64,000 bases of DNA from NCBI GenBank assembly GCA_015039465.1, contig MU130624.1:282540-346539 (forward strand). Reading direction: 5' to 3'. The position numbers and the translations under genes are program-made. Below are positions 1-64,000 of this stretch, in pieces. Numbering within the stretch: the first letter of the stretch is position 1; the number at the start of each line of letters is the position of its first letter. Source of the stretch: Phlegmacium glaucopus. Its lineage: Eukaryota; Basidiomycota; Agaricomycetes; Agaricales; Cortinariaceae. The notes beneath the pieces are model-generated. The model searched no databases. It was not told the origin of the DNA and saw nothing but the letters and a program-made list of their open reading frames with translations.

Positions 1-1413
1 TCTTCCCAAGTCTGTACGATATGGAGATCAGCTGCGCTGGGGTACCCAACGTTATGGAGTCGTATCATCGATTACAAGTACGATTCGCTCCATTGGATCG
101 GCGAATTGCTGCGTCGCTCAGACCCTTCATTGTTGGATTTCGGGAGCCGCGTTAAGTGGGTTGGGGTGACCAAAGACAGACTCGGGGTGTTGGAGCTGGT
201 CTTAAACCACTCGTCGAGACTAAGGACCTTCAATTTACAAACACCGACTGCCAACTGGGAACTCGTTCGTTCACGTTTCCTCCAGAGGCCGGCGCCAAAT
301 CTCGAGTTCATCCACTTCAGTCTTTGCTACAAAGAAGGCGTGTTCACAGGCCCTCTGTTTGATAACCATGCTCCCAATCTGCGGCACTTCCTTCTGTGTC
401 GATGCGCTGTTGACTTCACCTCTCCCGTCCTGACGCTTCTAACGGAACTAGACGTGTGCCAAATAACTGTATTGGATGCTGCGCCGACTGTCACCGCTTG
501 GTTAGATCTTCTTGGAAAAATGCCATTCCTTCGACGTATCACCATCATTGACGCCATCTCGGATACCGTCGCCCAAACTGAACTTCCTACCATCCACCTC
601 GTCCATTTAGAAAAGCTGTTTGTAGGAGGAGGGTTTCATGAGACTGTCACGCTGATCAACCAGCTGACCACACCCCCCCGGTGCCGCCTGAGATTGAGGT
701 GCAATCACGCTCGTTTCGGACCTGAGCAAATGATGCTTTGGGCCATAATCGACAAAAAGCTCGATTTCTGGGAAGACAATACTACTCACCACCGTTTCAC
801 AGCAAATATTGATCAAAACTCCTTCAATATGGGAAACTTGGTAGACATCGACTCATCATGGCAAGTTAGCGAAGCAGAAGAATTGGAGAACAAGCGGGTT
901 CTGCCACTGGATCCCATACTGACGGTTTCGTTACGTTCGCGCAACTCCAACGATGCCACTTCACTTTTTATCTCGCTGTTTGCTCTTTTCGAACGTACCT
1001 TCTCGACTACGATTTATCTCACACTGCGGATGGACTATAGAGGAGTAAATGGCGAAGAAGTCTTCCGTCCACTGGTCGAGCACTTTCACTCCTTTGTGAA
1101 ATTGGAGACGCTGAGTCTAACAAATGATTCTTACAAATTTCTATTCCCACTCCTAGAGCACATGTCTTCACCTAGTTCGGTGTTACTACCCGTTCTAGAC
1201 ACAGTGTACTTTATCGCTGTCACTTTTCGACGCATTTCACATTTGTCTCCGGTCGCAGACTTCCTGATGTGGCGGAGGGAAGAAGGCTTTCCGATTCGGA
1301 AGGTCGACATTGACGATAGTCGGGTGGATAGGGATTTGGTGCGATGGGAGCTTGGAGAAGTAGAGGTCGAGATACATGATAATGAATCAGAAGACTCTGA
1401 ACTTGAAGAATAA
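1..1413 (+). CDS. F-box/LRR-like protein, 5' end outside window
   Basis: The frame is open from the first base and ends at TAA 1411-1413, so this is the 3' part (about 470 residues) of a longer gene. The first residues (VCTIWRSAAL...PTLWSRI) match the segment after the F-box in Agaricomycete F-box proteins, followed by the usual 'WIGELLRRS' helix. The rest reads as leucine-rich strand/helix units without a clear consensus, ending in an acidic tail (ESEDSELEE). In this family such proteins are SCF ubiquitin-ligase substrate adaptors. The substrate here cannot be inferred, and the F-box itself would lie upstream of base 1. An internal TTG at 106 is not a start, because the family-like sequence continues upstream of it. 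Confidence 0.75.
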   Translation, partial: SSQVCTIWRSAALGYPTLWSRIIDYKYDSLHWIGELLRRSDPSLLDFGSRVKWVGVTKDRLGVLELVLNHSSRLRTFNLQTPTANWELVRSRFLQRPAPNLEFIHFSLCYKEGVFTGPLFDNHAPNLRHFLLCRCAVDFTSPVLTLLTELDVCQITVLDAAPTVTAWLDLLGKMPFLRRITIIDAISDTVAQTELPTIHLVHLEKLFVGGGFHETVTLINQLTTPPRCRLRLRCNHARFGPEQMMLWAIIDKKLDFWEDNTTHHRFTANIDQNSFNMGNLVDIDSSWQVSEAEELENKRVLPLDPILTVSLRSRNSNDATSLFISLFALFERTFSTTIYLTLRMDYRGVNGEEVFRPLVEHFHSFVKLETLSLTNDSYKFLFPLLEHMSSPSSVLLPVLDTVYFIAVTFRRISHLSPVADFLMWRREEGFPIRKVDIDDSRVDRDLVRWELGEVEVEIHDNESEDSELEE

Positions 1414-1596
1414 CTCTATGGCGTTTCTGATGATTGGGAATAATGTAAAAACTATTATCAGTGCAATTTAACTTGTGTCTTCAGACCAGTGACAAAAAAC
1501 GGTTCTGAGCTGAGTAAGAGGCTAATGCACTGTTTGGCGCCACCCCTTGCTCCAAATACCAGTCATTTTACATCTTGCTTCCTTGCCCTCACCATC

Positions 1597-2172
1597 ATGG
1601 GTCGTCTACGCCGTTCTAGAGTCCATAACGCACGTAGAGACGTCCACAGGGCATCCAGAACTCGAGTTAGTGCCTTTAATGTATACTATTCAACCCTTGC
1701 TAATGGAAATCTAGGTTAGGACTCGAGATTTAGACCTGATCCAACTGATAGACTTGGATCCAAAAGTCAGAGCTTTTTTTTGCCCCCAATGTCCGACATC
1801 AATCTTAATGGAAACCATATAGAACAGGGCAGCTTTAGAGTCACAACCTATCGATTATGAGAAACCAGGACTTGGTCAACATTATTGTGTTGAATGCGCA
1901 AAGTTAGTTCTTCTCCCAAAACTGCTTTTTCGAATCCAAAGGTCATCACAACCTTGACACTCAATATCTTTTGTAACAGATATTATGAGACGGATGCTGC
2001 ACTTCAATCACATTGGCGGAGTAAAATTCATAAAAGGAGATGCAAGCAGTTGCGAGAACCGGTTTATACGATTGAGGAATCTGAGCGTGCTGCGGGACTT
2101 GGAAGAGAGATGAAGCGACCGACGATGACTACAGTCACAGACTCTTTGGAGATTATGGTTGACTATGTATGA
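1597..2172 (+). CDS. BUD20: BUD20/ZNF593-type C2H2 zinc-finger protein (60S biogenesis shuttling factor)
   Basis: Four exons can be built by eye: 1597-1665, 1715-1765, 1823-1902 and 1980-2172, giving about 130 residues. The ATG at 1597 sits in CACCATCATGG. The basic N-terminus MGRLRRSRVHNARR is followed by RTRDLDLIQ, then PGLGQHYCVECAK, then a single C2H2 finger (CVEC...H....H) ending in HKRRCKQL and EESERAAGLGRE. This order is diagnostic of BUD20/ZNF593, a pre-60S-associated protein that shuttles between nucleus and cytoplasm. Introns are 49, 57 and 77 nt with GT/AG ends; the second donor (GTCAGA at 1766) is the weakest call. The C-terminus is short compared with yeast. Nothing suggests decay. 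It lies just downstream of the F-box gene on the same strand. Confidence 0.9.
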
Positions 2173-3518
2173 TGTGTATTTTTTAATCATTTTTCCGTTG
2201 ATTTTTTGTGGCGTGCCGACAGGAATGCTCTTTCTACAATCCACCATCCATTAGAGCCCATCATCGATAACATTGGTTATCGTTCCATCTGCGCCTATGT
2301 TGCATTCTTCCGACACTATAGGCTTGTGTGTCCTTCGCTCTTGTATTGCTCGCTGAGGTAGTCTTTACTGTACAGAATATATCTGACACTTTTTCGGTAG
2401 GTATTGAAATCAATAAATTCATGATTAATAGTAAATACAGAAAATTCTGGGTTTACAAAGCAAGTCGGTGGCTATCATCATGATCTGGGAGTATCTGGGC
2501 AGTTATAATGCTTCTAGTGTACTGTACAATGAACTAGGAGTCCTGTGGGCAATTTATAAGGTCTGCTAAAGCGTTAGTAGCAAGAACACCATGAGAAAAT
2601 GAAATAGATCCAGATTTCTAGGGAAAATGAATTAAATTGGAAGGGGGAGAATAATATCTGACGTACTGGATGAGGAGCCAACATGGAGTTGGTGGTCGTA
2701 GTTGGAGGGGCAGAGGTAGTTGGTGGGTCTGGGTAAATGTCGTCGTCGTCGTCGTCGATGTGGATGATGGTGGTGTCGAGGGTAGGCAGGTGGCAGCACT
2801 GTTTCAACCTTCCGTTTCTTAGTTTTTGATGCTGGTTTTTCTTCTGAGTCATGCTTTCATTTGAATTTTTCTTACCTGGGACAGTGCATATATTAGGATG
2901 CTGCGCCCGTATCTGGGCATAAAGGGTTCTACCGCAATATTTTTTCAGTGGGTATATGCGCCGAAAGCAACCGAAAAGAGCATTTAACGCACTTTTAAAT
3001 ACCTAAATCATGTTCTGCAGTACTGCAGTATTCTCCGCTGTCCTGCTAATTTTCTCTACAAGATCACGGTATAAGCTATTAGCCATTTCACAAGGGCCAG
3101 ATGAGCTTGGCCCAGAACTTTCCAGCCTGTGCGAGCGAGAATCAAAAGAGCTTGAAAAGAGCCTGTCACAGGTGTTGCCCAGAACGCTGAGAGATGTCTG
3201 GGAACTGGGAACTATACAGGGACATGTTTAGAGCCTAGTAGCCTAGATATATGAAGCGACAAACGTTAGAAACAAGAAGTACGCATGTGGATAGCCTTCA
3301 GAATTGAAAATGAAAATACATTAACCACATTACATAAGTAATTCAGGGACTGCATAAAGCGCCTCGTTATAATAACGTTTTGTGGTAAGGAAACTGTCTT
3401 AAGGAGATCTCTTTTGTGATACAGCACTTTGAGGTTTTTTGTAAAGTTCAACGCAGAATCCACCAATCTCAAAAAATTTCACGACATAAAATAGATTGAT
3501 TTGGATTTGATCATCATT
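2173..3518. other. Intergenic, mostly unassigned
   Basis: 1.3 kb without a convincing gene. It contains a short CGT trinucleotide run near 2741-2760 and one possible coding relic on the minus strand (listed separately). No tRNA, TIR or long repeat was recognised. It ends at the LTR of the gypsy element. Confidence 0.4.
2574..2852 (-). other. Possible exon relic, low complexity
   Basis: On the minus strand one frame reads KPASKTKKRKVE (nuclear-localisation-like) and the neighbouring frame continues with LDTTIIHIDDDDDD and a proline/threonine stretch. The switch suggests a frameshifted exon remnant, with a possible GTACGT donor near 2663. The aspartate run comes from the trinucleotide repeat and could equally be chance. 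I do not recognise a family. Low confidence. Confidence 0.18.
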
Positions 3519-3837
3519 TGTAACGAAAAGATAAGCCAGTGACTGTGAAGTGACTGAAGTTTGATTTCGTCACACTAGAGGAACCTCGAAAGACGGTTTA
3601 AGACTTTAAGATTCGCTAAGTCTATTTACATTTTGGTTCGTCGTTTATATACCAATAAAATAGCCACAATAAACAAATAGAAAGATAGAATAATAATCAA
3701 AATCAAAGGGACATAAAGAATGACCTTGGTCAGGTCTTTTGGTGATCGAGTGATCAATATAAAAGAAATACGAAAGAAGATAAGATAAGATAAACTTGAA
3801 ACACACGTGCAGTTACTCTTATAACAGATTCGTTACA
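3519..3837 (-). repeat. 3' LTR of gypsy copy A
   Basis: 319 bp whose ends are inverted: on the minus strand it begins TGTAACGAATC (from 3837) and ends TTTTCGTTACA (at 3519), giving the canonical TG...CA termini. It starts 31 bp after the pol stop, with a short purine-rich stretch (GGAGGGCGAG) just before it as polypurine-tract candidate. The flanking bases TCATT (3514-3518) would be one target-site copy. The partner cannot be tested because the 5' LTR is absent. Confidence 0.75.
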
Positions 3838-3868
3838 CTCGCCCTCCAGATCGCGTTAAGGACGAGAT

Positions 3869-6800
3869 CTATTCTTCTAGGACATCGCTGGGACCAGAAT
3901 TCTTGGTGAGAATACTCGGGTCGATGGTAGATGGTCCGGTAGTATCCATAGAATTGTTGGTAGCAAAGTTGGAAGTGGACTGATCCGCGGAATTGGTAAA
4001 GAGAGTTAATGGGTCATCGAGAGTATGTTGAGAGGAAGAAACATGACGGTCGGAGGCATACGACCCCATTGAGACCTGGTCGTTATATTCTTCGGTCATT
4101 GGTGTGGCGATAGGGTCGAAACGGCGACTCTGATGGCGACGACTTTTCTCTTTTCCAAATTTTCCGAATAAATTGTTACGTTTTTCTTCGCGCTGGTCGT
4201 AGTGGTCACGACTTTTCTTGTTTCGGTAAGCATGGATGGTAGCGTAATCTTCGAAGACGAGAGCTTGGCCTTCAGTAAGACGACGAGGACCTGGCAATCC
4301 ACACTGTTCCGGGGTGATGAAGAAATCTTCCAAGTAGACTGGGCTGAGAGACTTTTGGGCGTAGTCTGGGTCCTCGTCTGGAGCATAAATAGATAAAATT
4401 CGAAGGTCATGAGGATAAGAACCGGTATTAAAAGTAGTGGCAAAGACGTGATAGCCGAGAGGGACTTTGGCGCGCGTCAAATCCTTTCCATCACAGATAT
4501 ACTTGTCAAAATCAAGGTAGGTCATGATCTGACCAACGTGAAGACGAGTAGGTTGTTGGTCGTTGTCGAACATGAGATATTCGGTTTTCTTGTGGCGAAT
4601 AAAATGTGGATGTGTGATCCCTTGCAACGGACGCATATCGAAATAAAGAATGTCGATTGATGGGTTATGGATGGGTAATGTGATGTCAGACGAATGCGAA
4701 GTCTGATGGGGGAAGAAAGGAAGAAAGAATGTCGACAGTAGGGATAAGGCGTCGAATATATATGCGGTTTCTTGAATAGAGGTGATCGAAATTTGATCGA
4801 AAGAGTCGGCGGATGGGAGCGGAGTGGAAAATGGAGGGCTCAGTGAGAGGGCCCCTAGGAAGACCTGAGGGTCTTCCCGTGGTGGACTACCCTTTCCTTT
4901 GGGTAGTTCTGCTATAGTTTTCACGCCTAGTAGTTCGAAATATTCGTCGAGCGCCTGTACGTGCCGAATTTGATAATACGGCATCCATGTGATGTCACCT
5001 GTTTTCCAGTGTATTTCAAACACGGCATCCTCTGCCGACCCATGATGTGACTTAATAGCGTCAACTGCCCATTCGTCATCCGTGGTGGACCCTTCTCCTA
5101 TTTGAGTATCCATCCTGCCGGGGAATAGTCTATCATCGTTAGGTACATGTAACCTTAACAAAGATGCGTGAAATACATCATGTAATCCCCGTTGTTTTAA
5201 GTGTGCAGGTAACTCAATCTTAAATGATTGATTATTAAAATCTTTAAGAATTTTGTAAGGTCCGATGTACTTCGGAATAAATTTTCGGGCCAATCCTTTG
5301 GCAAATTTGATATTTTTTGTAGATAGGTATATGAAATCCCCTGTCTCAAAAGGAACTTCCTGCCTTTTTCTATTAGCGTCTCTGGTTTGTTTAACACGAG
5401 AGGCTATAATACTATCATGCGCAGCTATAAGCGCTAGCTTTCTTTTCTCTGCAAAAATTCAAACATTGGAATATTCGGTTGATTTAGCCGAATTCCAAAT
5501 CATAGTTCTCGGCATTCTGCCAGTATTTAGGAAAAACGGCGCATAGCCAGTGCTTCCTGACCAAGCTGAATTAATGGCAAATTGAATCATGGGTAATTTT
5601 CCTACCCAGTCTTTTTGATTTGGGCTAATGCATTGCCTTAGCATTTGTGTGACGGTTCTATTTGCACGTTCCGTTGATCCATCCGTTTCTGGATGGTATG
5701 CACTTGACATTTTCAATGTCGTTCCTATTAATTTATGCAAATGCTTCCAAAAGGTACTAGTGAATAACACATCGCGGTCACTAATAATATTTTTTGGTAA
5801 ACCGTGATGCTTATATATGTTTTCAAACATCAATTCTGCCAAATCTTGTGCAGTATAGTTTATTCGGCTAGGTATTAACTCAACCATAGCTGTAAGTAAG
5901 CATATCACGACGGTGATAGAATCAAATGTGCCATCACGGTTGCTTGAAACAGGTAAAGGTCCTACGAAATCTATTCCTATTGAATCCCACAGCGCTGATG
6001 GCACAGCCAATGGATTTAATAAACCATAGGGTTTTTGATTGCTCGGCTTGCTTCGTTTACAAGTGACACAGGTATCACAGTAAGCTTTGGTGTCGGATAC
6101 CATATCCTTCCACCATACATTGTCCCTTAAGTAATTTAGGGTTTTACTAGCTCCCAAATGAGCCAATATTGAATGTGCTTCCGAAATAATTATTTCGCGC
6201 ACACTTTTTCCTTTTACCAATATTTTAGGTATACACAATAGTTCTTTTCCCGGTACTTTTAGATAGACTAAATCATTTCTTACTTCAAAATTTCTGAAGT
6301 CCTTCGGTTTTTCTATGACCGATTTAAACAAATTGTCTTCCTGGTACCGACCTCTCAATTCTTTGAGCAGGTCTAATCCATCACTGCTTTCGAGTATTAC
6401 GTCCGTGAAGGTATCAGATCGCGTTTCTGCTGGATCAAGATCAACTTCGACGTCGACATCAATGCTATTTTCGGTCTTTTGTTGTATTTCAGCCGCATTC
6501 TCGCCCTCCGTTCGTTTCTGAGGTCGAGGACCTTTCAGAACGAACTTATCTCTCATCCGCTTGGCGAAAGCTTTTGAAGTTTCAGGTTCACCCGTACTCT
6601 CTTCAACAGGATGTTTCTGTTGACGAACGCGACGCGTGGCTACTACTGCATCCGTACCAGCCAGCAACACTCTATTTGACACGACGGCGTCGTCGTTGAC
6701 AATGTCATGGTATGTGAATTCGCTCGCTGCCCTCTCTGTTCCTTTTGCATCATTCGAATACATTCTAGATAAAGCATCCGCTAGGACGTTCTCACTTCCT

Positions 6801-7831
6801 GCAGCATATACCACCTCAAAGACAAAAGAACTTATTTTCTCCAACCACCTGGCCTGGCGCCCGGAGATATTCTTCTGATTTAGTAAGTAAATCAATCCTT
6901 TATGGTCTGTTACCCATTTAAAATGGACTCCTTGCAGAATATCCTTGTGGCGAAGCATTGTTTCGACACCGGCTAACATTTCGATCTCGTGTACTGGATA
7001 GTTTCTCTGGGCAGCATTCAGTTTTGCCGAATAAAACGCAGCTATGTGGGCCGTTTTCCAGTCCTTACCCTGACTGATAACACCTGCTATTCCTGTAGAA
7101 CAGCCGTCCGTTACCATCCAAACAGGTGCCGAACCTTTCTCATATGAAATCGGTCGCCTGCTATGCTCCCGCGCGTTATGCGTCAATCTTTTGATTTCTT
7201 CAAACGCGCGGTGCTCTGTGTACCCCCAACAAAAAGGCACTGCATCTCCGGTTACTGCGCTCAGTATTCCCATTGGAATTCTAACATTCGGTATATCATC
7301 TGCCAAATATCCCACAGACCCTATGAAGCCCCTCAATAGGTCCCTATTTGTAGGTACTTTCCACGTTAACACACTATCCACTTTTTCTGGATCCATACGA
7401 ATTCCATCCCCATCAATTACACGTCCAAGTAACTTTAATTCCTCTAACAGGAACCGAAGCTTTCCTTTACTAAGGTACAATTTTTCCGTTCTCAACACTT
7501 CCATTGCAGTCTTACAATGTTCTATATGGTCTTTTAGCGTATCCGAATATATTATAATATCATCGAGATATACGTCGAGAAACCGACCTAGGTACGGTGA
7601 GAATATATAGTTCATCAAAGCTTGGTACGTTGCTGGAGCATTACAATCCCCCATCTGTAGAACTAAGCTGACCATATTGCCATCTGGCGTGGTCACAGCT
7701 GATCGTTCGACGTGTTCTGGAATAATCCTAATCTGTTCGTATGCTGCTGTCAAGTCAAGTACCGTCCGAAACGGCTTAGCAGCTACTCGACGTAATACTC
7801 CTTCAATATCTGGTAAAGGTGAGGTCATTTT
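3869..7831 (-). pseudogene. Gypsy pol: RT, RNase H, integrase, chromo-like domain, C-terminal extension
   Basis: One frame from 7831 down to the stop at 3869, interrupted only by TGA at 5459-5461. The RT shows the YLDD active-site motif near 7570. RNase H follows (VTDG, then DHKGL, then ADALSR). The integrase has an HHCC zinc motif (HSILAHLG...CDTCVTCK), then the D-D-E residues in GIDF, SDRD and TERAN. Past the stop comes the RKFIPKYIGPY integrase C-terminal module and a chromo-like segment (EWAVDAIKSH ... WMPYYQI). About 320 further residues extend beyond what I expect for this family, Ser/Thr-rich at the end. The stop replaces a position that usually reads 'VR.FA' in relatives, suggesting CGA to TGA. 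The RT start is cut at 7831/7832, where string-reversed sequence begins. Reversing that block supplies the expected upstream residues (RNKNTVK). Confidence 0.85.
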
Positions 7832-9778
7832 ATGAGGAATTGCCAAAGTGTTGGAATGGGTCCACTATCAGACTTCGCGACCCCGTCCTCGGCGACAGGT
7901 GGTCTATCCTCTAAATTCCAATGAGCTACGGTAGCTCTAGGACTGTAGGAGTATTAATCTCTAGTGAATCAGTTAAAACTCTAGTGCTATGTATTTAGTT
8001 CATAATTGTTACACTTTAAGTTAGACCCCTTAACCATACGATTTTTTGCGCGAGCATAGGATCCAAATTTTCTAGGGTAGTCTCCCCTAATAATAGGAGA
8101 TTACCTCCTAGGATCTTATAACCATCGTTCCGTAGACGACAAATTACCGTAAGTGAGAGTAAAGGGCTTACATTCTGGCCTTTGAGTTAGCCTAAAGGTT
8201 AAGGTATACATGAACTTTTTGAAACCTTCAAGTTGAATATAATAACAGTTGCTGCTAAACTCAGACTATAGTCTCTATCTTTTCTCGGAAAACCTTCTGA
8301 GTAGCAAATTAGACTATGTCACCATAACCTTTGCGTAGAGCTTCCTACTAGAAAAGATGTTTTCTATATAACCCATAGTTTTTGTACCAATGGTAGGCTA
8401 TGGCCATCCCATACTTCTGGGAATATCGCTTAATGGCTGAAACCAGCAGCTTCTTCTGCTGCTCCTTCCCTGTTGAAATCTTTCTTAACCTCAACGCAAT
8501 AGCTCTACGGTCGGTATAGGGCCACTGCCGCATGGGCGCCTAGGTTGTATGCATCATCCTCTTATGGCAAAAGCATATTTACAAATACTACCGCACCACG
8601 CGTATATGCTATCCTATGTCCCAAAACTTAGGATGGACAGAACCTTATAGTAGTCAACCCTTCTAAAAAGGGATCCTTTCACCAAACGTCTTGCGACATA
8701 CCGTTTGCGTCCGCTCCTGCGTGGGACCCTATAACGGCTACTCACCTACGTTGTAAAAGGTACCGTACGATGCTGAAATCTCCTATTGACATCGACAATG
8801 TTCTTTTAAAGTAACCTTTGGTTATATAGACCGCTACTGCTACTATCACTACTACTAAGCCTGCTACTGTTAACCAGGCTAACCTCACTAGAACTACTTA
8901 AGTCACTACTACTTCGCCTCCCGCGTAACGATAATTCGCGCAACTTGCCATAAGTTCAGCTGTTTTTATTTATACAGCTATAAGTTGCTTTGCGCCGGTC
9001 TTATTTTCTGCACCGTCCAGATAATGACGGGTTTGGGTAGCAAAATGCCCACTTATATTTGCCTTTAGGTCAAGCCCGCGATCAGCTAAGCCCTAGCAAT
9101 CCGCTAAAGTAGAGCAGCTGCCACCACCTAGTTAATTTCTATTTTTTCTTGCATGACAGTTTCGGGTAACCTGACGTCGACCGTCAAGTTCCGAGCTCTA
9201 GGTTTTAGTTAAGTTGTCAGTTACATCTGAACCGAATAGTCTCATATTTATCGCGTGCTGCAAAATTGCATCATTTAGACTTCCTAATGCTACGATAAAA
9301 TCCTTGTGGGACCTATATAGTCGTGGTTCATACGTAGCCCAACTTAGGTCGTTCTTAATACTATCCCTCACTGCTTGGAAATGGATAATGAAGCTCGCTA
9401 CTATGCTTCATAAACAACAGGCGATATAGACGAAATCTGCGACTTCACTATTCGCGCGCACTCCTTAACTACTGTATGCGCCTTGGAAACACGGCGTTTC
9501 AGCTCCTTTGCCTAGACGGAGGTAATTCTCGGTAATTAGTACGTTAAGGCAATTAACTACTCCCCTTTTGGATGGTTACCGCTCGCAGAGCAACGGGACT
9601 TTATAAGTCCCTAGTCACCTTACTCTTTTCTCTGCGAATAAACTTCAGTCCGTCTACCTTCTACTGTTGTCGTTCCTTGTGCCATGGTTACAATAACTAA
9701 GGTTTTGGTGTATTTGGTTTTCTACGCGTCCTCAACTCTTGACATTAACTAGACGCACTCGCCTTGTTTTTGTGCCAC
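7832..9778. other. Block R1: literal string reversal of gypsy gag/protease sequence
   Basis: Read right-to-left without complementing, this block reproduces the gag-protease part of the same element. Reversed 7850-7916 equals about 24470-24545, and reversed 8820-8940 equals about 23445-23565, with a few substitutions. Coordinates pair as p and about 32395-p. Neither strand as written encodes anything. Turned round in place, its outer end joins 7831 and continues the pol frame exactly. All short frames in this block as written are artefacts. Confidence 0.9.

Positions 9779-9803
<25 letters not shown>
9779..9803. other. 25-nt poly-A run, probable assembly-gap placeholder
   Basis: Exactly 25 adenines between two string-reversed blocks of unrelated content (gypsy gag on the left, WD40 repeats on the right). 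A second run is also exactly 25 nt and a third is 27 nt. The fixed length and the positions point to a gap filler written as A rather than a retrotransposon tail. Confidence 0.75.
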
Positions 9804-9809
<6 letters not shown>

Positions 9810-10554
9810 GTGTGACGTGCCTAGACCTTATGTCGGTGTCCCCTCACACTCCGTCTCGACTTCCCTGTGAGTCGTGGTCAGACCAGACGACAAAAGAGAA
9901 GATTACCACATATATAACACAGACGTAGACTACTAACGTGACGTTCCTAGACCTTATGTCGGTGTCCTCTTACACTTCACCTCGACTTTCCTGTACTTGT
10001 ACCAGAGATGAAACGACAGAAGAGAGGACTGTCATGTGTATAACACAGACGTAGAAAACTAGTGTGACGTTCCCAGACCTTATATCAGTGTCCTGTCACA
10101 CTCCGTCTCGACTTTCCTATAAAACCTCAAGAGTCGAGACGACAGAAGAGAGGACTACCGGACGTGTAACACAGATGTAGACCAGTATTGTGACGTTCCT
10201 AGACCTTATGTCGGTGTCCTCTCACACTTCGTCTCGACTTTCCTGTAAGTCCTAGTCAGATGAGACGACAGAAGAGAAGACTACCATACGTGTAACACAG
10301 ACGTAGACTCCTATTATGACGTTCCTAGACCTTGTGTCGGTGTCTTTTCACACTCCGTCTCGACTTACCTGTATGTAGAGAAGGTAGATACAGACTAGTG
10401 TCAGTTAATGGACTAAATGGTAGTTAAGGACTACCACAAAAATAGGTGGTAGTACAAGTACCGTCTGAAGTCGAGAGTAATGTCCGTAGTAAGGAAGTCT
10501 ATATAGTTCTGTTTTATAGGGTGTGGTACTTGGAGGTATTTTAAACCTAAGGTA
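9804..10554. other. Block R2: literal string reversal of the WD40 gene's 3' part
   Basis: Read backwards without complementing, the block shows about five more copies of the 126-bp WD40 unit found at 10555-11800, followed by a non-repeat tail. Turned round, its edge meets 10555 in frame and in register with the repeat. As written it contributes a false C-terminus to the WD40 frame down to 10405. The true gene end is within this block or in the gap. Confidence 0.88.
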
Positions 10555-13500
10555 AGATGCAGACACAATATGCATACCATCAGGAGAGAAGACAGCAGAT
10601 TTGACATATCTGGAATGTCCTCTCAGCTCTGCACCACCCTCTCCTGTGGCTGTATTCCATATCCTTGCAGTTTGATCAGAAGATGCAGACACAATATGCA
10701 TACCATCAGGAGAGAAGACAGCAGAGAAGACCCATCCTAAATGTCCTTTCAGCTCTGCCTCACACTCTCCTGTGGCTGTATTCCAGATCCGCGCAGTAGT
10801 ATCATAAGATGCAGACACAATGTACATACCATCAGAAGAGAAGACAGCAGACAAGACTGGTGCTGAATGTCCTTTCAGCTCTGCTTTACACTCTCCTGTG
10901 GCTGTATTCCAGATCCTTGCAGTGTTATCATGAGATGCAGAGACAACATGCATACCATCAGAGGAGAAGACAGCAGAGTGGACCTCTTTTGAATGTCCTT
11001 TCAGTTCTGCCTCACACTCTCCTGTGGCTGTGCTCCAGATCCTTGCAGTGTTATCATAAGATGCAGACACAACATGCATACCATCAGGAGCAAAAACAGC
11101 AGAGTGGACCTTATTTGAATGTCCTTTTAGTTCTGCCTCACATTCTCCTGTGGCTGTCTTCCAGATCCTTGCAGTGTGGTCTGCAGATGCAGACACAATA
11201 TGCATACCACTAGGAGAGAAGACAGCAGAGCAGACTGATGCTGAATGTCCTTTCAGCTCTGCCTCACATTCTCCTGTGGCTGTCTTCCAGATCCTTGCAG
11301 TGTGGTCTGCAGATGCAGACACAATATGCATACCATCAGGAGAGAAGACAGCAGAGCAGACTGATGCTGAATGTCCTTTTAGCTCTGCTTCACACTCTCC
11401 TGTGGCTGTCTTCCAGATCCTTGCAGTGCAATCATCAGATGCAGACACAATATATATACCATCAGGAGAGAAGACAGCAGAGCAGACTGATGCTGAATGT
11501 CCTTTCAGCTCTGCCTCATGCTCTCCTGTGGCAGTATTCCAGATCCATACAGTGTGTTCATCAGATGCAGACACAATGTGCCTACCATCAGGAGAGAAGA
11601 CAGCAGAGTGGACTTCTTCCGAATGGCTCAGAACTGCTTCAGTGAAGCTCCATGCTTTTCTCCTTCCAATACAGAGCTTCCATGGACAATCCATCCTACT
11701 TCCATATGTTTTCCAAATCTCTGAATTTTGTGGCAACCAAACTAATGCTGAAGGACATCCTTCCAGACTGTTTATTTTAATAAATTCATAATTTTCTTTC
11801 AGGAACCTTTTAGCATCAATCATTGTCATTTTCAACAGCCTCTGGGCCTAGTTTGTTTTATAAGTCCAACTTATCTGCAGAAAAATGATTACTTACATCA
11901 TTTACCCATCTTTCTAGTGTATGCAATGAATGCATTGCTATTTCCAACTTTCCTAAAATACTCAAACAATCCATCCATTGCAGAAGATGTCTTTGGAAAA
12001 ACTGCTTCAATGTATCAACTTCATTGTTGTTGTCTGAAAATGTGAAATGTGAAACCCAGCTACCACAAGCATATGCAAGAGATTCAGAAATGTCTTCACA
12101 TCTCCTTTCTGCCAAGTAAGATACTCTTTCTTTCTCTGCCCATTCCCTCTCCATCAAGGACAGACACTGAAGTGCTAGATGCTTATGTGAAGCACAAGGG
12201 TCAAAATAATACTTTGAGGAAAGAATTTGATTACTGATGAAATCATAGAAGGAGGCATGGAATAGTGATATGGGTATATTAGGATCTTGAGATGGGATAT
12301 ATATCAAGGAATGAAGTGAAGAAAGAGCAGCCTCAGCATGTTCTATGGGCATACACATTAAAGCACTGATAGCAGTCATAGAAAGAGGATTATAGGCATA
12401 TACAACAGCTTGAAGTATTTTGTCTATATTTAACCTCTCCTTTTGATTTGTAAAGGTATATGCAGCATCCAAAATTCTTTTATAAAGAAGATCCAGTGGA
12501 TGAGTTAGACCAGATGTTGTTTCCAATGACATATTAACTATGTCTGAAAGTCGCTGAGGCATGCTAGAGCTACCCCTCTGAGCAATATATTTGCAGACAG
12601 TGGCTGCATATATGAACAAAGTGCCAGACATGCTGACAAGGCTTTCAAGTTCAGCCTGAGGAGGCCAATTATGCCTATTGTACTTCACTTGCAGCCAAGC
12701 TTTGATGTAAAGCTCAATATCACCCTTCACAATCTCCTTTTCAACCTCATGAAGGATGAATTTTAAATCACCCAGAGAATCACCAAAAGTCTCTTTCACC
12801 ACTATTTCTGGACGACTAGTGATGAAGAACTTCAATGGGAGAGATGCACTGTGCTTTAAGATCATAGAGAGCAACTCAGCCACAAGAGACTGGTCAGAAC
12901 ACTCATCCAGAGCATCAAGAACAATAACTGGGACAACTACTATATCTCTGGTATCCCTGTATGCAGTGGTGAGTGGTCTAACAATGAAATTCAGGAATTG
13001 TTTGCCAATTCTCCAAGATGAGCAGTCAGAATTGGTTTCCACTGCATCCAAGACCAGAGGAGATAGAGGGGGAAGATACCTGGCCAACTGAAGAGCAATG
13101 GTGGGGATGATACAACGGACATCACTGGTATCAACCCGGAGATGAGAAGCAAAAAAGGTACCACCAAGGGATCTCTTTTCATCAAGGATTTCACTGAATG
13201 AATAAGCGATTGTTGTTTTGCCGGTTCCAGCCATCCCGTTGAGCCAGTATACCTTTTTAGTCGTATTATCACTTGCCCACATCCGTAGTTTGTCAAGGAT
13301 CGCTGTGCGCGTGTTCTCTGTGCATGCATTGCGAGGAGCAGGGGATGACGCGTCGTATTCTGCAAATTGAGCACGCGGCAAGAGTTTCTCATGTAGTGCA
13401 TTCTATGAGGTTCAATTAGCCATTAATAAAGCTCTACTTTGAAGATTATATACGCTCACAAGGATTCGAGTCTTCGAATTCTCATTTCCATCCGCATTGG

Positions 13501-14252
13501 GCGCATTGTGGACCTAACGGAATATAGAATTGTTAATACGTAGAGTAACTTTACAGAGCTAGAATGATATTTACATTAATTGTCGGCTGATGCATGTACA
13601 CGTTTTCGATACCGTGTAAAGCATAGGATGGCTTATTGATGTTCTGAAGTGAGATCTGATAAATAGGCAGTATTTAGTCACGACGGCGGCGAGCGCAAGA
13701 CAAATACTGACTGCGGATGGAGCTTCTGGTACGTTATTGGCATTGACAATTGTCGGCTGATGCATGTATGCATTTGCGACACCGTGTAAGGCAGGGAGTG
13801 AGCTATTGGCGTTCTGAAGTGAGATCTGCTAAACAAGCGGTAATTAGTCACGACAGCGGTGAGCGGAAGTTAAATACTGACCGTGGATGGAGCTTCTGGC
13901 GCTGAGTTACCTGGGGCTGAAATTGGCGGAGACATAGAGTCCGTTTCTGTATTTGCAACCGTTGTGTCGGGTGCACAGTTGATGCTGACCATAGGGACCG
14001 GCAATGAAGGAGCATAATCGAATGGCACGTTGCTGTTAAGGTTAACATTTAATAAAAATGGGACAACAGGGATTCAGCTGTTCACCTGGTTCCTGCATCT
14101 GTCGTCGCCATATGGTTATCAGGGCTCGAATCCACGTTGATCGACGATGGTGTGGGCCGGCCTGAAAGATGTAGAAAAGAAGATAACCTCGCTTTCAAAG
14201 ATCGAGTAGTTTTGGTTATGCGATTGCTCTTAGATGGTCTTTCGCTCGACAT
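10555..14252 (-). CDS. NACHT-WD40 STAND ATPase (fungal NLR-like), 3' end misassembled
   Basis: Seven exons read on the minus strand: 14252-14086, 14032-13882, 13825-13712, 13655-13575, 13513-13460, 13402-11897 and 11841 onward. All junctions are GT/AG and in phase. The start MSSERPSKSN is the usual start of Agaricomycete NLR-like proteins. Exon 6 holds the NACHT NTPase: Walker A GMAGTGKTT near 13235, Walker B VIVLDALDECS, then ITSRPE. The 55-nt intron 11842-11896 (GTAAGT...CCCAG) links it to the WD40 part, which opens with DAKRFLKENY. At least eight near-identical 42-residue WD repeats (SAVFSPDG..IVSAS....ARIW) follow before 10555. About five more lie in block R2. The family is thought to act in non-self recognition or cell-death signalling: ligand binding by the repeats and NTP-driven oligomerisation. 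The N-terminal linker exons 3 and 4 are a tandem duplication. The C-terminus is not recoverable as written. Confidence 0.85.
13579..13915 (-). repeat. 170-bp tandem duplication of exon plus intron in the NACHT-WD40 gene
   Basis: Two copies with a 170-bp period: TGTCGGCTGATGCATGTA starts at 13581 and again at 13751, and ATGGAGCTTCTGG at about 13716 and 13886. Each copy carries an exon beginning ISLQN and containing ALHG and YMHQPTI, plus the flanking intron with a GTCAGT donor. Both exons are phase 0, so the duplication lengthens the linker without breaking the frame. Confidence 0.85.
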
Positions 14253-15213
14253 GATGATGAAAGAGAGAGAGCTGGCTGGACAGTGGCTGTACGAGTTTGC
14301 TCTTCTTAGTCCCACGCTTAAGGGCAGAGACATGACGATAATTAATTCAGTAGTATAAGCAACACTACCAACATCATATGTAATGGCTCATCGACAACGT
14401 CCATCTAGCTACTTCCTAACCCTTACCTTGCACTACTCGCAGGTTGCGTCGTTTCAATATCACTTCAATGAATTGCTCTTGATAAATAGGGTATACTGAT
14501 GAAAGGATTGAGAGACGGGAGAAGTGTTTCCGTCCCATCTTGAATGGCAATTGTGTAGTTGGATGAGGAAATATAGTCGCCGATAGGGGTCACAGTTTGA
14601 TAGTAGGCGGTATCGAGATGACTTCAATAATGTTGAGGTGGTAGTTGGTGGTCGTAATACTAATTTTGTTCACGCCGTCGCTGAAAATTGCATCCTACTT
14701 AAATGACTTGGTGGTCGTCTGGCACTGCCAGCTGTATCGTTTTTCATGTTGACAGTAAGTTAGTGACTTAGCGACATTGGTAAAAGGCAAGTGCAACCGA
14801 CAGACCCACAACATTTCCTAACCCTGAAAGCAACAACATCAAGCTGGATTGCTAGCAGTGAGGTGGCTTCGACAGCGTTGATACTCGGAGTTGGTAATGT
14901 TAATAGGTGTTTTTAGGCCTTTAGGCCTGTCGTGGGCTAAATATCAGTTGTGGAATTTGCGGCTCAGTCCAAGGTATAATGGGGGAAAGAGAGAGGACAG
15001 CGGGAGAAGAGCGTTGGCAAAGAAGCAGCTTCCAATTTCAATTGGCTATTCAGAGCTGAGCAAGATGCTGGAAAGTGAGGGATTCGTGTCGAAAAAATGA
15101 TGGCGAGACTTTTAGCTTTTTGCCGCAGCCTTGATCTATTTGTAATTTCTACAAGCCTTCGCCAAACACTCTTTGTTCCCCTCACATCTTCGTTGTTCTC
15201 GCTTCCAGCTATC
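14253..15213. promoter_or_regulatory. Divergent intergenic region between the NLR gene and bL33m
   Basis: About 960 bp between two divergently transcribed genes, so it should hold both promoters. Just before the bL33m ATG the sequence is pyrimidine-rich (CACTCTTTGTTCCCCTC at about 15167-15183, then TCTTCGTTGTTCTCGC), typical of fungal housekeeping promoters. No TATA box or coding exon was convincing elsewhere. Confidence 0.4.
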
Positions 15214-15494
15214 ATGGGCGCGAAAAGTAAGGCTAGGTAGGGCTGATATTAATGGTTGCCACGTTCAATCTTACACACGCACTCATAGGACGATAATCGT
15301 TCGTCTAATCTCAACGGCTCAAACTGGCTTTTTTTACACTACGCAACGTGTACGACAAGGTCCCAGGCTTTCCGCTGTTAAATACGACCCAAAAGGTGCG
15401 ACATTTACCTTGATTTCTTTTTGAAAACTTTCTGATCGTCATCTTAGTGAAGCAACGGGTCTTATTTGTTGAGAGTAAGAAAACAAAGAAGTAG
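15214..15494 (+). CDS. MRPL39: Mitochondrial large-subunit ribosomal protein bL33
   Basis: Three small exons, 15214-15236, 15289-15395 and 15448-15494, joined by two 52-nt introns, give a 58-residue protein. It begins MGAKSKARTIIVRL, continues TGFFYTTQR and KYDPKVKQRVLFVE, and ends SKKTKK. The R-T-I-x-V-x-L ... TGFFY ... KYDP-V-x-R-VLF-E pattern is the bacterial/mitochondrial bL33 signature, and 58 residues is a usual length. Both introns have GT/AG ends and keep frame (AG+G for Arg, G+TG for Val). It is a structural component of the mitochondrial large ribosomal subunit, so it should be constitutively expressed and essential for respiration. It is too fragmented to appear as a long reading frame. 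Confidence 0.9.
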
Positions 15495-15941
15495 TCCGGT
15501 CACAAGTTCATACGCGTGTAGTTGAGTATTTATTCTTGGTAAGTCATCTTAAAAAAATTCTCGCTACGAACTGATACTGGACTGAGCAGTGATAGTTATT
15601 AATTTGGCTCCTTCATAATCGCATCAAACTTTCCAGCCTCTTTCAAAGTGATTAACATAAAAATGCGCTGGAATTGCAGTAATCTGCAGTACGATCGCGA
15701 GGGCATAGCTGAACATGTTATTGAAACAGAAACCTTCAGCTCCATACTACCACGAAAATATATCGGCCAACTTGCGAATGCTGTATTTATGCTTGGAGAA
15801 TTGTTAGTGAGTCCCAGTCACAAGAAAGCAACGAGTTAGCTTGAGGACTACACAATCCAGAATACAAAAAACTTGTATCGACTGTTTACATTATCAATTT
15901 GGCTACCAATCAACTTGCAAAATGCCCGTCATTGCCACGTT
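15495..15941. other. Convergent intergenic region
   Basis: Lies between the ends of bL33m (+) and the DJ-1-like gene (-), so it holds their 3' UTRs. On the minus strand near 15596-15645 a short frame reads KEAGKFDAIMKEPN then stop, which could be a leftover terminal exon. No donor or acceptor context fixes it. Confidence 0.3.
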
Positions 15942-16637
15942 CTAATCTTCCTCGCACCCGTTCAAATCTATCCCCTCGAGTATCTTGGCAAAGGGATCCG
16001 GCTGAGCGGGCTTGGGCTCATACTCTGATATCAATTTCGCCCATTTCACCACTTCTGGGTCGAAGTGGACTCTCGCAAATTCAGCACTGAGATCGATACC
16101 CGCCGTAACGCCCGCCGAGCTCCAGACCTTGCCGTCCACGATCCACCTTCTGTCTCCAACCCATTTCACCTTCTTATTTAAGGTACCCGCCTCTGCGAAC
16201 GTCTTTAATGCAACTTTGTTAGAGCAAACGTGCAATCCGTCGAGAACGCCCGCTTGAGCGATCGCCATCGAGCCGGTGCACACTGTTAGAAGTGCCTTGA
16301 GCTTTGGGACACGTTCGTGTAGGAACGCTGCGCAGCCTTTAGGAAGTGGCGCGGCAGGGTCTGGTCCTGGAACAAAGAGGTAGTCGAGCGGAGGACAATT
16401 TGCATAAGTGCATGAAGGGATCTGAAGGGGTCCTGAGGACGATTTGATTGGAGTGAGGTCAGAGGAGATGTAGTGCCATATGATTATCGGGGCTTTATGA
16501 ACGACGGCTTTGGCAAAGCTGATTTCCTTCATCTTTTCTTGGGAATGGTTGTTGAGGTAGTCAACGGATCCCGCAGCATCGAGCCATTGGTATCCAGGGA
16601 AGAGCAACAAGCCAATATGGAGGGTGTGGGGTGACAT
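15942..16637 (-). CDS. DJ-1/PfpI-family protein (class I glutamine amidotransferase-like)
   Basis: Uninterrupted 231-residue frame from ATG at 16637. The fold signature is clear: N-terminal IGLLLFPGYQWLDAAG, then DYLFVPGPD, then the nucleophile elbow LLTVCTGSMAIAQAGVLDG with the candidate catalytic cysteine at residue 120. WSSAGVTAGID follows, which in relatives carries the Asp side of the active site. The family includes deglycase/chaperone-like DJ-1, ThiJ, and isonitrile hydratase-type hydrolases. The 'TVCTGS' elbow and 'AGVTAGID' resemble the isonitrile hydratase/AraC-N-terminal branch more than DJ-1 proper, but substrate and activity cannot be assigned. No targeting signal is seen, so it is likely cytosolic. 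No intron is required and the length is normal for the family. Confidence 0.88.
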   Translation of the reverse strand: MSPHTLHIGLLLFPGYQWLDAAGSVDYLNNHSQEKMKEISFAKAVVHKAPIIIWHYISSDLTPIKSSSGPLQIPSCTYANCPPLDYLFVPGPDPAAPLPKGCAAFLHERVPKLKALLTVCTGSMAIAQAGVLDGLHVCSNKVALKTFAEAGTLNKKVKWVGDRRWIVDGKVWSSAGVTAGIDLSAEFARVHFDPEVVKWAKLISEYEPKPAQPDPFAKILEGIDLNGCEED

Positions 16638-17229
16638 GGTGTTTAAAACTTGGAGGATGTGGGTGCACGACGTTGAGGTTAGTTGCTGTGGTGTCTGCGG
16701 TTTATCCCCCCACTCTTATATACTGAAATCCCGATATATGTTTAACGAGAAGTCGAAAGTTGGGACCTCGTTCCTTGCATTTCTTGCGTTGTTACGAGTG
16801 GATCGGACATGCTTTCATTCATCGGCGCTCAACCTTCAATATCTGACCTGACTGATTGAGACTGTAATAGATGGTCCAATACAATTGTTATCCATCCAGG
16901 CCATCCCAGGCCCCCGCATTTGTCCTCCTTTTGAATGGCTTTCGAACGAAAGGCATGCCAAGGTGAGGCACAACAGGAACATGTCTTCGGCGATAAACTA
17001 ACGCCGTTACAAGTACCTTTCTCTCTCGTTCCTCATCCGGACTGTCAACAAAAATATATGTAGTCAGGTACGGAGCGTCGCACTCTAGGCGCGTGTCACG
17101 TGTGACGGCACGTCTTTGTACGTCAATTCTTTCGGAACAAACCCCACATGCTGTGTATATTGGTATGCTCGTATCTTTAATATCTTTAATCTTATTTTTG
17201 AGAACAGACCTACATATACTGTCGACAAA
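16638..17229. other. Upstream region of the DJ-1-like gene
   Basis: About 590 bp with no coding sequence I can support. It should contain the promoter of the minus-strand DJ-1-like gene next to 16640-16700. Confidence 0.3.
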
Positions 17230-18240
17230 TATATGAGAAAATTCCCCTCCTCGGCACGTGGCGTTGGTCGCTATTCACCACGGCAGAACCGCTTGAGACA
17301 TGCCAAAGACTCCCACAGGTCCTTCTCGCTAGACACCTTGACTTGCCGCTCGAAGTTGCAGACTCTCAGCTTCCGAAGCTCAAGAAACTCAATTTGACGA
17401 TGCAAGCTGGGGCGTTCATGGGCAGCATTGATGATTCTGGAGCCCGTTCCCTGCAAAACCATCTCACAATTGAGGAACTCAACTGGTCACCTATTGGCTC
17501 GCCAAATTTTCCCTCTCAATCTTAGGGTCCTCTGCATAATCCGACAGTTCATTGTTTCATTGAACGACCCCAAGTCTACATTGTCGTCAATGGATTGCTA
17601 TCGCCCGCCTCTATCTACGCTGGTCACGGCTACTACCACACCGGTCCCTGTCGAGCAGACCCTGAGCCCATTGAGTCTCCGGATGTGTACAATCTTAATG
17701 CACAGACCCTCCTGGAATTGTAGTGTGTAGACAAAGGGACGTTACGGCAGCTCAAGCCCACTCCTTTGGGAATATGCTTACTTTACACGAATTTGCAGCA
17801 CACTTTCGTAACATTGAATGGTTATCTCCCCTTTTGTTCATTGACCAACTAACGCAGTCCATCCGATCATCATATTAGATGTTGACTGATCTTCTCCCAC
17901 GCTTCTCAAATCTTCGAGTATTTCGCGGAAATGCACTGTAAATGGCAAGAAACGGGAGCTGCATGAGATGCTCAGGGAAATCACGCAAACATGCCCTCGC
18001 CTTCGTGGATTGGACATGCATGAAGCCTACAAACGGATAATTTTGAAATGTGAAGGTGAAGAGGGGGAAAATTTTATAGCTACGTGACCGTTACGAAACC
18101 ACCTTCTCGGTATGCTTACCTTGCGCCAAATACCGACGATGATACTTTCTAACTCTTTCGTAGGAATGTATTTGACATCACTGCTGGAGACTTTGACGAG
18201 CATCAACTTCTGAGCCTGGTTACTTATGTAGTTCACCTAA
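17230..18240 (+). pseudogene. Decayed F-box/LRR-like gene
   Basis: Plus-strand pieces in different frames read like one Agaricomycete F-box/LRR protein: LPKLKKLNLTMQAGAFM near 17368-17415, LEELNWSPIGSP-like sequence near 17475-17510, LLPRFSNLRVFRGNAL near 17893-17940, and an 'EMLREITQTCPRLRGLDM' segment near 17967-18020. Stop codons and frame changes separate them, and no set of short introns joins all of them in phase by eye. I therefore call it a relic, although a multi-intron gene with a poor start cannot be excluded. Confidence 0.5.
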
Positions 18241-18784
18241 AGTGGCGTTGCTTTCGCATTAAGTATTCAACTTCACATCACTAATGGAGCACTCAGACGA
18301 GTCCTCCTTCTGATCTATTGCCCACAATTTCTTTCATTCCACTGAGTACTGCCCTCACTTCAGTTAATGAGGGGCCTTTATGCAGAAACCATGTATGTAC
18401 AGCTTTTTGTCTGTGCCAGTATAATCATGATCACTGATACCTCAGTTTGGGGGTGAAGGGACTTATGGTATCTTTGGACCAGTGTAAGCAATATAATTTC
18501 TGTTGTCAATTCTGGTTGTCATTCCTTCATTCCAGGTCTCTAGCTACATAGGTCAATGTCACAAATTGGAAAAAGCAAATCTTTGATATATTTTGCATGC
18601 CAAGTGTCTGCTACACTGTTCAGATCAATGGCATGGTCACTTGCAGATGCCACTCAGAAGATCACCTGATGTTACTTGTGAAGTGGGAGCAGGCTGCAGG
18701 TGGTTTCCTCCTTGCTATGAGGCCATGAGATTTGATGCCTGCTGTTGACAGTGGTTGAAACTCTGGACAAAAGCTACTAGTGTT
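18241..18784. other. Unassigned region before the repeat block
   Basis: About 540 bp with no recognisable gene or TIR. Its right part (from about 18655) is also present, string-reversed, at the right end of block R4. Confidence 0.3.
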
Positions 18785-20378
18785 TGAAGGTCCAGTTACA
18801 AGACCGGAAAAAGACCATAACCAGACCGGACCGGACCGGAAAAAGACCGGACCAGTGGTCCGGTCTTTTTATTTTTGAGAATCAAAGACTGGAAAAAGAC
18901 TGGTCTCGATTAACCGGTCTTTTGAGGTTCAGACCGGTTTGAACTGGCAAAAGGGTAGCCCTAATTTACCCCTTTCCAACGAGCCCAAAATCTTAAAAAT
19001 CCAATAAAAACTGGCTGAGAAATAAATAGATCTGTAAAATAGTCTAAAATATTCGCTAAAATAAGGCATTTTACTAGTATTACTGTAGAAAATCCAAATC
19101 CTAACAGAATTTAATGTTCTTGGGCTCGTTTGGAAGCTATTATTAAAATTAACAACTGTTTCTGATACAAAAATATATATTTGTCAGCAGAAGACCAGTT
19201 AGGACCAGGACCAGTCCTAGGACCAAAAAAAACTGATGTAAACTGGTCCTAAGCGGTCCAGTCTGGTCTTTTTTGATCCTAGGACCGAGGTGCTCAAACG
19301 AAACTTTCAAGTTCTCAATGGCAGATAGACCTGCCATGCGGCCCTTCAGTCCACATGACTATCAGCTGCATTTTTCCTCGGTCTTTTAGGGGCCGGGGTA
19401 CCTGGATTTTCATTCAGGCATTTTTTAGTCCTTTTTGGTAGAGGCGGTACGTAATTATATTTAATGGTCGATGAAACGAGTGTGGTGAAGTTGAATGAGA
19501 TGTGAGCAGCTTCTGCGCCATAGGTAGTGTTGCGATATATGTAACATGTTTGTTGCCAGGAATATGGATGCTGTGCCCCAGATGTCTTGACTCTTAGATG
19601 CATATTGGATGCTTCATTGTGGGATGGAGATCTTATACAGTAGTGATTGATTGTCATCACTTTATCACTACGCCTGTTTTTGGAGACTAATGGAGACCAA
19701 GACACTCCGAGACGGCAGTGAAAATTTCAATAATGAAATGATGCGGCGGCACACGTGGGAATAAATATTAAAATGCACATCAAATTTTAGTAAGTATGGT
19801 TTGATGGTCGTGTGTAAGGGTAGAAGGAGATCGACTCATCATAGTCTCATCCACTGATTATCAATAGTTTACAAAGTCTGCCTACGGACCGGTTACAGTC
19901 TCGGTTAAAGGCCCTGAGGGTCAAAAAACCGGACCAGACCAGACTTTTAAACACTAAAAGCTACTGAGCCTGGCAGACTCAGAGATGAAAATAAGTTGAT
20001 CCCATAGTTAACATCCTGGGCTCAAGCTGTATTTGACAGCTCAAAATTCTAGTATCATGGAGCCTCAGAAGACCTAAGTAGGGATGCCAAAGTTCGGTTC
20101 TGAACCAGTCCAGAGAACCAGAACCAGCTGAACCGAACCGCGGTTCTGGTTCGGTTCTGGTTCTGGTTCACCCCCAGCCATCTGGTTCTGGTTCTGGTTC
20201 TGGATTGGCCAGAAATCTGAGAACCAGTTCTGAACTGGTTTGAACTGGTTCTGAACCACTTTATCCCAAGGCAAATACCTAAGTAAGATATCTACTTATT
20301 TGCATGTTAAATGACACATTGTACCTGTATCTATAATGAAAATATTTATCCAAGTCACCAACACTATATATTTCCAAT
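18785..20378. repeat. Non-autonomous DNA-transposon-like repeats with GACCGG and GGTTCT subterminal arrays
   Basis: Contains dense short motifs: GACCGGA/AAAAGACCGG at 18800-18960, GGACCAG/GGTCC at 19195-19290 with a related inverted set at 19880-19950, and an array of GGTTCT units at 20095-20265. The 19200-19950 motifs match, as reverse complement, the repeat at 27610-27765, which supports this region being in true orientation. No transposase is visible. The pattern fits hAT-like or other non-autonomous elements. Exact termini and target duplications were not resolved. Confidence 0.5.
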
Positions 20379-20403
20379 AAAAAAAAAAAAAAAAAAAAAA
20401 AAA
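20379..20403. other. 25-nt poly-A run, probable assembly-gap placeholder
   Basis: Exactly 25 adenines separating DNA-repeat sequence on the left from string-reversed gypsy pol on the right. It has the same length as the run at 9779-9803. Confidence 0.75.
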
Positions 20404-22984
20404 CTTCATAAACAACAGGCGATATAGACGAAATCTGCGACTTCACTATTCGCGCGCACTCCTTAACTACTGTATGCGCCTTGGAAACACGGCGTTTCAG
20501 CTCCTTTGCCTAGACGGAGGTAATTCTCGGTAATTAGTACGTTAAGGCAATTAACTACTCCCCTTTTGGATGGTTACCGCTCGCAGAGCAACGGGACTTT
20601 ATAAGTCCCTAGTCACCTTACTCTTTTCTCTGCGAATAAACTTCAGTCCGTCTACCTTCTACTGTTGTCGTTCCTTGTGCCATGGTTACAATAACTAAGG
20701 TTTTGGTGTATTTGGTTTTCTACGCGTCCTCAACTCTTGACATTAACTAGACGCACTCGCCTTGTTTTTGTGCCACTTTTACTGGAGTGGAAATGGTCTA
20801 TAACTTCCTCATAATGCAGCTCATCGACGATTCGGCAAAGCCTGCCATGAACTGAACTGTCGTCGTATGCTTGTCTAATCCTAATAAGGTCTTGTGCAGC
20901 TTGCTAGTCGACACTGGTGCGGTCTACCGTTATACCAGTCGAATCAAGATGTCTACCCCCTAACATTACGAGGTCGTTGCATGGTTCGAAACTACTTGAT
21001 ATATAAGAGTGGCATGGATCCAGCCAAAGAGCTGCATATAGAGCTACTATAATATTATATAAGCCTATGCGATTTTCTGGTATATCTTGTAACATTCTGA
21101 CGTTACCTTCACAACTCTTGCCTTTTTAACATGGAATCATTTCCTTTCGAAGCCAAGGACAATCTCCTTAACTTCAATGAACCTGCACATTAACTACGCC
21201 TACCTTAAGCATACCTAGGTCTTTTTCACCTATCACACAATTGCACCTTTCATGGATGTTTATCCCTGGATAACTCCCCGAAGTATCCCAGACACCCTAT
21301 AAACCGTCTACTATATGGCTTACAATCTTAAGGTTACCCTTATGACTCGCGTCATTGGCCTCTACGTCACGGAAAAGCAACCCCCATGTGTCTCGTGGCG
21401 CGCAAACTTCTTTAGTTTTTTAACTGCGTATTGCGCGCCCTCGTATCGTCCGCTGGCTAAAGTATACTCTTTCCAAGCCGTGGACAAACCTACCATTGCC
21501 TGCCGACAAGATGTCCTTATCGTCCACAATAGTCAGTCCCATTCCTGACCTTTTGCCGGGTGTATCGACGTAAAATAAGCCGTTTTGACTTACGACGGGT
21601 CTCTTTGATAGGTCATGTGCTCTAGCTTTACAATCGGCCACAGCTTTGTTACGAAGCGGTGTTCCTATAAGACGTTCCTCAGGTAAAATTTACCCATTGT
21701 CTGGTATTTCCTGACTAAATGAATGATTTAGTCTTCTTATAGAGGCCCGCGGTCCGGTCCACCAACCTCTTTTATTCAAGAAAACAGAAGCTCCACCATA
21801 TACGACGTCCTTCACTCTTGCAGGATCGCCTACGAAATAGATCTTACATAAGCTTACTACGTTTTCCTTGTCTCTCCCGTCGCTCGCTTAAGTGTATGGT
21901 ACTGTAACAGTTGCTGCTGCGGCAGCACAGTTTATCTCACAACGACCGACCATGCCTACGTCATCATCGGTGCGCAGCGCAAGCAGTTGTCTTTGTAGGA
22001 CAACTTCTCTCATGCCCACTTGGACTTTGAAGTTTTCGAAAGCGGTTCGCCTACTCTCTATTCAAGCAAGACTTTCCAGGAGCTGGAGTCTTTGCTTGCC
22101 TCCCGCTCTTACGCCGACTTTATGTTGTTTTCTGGCTTTTATCGTAACTACAGCTGCAGCTTCAACTAGAACTAGGCCGTCTTTGCGCTAGACTATGGAA
22201 GTGCCTGCATTATGAGCTTTCGTCACTACCTAATCTGGACGAGTTTCTTAACTCTCCAGCCATGGTCCTTCTGTTAAACAAATTTAGCCAGTATCTTTTT
22301 GGCTTCCTGAAGTCTTTAAAACTTCATTCTTTACTAAATCAGATAGATTTTCATGGCCCTTTTCTTGATAACACATATGGATTTTATAACCATTTTCCTT
22401 TTTCACACGCGCTTTATTAATAAAGCCTTCGTGTAAGTTATAACCGAGTAAACCCTCGATCATTTTGGGATTTAATGAATTCCCTGTTACATACCACCTT
22501 CCTATACCATAGGCTGTGGTTTCGAATGACACTATGGACACAGTGAACATTTGCTTCGTTCGGCTCGTTAGTTTTTGGGATACCAAATAATTTAGGTAAC
22601 CGACACGGTAGTCGCGGCACCCTAAGTTATCCTTATCTAAAGCATCCTGGAAATGGACAAAGTTCGTTGGCACTACCGTGTAAACTAAGATAGTGGCAGC
22701 ACTATACGAATGAATGTCGATACCAACTCAATTATGGATCGGCTTATTTGATATGACGTGTTCTAAACCGTCTTAACTACAAACTTTTGTATATATTCGT
22801 AGTGCCAAATGGTTTTTTATAATAATCACTGGCGCTACACAATAAGTGATCATGGAAAACCTTCGTAAACGTATTTAATTATCCTTGCTGTAACTTTTAC
22901 AGTTCACGTATGGTAGGCCTTTGCCTACCTAGTTGCCTTGCACGTTTATCTTGGCAGTGTGTTTACGATTCCGTTACGTAATCG
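20404..22984. other. Block R3: literal string reversal of gypsy RT/RNase H/integrase
   Basis: Read backwards without complementing, this block matches copy A pol: reversed 20776-20830 equals about 7768-7831, and reversed 22930-22980 equals about 5628-5678. Pairing is p with about 28606-p. Its first 373 bases equal the last 369 or so of block R1. Turned round in place, its inner end joins 22985 and continues the protease frame (SSDDTKYLL) instead of the premature stop seen as written. Confidence 0.9.
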
Positions 22985-24869
22985 GTATCATCGCTCGAAG
23001 TAATAGGTAAAGGTTCGTCACTCCCTATCATAATTCTTGCTGGATTCAACCCGATGCATACTTGGTGCTGATATATCCAGGGTGTTCCTAAAATAGCATC
23101 GTAATCCTTCAGATTTACTACGTTAAAACGTCGTGCGCTATTTATACTCTGATAAGCCAAGTCTACATTGACTGTTGAATTGATTTTGGATCTCGAGCCT
23201 TGAACTGCCAGCTGCAGTCCAATGGGCTTTGACAGTACGTTCTTTTTTATCTTTAATTGATCCACCACCGTTGACAAGATGAAATCGCCTAACGATCCCG
23301 AATCGACTAGCGCCCGAACTGGATTTCCGTTTATATTCACCCGTAAAACGATGGGTTTGGGCAGTAATAGACCTGCCACGTCTTTTATTCTGGCCGCGTT
23401 TCGTTGAATATCGACATATTTATTTTTGTCGACTTGAATACCGTTCAACGCGCTTAATAGCAATGCGCCCTCCGCTTCATCATCACTGAATTCATCAAGA
23501 TCACTCCAATCGGACCAATCGTCATCGTCTGAATCATCATCACTATCATCGTCATCGCCAGATATATTGGTTTCCAACGAAATTTTCTTGTAACAGCTAC
23601 AGTTATCCTCTAAAGTCGTAGCATGCCATGGAAAATGTTGCATCCACTCATCGGCAATATCCCAGGGTGCGTCCTCGCCTGCGTTTGCCATACAGCGTTC
23701 TGCAAACCACTTTCCTAGGGAAAAATCTTCCCAACTGATGATATTCCAAGACAGGTAGGATTCAAAACCCTGTATCCTATCGTATATGCGCACCACACCA
23801 TCATAAACATTTATACGAAAACGGTATTCTCCTACTACGTATGTTGGATCTGCGGGTACGCCGTCACTGGGATATGGCTGGCATCTCGATAACGCAACCC
23901 CAATTCTTTCTAAAGTTGTCTCTTCCTCGTCGTCTTCTTCGACGACTAAAGTTGGTAATTCGCTATAAGGGTCTTCATACCCTACCGGTATCGGATGGTA
24001 ACCATGTTTTTGATACCCAATATATCTTTTGTAGAAAAGATCATCCTTCGAGATGCGTTTCCAATACCACTGTATCAGATTAAACGATGAGTCTTCCAAA
24101 AGGCTCTTTTCTATCTCTGATATCAGACTTAAATCGTCGTCGACAATAATATAAGTTGAACTTCCAAACTTTTTCAAGTACATATGGAATCGGAAATCAG
24201 ATTGAGTTTCCGGTCTTACATTCGGGAAATGAGAGTGAATGCCATTAAACAGTAGATGCCTTGCTACCAATATTCTAGGATCCTCCATTAGAGGATAATA
24301 ATCCCCTCTGATGGGATCTTTTAAACCTAGGATACGAGCGCGTTTTTTAGCATACCAATTCCCCAGATTGAATTTCACATTGTTAATACTTGATTTATGT
24401 ATCGTGATCTCAAAATTGACTAAGTGATCTCTAATTATGAGGATGTCAGGATCTCGATGGCATCAAGTAACCTTAAATCTCCTATCTGGTGGACAGCAGC
24501 TCCTGCCCCAGCGCTTCAGACTATCACCTGGGTAAGGTTGTGAAACCGTTAAGGAGTACTCCGTAGTCATTTCATAACAATCTCCAATTTCACTTCGCGC
24601 CATTAGGTCTCCATGCTGCCAATTTGGGTAGTTTTTTCGCCAATTTATCAATTCACCCGTTTCAGACTCTTCGTCTGTGTCTATACCGATCGCTCCTACC
24701 GGCATTGAATTTAGGACTTCGTCAGGGTCGCTGAAATTTTCTACTAAATTCATATCTATTCTGTAATTTGGAATTCCAGGCGGTTTCTGTGTGCCTCCCT
24801 TTACCACAGCTCGGTGATGACAATTTCGGCTTATATGCCCTTCTTCCCCACAGTTAAAACATCTTCCGG
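22985..24869 (-). pseudogene. Gypsy copy B gag (zinc knuckle) and aspartic protease
   Basis: Reading from 24869 down, a CCHC zinc knuckle comes first (CFNCGEEGHISRNC), then about 115 residues to an in-frame TGA at 24463-24465, then an open frame of about 460 residues. The stop lies in the same frame as both halves. The corresponding codon in copy A (inside R1, read backwards) is CGA, so this is a C-to-T nonsense change. The downstream part is acidic in the middle (Asp-rich run near 23520-23570) and then contains the retropepsin domain: ALVDSGSLGDFI (active-site D-S-G) ... DAILGTPW. The upstream part of gag is lost at the gap. The stop at 22963-22965 is an artefact of the R3 junction. Confidence 0.82.

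Positions 24870-24896
<27 letters not shown>
24870..24896. other. 27-nt poly-A run, probable assembly-gap placeholder
   Basis: 27 adenines immediately upstream of the copy B zinc knuckle. If the placeholder is 25 nt as at the other two sites, two adenines belong to flanking sequence. Confidence 0.7.
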
Positions 24897-24900
<4 letters not shown>

Positions 24901-26950
24901 TATCTGAAAACAATCCTATAGTGGTTAATCTGTTCTTTAAGAGTAAAATTTAAAATAAAAGATTTTAATGTAGAATAAAGAATCTTTATTTATATAGAAC
25001 TTTAAACTCCGGTCTTCAAACATCATAACCACAATATTGATACTGTAGTGATTTTCATTTGTACTTTTCTTTTTTATGATGATTTGGTAAAACGGTTGAT
25101 CACTGTTGGAACTTAACCTAAGAACGTTATCCTCATATTAATTATAATTTTTTTGGACTTCAATATTTCATTTACTCTGTATAATAACTAATACATGATA
25201 CGGTCTGGTTTCTTACTACATGAAGACTAACCTTTATATATCACAACCACTGAACCTATTTATAAAAGTAATATCTATGTCCATGTTACACAGTAAATTG
25301 TACGTTTATTCATCTATAGAATGAATTCATAAACGGAACCCTATTTCACCAAGTCTTGGCCAAGCTTGGTCAAGTCTTGACCAAGAGTCTAAAGACCGGT
25401 TAGGTCTTGGTCTTGGTCTTGGTCTACCGACCCCCACTTGGTCTTGGTCTTGGCTTGGTCTTGGCGCCAAGCCAAGTCGACCAAGACCAAGAGACCTGAC
25501 CAAGTCTTGGCTTGAAACCGTAGGGATGAATCCAGAAGACTCCGAGGTACTATGATCTTAAAACTCGACAGTTTATGTCGAACTCGGGTCCTACAATTGA
25601 TACCCTAGTTGAATAAAAGTAGAGACTCAGACGGTCCGAGTCATCGAAAATCACAAATTTTCAGACCAGACCAGGCCAAAAAACTGGGAGTCCCGGAAAT
25701 TGGCTCTGACATTGGCCAGGCATCCGTCTGAAACATTTGATAACTATTAGTCACCTACTCTGATACTACTCAGCTAGAGGAAGATGGGAATGTGTGCTGG
25801 TAGTTTGGTATGAATGATTTTAAACTACACGTAAAATTATAAATAAGGGTGCACACGGCGGCGTAGTAAAGTAATAACTTTAAAAGTGACGGCAGAGCCT
25901 CACAGAACCAGAGGTAATCAGAGGTTTTTGTCCGCATCACTATTTCACTACTGTTAGTTAGTGATGACATATTCTAGAGGTAGGGTGTTACTTCGTAGGT
26001 TATACGTAGATTCTCAGTTCTGTAGACCCCGTGTCGTAGGTATAAGGACCGTTGTTTGTACAATGTATATAGCGTTGTGATGGATACCGCGTCTTCGACG
26101 AGTGTAGAGTAAGTTGAAGTGGTGTGAGCAAAGTAGCTGGTAATTTATATTAATGCATGGCGGAGATGGTTTTTCCTGATTTTTTACGGACTTACTTTTA
26201 GGTCCATGGGGCCGGGGATTTTCTGGCTCCTTTTTACGTCGACTATCAGTACACCTGACTTCCCGGCGTACCGTCCAGATAGACGGTAACTCTTGAACTT
26301 TCAAAGCAAACTCGTGGAGCCAGGATCCTAGTTTTTTCTGGTCTGACCTGGCGAATCCTGGTCAAATGTAGTCAAAAAAAACCAGGATCCTGACCAGGAC
26401 CAGGATTGACCAGAAGACGACTGTTTATATATAAAAACATAGTTCTTGTCAACAATCCAAATTATTATCGAAAGTTTGCTCTGGTTCTTGCAATTTAAGG
26501 CAACCCTAAACCTAAAAGATGTCATTATGATCATTTTACGGAATAAAATCGCTTATAAAATCTGATAAAATGTCTAGATAAATAAAGAGTCGGTCAAAAA
26601 TAACCTAAAAATTCTAAAACCCGAGCAACCTTTCCCCATTTAATCCCGATGGGAAAACGGTCAAGTTTGGCCAGACTTGGAGTTTTCTGGCCAATTAGCT
26701 CTGGTCAGAAAAAGGTCAGAAACTAAGAGTTTTTATTTTTCTGGCCTGGTGACCAGGCCAGAAAAAGGCCAGGCCAGGCCAGACCAATACCAGAAAAAGG
26801 CCAGAACATTGACCTGGAAGTTTGTGATCATCGAAAACAGGTCTCAAAGTTGGTGACAGTTGTCGTCCGTAGTTTAGAGTACCGGAGTATCGTTCCTCCT
26901 TTGGTGGACGTCGGACGAGGGTGAAGTGTTCATTGTAGTCCACTAGACTG
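24897..26950. other. Block R4: literal string reversal of repeat-rich sequence
   Basis: Read backwards without complementing, this block matches 18657-20378: reversed 25231-25310 equals about 20290-20375, and reversed 26900-26944 equals about 18662-18705 (pairing p with about 45607-p). It has many differences from 18657-20378, so it is a second copy of the same repeat cluster, not a duplicate of the same DNA. The right boundary near 26950 is approximate. Small frames here are artefacts. Confidence 0.85.
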
Positions 26951-27116
26951 GTTCTTATGGTTCGAACTGGTTCTGAACCAGAACCGAACCAAGAGAACCG
27001 GTTCTGTTGGTTCAGTTCTGGTTCTGGTTCTGGTTCTGGTTTTCCTAAGTGGTTCTGGTTCTGGTTCTGAGAAAATGGGTCCCAAACCGAACCGAACTGA
27101 ACTTTGGCAACCCTAG
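26951..27116. repeat. GGTTCT-array repeat, same family as 20082-20270
   Basis: Array of GGTTCT/GAACCA units with the end motif GAACTTTGGCAACCCTAG, which mirrors (as true reverse complement) the start GGATGCCAAAGTTCGG at about 20080. Subterminal-repeat design suggests a non-autonomous DNA element. Confidence 0.55.
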
Positions 27117-28066
27117 ACCTAAGGATAGAAAGAATATAATGGATTTCAGATGAGCCTACATATTAAAGATCCTTGCCAGTAAATATTAGGCTGTTATTGG
27201 TGACAGTCATATTATGTACTGTACATTTTGACTGACTGTGTGTACTGGGCTGTGCACCATAGCCATATATATGGGTTACAGCTGCTGTCTGTCAGCTACA
27301 GGTACCATGAGCCTTCTGGAACAGCATTTGTTGGTACAGGTATGGTACAGCAAAGTGCTATATATGCAGCAGTAAATGGCCAATGTTGGTGATATGGCCA
27401 AGTTCAAATTGGCCCAAATCAAGGAATCATTCTACTTATTTCATCATGGTTTTAAAGTCTCTTAACACTCCTCTTCTGCCCTTTGAAATCTCTAAATTAC
27501 ATTAGGCCTTAGTAATTACTGTTATGGCAACTATAAGCTTGTATTTGTGTTTGGTGCTGGGCAATATAGACCAAATAACTAGTGTCCTTATACACAAGCA
27601 ATCATTATCCCTATTGTTTAAAAGTCCAGTCTGGTCCAGTCTGGTTTTTTGACTGTCAGGACCTTTAACTGAGACCATAACTGGTCCACCTCAGTCCTAG
27701 GACCTCAAAAGACTGGGCTGGACCACTTAAGACTGGTTTACATTGGTTTTTTTTTTCTCCCTATGTAACATAACAGTTCCTTGATACAATCCTTATTTGA
27801 TAGGATGGCTCTTAAGTTCCTTGAGCAATTTCCCAGTAAGCAGTCGAGATCATGTCTTTTTTAGTTATAGGATAGTGCCCATCTTACCTGTCTAGTCATT
27901 ACATCTTTGTCATAATTTGGATAGGTGTCTGTATGGTAGTTTGGTATTACTCATGGCTGATTCTTATCACCACATACATAAGTACAAACAAGTACACAGA
28001 CCATGTACATTTAGTATAAGTAGTTAAGGTGCAGATAGTGGTTCTGCACCTTGGTCAATAAGTGTA
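27117..28066. repeat. Unassigned region with one transposon-end cluster
   Basis: No gene recognised. At about 27610-27765 there is a GGTCCAGTCTGG...TTTTTTGACTGTCAGGACC cluster that is the reverse complement of the motifs at 19200-19290 and 19880-19950. The rest shows nothing I can name. Confidence 0.4.
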
Positions 28067-28499
28067 CTTTACAGTCCCCCATGTTGTCCGGCGGACTCCA
28101 CTAAAATTCCGGTAAAAGTCCAGTCAGAGTCCGGTCAGAGTCTGGTCAGAGTCCGGTGAAAGTAGAAAAATGCCTGGACTGTATGTCTGGTCACAGTCCG
28201 CCGGACTTTTGATAGAATTTAGGGTTATATTTAGATTTAGAGGTTAGGCTTAGGGTTATATTTAGATTTAGGGCTTAGGATTAATATTTAGGGATGGGGA
28301 TATTTTCTGTCCGCGCGGTAGCACATTCTTAGGTTAGGAGGGGATACAGGCATGTTTTGTACTTCCACCGGACTTCCACCAGACTTCCACCGGATTCTGA
28401 CCGGACTCTGACCGGACTCTGACTGGACTCTGACCGGACTTTTCTGGAGTCCAGTCAGTCCAGCGGAATTCCAGCCAGACAATGTGGGGGAGTGTAAAG
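28067..28499. mobile_element. 433-bp MITE-like element with GTCCGG-type subterminal repeats
   Basis: Imperfect terminal inverted repeats: left CTTTACAGTCCCCCATGTTG, right end reverse-complemented CTTTACACTCCCCCACATTG. Inside each end are tandem 12-13-bp units (GTCAGAGTCCG and its complement). It has no coding capacity. The CTTTAC..CCCCCA terminus resembles the larger element at 53491-55836. Confidence 0.65.
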
Positions 28500-28654
28500 T
28501 CCTCGTCAATAACAACACTTTTGCGTTCTCCACTAGCATAACTGAGTACAGGGCTTGGCCTGTCTTGGATTATCCTTGACACGGTTATCCCCTAACAAAT
28601 CCCAGGAATAGCAGGACTATACTAGGAATCCTAGTGAAGTCTGTCAGGACTTGG

Positions 28655-29380
28655 TTGTGGAGTGTAAAGTTCTGAGAATTTGGTCAGAATTTGGTCAGAA
28701 TGATTCCAAGTCCAAGTGAAATTTAGCTGGGTTTTCACTGAGAACTCATTCTGACCAAATTCCAACCATCCTGCTCAGAATGTGTGGGGGTGTTACATTC
28801 CATTATACGTGACTCCGGTCCAGCTCTGTCAGAGTTGTCTCTGGTACTCCATACTCCATTCCAGTACCTTCCCTTGTATCCAGATCTACTCTTCCTTCAC
28901 CCAACTCCAAGACTTCTCCATATCATTCCGGCTCTTCCGATGATACTCCAAACCCATTACCACATCTTCACCATAACAACTATTTCTTTGTCATCACTTT
29001 CCCATTATCAGTCAGCACACCCGCTATGGATTATTCACCCAAGAATGCAGGACTTTCCAGGAGCAGAATGCAGCACTTTATATTTATCTTTTATATTTCG
29101 GTTGCTATTCCTTTTATTATTTAAGTACTCAAAACTTGTATGTATTCCTCAATTCAAATATCAACTTAGTTTCCTCCTCCTATTCATCCTCTAAGGTCCT
29201 GCAACTTCTGGTTCCACTCCATTCCATTCTTACTCCAAAATTAGGACACAAAGGTTTAGGGTAGCACAGCACATACACTGAGGATGAAGTCCTTATCCAT
29301 TCTGTGGTTCCATTCTGATCAAACTCTGTCTGATACTCTGGAATAGAGTTTCTGAACTTAACAGGGGGAAGGTAAAGCAC
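28655..29380. repeat. Short TIR element (CTTTACCTTCCCCCACA family) split by a solo LTR
   Basis: 28670-28790 is the reverse complement of the end of the 53491-55836 element. Its terminus (TGTGGGGG...AAGGTAAAGCAC) is interrupted by the LTR at 28791-29363. It abuts the 3' flank of the NB-ARC-TPR gene at the same junction as its full-length relative does in the right arm. Confidence 0.6.
28791..29363. mobile_element. Solo LTR (573 bp) with 5-bp target duplication
   Basis: Begins TGTTACATTCC and ends CTGAACTTAACA (TG...CA). It is flanked on both sides by GGGGG (28786-28790 and 29364-29368). Its sequence is the same LTR family as the one starting at 56346 in element C. There is no internal region, so it is a product of LTR-LTR recombination. 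Confidence 0.85.
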
Positions 29381-29558
29381 TTGAAATTTTGACCCTGGCC
29401 CTGGGTATTTTTTAATTTGTGGTGCCTAAAATGAAAGTTCCAAAGTATGATAGACTGCACCTTCTCTATAATTTTCTGCAAAAAAATTGGAATTTATGTT
29501 TGTGCTCCAAACCTTAATGACAACAAGATAGAGTACAAACACTACTTTGATGATTAGA

Positions 29559-32500
29559 CTACTTCAGTCTTCTTTTAGTCTCTTCCCTGTAGGTGACAAC
29601 TTCAAGCTCCAATTTCTCTGCCTCATTCCTCCTGCCTTTATTTCTGAATGTGGTTGCTAGATTTTCCATACCATTGAGGGTGTGTGGATGTTCTGCACCA
29701 AGCAGCTTCTTGCTCATGTCCATAACTTGAACCTGCAGCTGCTCTGCCTCATTCCACCTTCCCTGATTGTTGTATGTGGCTGCTAGATTTGTCATACTGG
29801 TGAGGGTGCATGGATGTTCTGCACCAAGCAGCTTCTTGCTCATGTCCATAACTTGAATTTCCAGCTGCTCTGCCTCATTCCACCTGCCCTGATATCTGTA
29901 TGTATATGCTAGATTTCCCATACTGTTGAGGGTGTCTGGATGTTCTGCACCAAGCAGCTTCTTGCTCATGTCCATAACTTGAACTTCCAGCTGCTCTGCC
30001 TCATTCCATCTTCCCTGATTGCTGTATGTGGCTGCTAGATGTGCCATACTGATGAGGGTGTCTGGATGTTCTGCACCAAGCAGCTTCTTGCTCATGTCCA
30101 TAACTTGAACCTCCAGCTGCTCTGCCTCATTCCACCTTCCCTGATTCCTGTATGAGTCTGCTAGATTTGTCATACTGTTGAGGGTGTCTGGATGTTCTGC
30201 ACCAAGCAGCTTCTTGCTCATGTCCATAATTTGAACCTCCAGCTGCTCTGCCTCATTCCACCTTCCTTGATTGCTGTATGTATTTGCTAGATGGGCCATA
30301 CTGTGGAGGGTGTCTGGGTGTTCTGCACCAAGCAGCTTCTTGCTCATGTTCATAACTTGTACCTGCAGCTGCTCTGCCTCATTCCACCTTCCCTGATTCC
30401 TGTATGTGGCTGCTAGATGTGACATACTGTTGAGGGTGTCTGGATGTTCTGCACCAAGCAGCTTCTTGCTCATGTCCATGACTTGAACCTCTAGCTGCTC
30501 TGCCTCATTCCACCTTCCCTGATTCCTGTATGTGCTTGCTAGATTTGTCATACTGTTGAGGGTGTCTGGATGTTCTGCACCAAGCAGCTTCTTGCTCATG
30601 TCCATAACTTGAACCTGCAGCTGCTCTGCCTCATTCCACCTTCCCTGATTCCTGTATGTGCTTGCTAGATGTGCCATACTGTTGAGGGTGTCTGGATGTT
30701 CTGCACCAAGCAGCTTCTTCCTCATGTCCATAACTTGAACCTCCAGTTGCTCTGCCTCATCCCACCTTCCCTGATTCCTGTATGTGTCTGCTAGATTACT
30801 CATGCTGCTCAGGGTGTGTGGATGTTGGGCACCAAGCAGCTTCTTGTGCATGTCCATAACTTGAACCTCCAGCTGCTCTGCCTCATTCCACCTTCCCTGA
30901 TTGCTGTATGTGCTTGCTATATTTACCACACTGGTGAGGGTGTGTGGATGTTCTGCACCATGCAGCTTCTTCCTCATGTCCATAACTTGAATTCCCAGCT
31001 GCTCTGCCTCATTCCACCTTCCCTGATTCCTGTATGTGCTTGCTAGATGTGCCATACTGTTGAGGGTGTCTGGATGTTCTCCACCAAGCAGCTGCTTGCT
31101 CATGTCCATAACTTCAACCTGCAGCTGCTCTGCCTCATTCCACCTTCCCTGATTTCTGTATGTGGCTGCTAGATTTGTCATACTGTTGAGGGTGTGGGGA
31201 TGTTCTGCGCCAAGCAGCTTCTTGCTCATGTCCATAACTTGAATCTCCAGCTGCTCTGCCTCATTCCACCTTCCCTGATTCCTGTATGTGCTTGCTAGAT
31301 GTGACATACTGTTGAGGGTGTCTGGATGTTCTGCACCAAGCAGCTTCTTCCTCATGTCCATAACTTGGACCTGCAGATGCTCTGCCTCACCCCACCTTCC
31401 CTGATTGCTGTATGTGCTTGCTAGATGTGCCATACTGTTGAAGGTGTGTGGATGTTCTGCACCATGTGGCTTCCTCCTTATGTCCATAACTTGAACCTCC
31501 AGTTGCTCTGCCTCATTCCACCTTCCCTGATTCCTGTATGAGGCTGCTAGATTTGTCATACTGTTGAGGGTGTCTGGATGTTCTGCACCAAGCAGTTTCT
31601 TGCTCCTGTCCATAACTTCAACCTCCAGCTGCTCTGCCTCATTCCACCTTCCCTGATTCCTGTATGTGCTTGCTAGATGTGTCATACTGTTGAGGGTGTC
31701 TGGATGTTCTGTACGAAGCAGCTTCTTCCTCATGTCCATGACTTGAACCTGCAGCTGCTCTGCCTCATTCCACCTTCCCTGATTGCTGTATGTGCTTGCT
31801 AGATGTGCCATACTGTTGAGCGTGTGTGGATGTTCTGCACCAAGCAGCTTCTTGCTCATGTCCATAACTTGAACCTCCAGCTGCTCTGCTTCATTCCACC
31901 TTCCCTGAATCCTGTATGTGCTTGCTAGATTTCCCATACTGCTGACGGTGTCTGGATCTTCTGCACCAAGCAGCTTCTTCCTCACATCCATAACTTGAAC
32001 CTCCAGCTGCTCTGCCTCATTCCACCTTCCCTGATTCCTGTATGTATTTGCTAGATGTGCCATACTGTTGAGGGTGTCTGGATGTTCTGCACCACGCAGC
32101 ACCCTCCTCATGTCCATAATTTGAACCTCCAGCTGCTCTGACTCATTCCACCTTCCCTGATTCCTGTATGTATTTGCTATATGTGCTATACTGTTGAGGG
32201 TGTCTGGATGTTCTGCACCAAGCAGCTTCTTGTTCATGTCCATAACTCGAACCTCCAGCTGCTCTGCCTCATTCCACCTTCCCTGATTCCTGTATGTGTC
32301 TGCTAGATTTGTCATACCATTGAGGGTGTGTGGATGTTCTGCACCAAGCAGCTTCTTCCTCATGTCCACAACTTGAACCTTCAGCTGCTCTGCATTGTCC
32401 CAGTCACCATTCTCCCCCATTACTAGTGAAAATTTGCTCCATTTATCATCATAGTACTGCTCAATATGTTCTGTCTGACTTCTATGCAACTCATTTGTCT

Positions 32501-34888
32501 TAATATGTGGAAAAATCAACCGTCGCAGTGCATAATCCTGACTTGCAAATCTCTGTGGAATTGCACAGGACAAAATCATGCCTCCCATCTGACACATTCT
32601 TTGCTGCTCAGATTCTGACATTCTCTCCCGACTCCAGTTGTGTACTAGAGGATGAACAGAAAACATGTTAGGTGATTGTCCTCTTCTCATCAAGGAGAAT
32701 GAGAAAAGGACACTAATCCCTTGTCCAAACATGAATTCATCCCAGTGACCATCATTTTTCAGGTCAAGCAGAGTATGATCCAGTGAAGTAACTGCCAGAG
32801 GTATCTTTTCTGCTACATCACTGTTAACAACATGTTTTATATCCTCCTCAGCAGCAGATCGGAATATGTCTCTAGAAATATTGCTATGATGATAGAAAGC
32901 ACATATTTGAAGAATTAGGATTGCAGCCTTGGCTGCTTGTACCTGTCCAGCTGTGGACTGTCCACCAGCTCTCTTTTCAATTTCTTTAAAAGATAGATCC
33001 CAAGTCCCATACACTGTTTGATTATAATTTGATGCTCCTGTGAATATAGTATCTGACATAAGAGTCTGACGGTGCAAGGACAATTGGGTCAGATATTCAT
33101 TGATATCACATTTCCCAGCATCAATATAAGCACCAGCATGATCAACAGCAAGAGGAATGCCACCAAGTTCAGTCACAATACTTTTGGCAGCTTGTATATG
33201 CTCAGATGAATGATCCAAATAGCTAGCCCTGAGAAGTAGAGCTATAGCATCTGACTCCTCCATTTCATTGATCTCAATCACATTCTCAAAGCCTATGACC
33301 TTTCCTACAGATCTGTTTCGGCTGGTAATCAGAACATTACCTCTGTTACCTGGGGGAATGAATTTGGCCATCACCTCTGGAGGAGGATCACCAGCATTGT
33401 CGAAGATAATCAACCATTCCCCTTGAATATGAGATATCCACTGGAGGACAGAGTCAACTGAGCCATCTACCCCAGAAGCTTGTGCAGCAGGAATGCTAGA
33501 TATACCCTTGAGAGATATAGTAATGCTCTCATAAGAAGAGGCATCAACCCAGAACACATGTGAAAAACTGGAGCAAGGAATGAATCCAGTGTTGTGAATG
33601 GTAATATCAAAATCCTTACCTGCCAGACATTTCTTCTGTGAACTTAAGACAGATCTGAGTCTTTCCAATGCCTCCTGTTCCCCAGAGGAGACAGGAGCGT
33701 CTTGGCATCAGTCTACTATTAGCACGACAAACAAAAGTCTTTCCAAGCTTGTCAAGTTCATCTTTCCGTCCAGTAAAGAATAGACTGGAAAGTGGTTTCT
33801 CAGATACAGAAATCTTCATCTGCTGTTCACTGGTATTGGCAGGGAAATTGTTGACAATATGATACTGGCAGACAAATTATTGTTAAATCATTTACACAGC
33901 TTACGAAAACGACTCACAAAAGTACCACCCGTGATGAACACAGTCCGGGCATTCGCAAAGGGACCAGAATACTGAGTCTGCTGATTATCAGTGAAAGCTG
34001 AGAACACATTGTGTAAGCAACTCACTAAGGGATTTTGTTCCGATTCTGTAGATCCCAGTTTGGTTTGGTTTACGGCATCAAGCGAGGGTGAATTTCCTTC
34101 CGGATGGGCTACAGGAGCAACAGCCAGAGCGGAAACCGAAGCAGAGACTTGGAGTTCATGGTCACTCTGATCGATTGAGTAGTGATGGATATGATTGAGT
34201 AGTGATGGATATGATTGAGTAGTGATAGATATGATGGACGACGTTGAAGACTCACATTAACACCAGTGGCTGGAATGATTACAGGAGCAAGATCGTTGAT
34301 CGGCAAAGTGGAAACCGAAGTAGAGACTAGGTCATGGGCAGCCTGATCGATGATAATAGTTAAATGCTTAAGGATGTGATGGGCGAAGTTGAACGCTCAC
34401 AGTAACGCTAGCAACTGGAATGCTTACAGGAACAAGATCATTGATCGGCAAAGTGGAAACCGAAGTAGAGCCTAGGTTATGGGCGGTCTGATCGATGACA
34501 ATAGTTAAATGCTTAAGGATGCGATGGGAGAAGTTGAACGCTCACAGTAACGCTAGCGACTGGAATGCTTACATCTTGCTCATTGATCGCCAAAGCGGAG
34601 ACCGAAGTAGAGACTAGGTCATGGGCAGCCTTGTCAATGACGGTTAGATGCTTAAGGATGCGATGGGCGAAGTTGAACGCTCACAGTCACGCCAGCGACT
34701 TGAATGACTTGTGCGCTTGCAGCCGGAGCATTAGCGGGAATGGATAGCATGCGATCAGCAGTGCTTGCTTTGATGGTCGATGACGAAGTTGCTGGCTTAG
34801 AGCCCGAACCCCGGGCCAGGGCATCGCTGATAGTCAGAGACGATTGTTTTGATTTCTTCTTGAAATTTTTCTTAAAAAGGCGCTTCAT
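29559..34888 (-). CDS. NB-ARC-TPR STAND ATPase (fungal NLR-like), apparently intact
   Basis: Seven exons on the minus strand: 34888-34685, 34629-34546, 34487-34401, 34342-34256, 34166-33918, 33864-33620 and 33567-29559, all GT/AG and in phase, giving about 1650 residues. The N-terminus is basic (MKRLFKKNFKKKSK). Exons 2-4 are duplicated mini-exons of 28-29 codons. The NB-ARC NTPase spans exons 6-7: Walker A GTGGIGKTQ near 33680, Walker B WLIIFDNAGD, sensor NVLITSRNRS, then GGIPLAVDHAG. The rest is 22 tandem 42-residue TPR units (GRWNEAEQLEVQVMDM...LLGAEHPDTLNSM..LA.TY.NQ) plus a shortened cap. Family knowledge: NB-ARC-TPR proteins are proposed intracellular receptors for non-self or heterokaryon recognition, the TPR array being the sensor. 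Function here is inferred only from architecture. The decayed inverted copy at 47863-52977 confirms the exon model. Confidence 0.88.
34170..34240 (-). repeat. 21-bp tandem repeat inside an NB-ARC-TPR intron
   Basis: About three copies of a 21-bp unit (GATTGAGTAGTGATGGATAT, last base varying) lie in the intron 34167-34255. The right-arm paralogue has a single unit, so the array expanded after the duplication or contracted in the other copy. Confidence 0.7.
34256..34629 (-). repeat. Array of three duplicated phase-0 mini-exons with their introns
   Basis: Exon plus intron units start at 34629, 34487 and 34342 (periods 142 and 145 bp). Exons are 84, 87 and 87 nt, each beginning A/T-A-H-(D/N)-L and ending S-I-P-(V/A)-x-x-V-(T/N). 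Introns between units start GTGAGCGTTCAACTTC. The units make up most of the linker between the basic N-terminus and the NB-ARC domain. Confidence 0.85.
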
Positions 34889-35129
34889 ATTGTTGAACAG
34901 TGAGTACTAGTGAGTTGTGGTGAGCGATGTGATGGGAGTTCGAAACAATAGATACTCTCGATTACATAAACAGCAATCCGACTAGCTTCCCCATCGAGCA
35001 GAGCCAGCACCAACTATATTACAACGTCGTCTCGATTAAGAGCAGTTTAAGAGTTCCGTAACTTCAGTCTAGCCATCAGCATTACTACCTGCACACTCGC
35101 TACAACATTGTTCGTGCTAAGAATCACCA
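34889..35129. promoter_or_regulatory. Divergent promoter region of the NB-ARC-TPR gene
   Basis: About 240 bp between the NLR ATG and the first coding-like sequence of the divergent relic. The same arrangement is kept in the right arm (47600-47862). TCACCACAACTCACTGTTCAAC-type sequence lies just upstream of both ATGs. No defined factor site was recognised. Confidence 0.4.
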
Positions 35130-36400
35130 ATCAAAACATAGAATGCATTGGCCATCGGACGGACCTCGTGAGTTTGCCCCCCTATACAGGCTTCTCCACC
35201 TCAGAGTGCGAAATCTCCCTCTGGGGTCCTTCACCTCTCCCAGTGGTACGTAATTTAATAAAAATTTTGATCCTTGACTGAGGACGCCTAGCAAATTCGC
35301 AGTCTGCAGGCGATGATCACAGAGCTCTAAAACTATGCGCAAAATTCCGCGTTCTGGAAGCCCAACGAGCAGACTACGCGAGACCTCAAAGAACATCGCA
35401 ATCTTTCCTTCCCAAGCCAAACCCAGGAAACTCCAGGACGAACTTCCTGGGTGCAAATAACGGCAATCATTAAGAATAACTGGAAGTGGTTATCTTAGAT
35501 AAGGAAGTTGCGGAAGAGAGGGCGGAGATGGCTTGGGCAGAGTTGAAACTTGAAAGAACTAAAGGAGAAATTGTCTGGTGCGAGAAACAAAATGAACTAC
35601 TCAGGCAAGGCTCTCATGGTAGGAGGTTTCTTATACCGATCGTTATTCCACTCTGTAACCTTCTTTGGATGTCAGGTTGCGAAACATGACGCAAGAAACG
35701 AGTTAAAAACACCGTAAACAGATGTCCGATATGCAATAACGATTTTGCCACTGCTGAGAAACTTGAAGGTCTGTTCGCCTTGCCCTCTCCTGATTCATTG
35801 AAGGTGTGAACTGATGCCTTGCAGCATCATCAATAGCGTTTTACGAAAAGACTCTTATTCAACCTGCTAATGCCGACTTCGAAATCGAATAACTGAAGGA
35901 CCAAGATTAATGGAATGCAACTTCAGGCCTGGCAATGTATATCTTCCGTTCCTAACCTCCGTATTTCTTCCTTACTATTCTTGCGTATAGAATATCGAAG
36001 AAATGTGAATTATCGTTGGAGATCTTGAACCTCTCACGGAACTCTCTGATGACAACCATGTAGAAAGAAGGAAACAACTCCAGGAAAGCCTTGGTCCGTG
36101 ATAGCATTATCCCTGCGTCATTACTCAGCGTAACCATAGTCGCTGGAACAGACGTCAAGGGCACAAATTTGCGACCAACTTCCAAAGATTGAAGATCTCA
36201 ATAATCATGTCAAAGTTTGGACAACATTATCAACCAATTTCGAGAACTACCCACCCCCTAGATTCTGCCATAGTTCGACGAGTCGATGAATTCAGCCGCC
36301 AGAGATAAGTAACAAGGTTCTCGTCTACAAGGCAAGTCGAGAAATCACTTCATTCCTATTTTAAACCCTAATGTTATTGATTGACATAGGCATATGAACT
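35130..36400 (+). pseudogene. Relic of a coiled-coil protein with a CxxC motif (left-arm copy)
   Basis: Plus-strand pieces in shifting frames: LPSRxLREPQ-like lead, LRAKLRVLEAQRADYAR-type coiled coil (clearer in the right-arm copy), ILDKEVAEERAEMAWAELKLERTK at 35492-35560, CPICNNDFATAEKLEGLFALP near 35724-35790, and ALVRDSIIPASLLSVTIVAG near 36090-36150. Stop codons separate them. The DKEVAEERAE helix resembles dynactin p150/CLIP-type coiled coils, but helices of this type are common, so I leave the family open. It is transcribed away from the NLR gene in both arms. Confidence 0.5.
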
Positions 36401-36401
36401 G

Positions 36402-36860
36402 TTGTGTTGGATCATTCAACCTGTCGCATACAAGCATTACCCTCCCCAGAAACTCAATCCGTACCGATGTCACTGTCAGTGGTATTCCTTCCCTTACCTA
36501 GATTGCTGCCCTCCGCCTCTTTCTGCTGCAATTTCTTCAACTCTTCTTTCTGAACATCCTTATCCTTATGATGAGGTTTCCGCAAATATATTAATGGAAT
36601 TCTTGGCATTGCGCTCCGCTTCCTCCCTTTCCTAAATCGCCACTTGCAGTACATTCCAGACCGAGTAGCTGACACCGGGAGTGAGTTTCACCGCCTGGCG
36701 ATTGACTGCCCCATCCACGACCGCGAATTCTTGTGGCTACACCTCGAGAAGATTGAGAGGGTGAAGTAGACGAATGGGAAGATGTCTAGCCTCGTCACCA
36801 ATACAGTCGCTGCATCCACCGTACTGATTGGGGAGGGTCCATACTAAAGTTCCGCTCCGG
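36402..36860. other. Conserved segment of the inverted duplication, coding status unclear
   Basis: Matches 44340-44850 plus 46240-46300 in reverse complement. On the minus strand it reads MYCKWRFRKGRKRSAMPRIP and KKLQQKEAEGSN. In the right copy an alternative frame reads LTPGVSYSVWNVLQVAICER. Neither frame is consistently open in both copies, so I do not call a gene. Confidence 0.35.
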
Positions 36861-36879
36861 GAGTGTGGGTTTGGCACGT

Positions 36880-38027
36880 CGATTCCAGGGGATGATGGAT
36901 CTTCTCTTCCGATCGGCCACCATCTTTTTCAGGATCAAGTTACTGCATCGTCGGACTGGCGAGTTTATCTTTGAGAGTAGAATGTGTGACTTATATGCAT
37001 CTCAGAGACGCGCCATAGCCTTCCCTGATCCAGAGAATCAAAAGAATGTTAAGCCTACAATGTGTTTACTGAAGGATTCATGGCAAGAGGGATCGCTGCG
37101 AATCACGAAGCAGTTGTCTAGCGGATGCTGAAGACGGAGGGTGTCAACCATGTAGCATGTATGCATCTGTGGCGACGACGTTCGTGGACTGGAGACGGAA
37201 ACACAGGAATGGCCCGAATGGGTCACAAACTCTCCAAAACCGAAACGCTTGCAATGCAGGATGGTTTGCCATCGTATGATTTTGGTTACTATCGCTCATG
37301 AATGACTTATCAATGTTTACCTGGTGCAGAGTCCTGCTATCCTGTATTGTCTATGCGGTTGAAGGTGTGCGTTTCATCCATCTTTTAGTTGGCAGAACTA
37401 ACTATCTCTACACCAGCCACTCAACAAGTGTATAAAGCCGGTATATTACACTACGATCTCAGCGCCGGAAATATAATGATCGTTCAAGATAAAGAAACCA
37501 AGAAACGTAGAGGCATTTCTATTGACTGGGATATGTGTCCACTTGGAAGAAGTACGAGGGCGAACCCACATACTGGACGAACCGTGAGTTACGGTTCATA
37601 TATCTAACTTCTTAGCTACTGATGATTTATATGCAGGTTACTTGGGCGTTCGTTTCCGCCCGAATTCTACTGAGCTCGGGTATTGTTACACGTTCGTTAG
37701 GAGACGATATAGAGTCTGCTTTCTGGTGCTCGTCACGAGGCTCTGAAACATCCATTGCGCCCTCTTTTCCGATACCTTCCTAGAGCCTCGGCTGATAGTT
37801 TGAAAATGAAGAGGACACCCATCGAGAAACCTGGCGTCAACGAATTCCTGAACGAAATCGGAAAATTCTTCTATCGTCGTTACAGTAAGGTCAGCGATCC
37901 ACGTTTCAATTTGGATGATCTGGATGACGAATGGATCTGTCATCGTCTCCGAGAGGCGGCCATGAATGTGGAGTCCCTCTGCATCACTAACTCCAACCGC
38001 ATTGAAGTCGCCTACCAATGGCTCTAA
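36880..38027 (+). pseudogene. FunK1-type fungal protein kinase relic
   Basis: Segments in order match the FunK1 kinase-like family: VKPTMCLLKDSWQEGS near 37053-37100, the catalytic-loop equivalent ILHYDLSAGNIMI at about 37440-37480, then ISIDWDMCPLGRS at about 37515-37555. A 54-nt GTGAGT...TGCAG intron (about 37582-37636) follows, then TWAFVSARILLSSG and LGDDIESAFW, and a C-terminal helical part to the stop at 38027. Frameshifts near 37105 and 37725 and an in-frame TAG near 37120 break it. Active relatives are proposed to be kinases of multicellular fungi, but substrates are unknown. This copy should be inactive. Confidence 0.65.
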
Positions 38028-38301
38028 TCCACCACATGATCGACATCAGTGGGAGCCTGTGACTATCATCGATTCGCAAATGGACTACTACCCGATGCCT
38101 TTATCCCGAAATCAGGAAAATCATATCAGCGTCCAGAATGCGTCAAATGAGCAAGTGGATTCATGCATGGTTCTTTCCATGGCAGCAAACACTCACGTAT
38201 CCACGAGCCAACAGATGCGAAGGAAGATCGAATGTCAAATAATAAGCGGCGCAAGCTGGTTGAAGCGCTGGTAAAGCCACCGCTAGCATTCTATGGTCAA
38301 C

Positions 38302-39060
38302 TTAAGTGTATGTCTGACTCATAAATGTTGGAGCCGACTCGATGCTGGACGTAGTAAGCAAGTAGTTAGAACCTATCTTAGGCAGTAATTTATACATATT
38401 TGAATTCAAAGAGTGCAGAGGAAGACCATGAGCTATTACTTCACAGCCCCATTTTTCAATCCTCGCGACATTGACAACCTTTGAACCTTGTCTACATAGG
38501 TATCTGATCCTTTCTCCCACCTTATAAGTTCTCCCTTCTTTGTGACTGTATACAAAACTCCCCCATTCTCATCTCCATCTATAATCACCCACATCATCGT
38601 CGTCATCCCTACCATTGACTTGCTTCAAAAACCAAACATCATGGCTAACCACCACCAAGGCGCCTTCGCACAATAATTCGACCAACGACTCGATTGTACC
38701 CATATCCAAGTGATTCGTAAATTCATCCAGCAGAAGTACATGTGGATGATGAAAAGTCACAAGAGCCAAAGCAGCACGGTTACTCTCTCCACCACTCAGA
38801 GGGAAGCCATGGCAACTCTTTTTGATCGTTTTCCATCTTCAAGGCGTTCCATATCTATTCTTTCCAGTTTCTACGGAGGCAAGGTATGAGGATACATTGG
38901 CGAGCCGTTGAACATGATTGCCCGACCTTTTTACGAGCAGCGACCTATCCGTAGCGTTGGTCGTCGCCAGTAGCTCTCGGTCCAGTCCAAGGTGTAGGCT
39001 ACATCGAGGAACGACTCGCAAGGCTCACAGGATTACCAGTCAAAGACAATACCCAGACCG
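38302..39060 (-). pseudogene. Partial tandem copy of an ABCF gene 3' half
   Basis: Matches the 41480-42560 ABCF region in the same orientation, with deletions. It retains LALVTFHHPHVLLLDEFTNHLDMGTIESL (Walker B and D-loop; written here as two overlapping motifs LALVTFHHPHVLL and LLLDEFTNHLDMG) and VVVSHDVWFLKQV, then scrambled C-terminal sequence. It lacks Walker A and the signature motif, so it is non-functional. Confidence 0.7.
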
Positions 39061-39639
39061 ATCATACTCTAGATTCTTCAACCATCACCCTTCCCACTAA
39101 AATCGCACTCTATACGCAGATTTCTCATATGACAACGAGATGATAAGCCATGTACGCAGCTCTGGGTCTCTTCGGGTAATCGGTCCATGAAGCCAGATCT
39201 TGAAAGAGCTTGACCCCGTTCAGCCGTTCAGTGGATGGATGGTTACGGAACGTTTGTCGTGTGATATACCAGGGAGTCGAAGAGCCCGTATGGAAGCCAG
39301 TGTTTATGTTAGGATTTTAGTGGACGACACTTTACAACCTTTCGGGTTTTGTGGTGCGAATAAAGATGGTTGGATGCTTTTTGTTGAAAGCCAGGCTTAT
39401 GCTAGGGATGTCGATGATGACTTTGAGAAATGTGACGCTTGAGTTGCCGAAGGCATTTTCGGCTGACGAACAGTGAACAGTGCCAAATCACTTGTTTGGC
39501 CGTTGTCGAAAGTGCCACAGAATAGAACCTCAAGGCCTCAAGGCCTCAAATTTCAAAGCTCATCATAAGAATGAACACGTGATCCCAGTCAGAGTTCCAT
39601 CGATAAAGATTAAACCGCTTCCCTCATATTCATCCTGAG

Positions 39640-40915
39640 ATGGTTCTGGGTATATCATCTCTTCTTGTAAATTCCCAATTGCATTCAAAAAGTGATAATC
39701 TAACACGTAACAAAGCTGTTATTACCCCCAGAGCTCAAACATCATATCACAAAGCTATCCTCCCCTCATAGCTTGGCCTCCTTAGCCCGGACTCATACTG
39801 CTTATCAAAGAGAAGCAGAACAGGCGCTCTACCACACTCTTTCCATTCGGCCGTTCAAAGAAAGTTCCTTGATATGTTTGGAAACATTGGCTACGAATCC
39901 AGAGAAGGCTGGTTTTGTCCGTTTTCTGACCATGGAATGCGCCCCCAATAAAACCTACAGCGATCAGCAAGCGATGGCTTATCTTTTTAAAGCACTAGTC
40001 AATATGCGCGCTCTCTCCGACTTTCGGTCAAGAATGTGTTTCCGTAGAGTCAATGAATGGATAGATGGTCTGGGAAAGATCTTGCCGTCAGTTTATGAAG
40101 TTTTGGTCTTCTCGAACTCCATTAATCATAGTGGCGATATAGTGGAGGTTATTTTGAATTGCAAACTCTTTTCTGCAACGATGAGCTCGACATGCATCTA
40201 ATTATCAAAAGTCAAATCGGATTGAAAACTCTTGGAATTTACGGCAATGGCGATACTGAAATCCTCCTGAATACTCTAGAATGCTTACAGTTATGCAGTG
40301 CTCAACTAACCCTGCCAATGGTGTTTACATTGGAACGCGAGAGTTTCATGCCACGATTTGACCACATTAGTATCTTTCCGGCATTCTACGCTATCGATCG
40401 CAGCCCTACAATTCGTCAAGTCTTGGTCAAATCTTTGCAGGAAGGTCTAGGTTATGGTATGAGTGCCGTTTTGGAGGAATTTTTCCAGCTTTCCGTCTAT
40501 CTGGTCGATTCCTCCGATATTTCCGCCATTCATGCGCTGGCAAAGGACATGATTGTGGGCTTTCCCCATATTTCCTGGTTAAATTTTTATTTTAAACGTG
40601 GATGTGAAAGGGTAAGTTTCTTTAAATGCGTGTCACCGTAACTGAATCTAAAGGGTATATGTATCACTTTAGTCATCGTTATGGGAGATGAAAAAAGTTC
40701 TCTCCTGCTTCGCCGATCTAAGTGAATTAACCTTTAGATTCTGGCCTGGGGAGGATAGTAATGCAGGTCCGAACATTCCTTTAGACACTACAATGGCTCA
40801 TGTGAAAGAATGGGAGGTTGCATCCCCTGAACTCAGGGAGGTGACATTCATGGACGGTACAACACTTCAGAAGTCAAATGAAGGTGAATGGGTTTTGTTT
40901 CAACGAGTCCGGTGA
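39640..40915 (+). pseudogene. F-box-like gene, probably frameshifted
   Basis: Plus strand. A possible lead exon (HIHPEMVLGISSLL before a GTAAAT at about 39668) is followed, after an acceptor TCATAG at 39770, by LASLARTHTAYQREAEQALY, the typical start after the F-box. GFVRFLTMEC follows. The frame shifts near 40140 (either a very short intron or an indel) and continues LQTLFCNDELDMHLIIKSQ. A good 61-nt intron (40612-40672, GTAAGT...TTTAG) links to the last exon ending at 40915. The architecture is that of Agaricomycete F-box/LRR-like proteins. I call it a pseudogene because no conventional intron fixes the 40140 break, but a functional gene is possible. Confidence 0.5.
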
Positions 40916-41601
40916 AAGAGTTAGAGGAGTCGAAGTTCTTGTATGCATTCGAACCAACGAGAGCCGGGGCGGAGTGGAATATAGCATAGTCAGACCCCTT
41001 TGTACACATCGATGGTGTTGGCGTTCGCATCTTCCGTGATGTTGGGCGCCTTTACCTATACATCGTCAAGTGGTTGTGGTTTTACTGTGCTTTGCATATC
41101 TTGTCGCGTTTAAATGCCAGGTGACCCCTGTGGAATTCAGTGATCTTCTCTACCGTACGTCCTTCCTCATCTATAATATGTTATCCGCGGACTAGATATC
41201 GCCGTACCGAAGAATAAACTCGCTGTATGTATGCAAATTCGTACTAGCTAGATATCGATGGGTCAAAGCTCGCAAGATGGTTGAGATGGAGGATTTGATA
41301 TCAAATAACTTCTGTTGGATTTCATCCAGGTAGAGGGAGAGAAACGAGGGTTTTTATATCGTCAGCGACACATTGTCATGTGCCTGACTGTGTTGATTGT
41401 CGATGTTCATATGCACTGGGTCCGGTTCAGTTGTTGATCTTTGAACTTGAGACTATTGAATATTGGAGCTTGCAGCTTTGAGGGTCCAACTCGATGCTGC
41501 GCATACTAAGCAAGTAGCTAGAACCCGTAACTCTGCACTTTAGGCAGCAATTTGGCAGGTACATATTTGAACCCAAAGGTTGCAAAGGAAGATATGAGCT
41601 A
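40916..41601. other. Spacer downstream of the F-box-like relic
   Basis: No gene seen. 41475-41600 repeats the sequence at about 38325-38440, marking the edge of the tandem ABCF duplication. Confidence 0.35.
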
Positions 41602-44295
41602 TTATTTCACAGCCCCACTTTTCAAGCCTCGCGACATTGACAACCTCTGAACCCTGTCTACATACGCATCTAATCCTTTCTCCCACCTTTTGAGTTCTCC
41701 CTTCTTTGTGACCGTGTACAAAACTCCCTTATACTCCTGTCCGTCTATATCACCCGCATCAACATCATCGTCATCCCTACCATCTCCTTCAATGACTTGC
41801 TTCAAAAACCAAACATCATGGCTAACCACAACCAAGGCGCCTTCGAACGCACACAACGATTCGACCAACGACTCGACTGTACCCATATCCAAGTGATTCG
41901 TAATTTCATCCAGCAGAAGTACATGTGGCCGATGAAACGTCACAAGAGCCAAAGCAACACGGTTACGCTGTCCACCACTCAGAATCCGAATGGGTCGCAA
42001 AACAGGATCACCGCTTATTCCACAAGACCCAAAATGGGAACGGGCTTCACCTTCAGAGATAACAACTTCAGGATATGTTTTCGTCAGTTGTTGGAGAGGA
42101 GTAAGTGATAACTCAAGTTGGTCTACTGTGTGTTGCGAGAAATATCCAATTCGGAGTCGATGATGTTGTTTCGTCTCTCCCAAGGTGGGCTTGAGTTCTC
42201 CAGCGAGGAGATTCATGAGAGTGGATTTACCACAGCCGTTAGGGCCCAGGAATCCGATACGCGCATGAGGCCCGACATCCAAAGTAACTTTGTTAATAAC
42301 AAACGGCGACGATGGACTAGGATTGTATCGGAAAGACACTTCAGATAGCTGAAGGAAGGAACTTCCAGGGAATTTGAAGGGTTCTGGTGGAGGAAGCTGG
42401 ATTGGAGCTGTTTTGATCCCCTGATCAACGACAATCGCATCGTGGAAGCCGTGGTAACTCTTTTTGTATCGTTTTCCATCTTCAAGGCGTTCCATACCCA
42501 TTCTTTCCAGTTTCTACAGAGGCAAGGTGTGAGAATATATTGGCGAGACGTTGTACGTGATTGTCTGACCTTTTTACGAGAAGCGACCTGTCCGTAGCGT
42601 TTGTCGTCGCCAGTAGCTTTCGCCTGCTGAACGTTCTTTTGGATACTCGTCATAATTTGCTTCCGCCTCTTTTCCTCGAGCTTACAAAAGTTCAGTTTCC
42701 AAGATCGATGTCAGAAAAGCCAAAACACACCTCTTTCAGTCTTGTCTTTCTCTTCCGTTGCTCCTCCGTGTTGCTCTCCCAATCGTCATAATTTCCGGGG
42801 TGATACGTCAATTTCTGGTTTCGAAAGATAATTGTTTCTTCTGTAACAGCATCGAGGAAGTTTCGGTCATGAGAAACAACCACGATAGTCTGCCCTTCTG
42901 CTTCATTTGTCAAGTAAGACTGTAACCAAACAATCGCTGGTAGATCAAGATGATTGGCTGGATTGAGTTGTATCAGTGCCTGTTCTAATTCGATGGGACT
43001 GGAATATGTGAACGTACTAGGTTCATCCAACAGCAAAATGTCTGGATTTATGTACAAAGCTTTACCCAGCATAACTCTCATGCGCCATCCACCACTCAAT
43101 ATCCCGATCTGTTTCCCCTCACCAAAATCTTCATCACTGAACCCCAGTCCTCTCAAAATGGTCTTTGCACGCGCCTCATCAGCCTCTACATCCAACGCTT
43201 CCTAGGCGCTAAATACCTCCGTCATGACTTCGTTGATCATGGTCGCGGTGATGAAAGTTTGAGGGTTCTGCGTTTTGAGGACAGCGAGTTCATTTTCGGA
43301 AGCGATAAGGTCCTGGCGTGCGACGTAGCCTCTCTGGCCTGATCGCTTAGTGGCGATTTTTTGAGCGAGGTCAAGGGCGGTCTCAGCTCGGGAGATGAGA
43401 AGATTATGGACTATCACATTAAGTGCTGCATCTGAGGTCGACTTTGATGTGTATCCCTGTAACGCTGAGATGGAGGTTGTCAATAAATAAATGGGATTTG
43501 TTTGATTATTAACCAACCGTGAGCTTCCTTGATGATCCGAGCACGATTGGTATCGGTACTAAGAAGCTCCTGCAGAATGGTAGTTCCTGGAGTGAATTCT
43601 TCCAATTGTGCGATGTGGAGCATTCGGACATTCTGCGGAAGCCCGACAAGTATGTTGTTTCCAAGCACAGACATTAGAACTATCATAAATAAGAACAACC
43701 GTGTGAGTAATGATAAAAACGTTATGATTAAAAGATAAAGATGCGTTACCTGACTTTCCAACCCCATTTTGACCAACCATACCGTAGCGTACACCAGGTT
43801 TCAACCTTAGATGTGCGTCAATCAGAAGCTCTTTGTTGTTAACACTGATATTGACGCCCTTGAAATCGATGTCTGTGCTGTTTGCGTCGAAGGTTTCTCG
43901 ATGGAAGCGACTCTGTTGTGAATAGGCGACAATCTCGACAGCGGGGGTGGGCGAGATTGTAGGCGTTGAGGCTGGTAAGGAGTCTCCAGGCGTAACAGGC
44001 CCCTTCTTCACCTTAGTAGCCCGCGACTTAGAAGCTGATGGCTATTAAACCAAATATCATAAATTGCAGGATGATTAGTGAATTCATGGAATAGGTTACC
44101 TTGCTCGAGTTCGCGATCTGCAAAGAATCCAATGTGGTATCGTTTACCATCTTCTTACCTGTTGAAGAATCAAAGCGTGCTGGTAGTTGACCTGGTAGTT
44201 GCTGAAGTATATTGATAGTATGCCAGGCAACCTTGTGACTCAAGCAATCAAAGGGCGGAACCGAGAGTGGTTGTACCAATTGTGTAGCGTTAAAC
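41602..44295 (-). pseudogene. ABCF-family (GCN20-like) ATPase, 5'-truncated and with a nonsense codon
   Basis: Exons on the minus strand: 44295-44100, 44041-43750, 43679-43518, 43464-43018, 42957-42731, 42680-42570 and 42513-41602, all with GT/AG borders. The first ABC half has GMVGQNGVGKS, LSGGWRMRV and ILLLDEP|TNHLDL (split by a 58-nt intron). The second has LGPNGCGKST, LSGGQRNRVALA, HVLLLDEITNHLDM and VVVSHDVWFL. Two ABC modules without membrane segments mean ABCF, a family of ribosome-associated translation or biogenesis factors. An in-frame TAG at 43203-43205 interrupts the first half. The 5' end is cut where inverted-duplication sequence begins at about 44340, so no start codon is present. 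Otherwise it is well preserved, so loss is recent. Readthrough or assembly error at the TAG cannot be excluded. Confidence 0.75.
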
Positions 44296-44943
44296 CTAAG
44301 TTTATGGATATAGAATCAATAATGAGTAAAATTCAAAAGAAACATGAGATTGCAAAGTGACCTGGAAAACCCACACTCCCGGAGCAGACCTTTACTATGG
44401 ACCCTCCGCCTGCCCCCAATCAGTACGGTGGATGCAACGACTGTATTGGCGGCGAGGCTAGAGACATCTTCCCGTTCGTCTACTCCACCCTCTCAACTTT
44501 CTCGAGGTGCAGCCACAAGAAGCCGCGGTCGTGAAGATCGCAGGGCAGTTAATCGCCAGGCGGTGCAACTCACTCCCGGTGTCAGCTACTCGGTCTGGAA
44601 TGTACTGCAAGTGGCAATTTGCGAAAGGGAGGAAGCGGAGCGCAATGCCAAGAATTCCATTTAGTAATATATTTGCGAAAACCCTCACAGATCATAAGGT
44701 TGAGGATGTTCAGAAAGAGGGGTTCAAGAAATTGCAGCAAAAAGAGGCGGAGGGCAGCAATCTATGTAAGGGAAGGAACACCTGGAACACCACTGCCAGT
44801 GACATCGGTACATGTGATGCAAAGTCACGTGGACCGTGGCAGGGTTGATACCTCCCCAAAAAGACAGGTGCAAGTTGTGCTCGAGGAATTTCACACTCTT
44901 TCCCAAGCTCCAGACTCCAGGGTCATTCTAATATTGTGCTTTT

Positions 44944-45629
44944 CACTCCTGGAAGCCACCAATTCTGCAGGATGCAGAATTGATGCAAAATGTAATGCAG
45001 GATCATAAAAATCTGCATTTAGCAGAATAATTAATTCTCAAATAATTCTGCCAAGATGCAAAAAACAATTAAAATCCAGCCAGATTTATTAATTCCCTCA
45101 ATTTTACTTTTGGTAAAAATCTTACTTTTGCATGAATTCTGCAACAATTAGAATCCTATTAGAATGTAAGATTCTACCTTAATTTCACAAGATGCAGAAT
45201 TTATCAAGAATGATAAATTCTCAATGGATTTCGCAAACTGCAAAATGTTGTCAAAATTCATCATTCTGCATTTTGCCCCTACATAATTGATTCTGCAAAA
45301 TGCAGAATAATGAATTTTGACAACATTTTGCAGTTTGTGAAATCCATTGAGAATTTATCATTCTTGATAAATTCTGCATCTTGTGAAATTAAGGTAGAAT
45401 CTTACATTCTAATTGGATTCTAATTGTTGCAGAATTCATGCAAAAGTAAGATTTTTACCAAAAGTAAAATTGAGGCAGAATTAATAAATCTGGCTGGATT
45501 TTAATTGTTTTTTGCATCTTGGCAGAATTATTTGAGAATTAATTATTCTGCTAAATGCAGATTTTTGTGATCCTGCATTACATTTTGCATCAATTCTGCA
45601 TCCTGCAGAATTGGTGGCTTCCAGGAGTG
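44944..45629. mobile_element. 686-bp foldback element, arms about 332 bp, loop about 20 nt
   Basis: The outer ends are CACTCCTGGAAGCCACC and its reverse complement. The arms (44944-45275 and 45296-45629) are nearly perfect inverted repeats, differing at only a few bases by eye, around a short AT-rich loop. The interior is built from TGCAGAAT/ATTCTGCA motifs. There is no coding capacity. The flanks share only TTT, so the target duplication is unresolved. A transcript would form a very long hairpin. Confidence 0.9.
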
Positions 45630-46289
45630 TTTAGTATTGCTATAACCGAGCTCCCATTTACTTTCAATCAGATTCTTCTCCTCTCTAACAGACTTTTAAT
45701 TGTAAGTGTCAATGTTCTACGTGCCAAAATAGATCCCCTACGGTTACCTTAATATTTAGTTACAGTCGCTTTGCAATGAACGTCGGAATATTATTTCGAG
45801 TTGGTGAAAATTTTTCATTGTATCGCATGGATACTCATTATTTTCCATCTGATTGCAAAAGATGGTCCCATGAGGAGGATTAGCGCTATGCTGTACTATT
45901 ATGACCGATCGTTCACGTCACTGCAATGTATTCATACGACGACCTTTTCCGAGAACAGGTTCGACAAACCGGCTCAACCTTTGATTTCTTAAAATTATCC
46001 TCTGGGTCAAACAGCGGATGTTCGAAGAAGAGCGTCATCTACGGTGACAAGAAACCCATCGTCAATGGACCTAGATGCGATGTGACTCTTGACGACGTCG
46101 ACGGGAATATCACTAGCCATCCTCAAAGACTTTGGAAAACGCTGACTGCCCTGTCGTCCCTTCAACATCTTTGGAGGCGGACGAATCACGCGAATGCTCT
46201 TTGAAAAGGGCGGCGTTTGCCTTGTGGGGATTTGGAAGGGCGGATCGAGCTTCTGGGGAGGGTAATGCTTGTATGCGACAGGTTGAATG
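45630..46289. other. Insertion flank, unassigned
   Basis: Sequence between the foldback and the resumption of the inverted duplication at about 46230. 46007-46200 reads open on the minus strand for a stretch but shows no recognisable motif. Confidence 0.3.
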
Positions 46290-47590
46290 GTCCAACATAA
46301 CATAGTTCAAACGCCTACGTCAATCAACAACATTGGGGTTTAAAATAGGAATGAAGAGATTTCTCGACTTGCCTTGTAGATGAGAACCTGGTTGGTTATA
46401 TCTGGCGGTTGAATTCATCGAGTTGTCGAACTATGGTAGAATCTGGGGGTGGGTAGTTGTCGAAATTGGTTGATAATGTTGTCCAAACTTTGACATGATT
46501 ATTGAGATCTTCAATCTTCGGAAGTTGGTCGCGAATTTAGGTGTCCTTGACGTCTGTTACAGCGACGATGGTTACGCTGAGAAATGATGCAGGGATAATG
46601 CTATCACGGACCAAGGTCTCCATGGAGTTGTTTCTCTGTTTCTACATGGTTCTCATCGGAGAGTTCCGTAAGAGGTTCTAAGATCTTCAACGATAATTCA
46701 CATTTCTTCGATATTCTATACGCAAGAATAATAAGGAAGAAATAGGGAGGTTAGGAACGGAAGATATACATTGCCAGGCCTTTGCCAGGCCTGAAGTTGC
46801 ATTCCATTAATCCTGGTCCTTCAGTTATTCGATTTCGAAGTCGGCATTAGCAAGTTGAATAAGAGTCTTTTCGTAAGATGCTCTTGATGATGCTGCTGAA
46901 AGGCATCAGCTCACACCTTCAATGAATCAGGAGAGGGAAGGCAAACAGACCTTCAAGTTTCTCAACACTGGCAAATTCGTTATTGCATATCGGACAACCG
47001 TTTACGATGTTGTTGACTCGTTTCTTGCGTCATGTCTCGCAGCCTGACGTCCAAAAAAGGTTACATAGTGGAATAACGATCGGTATAAGAAACCTCATTA
47101 CCATGAGAGCCTTGCCTGAGTGGTTCATTTTTGTTTCTCGCACCAGACAATTTCTCCTTTGGTTATTTCAACTCTGCCCAAGGCATCATCTCCGGCCTCT
47201 CTTCCGCAACTTTCTGATCTAACATAACCACTTCCAGTTATTCTTAATAATTGCCGTTATTTTCACCAGCAAGGTTCGTCCTGGAGTTTCCTGGGTTTGG
47301 CTTGGGGAGGAGGGATTGCGATGTTCTTTGAGGTCTCGCGTAGTCTGCTCGTTGGGCTTCCAGAACGCGGAGTTTTGCGCGTAATTTTAGAGTTCTGTGA
47401 TCCTCGCCTGCAGACTGCGAATTTACTAGGTCCTCAGTCAAGGATATTAAGTTACGTACCAGTGGAAGAGGTGAGAGACCCCCAGAGGGAGGTTTCGCAC
47501 TCTGAGGTGGAGAAGCCTGTCGAGAGGGGCAAGTTCAGGGGTGACGAGGTTCGTCCGATGGCCAATGCATTGGATGGTGTGTGATTGGTG
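46290..47590 (-). pseudogene. Relic of a coiled-coil protein with a CxxC motif (right-arm copy)
   Basis: Reverse-complement partner of 35130-36400. It reads LAPLDRLLHLRVRNLPLG near 47490-47550, SAGEDHRTLKLRAKLRVL near 47365-47420, and GCPICNNEFASVEKLEGLFA near 46940-47000. Frames are broken as in the other arm but at different places. It diverges from the NB-ARC-TPR pseudogene next to it. Confidence 0.5.
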
Positions 47591-47862
47591 ATTCCTAGCA
47601 CGAAATATTCGAAGAATTGGATAGAAGATTGACGAACAATGCTGTAGCAAGTTTGCAGGTAGTAATGCTGATGTGAGTGAGTGCTGGACTGTGGATATGC
47701 ATTTGAAGTTAGGGAGCTCTTAAACTGCTCTTAATCGAGAAGACGTTGTAGTCGATGAGAAGCCTAACATAGTCAGATGGCTGTTTATGTAATCGAGAGT
47801 ATCTCTTGTTTCCAACTCTCACCACATCGCTCACCACAACTCACTGTTCAACGTTCAACGAT

Positions 47863-50800
47863 ATGAAGCGCCTTTTTAAGAAAATTTTCAAGAAGAAATC
47901 AAAACATTCGTCTCTGACCATCAACGATGCTCTGGCCCGGGGTTCAAGCTCTGAACCAGCAACTTCGTCATCGACCATCAAAGCAAGCACTGCTGATCGC
48001 ATGCTATCCGTTCCCGCTAATGCTGCGGCTGCAAGCGCACAAGTCATTCAAGTCGCTGGCGTGACTGTGAGCGTTCAACTTTGCGCATCGCATCCTTAGG
48101 CATCTAACCATCGTCATTGATTCAGGCTACCCATGACCTAGTCTCTACTTCGGTCTCCGCTTTGGTGATCAATGAGCAAGATGTAAGCATTCCGGTCACT
48201 AGCGTTACTGCGTTCAACTTCGCCCATGGCATCCTTAAGCATCTAACCGTCATTGATCAGGCTACCCATGACCTAGTCTCTACTTCGGTCTCCGCTTTGG
48301 CGATCAATGAGCAAGATGAAAGCATTCCAGTCACTAGCATTACTGTGAGCGTTCAACTTCTCCCATCGCATCCTCAAGCATTTAACTATCGTCATCGATC
48401 AGACCGCCCATAACCTACTCTCTACTTCGGTTTCCACCTTGCCGTTCAATGATCTTGCTCCTGTAAGCATTCCAGCCACTGGCGTTAATGTGAGTCTTCA
48501 ACTTCGTCCATCATATCCATCACTACTCAATCATCCTCGTCGATCAGAGTGACCATGAACTCCAAGTCTCTGCTTCGGTTTCCGCTCTGGCTGTCGCTCC
48601 TATAGCCCATTCAGAAGGAAATTCACCCTCGCCTGATGCCATAAAGCAAACCAAATTGGGATCCATAGAATCGGAACAAAGTCCCTCGGTGAGTTGCTTA
48701 CACAATTTGTTCTTGGCTTTCACTGATAATCAGCAGACTCAGTATTCTGGTCCCTTTGAGAATGCCCGGACTGTGTTCATCACGGGTGGTACTTTTGTAA
48801 GTCGTTTTCGTAAGCTGTGTAAATGATTTAACAATAATTTGTCTGCCAGTATCATATTGTAAACAATTTCCCTGCCGGTACCAGTGAACAGCAGATGAAG
48901 ACTCCTGTATCTGAGAAACCACTCTCCAGTTTATTCTTTACTGGACGGAAAGAGGAACTTGACAAGCTTGGGAAGATTTTTGTTTGTTGTGCTAATAGTG
49001 AACTGATGCCAAGATGCTCTTGTCTCCTCTGGGGAACAGGAGGCATCGGAAAGACTCAGATCTGTCTTAAGTTCACAGAAGAAATGTCTGGCAGGTAAGC
49101 ATTTTAATATTACCATTCACAAAACTAGGTTCATTTTTTGCTCCAGTTTTTCACATGTGTTCTGGGTTGATGCCTCTTCTTATGAGAGCATTACTACATC
49201 TCTCAAAGGTATATCTAGCATTCCTGCTGCACAAGCTTCTGGTGTGGATGGCTCAGTTGAGTCTGTCCTCCAGTGGATATCTCGTATTCAGGGGGAATGG
49301 TTGATTATCTTTGATAATGCTGGTGATCCTCCAGAGGTGATGGCCAAGTTCATTCCCCCAGATAACAGAGGTAATATTCTGATTACCAGCCAAAACTGAT
49401 CTGTAGGAAGGATCATAGGCTTTGAGAATGTGATTGAGATCAATGAAATGGAGGAGCCAGATGCTATAGCTCTACTTCTGAAGGCTAGCTATTTGGATGG
49501 TTCACCTGAGCATATACAAGCTGCCAAAAGTATTGTGACTGAACTTGGTGGCATTCCTCTTGCTGTTGATCATGCTGGTGCTTATATTGATGCTGGGAAA
49601 TGTGATATCAATGAATATCTGACCCAATTGTCCTTGCACCGTCAGACTCTTATGTCAGATGGTATATTCACAGGAGCATCAAATTATAATCAAACAGTGT
49701 ATGGGACTTGGGATCTATCTTTTAAAGAAATAGAAAAGAGAGCTGTTGGACAGTCCACAGCTGGAGATGTACAAGCAGCACAGGCTGCAATCCTAATTCT
49801 TCAAATATGTGCTTTCTACCATCATAGCAATATTTCTAGAGACATATTCTGATCTGCTGCTGAGGAGGATATAAAAGATGTTGTTAATAGTGATGTAGCG
49901 GGAAAGATACCTGTGGCAGTCACTTTACTGGATCATACTCTGCTTGACTTGAAAAATGATGGTCACTGGGATGAATTCATGTTTGGACAAGGGATTAGTG
50001 TACTTTTCTCATTCTCCTTGATGAGAAGGGGACAATCACCTAACATGTTTTCTGTTCATCCTCTAGTACACAACTGGAGTCGGGAGAGAATGTCAGAATC
50101 TGAGCAGCAAAGAATGTGTCAGATGGGAAGCATAATTTTGTCCTGTGCAATTCCATGGGGATTTGCAAGTCAGGATTATGCACTGCGACGGTTGATTTTT
50201 CCACATATTAAGGCAAATGAGTTGCATAGAAAGCAGATAGGACATATTGAGCAGTACTATGATGATAAATGGAGCAAATTTTCACTAGTAATTGGGGAGA
50301 GTGGAGACTGGGACAATGCAGAGCAGCTGGAGGTTCAAATTCTGGACATGAGGAAGAAGCTGCTTGGTGCAGAACATCCACACACCCTCAACAGCATGAC
50401 ATATCTAGCAAACACATACAGGAATCAGGGAAGGTGGAATGAGGCAGAGCAGCTGGAGGTTCAAGTTATGGACATGAGGAAGAAGCTGCATGGTGAAGAA
50501 CATCAAGGGACCATGGACAGTATGGCACATCTAGCAAGCACATACAGGGATCAGGGAAGGTGGAATGAGGCAGAGCAGCTGCAGGTTCAAGTTCTGGACA
50601 TCAGCAATAAGCTGCTTGGTGCAGAACACCAAGAGACCCTCACCAGTATGGCAAATCTAGCAAATACATACAGGAATCAGGGAAGGTGGAATGAGGCAGA
50701 GCAACTGCAGGTTCAAGGTATGGACATGAGCAAGAGGCTGCTTGGTGCAGAACATCCAGACACCCTCTACCACATGTCACATCTAGCAGGGACATACAGT

Positions 50801-52977
50801 AATCAGGGAAGGTGGAATGAGGCAGAGCAGCTGGAAATTCAAGTTATGGACATGAGCAAAAAGCTGCTTGGTGCAGGACATCCACACACCCTCACCAGTA
50901 TGGCACATCTAGCAAAACACATACAGGGATCAGGGAAGGTGGAGTGAGGCAGAACATCTACAGGTTCAAGGTATGGACATGAGCCATAAGCTGCTTGGTG
51001 CAGAACATCCACACACCCTCAACAATATGGCACATCTAGCAAGCACATACAGGGATCAGGGAAGGTGGAGTGAGGCAGAACATCTGCAGGTTCAAGTTAT
51101 GGACATGAGCAAGAAGCTGCTTGGTGCAGAACATCCAGACACCCTCACCAGTATGTCATATCTAGCAAACACATACAGGAATCAGGGAAGGTGGAATAAA
51201 GCAGAGCAACTGCAGGTTCAGGTTATGGACATGAGCAATAAGCTGCTTGGTGCAGAACATCCACACACCCTCAGCAGTATGGCAAATCTAGCAAGCACAT
51301 ACCTTACTCAGGGAAGGTGGAATGAGGCAGAGCAGCTATTGGTTCAAGTTCTGGACATGAGGAAGAAACTGCTTGGTGCAGAACATCCAGACACCCTCAA
51401 CAGTATGGCAAATCTAGCAAGCACATACAGGACTCAGGGAAGGTGGAATGAGGCAGAGCAGCTGGAGGTTCAAGTTCTGGACATGAGCAATAAGCTGCTT
51501 GGTGCAGAACATCCACACACCCTCAACAGTATGGCAAATCTAGCAAGCACATACAACAATCAGGGAAGGTGGAATGAGGCAGAGCAACTGCAGGTTCAAG
51601 TTCTGGACATGAGCAAGAAGTTGCTTGGTGCAGAACATCCACACACCCTCATCAGTATGGCAAATCTAGCAAGCACATACAGTAATCAGGGAAGGTGGAA
51701 TGAGGCAGAGCAGCTGGAGGTTCAAGTTATGGACATGAGGAATAAGCTGCTTGGTGCAGAACATCCAGACACCCTCATCAGTATGGCAAATCTAGGAAGC
51801 ACATACAGTGATCAGGGAAGGTGGAATGAGGCAGAGCAGCTGCAGGTTCAAGTTATGGACATGAGGAAGAAGCTGCTTGGTGCAGAACATCCAGACACCC
51901 TCAGCAGTATGGCAAATCTAGCAAGCACATACAGGAATCAGGGAAGGTGGAATGAGGCAGAGCAGCTGGAGGTTCAAGTTATGGACATGAGGAAGAAGGT
52001 GCTTGGTGCAGAACATCCAGACACCCTCAACAGTATGGCAAATCTAGCAAGCACATACAGCAATCAGGGAAGGTGGAATGAGGCAGAGCAGCTGCAGGTT
52101 CAAGTTATGGACATGAGCAATAAGCTGCTTGGTGCAGAATCAGGGAAGGTGGAGTGAGGCAGAACAGCTGCAGGTTCAAGTTATGGACAAGAGCAATAAG
52201 CTGCTTGGTGCAGAACATCCAGACACCCTCAGCAGTATGGCAAATCTAGCAAGCACATTCAGCAATCAGGGAAGGTGGAATGAGGCAGAGCAGCTGCAGG
52301 CTCAAGTCCTGGATATGAGGAAGAAGGTGCTTGGTGCAAAACATCCAGACACCCTCAATAGTATGGCAAATATAGCAAGCACATGCAGCAATCAGGGAAG
52401 GTGGAGTGAGGCAGAGCAGCTGCAGGTTCAAGTCCTGGACATGAGTAATAAGCTGCTTGGTGCAGAACATCCAGACACCCTCAATAGTATGGCACATCTA
52501 GCAAGCACATTCAGCAATCAGGGAAGGTGGAATGAGGCGGTGCAGCTACAGGTTCAAGTTGTGGACATGAGGAAGAAGCTGCTTGGTGCAGAACATCCAC
52601 AGACCCTCAACAGTATTGCACATCTAGCAAATACATACAGCAATAAGGGAAGGTGGAACAAGGCAGAGCAGCTGCAGATTCAAGTTCTGGACATGAGGAA
52701 GAAGTTGCTTGGTGCAGAGCATCCAGACACCCTGATCACTATGGCCAATCTAGCAAGCACTTACAGCAATCAGGGAAGGTGGAATGAGGCAGAGCAGCTG
52801 CAGGTTCAAGTCATGAACATGAGGAAGAAGCTGTTTGGTGCAGAACATCCAGACACCCTCAACAGTATGGAACATATAGCAACCACATTCAGAAATAAGG
52901 GCAGGTGGAATGAGGCAGAGAAATTGGAGCTTGAAGTTGTCACCTACAGGGAAGAGACTAAAAGAAGACTGAAGTAG
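47863..52977 (+). pseudogene. NB-ARC-TPR paralogue, decayed
   Basis: Exon structure parallels the intact copy: 47863-48066, 48126-48344, 48403-48489, 48548-48796, 48850-49094 and 49147-52977. It keeps the basic start MKRLFKKIFKKK, Walker A GTGGIGKTQ near 49030-49060, WLIIFDNAGD and GGIPLAVDHAG, and about 21 TPR units. Lesions against the intact copy are: TGA at 49397-49399 (AGA in the intact copy), TGA at 49850-49852 (CGA in the intact copy), a one-base insertion near 50914, and a deletion at about 52139 joining GCAGAA to TCAGGG. The first intron of the mini-exon array has lost its donor (about 48210) and the resulting 17 codons are open. A full-length receptor cannot be made. A truncated N-terminal product ending at 49399 is conceivable. 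Confidence 0.9.
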
Positions 52978-53027
52978 TCTAATCATCAAAGTAGTGTTTG
53001 TACTCTATCTTGTTGACAATAAGTTTT

Positions 53028-53356
53028 TGTTAGGGGACACTCATTGTGTCTGCCTCTAGTTACGCTTAGCATACCTTTACTTTCACTATTACTCTATGAT
53101 TGTATCATTGCCACGTTCCCCATCCTACCCTTTACGGACATCCCTTTATCGTTGTAGTAGCTGACATTTTGCTGGTGACATTGTGAGATGTCAGTTTCTA
53201 TTTTTGTACTCATCACACTCACCCTACCTTCTATTACATCCTAGCTGTATATAGTTGTATTGCCTCACACGCTTGTAGTATATAGGTGTAAGGTGGTTAT
53301 TGAAGATAACCACCTTAGAATTCAACTTGATTCCTGGGTCTTTACGTTCTCTAACA
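53028..53356. mobile_element. Solo LTR (329 bp) with 5-bp target duplication
   Basis: Begins TGTTAGGGGACAC and ends CGTTCTCTAACA, with inverted 6-bp termini TGTTAG/CTAACA. It is flanked by GTTTT at 53023-53027 and 53357-53361. It interrupts the 3' flank of the NLR pseudogene: the sequence either side (CTATCTTGTTG and TTTTGGAGCAC) is nearly contiguous at about 29510 in the left arm. It is a different family from the 28791 LTR. Confidence 0.88.
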
Positions 53357-53490
53357 GTTTTGGAGCACACACATAAATTCCAATTTTTTTGCAGAAAATT
53401 ATAGAAAAGGTGCAGTCTATCATACTTTGGAACTTCCATTTTAGGCACCAAAAATACAAAAATACCCAGGTCCAGGGTCAAATTTTCAAG

Positions 53491-55836
53491 GTACTTTACC
53501 TTCCCCCACACATTCTGAGGAGAATGGCTGGGAGTTGGTCAGAATGAGTTCTCAGTGAGAACCCAGCTAAATTTCACTTGGACTTGGAATCATTTTGACC
53601 AAATTCTGACCAAATTCTGACCAGTTGAAGCAGATTCACCAGGATCCACTCAGATCCCAATCCTACTAGGATCCTATCATATTCTGGTCAGATTATAGAC
53701 CCTAGCAGACTCCCAGTCTTTGTATTCCTTACCAAAAAAATGTATTAATCAGTAGTATTAACATTTATTTAATCTGTAGCACTCCAGAAATTGAACCCAG
53801 AGCAACCAACTGGTGATGAAGACCACTGAGCCATCAAGCTTTTCCAAGAGTAACCAAATATGTGCATGAAGTGTAACACCCACTGGGATTTGCCACAAGC
53901 CCATGGCAAACTCAGCATCCAGCTTACAAACATGTTACACATCACTCACAGGTCACCACATCACCACCACCACCACCACATGATGGCACAATGATGATAA
54001 AATGTCCCTCCCCCCCCAATGGTAAGTTTTTCATTTTATTTGTTTTAGGCAACTCACTACCCAGGGATGCCCTCACCAGGGGGGTATTTTCTTAGGCAAT
54101 GGATGACAACTCCAATGCAACAATGATGCCACCATGACAACATGACAACCATGACAGACATGCCACAGCTCTAAAAACAACAGCTACCCCTCTCACCAGA
54201 GGGGCTTTTTTTTTTGTTTCTTTTTTTTTGTTTCTTTTTTTTTGTTTCTTTTTTTGTTTTTTGTTTTTTTACATAGTTTTGTATTATGAACAACAACAAA
54301 TAAAATGATGAACATCACACAACCACAACCACCAACACAACCACCACAACCACTGGGACCACCACAACCACAACCATCATCATCATCATCACCATCCCTG
54401 GAATGACAATGGTGGAACCCCACACACCCACCACCCATTTTGAGCCACCACCACCCATTTCAAGCCACCACCACCTGTTCCAAGCCCACCACCACACATT
54501 TCCAGCATCTACTACCTGTCTCAAGCCTGCACCACCACTAACCATCCATTTTGAATGCCCACCACCCCTTTTGGATACCCACCACCCATCTCCAATGCCA
54601 CCCATTGTTAGGGCAACTGCAGTACTGACTTAGTCAGACTAGCAGGGGATCCAAAGTTAATTATATTACATATTACTAAGCACAGATGGCTCACCTAGCA
54701 GGGGATCCGAAGAGGAAAGGATAAGATCCCTGCTAAGGTGAAGGCATATTTAAATACTAATATGGGGATAATGGAGTTGTGGAAAATAATAAAATAAAAA
54801 GTGGTATGATATTAAAAATAAATAGAGGTAAATATGTTTGGGTTCAGGTGCCAATTTAGCTGGTTCACAGGAATTTAATGAAATGATGAAAAAGGAGTAA
54901 AAATAGAATTGTGAAGGAAATTGAAGTAAAAGATGATATAATATTAAGGTGAATGAAAGGTGAGTAGGTTCAGGTTTGGGTGCCGATTCAGGTGTTGATT
55001 TGGGCCTGATTTGGGCAAATGGTGGGAACTTAAAAAATGGAGAAAAGTGAAAAGAGTGAAAATGGAAGGGAAGTTAAACCTGTCTATGAGGTGGAATATA
55101 CAGCTGTGAAATTGGGTTTTGGTTTTGGTTTTGGGATAGTTGTGTTTGGCCAATCTGATGAGAAACTGGGTATCCCCTGACACCCATCCATTTTGAACAC
55201 CCACCATGCCAAGCACCAGTTTCAAATGCCCACCACCCTCCTCCAATGCTAAGTGCCCATTTCAAACACCAACCACCCATTTTCAGCACCCACCACCACA
55301 ACTGCCCCCTTTTTTGATGGCCTTCTATCTACACCTGAAACCACCACCTTTGTGGGGGGTTTGTTATTTTATTTTATTTCTCAACTATTATTTATTTTGT
55401 TTTATTTCACCACATAAGATGAAGGCAGAGCAATCCCCCAGAGGGGATTATTTAATTTCTCATGTATCTTTTTTGTAAATCAATTGTAAGGAATGAATAA
55501 ATTTTTATAATAATATAATAATAATATTTCCTGTTAAGGACAATTGAAATGAAATATTCACTAAGGTTAATATTGATACTGATGTTAATATATAAATATG
55601 TACATAAATTTGAATACACTTGGGAATTAACTTGGAATGGACTTGGAATGGACTTGGAATTGGTATTTTTTTTCAAAGTTGGAATATCCTTGGATTCCAC
55701 TTGGAATGACTAGGAATCTGAAATGAACTTTTTTCAAAATTTTACTCAGACTGAGGTTGAAATTTAGTAGGATTCCAAGCAGATTCCAACCACTCTACTT
55801 ATATCTGCTTGGAATATGTGGGGGAAGGTAAAGTAC
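53491..55836. mobile_element. 2.35-kb element with perfect 20-bp terminal inverted repeats, no transposase
   Basis: Ends GTACTTTACCTTCCCCCACA (53491-53510) and the exact reverse complement at 55817-55836. Subterminal regions carry TTGGTCAGAAT- and CTTGGAATGG-type repeats. Internally there is only low-complexity sequence: T-rich at 54207-54270, CCACCA-type runs at 54310-54600. There is no open frame with transposase motifs, so it is non-autonomous. A short relative lies at 28655-29380. Confidence 0.8.
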
Positions 55837-55859
55837 TGCACAGTTGGACCTTATTTTTG

Positions 55860-56127
55860 GCAAAGAAAAAGTTCCAAGCCTCAAAGGTGTGGCCCTGAAG
55901 GACCAATTGAAGCTTTTAAGAATGCAGGTGCCCCAAATCTGAAGCAGGGAGCACTACTAACCAAAGTTAGCGACATCTGTAAAGCACTCACAGATACTAT
56001 TGATCTGCATACAAATGGCACTTGGAAGCTTGTCCCTGATGAGGATAGTGATACTGAGGTTACAAGGAGGAGGAGGAGGAGGATTGGGAGGATATTATGG
56101 ATATATGGTGACTGTTGGAGTGATTAG
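55860..56127 (+). pseudogene. Unidentified coding relic
   Basis: An open stretch reads GPEGPIEAFKNAGAPNLKQG, LLTKVSDICKALTDTID and LVPDEDSDTE, then an arginine run. Composition is protein-like but no family is recognised. It sits directly outside the TIR element at 55836 and could be the 3' end of an unrelated gene captured between insertions. Confidence 0.25.
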
Positions 56128-56345
56128 AACTGGCATAGCGGTTCAAGGGTTAAAATAGGAGCTGAGGAACAATTCGTTCCATGGCCTCCTAGGCTTGATG
56201 AAAAGCACATGGCACATTTGGTGTGAATCACATTCTATTTCTTTATCAGTTCACAAGTCTGCTTCTATAAATTCCTTCCAGCTCATTGCAGACTCATAAA
56301 AGCTACAATCATACTTTCTACTACAAAATAAGTAGTATATATATT

Positions 56346-58003
56346 GTTACATTCTGTTATATGTTACTCTGGTCCAGCTCCGTCGGAGTTGTCTCCGGTA
56401 GTCTGTACTCCATTCCAGTACTTTCCCTTGTATCCGGATCTACTCTTCCTACATCCAACTCTGAGACTTCTCTGTATCATTCTGGCTCTTCCAATGATGA
56501 GCTTGGACAATGTTCTGTACTTGGAATTGAAGTAGATAGTTACTGCGACTGTGACATGTAATAACAACAGACCTTTACCCTAGACCACTTCAACCACACC
56601 AGCCCATGACCTCACACTGCACCATTGTGATGTTAAAAAGCATCTCAAGTGCATCACCGATGTTACTCCAAACCCATTACCACATCTTCACCATAACAAC
56701 TATTTCTTTGTCATCACTTTCCCACTATCAGTCAGCACACCCGCTATGGATTATTCACCCAAGAATGCAGGACCTTCTGGGAGCAGAACACAGAACTTTA
56801 TATTTATCCTTTATTTCTGTTGCTATTCCTTTATTTATTTAAGTACTTGAAACTTGTATGTTTTCCTTAGTTCAAATATCAACCTAGTTTCCCCCTCTTG
56901 TTCATTCCTCTAAGTCACTGAGGCTTCCATTGATAGGATCCATATAGCCTCTAGGTTCATAAACAGGTTATTTTCACGGTTTAACAACTTTGCAGACACT
57001 CATGGATATCTCACGGTAACCATTATCACATGCACTCTTGCCTGCGGTTGTCGGTAACCTTCGCACTATCATTTGCATGTCCTACAATATTGCCTACTCT
57101 TCGCACGTGTCTCGCACATCACTTACACGACCCTCATAACTATCCAAAGCACCCTCAGTCCTCTTCACATTTCATATTTCAACATATCTACAACTCTCAC
57201 TAGCCGCAGTGGACTTAGCCATATTCACTCCCTCGCAACTGCACCTTTGCACAGCCACTATCTAATCTTGCGGTCTTTCGCAGTTCGCATACGCATTCCT
57301 TGCCTCTCCGTGTATCCCTTGCGCTGGTTTTATTATGGTCTGTGTTATTTTGCACTTGCTTTCTTTCATTTTTCCATATACATATATTTTATCATATACT
57401 TCGAAACAGGAGGTCATTCAACTGACCTCCTTACTCATCATATTTATTTTTACTTCATCTCCTATTCCTTCATTACCAAACTATTGGGTCAATGTGATTT
57501 CGCATTAGCTCAATTTTTACATTACTGTTTTGCATATCTGCACCTGGTTAGTTTACAACTCTTGTATTAAGTATCCATAGCAAGTAGGAGGCAAGGTGAA
57601 CAAGAGACGGCCAGAGTGTTGATCCCATAAACTTTGCAGCAATGTTCTAAGTCAATAAGTCTCATTCTTTAAGCTACTTTGCATACTGTGTTATCATTTG
57701 TGAACTTCGCTATCTTCGTGGTCTACTCTTCTTGCGTATCTCAATACCGCAAACTTCTCTTTAAAACTCTATTGAGGAAAGCTACATTAACCCCTCCGAA
57801 CTATGTTACTACTTGTGGTCTGATCCCACCGCAGGTGCATCACCATCTTATTCCTTTCTCTTCCGGTTCCAAAATCAGGACACTATAGGAGCTGGGCGGC
57901 ACAGCACATATGCTGAGGCCAAAGTCCTTTCCATTACTGGTTCTGGTTCCATTCTGTCTGTTCCAGAGTTACTCCAATGTTATCCCTTTGTTTAAACTTA
58001 ACA
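56346..58003 (+). repeat. 5' LTR of element C with two internal insertions
   Basis: Starts TGTTACATTCTG and ends TTTAAACTTAACA, matching the 573-bp solo LTR at 28791-29363. About 160 bp is inserted near 56497-56657 and about 900 bp near 56918-57815. The larger insert is rich in TCGCA/TGCGA-type motifs and has no gene I recognise. Confidence 0.7.
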
Positions 58004-58088
58004 GTTTATTCAAAACTTTTCACCCACTCCTTCTATGCTAACTTGTTCCAAATTCAAATTCAAAACTCTGTTACCAATACAAGAAGAT

Positions 58089-60585
58089 ATGTCCCAAGAA
58101 AACACACCAACCAGGCAGACTCCCATACCTGATGTAGTTGAAGAGGCTAGTCATATTGATGAACCTCAGAGTACTATGGACAAAGTTGAGTCTCCATCTA
58201 TTCCTATCAATGAACTTGTTTCCACTTTGCATTCCCTCAGGAAATCTTCAGCCAAGTCCAATTTGGCTGGCAGACTTAGAGAGCCTGAACCCTTCATGGT
58301 ATAAATCATTGTTTGTTTTGTTAAATAACACCAACCGGAGAGCAGTGGACCAGTCTTTAGGTCAAGAGTCTCCCTGTTGTTCATTTAGGGAAGGTGTAAC
58401 CTTGACTAGTATCACACAGAGGTAGGGGGTGAGAATAGAGATGAGGAGGATGAGGCTGAATGAGAAAGAGTCTTCAGTAAGACTATAGCAGTTGACAGAA
58501 GGTTGACAGTAAAGGACTGAAAAAGTGAACTTAGAGGGATTAAGGAGGAGGATGAGGAGGAATAAGAGAGAGTCTTCAGCAAGACTATAGCAATTGACAG
58601 TAGGGGACAGTAACAGATAAAAGGCTGAAAAAGCGAACTTGAGGGAGGAATCCACTGGAATTCCACTGAGAGGATGACTGTTGGGGAGTAAGAATGAATT
58701 GAGATAAACTACCTATCCTGGTACAAAAGAACAGTATTTATACCCTAAGGATGAGGCTATGTAGAACAATAAAACAAGAAAGAAGTACACACTGTCAGAA
58801 GAAGAATGATGAAGAGAGGACAGCTGCGAGAAGAAAAGAACAATGGAAAAGAAGAAGGAACAATAAAAAAATCTGTAAGGTGTCAAAGTGTGAGAGAAAG
58901 AAGAGAAGGCAGTGTACATAGTCCAATACCAAAAATATATCAACTCCATAGGTGTGTGGTCATGTCAAAAATGTGAAAGGTCCCATGATCCGATGTTGCG
59001 CAGCCTTGATAACACTTGACACTCTGCGAGAATAATCCTCTGCTGCTGATTCATCTGCAATTCCTGCTTAGTCGTGATCCTCCTGGACTTCCTAAATTGT
59101 CATAAAGAGGGTGGGAAGGCTTCAGGTACCACGTGAATGATGGTTTTGGCAGTGAATGATAAGATAAGAGGTAGATAATTGAGGATAGGGGACTGAGGGA
59201 GATCCAGGAGCGAGGTATGGCAAGATAGATAGCTGAGGGGAAGACTTGTAGGTCCATAGCCACAACAACAATGACAAAGCCTTTTACATAATGGGAGATG
59301 TAGTTGATGCATCCATAAAGGGGGCGTTCTTGAAATGATGGGCCAAAGATATGATCAAATGTGAGCCGATGACCAATGCAAATAGTAGATTGATTGCTTT
59401 GTTGAATCACTAGCCAAGGGACAAATGGATGGTAGATGTTTAGGAGCATGTCAATAGTGTAAATGATTGAGAGCATAGTGTGAGACATTGAGAATATGAT
59501 GAGCAATGAGGATGATAACATTGAATGAATGATTTTATTGACCAGGAATGTGATTCAGGGTTGCTTCCAAAATAGGTAAGTGAATTCAAAGTCCGCTTAT
59601 TTTCATGATGGCGACTTTTAAGCTTTGTTCTCATGCTACCAATCAGTATTGGTGCGCAATAACGGGTAAGGACCCTAAGAAACTGAAAGATTTTCTTTTC
59701 CAGTGTAGGCTCTATTTCTGGAGCTCTTCCAACACAACCATTCCGAGATGACTCCAAACAAGTAGCTTTTTCTCTGTCCTATCTCCAGGATGTTGCTCAG
59801 GAATGGTTTGAACCTGGAATTTCCAGACTCACTGATGATCCTCCATCATGGCTTGAAGATTGGGATCTCTTTGTCAGCAAACTTCAGTCCAACTTCAGTC
59901 CTTTCGATGAATCCACTGACGTAGAACATGAACTCATGACTCTCTGAATGAAGGATAGCCAATGTATCTCCGAATACTTAGTCTGGTTCAACTCTTTGGC
60001 AGTCTGCTGCTCTTGGGGCGAGTCCGCTCTGAGGTATAGGTTTTTTGAAGGTTTGCCTTCCTGACTCAAGGATGACATTACCAAAGGTGATGGCAAGCCT
60101 CGGACCATGGCTGCGATGCGACAAAAAGCTCAAAATGCCGATGCTCGACACTGGGAACATATGCAAGAACATTCTCAGGAACCAGCCCTGCAACAATGTT
60201 GAAACCCTCCAAAGGCTTCTACTCCATCTTAATCCTCCTCCATACCCTCTTCCAACCCTTCTTCCAATTCCAGAAAACAGTCTTGGCCTTCAGATCAAAA
60301 ATCTGCTAAGCCCGCAGACTCTGGTAAGACTTCCACTTCCACTCCTCCAAAACCTAATCTAGTCAGTAAGCTGGACTTGCGGGGTAGACTTACCCAGCAA
60401 GAAAGGCAATGCCGGATGGATAATAATCTCTGTCTTTTTTGTGGCAAGGCCAGTCATTGTGTTCCTGACTGTAACCTAGCCAAGGCAAGCTCCACTAAAA
60501 ACCAAGCCTCTACCATTTCTGATTCCACTTCCAAGTCCATTCTGGCTAAGCTGAAGGACTCCAGTTTGGAGAAGGAAAAAGACTA
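58089..60585 (+). pseudogene. Element C gag with zinc knuckle, interrupted
   Basis: ATG 58089 opens the gag N-terminus (MSQENTPTRQTPIPDVV) to about 58304. After an inserted segment of about 1.3 kb the capsid part resumes at about 59670 (DPKKLKDFLFQCRLYF, then DVAQEWFEPG, then LTDDPPSWLEDW). TGA codons interrupt it near 59946 and 60062. A CCHC knuckle (CLFCGKASHCVPDC) lies at about 60433-60475. This is the retrotransposon Gag family of gypsy elements. Confidence 0.7.
58441..58645 (+). repeat. 102-bp tandem duplication inside the gag-interrupting insert
   Basis: GAGTCTTCAG starts at 58468 and again at 58570, followed in each copy by AAGACTATAGCA and TTGACAG, then GGAGGATGAG-type purine-rich sequence. 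It lies in the non-coding insert that splits gag. Confidence 0.65.
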
Positions 60586-60609
60586 AGCAATTCACTGGAC
60601 TCAGCACAG

Positions 60610-61909
60610 ATGGTAAATTGCGAGAGCCCCTGTGCTGAACTTGTTGCAGTCCTAAATGCAATAATCTCTCCAGATACCCGTGCAGTTTTTGTTTCTCTTC
60701 TTTGTCTTCAATTTCTGAATGTTGATTTTTCTGCTTTCATTGACAGTGGTTCCACTCACTGTTTCATGGACAAGCATTATGCAAAGTCCAATGATTTTCC
60801 TATTTTTCTGATTTCTCCAATGAGACTCCGTCTTATTGATGGCTCATCTCTGGGCATGATTACCCATGCTACCATCATTTCTGTTCAGTTCTCTTGTGGT
60901 ACTGTCCACAAAATCTGTTTTTTATTAACCAAGCTAGATTCTGATTTTCCTGCTGTACTTGGGCTTGACTGGCTCACCCAACATAATCTGTTGATTGACT
61001 GGGTCAATAGCAGTGTAACTTTCTGAGACTGTATAGTTATCCTTCCAGTTCCTGTTTCCGTTTCTGCCATGGCACCTGTTCCGGTATCTGACATTACTAT
61101 GTCTGATATGGTTTCCACAAAATTGAAGGTTGAATTGCCTTCCAATATTATTCCGGAACCTCTTTCTGACATTCTGTTTGTTCCAAAACCATTGACCACT
61201 CCTAAAACTTCCTTAGTGTCTGCTGCAGCTTTCATGAGGTCCATTTGTTCCGAAGGAGCCCAATGCTTTTCCATTTCTGTTCATGATCCGGTCGAGGCCG
61301 CTAGCCGTTCCACAGCAACCTCTGCCACATCTTCCAATTCCGACTTGGAAGGTGTTCCAGAAATATATCACAAATTTTCAGATGTCTTTTCAAAGGGGTA
61401 AAGCTAACACTCTAGTGGCTCATTGAGAGTATGACTTAAAAATTGAAATTGATGAGTCTGTGAAACCTGGGTCCAATTTATCCGCTTTCCAAATCCGAGT
61501 TGGGTATGCTCCAAGAGTTCATTGACGCGCACCTAAACATGGGTTTCATTCAGCCTTCAAAGTCTCCTTTTGGAGCACCTGTCCTGTTTATCAAGAAGAA
61601 GGATGGGTCATTATGGCTTTGCATTGACTTCCAAAAACTCAATGCCATCACTTGGAAAGACAAGTATCCTTTACCTTTTGTTTCCAATTTACTTGATGCT
61701 CCCCACAAATCCAGGATTTTTTACTAAGATTGACTTAAAGCATGCATCTCGTCCAGATTGCTGCTGGAGATGAGTGGAAGACTGCTTTCCATACCTGCTA
61801 TGGCTCCTTTGAATGGCTTGTCATGCCTTTTGGACTTACCAATGCCCCTGGCGGTTTCCAAAGGTTCCTTAACACTATTTTTGCTGACCTTTTAGATGTC
61901 TTTGTACAG
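60610..61909 (+). pseudogene. Element C aspartic protease and start of reverse transcriptase
   Basis: The retropepsin shows AFIDSGSTHCFMD (active site D-S-G) near 60740-60780 and AVLGLDWLTQHN near 60950-60990, ending in a TGA at 61024. A linker (61069-61401) ends VPEIYHKFSDVF, the usual pre-RT motif. RT follows with [34 protein letters not shown] and [17 protein letters not shown], broken by stops near 61400 and 61725. It ends abruptly at about 61909, before the catalytic aspartates. Confidence 0.75.
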
Positions 61910-62607
61910 GTAGGGACACTACAGTGTATTGAAGGGTACAATTCCCAGAACGGACACACTGTGTGGAAAGATACGGATTCATGGGGCCCCGTGAATCTGG
62001 GAATATGGTATTCTATATTTGGATCTACACACTGTGTTGAAAGATATGGATTCACGGAATACCTACGGCACTAGATGATGCCGGGCAGGTCCATATCAGC
62101 ATGGCCAGGTGGTGTCAACCAATGTGTTTTGGTAGGGTGTATGACCCGGCAGGAGTTGTTTCAACAGGTGATAGTTGGTCATCTATGACCGGGTGATGCC
62201 CAGATCAACCAGCTGTTGCTGGGATGAACAGGGACTTGTACTGCTGGGATAGAGAGAGGGGCAGTAGGTGTCAAAAGATATGAACCGGCACTGCAGAGTA
62301 TGAAATGGCAATGCCGGTATATGAACAGGCCGGCAACTCTACGGGATCAGCCGGCATTACATATATGACCCGGCTGTGACCCACAGAGCTGATGATAAAT
62401 GGGCAGTCCAGACTGGGGGTACTACTGCTGGTATAATAAGCTAGGAGTAGTACATTACATATGGAAGTACAGATATCAGACGGTAATACTCATGACCTGG
62501 CTATGGCCAGTGATACAGACTGATATTAAGCACTCAAGACAGCCCAGCATTAAAAGGAATAATTGGCACTGCCAGTGACTAGCGGGAATGTCTCAACCAG
62601 GACAGTA
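61910..62607. other. Unassigned sequence replacing the rest of RT
   Basis: No gene. It contains paired near-palindromic stretches (CACACTGTGTGG...GATACGGATTCATGGGG and CCCCGTGAATC...CACACTGTGTTGAAAGATATGG at about 61955-62055) and many CCGGCA/TGCCGG motifs that continue into the minisatellite. It is probably part of another non-autonomous element. Confidence 0.4.
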
Positions 62608-62775
62608 TGAACCGGCACATTGTCTGAACCGGCACATTGTCTGAACTGGCACATTGTCTGAACCGGCACATTGTCTGAACCAGCACATTGTCTGAACCAG
62701 CACATTGTCTGAACCGGCACACTGTCTGAACCGGCACATGATGTCTCAGCCGGCACATTATGTCTCAGCTGGCAC
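62608..62775. repeat. 17-bp minisatellite, about 8 clear plus 2 degenerate units
   Basis: Unit TGAACCGGCACATTGTC repeated from 62608 to about 62743, with CCGG/CTGG/CCAG variants, then two units with ATGTCTCAG. Period 17 means it cannot be an in-frame coding repeat. Confidence 0.85.
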
Positions 62776-62931
62776 TGCAGGCCTACATGCATTCGGAACT
62801 GTCTGGGATGAAACGGCAATGCATAATATAGTACAGAATATGTGAATTACTCTTCCTGGGTGAGTCCAGATATTCTAATTGCAATGTAACTAACTAGTAA
62901 TAGCAAGAAAAGGTGTATGTACAAGTCAACA

Positions 62932-63111
62932 TCATTCTCCTTCCTCATCAGATGAATCCTCAAACAAATGATCTTGCAGGTAGGTGAAGTGTTCAGGACC
63001 ATATGTGCGAACTGGGGTAGAAACCGGTATGTCAGCCGGAGCGAGGTTATCAGAGGGTGGAAAATGGGCATCCATATCAAGGAGGACAGATGGAGAGGGG
63101 TCAAGTGTAAT
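62932..63111 (-). CDS. Possible terminal exon of an unidentified gene
   Basis: After a minus-strand acceptor (CTTTCGACTGCATAG ending at 63112) the frame reads ITLDPSPSVLLDMDAHFPPS, then IPVSTPVRTYGPEHFTYLQD, and ends in the acidic tail EDSSDEEGE and TGA (62932-62934), 60 codons in all. The composition and acidic end look like a real C-terminus. No family is recognised and upstream exons are not found. Confidence 0.35.
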   Translation of the reverse strand: MTLDPSPSVLLDMDAHFPPSDNLAPADIPVSTPVRTYGPEHFTYLQDHLFEDSSDEEGE

Positions 63112-63394
63112 CTATGCAGTCGAAAGGTTATGTGTATTAGTGGTTGGAAGAGGGGGGTCAGCGTGGAAGCTCTAAGATGCTATGACGCTGAGCTGAGTAT
63201 GTAAGGTACAAAACTGGAAGCTATTAGGGCAAAAAACCCGAAAGGGCTTTTTTGATCGAAACAAGGGCTCTGACCTATGAAACAAGAAGGATAAGATGAG
63301 CTGTGATTCCCAACAGTGAGGAGCCAAGCGACACGACAAGCGAAGTCTTAGACACCCCCAATTTAAGGAGCTGGGCAAAGAAACTCACCAAGAT

Positions 63395-63787
63395 CTAACG
63401 AGGAGGGGGCATAGTGTAACGAGTGAAGACTTCCATGACCGGAGTCCCTTGGATGTAAGGAGCGACGATTACTGCGTGCTTTCGTAGATATAGAACGAAT
63501 GCCTCGCTAGACCAAAGACCTATGGATTTGACCACGTCGAAAGGTATTCCGCGCAGGAGGTATTCTAGCGTAGCTCCAATTCGAATACCATGCCCCTTTA
63601 GGGAGGGCATGCCTAAACTTGTAGCCGCCGAGTTAACACACTTCAGAAACTCGGAACGAGTCAATTCGGGGATCTGCGACGTCAGATGCGCACGGAATGA
63701 TGGTGGAAGATGAGGCGTCGAGCAGAGCCGCTCAAGTGTCAGCGGAGGGAGTTCCGGAAGCTGGGTTTGGAGGTGCAGTTCCAAAGG
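63395..63787 (-). CDS. Tyrosine-recombinase catalytic domain (phage-integrase-like), 3' exon
   Basis: After a minus-strand acceptor (GGACTGTAG before 63787) the frame gives about 130 residues: LTRSEFLKCVNSAATSLG, then GHGIRIGATLEYLLRG (the H-x-x-R box), then FDVVKSIGLWSSEAFVLYLRKH (W/H position and candidate nucleophile tyrosine). This is the C-terminal catalytic half of tyrosine recombinases, which Agaricomycetes carry in many copies, in Crypton/DIRS/Ngaro-type elements or as domesticated genes. The N-terminal core-binding domain and the first catalytic Arg must lie upstream, partly beyond 64000. I cannot tell which element class it belongs to. Confidence 0.65.
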   Translation of the reverse strand, partial: PLELHLQTQLPELPPLTLERLCSTPHLPPSFRAHLTSQIPELTRSEFLKCVNSAATSLGMPSLKGHGIRIGATLEYLLRGIPFDVVKSIGLWSSEAFVLYLRKHAVIVAPYIQGTPVMEVFTRYTMPPPR

Positions 63788-64000
63788 CTACAGTCCGCAC
63801 TACTCCTAGCAGTGCCTAAGGTGCAGTGACAAAAGGCCGAGGGAGCTTGGTTCTGATGTAGCTGGCCGCTTCTACAGATGACCCGACGAGTCCTGCCAGG
63901 AAGGCTAGGGGTACGACGAGATCGTTTAGTGAAATTACAGTTGTGGGAGAGTGGGCTATTCCGAGAAAAACGAACCTTCGTGGGTGTTCCTTGAGCAGGT
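63788..64000. other. Upstream of the recombinase exon, window edge
   Basis: On the minus strand a frame open to the window edge reads VVPLAFLAGLVGSSVEAASY then stops. Whether it is an upstream exon of the recombinase gene cannot be decided without sequence beyond 64000. Confidence 0.2.

Follow-up and report, generated by a model that had tools for sequence, protein, structure and literature searches.

Four blocks of a 64,000-nucleotide stretch of the Phlegmacium glaucopus genome are written with their letters in reversed order but without complementing, and each of them abuts a run of A. The stretch, hereafter the window, covers positions 282,540 to 346,539 of contig MU130624.1 in GCA_015039465.1 (C224:282540-346539 of the 60.5-Mb assembly of 259 contigs). 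We are close to certain that the blocks are a gap-filling artefact, namely that contig ends were extended, that many of these extensions were written reversed and uncomplemented, that a 25-base place-holder was left and that its Ns were turned into A. An assembly or gap-filling error had already been put forward by a sequence-only reading of this DNA, and it is the sole reading we found that fits, because of the letter reversal, the 157:1 strand bias of the A runs, the restored register and reading frame of one block, and the recurrence at comparable A25 sites elsewhere in the assembly.

Results

Block 1 (7832..9778), block 2 (9804..10554), block 3 (20404..22984) and block 4 (24897..26950, its outer end falling between 26947, where the alignment ends, and about 26951) were compared with the window by BLASTN in three forms, i.e., as written, reversed and complemented. 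The sequence-only reading had held that they match other parts of the window only when read backwards, and this was borne out, as the long matches of each block appear solely with the plain reversed string or, equivalently, with its complement on the other strand. When reversed, 7832-9405 corresponds to 22985-24558 (1574 bp, 98.7%, 20 substitutions), 20777-22984 to 5624-7831 (2208 bp, 99.5%, 10 substitutions) and 25228-26947 to 18659-20378 (1720 bp, 99.3%, 12 substitutions). These three long pairs together hold 42 substitutions, 37 of which are transitions, and not a single indel. For block 2, reversed 9806-10373 matches the WD40 array at 10741-11308 over 568 bp at 84.7%, and every one of the four blocks has a significant partner in the window.

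In the written form, long matches within the window are absent, apart from a self-match of the WD40 block and the segment 9406-9778, which is identical to 20404-20776, both lying inside reversed blocks. The 331 bp of block 4 at 24897-25227 have no match within the window when reversed. Chance or low complexity was rejected as a source of the matches, as only two of 24 string-reversed 1.5-kb control tiles of the window gave any match, one of 28 bp and one of 76 bp, the latter to block 4 itself. Taken alone, block 1 shows an increase of its longest stop-free stretch from 75 to 649 codons upon reversal and block 3 from 147 to 860 codons, while that of block 4 is hardly altered (115 to 126 codons).

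Block 2, which would represent contig B extended leftward into gap 1, consists of WD40 repeats of a NACHT-WD40-type gene. On its minus strand, contig B itself (10555..20378) has open frames with NACHT and WD40 domains, running from 13402 to 10555, and it further carries a DJ-1/PfpI frame (Pfam). Taken together, the NACHT/NPHP3_N, WD40 and TPR frames of the window give it a fungus-like character. The earlier claim that un-reversing the blocks in place restores reading frames at their inner junctions holds for block 2 at 10554/10555, the one junction at which block and contig were joined; the stop-free stretches of the other blocks refer to each block by itself. Across this junction, the identity at multiples of 126 bp is 0.269 as written vs 0.821 when reversed, with an offset of 0. 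The 126-bp repeats of the un-reversed block hence line up exactly with those of the adjacent array, and the added sequence is continuous with the contig end. Over 250 codons, the eight in-frame stops of the written form disappear completely, and the reversed block alone is recognised as WD40 by Pfam with an E value of 3.3e-41.

The proximity of the blocks to poly-A was confirmed as well, with runs on the + strand at 9779..9803 (gap 1) and 20379..20403 (gap 2), each of exactly 25 A, and at 24870..24896 (gap 3), of 27 A, all directly abutting the blocks. Natural homopolymers have no cause to favour one scaffold strand or a single length. In the 60.5-Mb assembly, however, the + strand has 157 runs of exactly 25 A and the - strand a single one, the respective numbers being zero and one for exactly 24 A and 72 and one for exactly 26 A. 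Natural poly-A was rejected on the basis of this strand bias (157:1, 0:1 and 72:1), which fits a 25-base place-holder gap written in A rather than in N. The ratio of 26- to 25-letter runs (0.46) would fit a gap of fixed length that has an A next to it in about 23% of cases, implying roughly 265 gaps in total. We thus infer that the A runs are place-holder gaps in which N was converted to A; gap 1 would be 25 Ns written as A, and gap 3 would comprise 25 letters plus two adjoining A.

Blocks 1 and 3 would represent contig A extended rightward into gap 1 and contig E extended leftward into gap 2, respectively, and both consist of retroelement sequence. The end of contig A (5624..7831, minus strand) is the pol part of an LTR element with RVT_1, RT_RNaseH and Integrase_H2C2 domains on the minus strand of 5459-7831 (Pfam), which we take to be of Ty3/gypsy type from this domain set. 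Contig E (22985..24869, minus strand) is repeat sequence throughout and holds the protease-bearing, gag-side part (RVP_2) of the same kind of element, and both the end of contig A at 7831 and the start of contig E at 22985 fall within such an element. Un-reversed block 3 would lead from a part like 5624-7831 (X) through a part Z into contig E, and un-reversed block 1 would lead from contig A through Z into a part like 22985-24558 (Y). The 373-bp Z is identical in the two blocks, which, as far as their letters go, agree with each other once un-reversed. The contig E part has at least two further long copies in the genome, on C50 (99%) and C230 (98%). With 14 mismatches in 1739 positions, the C50 copy is closer to un-reversed block 1 than is contig E, which differs at 20 of 1574. 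In addition, 165 bp of 9406-9778 are, once reversed, 100% identical to sequence at the end of contig C50. Since the element has other copies in the genome, blocks 1 and 3 cannot fix the contig order. At L038 1883-3618 (C230), an N run lies inside another copy of the retroelement and is possibly an assembly gap, in which case the assembly would keep some gaps as N and others as A25.

The situation is more informative for block 4, which would be contig F extended leftward into gap 3 and which would re-read the right end of contig B (18659-20378). Nine of the 12 sites at which the reversed block differs from this end fall in 61 bp of a multi-copy repeat and three in a 39-bp simple repeat, and no second full-length copy of 18659-20378 was found among the 40 of 673 candidates that were scored. 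Judged from the sequence, contig F, when extended leftward, most likely passes through 331 bp before it enters the end of contig B. Because block 4 runs into the end of contig B and not into contig E, contigs B and F are probably neighbours in reality, separated by 331 bp, and contig E was probably misplaced between them; the scaffold would accordingly have a wrong order at this point. The start of contig F (26951..27300), which on the actual chromosome would probably lie next to contig B, has GTTCTG-type repeats in common with the end of contig B.

The region matched by block 4 also includes, at 18778-19292 (columns 120-634 of 18659-20378), a repeat about 515 bp long that is dispersed in dozens of copies (87-93%). 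It is split by about 595 bp that recur at C8:452982-453566 (96%) and that are probably a nested insertion. Among the tandem repeats of the window are a 17-bp minisatellite at 62608-62759 (8.8 copies, 91% matches) and a 31-bp repeat at 28219-28291, whose unit starts TTAGGGTTA and is partly telomere-like in spite of its internal position.

Recurrence of the reversal was assessed with an alignment-free score, in which a 6-mer model of normal sequence is set against one of the same sequence string-reversed; the training set comprised 60 kb or 120 kb of other contigs and excluded the window. The held-out score is positive in all four blocks (24.9 to 34.6 with 60 kb and 35.5 to 44.8 with 120 kb) and negative in all eight neighbouring stretches as well as in all 18 two-kb tiles of 27-63 kb. 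The sequence-only reading had called for a scan of the assembly beside poly-A, and such a scan was run on 20 A25 sites, chosen with their flanks unseen among the sites listed from the 157 exact-25 runs of the + strand and scored leave-one-out. The score exceeds 15 in 11 of the 20 loci (13 of the 40 flanks). As segment ends derived from the 6-mer score are imprecise and scores below about 25 are unsafe alone, the firm count is restricted to segments of at least 25, without the weak calls in L012 and L023. Such reversed-like segments are present at the run in ten loci (L009, L013, L015, L016, L017, L018, L021, L022, L024 and L025), where they span the A25 run or end no more than about 130 bp away from it, and are absent at the other ten sampled sites.

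The window, L030-L036 and the outer parts of the sampled loci served as controls. The score peaks at 7.8 in 36 anchors of the window and at 7.0 in the 14 readings of L030-L036, which all share one dispersed repeat and are hence not independent. Five of the 40 outer-part anchors exceed 15, all of them on the side of the called block in their own locus, and the remaining 35 peak at 11.8. Weaker isolated peaks off the runs (12.9 to 24.4) were found in L010, L023, L025, L026 and L027 and, within the window, at 965-1931, 3710-4807 and 63232-63689, the latter in a scan whose training set included L029, a locus overlapping with the window and with part of block 3.

With an E-value cutoff of 1e-20, string-reversed alignment of the 20 loci and the window yielded 151 distinct pairs. 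One member is reversed-like and the other normal-like in 144 pairs, and seven pairs have the same sign; opposite signs are, however, expected by construction in a well-matched reversed pair, and only the location is informative. Less than 200 bp from an A25 run lie 99 of the 144 reversed-like members vs 12 of the normal-like ones, and less than 1 kb from a run 134 vs 37. When L024 is left out, as its TPR array supplies many of the pairs, the numbers are 35 vs 8 of 74 for the shorter distance and 64 vs 23 for the longer one. A reversed-like member is located at most 1.2 kb from the run in 11 of the 20 loci (L009, L012, L015, L016, L017, L018, L019, L021, L022, L024 and L027), although the one in L012 has a length of only 83 bp. 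Alignment thereby supports eight of the ten loci with the strict score; L013 aligns with its sign undecided, and L025 is without an alignment in the pair list. In L023 and L026, the members are 2.5 and 3.0 kb away from the run and pair with the outer margin of the L015 block, so that their sign may be misassigned.

Discussion

The question arises how letter-reversed sequence could have entered a genome record. From our point of view, the process would have started with a scaffold containing some misplaced contigs, of which a gap filler would then have lengthened the ends into the scaffold gaps. Gaps would have stayed unclosed because the neighbours were wrong or repetitive, and a 25-base place-holder would have been retained in them. 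Many of the extensions would have been written with their letters reversed and uncomplemented, and the N place-holders could have become A when the file passed a step that has no symbol for N. Un-reversed in place, block 1 would continue contig A at 7831/7832, whereas the transitions of blocks 2, 3 and 4 into contigs B, E and F would lie at 10554/10555, 22984/22985 and about 26950, respectively. The near-identical pairs would be explained by extensions that cover, for a second time, sequence present at another place.

Some of these steps have counterparts in published gap-filling procedures. In the available part of its description, PBJelly defines a gap as at least 25 N, and the extension of a flank without closure merely shrinks the gap (PMC3504050). 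Misjoined contigs, as an excerpt of another study states, result in non-overlapping extensions, overfilled gaps and an inflated assembly (PMC9635638), and the accessible portion of a further paper holds a single example of an overfilled gap. In this window, block 4 enters contig B and not contig E, and blocks 1 and 3 are repeat sequence. The present case resembles PBJelly-type filling as excerpted (PMC3504050; PMC9635638) in its 25-base gaps and in contig ends that would have been extended without closure. It differs from these descriptions in that the extensions are reversed uncomplemented and the gaps are written as A, neither of which is mentioned in the parts of these papers at hand. A limited look at open-licence papers likewise returned no title or abstract, among the matches listed, that describes a reversal fault or gaps written as A. 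As a guess, the software responsible might be PBJelly-like.

One could alternatively imagine that the paired copies are true second copies, i.e., paralogues or a second haplotype, of which the letter order alone was corrupted, the contigs themselves being arranged correctly. This would be in line, for blocks 1 and 3, with a retroelement that has at least two further long copies, with the closer relation of un-reversed block 1 to the C50 copy, and with pair differences that are mostly transitions and include no indels. In block 4, however, the differences are limited to multi-copy sequence and a simple repeat, and the scored candidates included no second full copy of the region, so that we regard this explanation as unlikely, albeit not negligible. 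It is much less probable again that the reversal arose after deposition, during copying or conversion of the file and not at gap filling, as the reversed blocks sit at gap flanks, in fact at some flanks of a run but not at others, and a file-conversion fault could not recognise where extensions begin. A real inversion, mirror repeat or other rearrangement of the DNA in the organism can practically be discarded, since an inversion in DNA yields the reverse complement whereas the blocks align at length as plain reversed strings only, since no DNA process should place them against runs with a 157:1 strand bias in arbitrarily oriented scaffolds, and since the real inverted repeats that the window does contain (e.g., 31796-33393 and 49318-50915, two TPR-repeat regions that are 93% complementary) have the normal reverse-complement form.

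The blocks do share with a true inverted repeat or inversion that two near-identical copies exist in opposite reading directions, but differ from it in that the letters are reversed and not complemented. What a true inversion looks like in this genome is illustrated by the genuine inverted duplication of the TPR-repeat gene region at 29509-34174 and 48540-53027, which is 88-94% complementary with arms about 14-22 kb apart.

If the blocks are, as we conclude, extensions written backwards during gap filling, the same pipeline fault could also be hidden beside 25-base A or N runs in other public assemblies, where it would create false orphans, broken genes and an inflated size; we consider this a realistic prospect, although the balance tips somewhat against it. 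Two simple screens detect the error, namely the strand bias of A runs of exact length and string-reversed self-alignment. For P. glaucopus, the strict score reveals a recurrence at ten of the 20 A25 sites that were sampled, so that the whole record needs checking. Reversed blocks are missed by ordinary homology searches, break gene models and duplicate some sequence, and the sequence as written should be absent from the organism.
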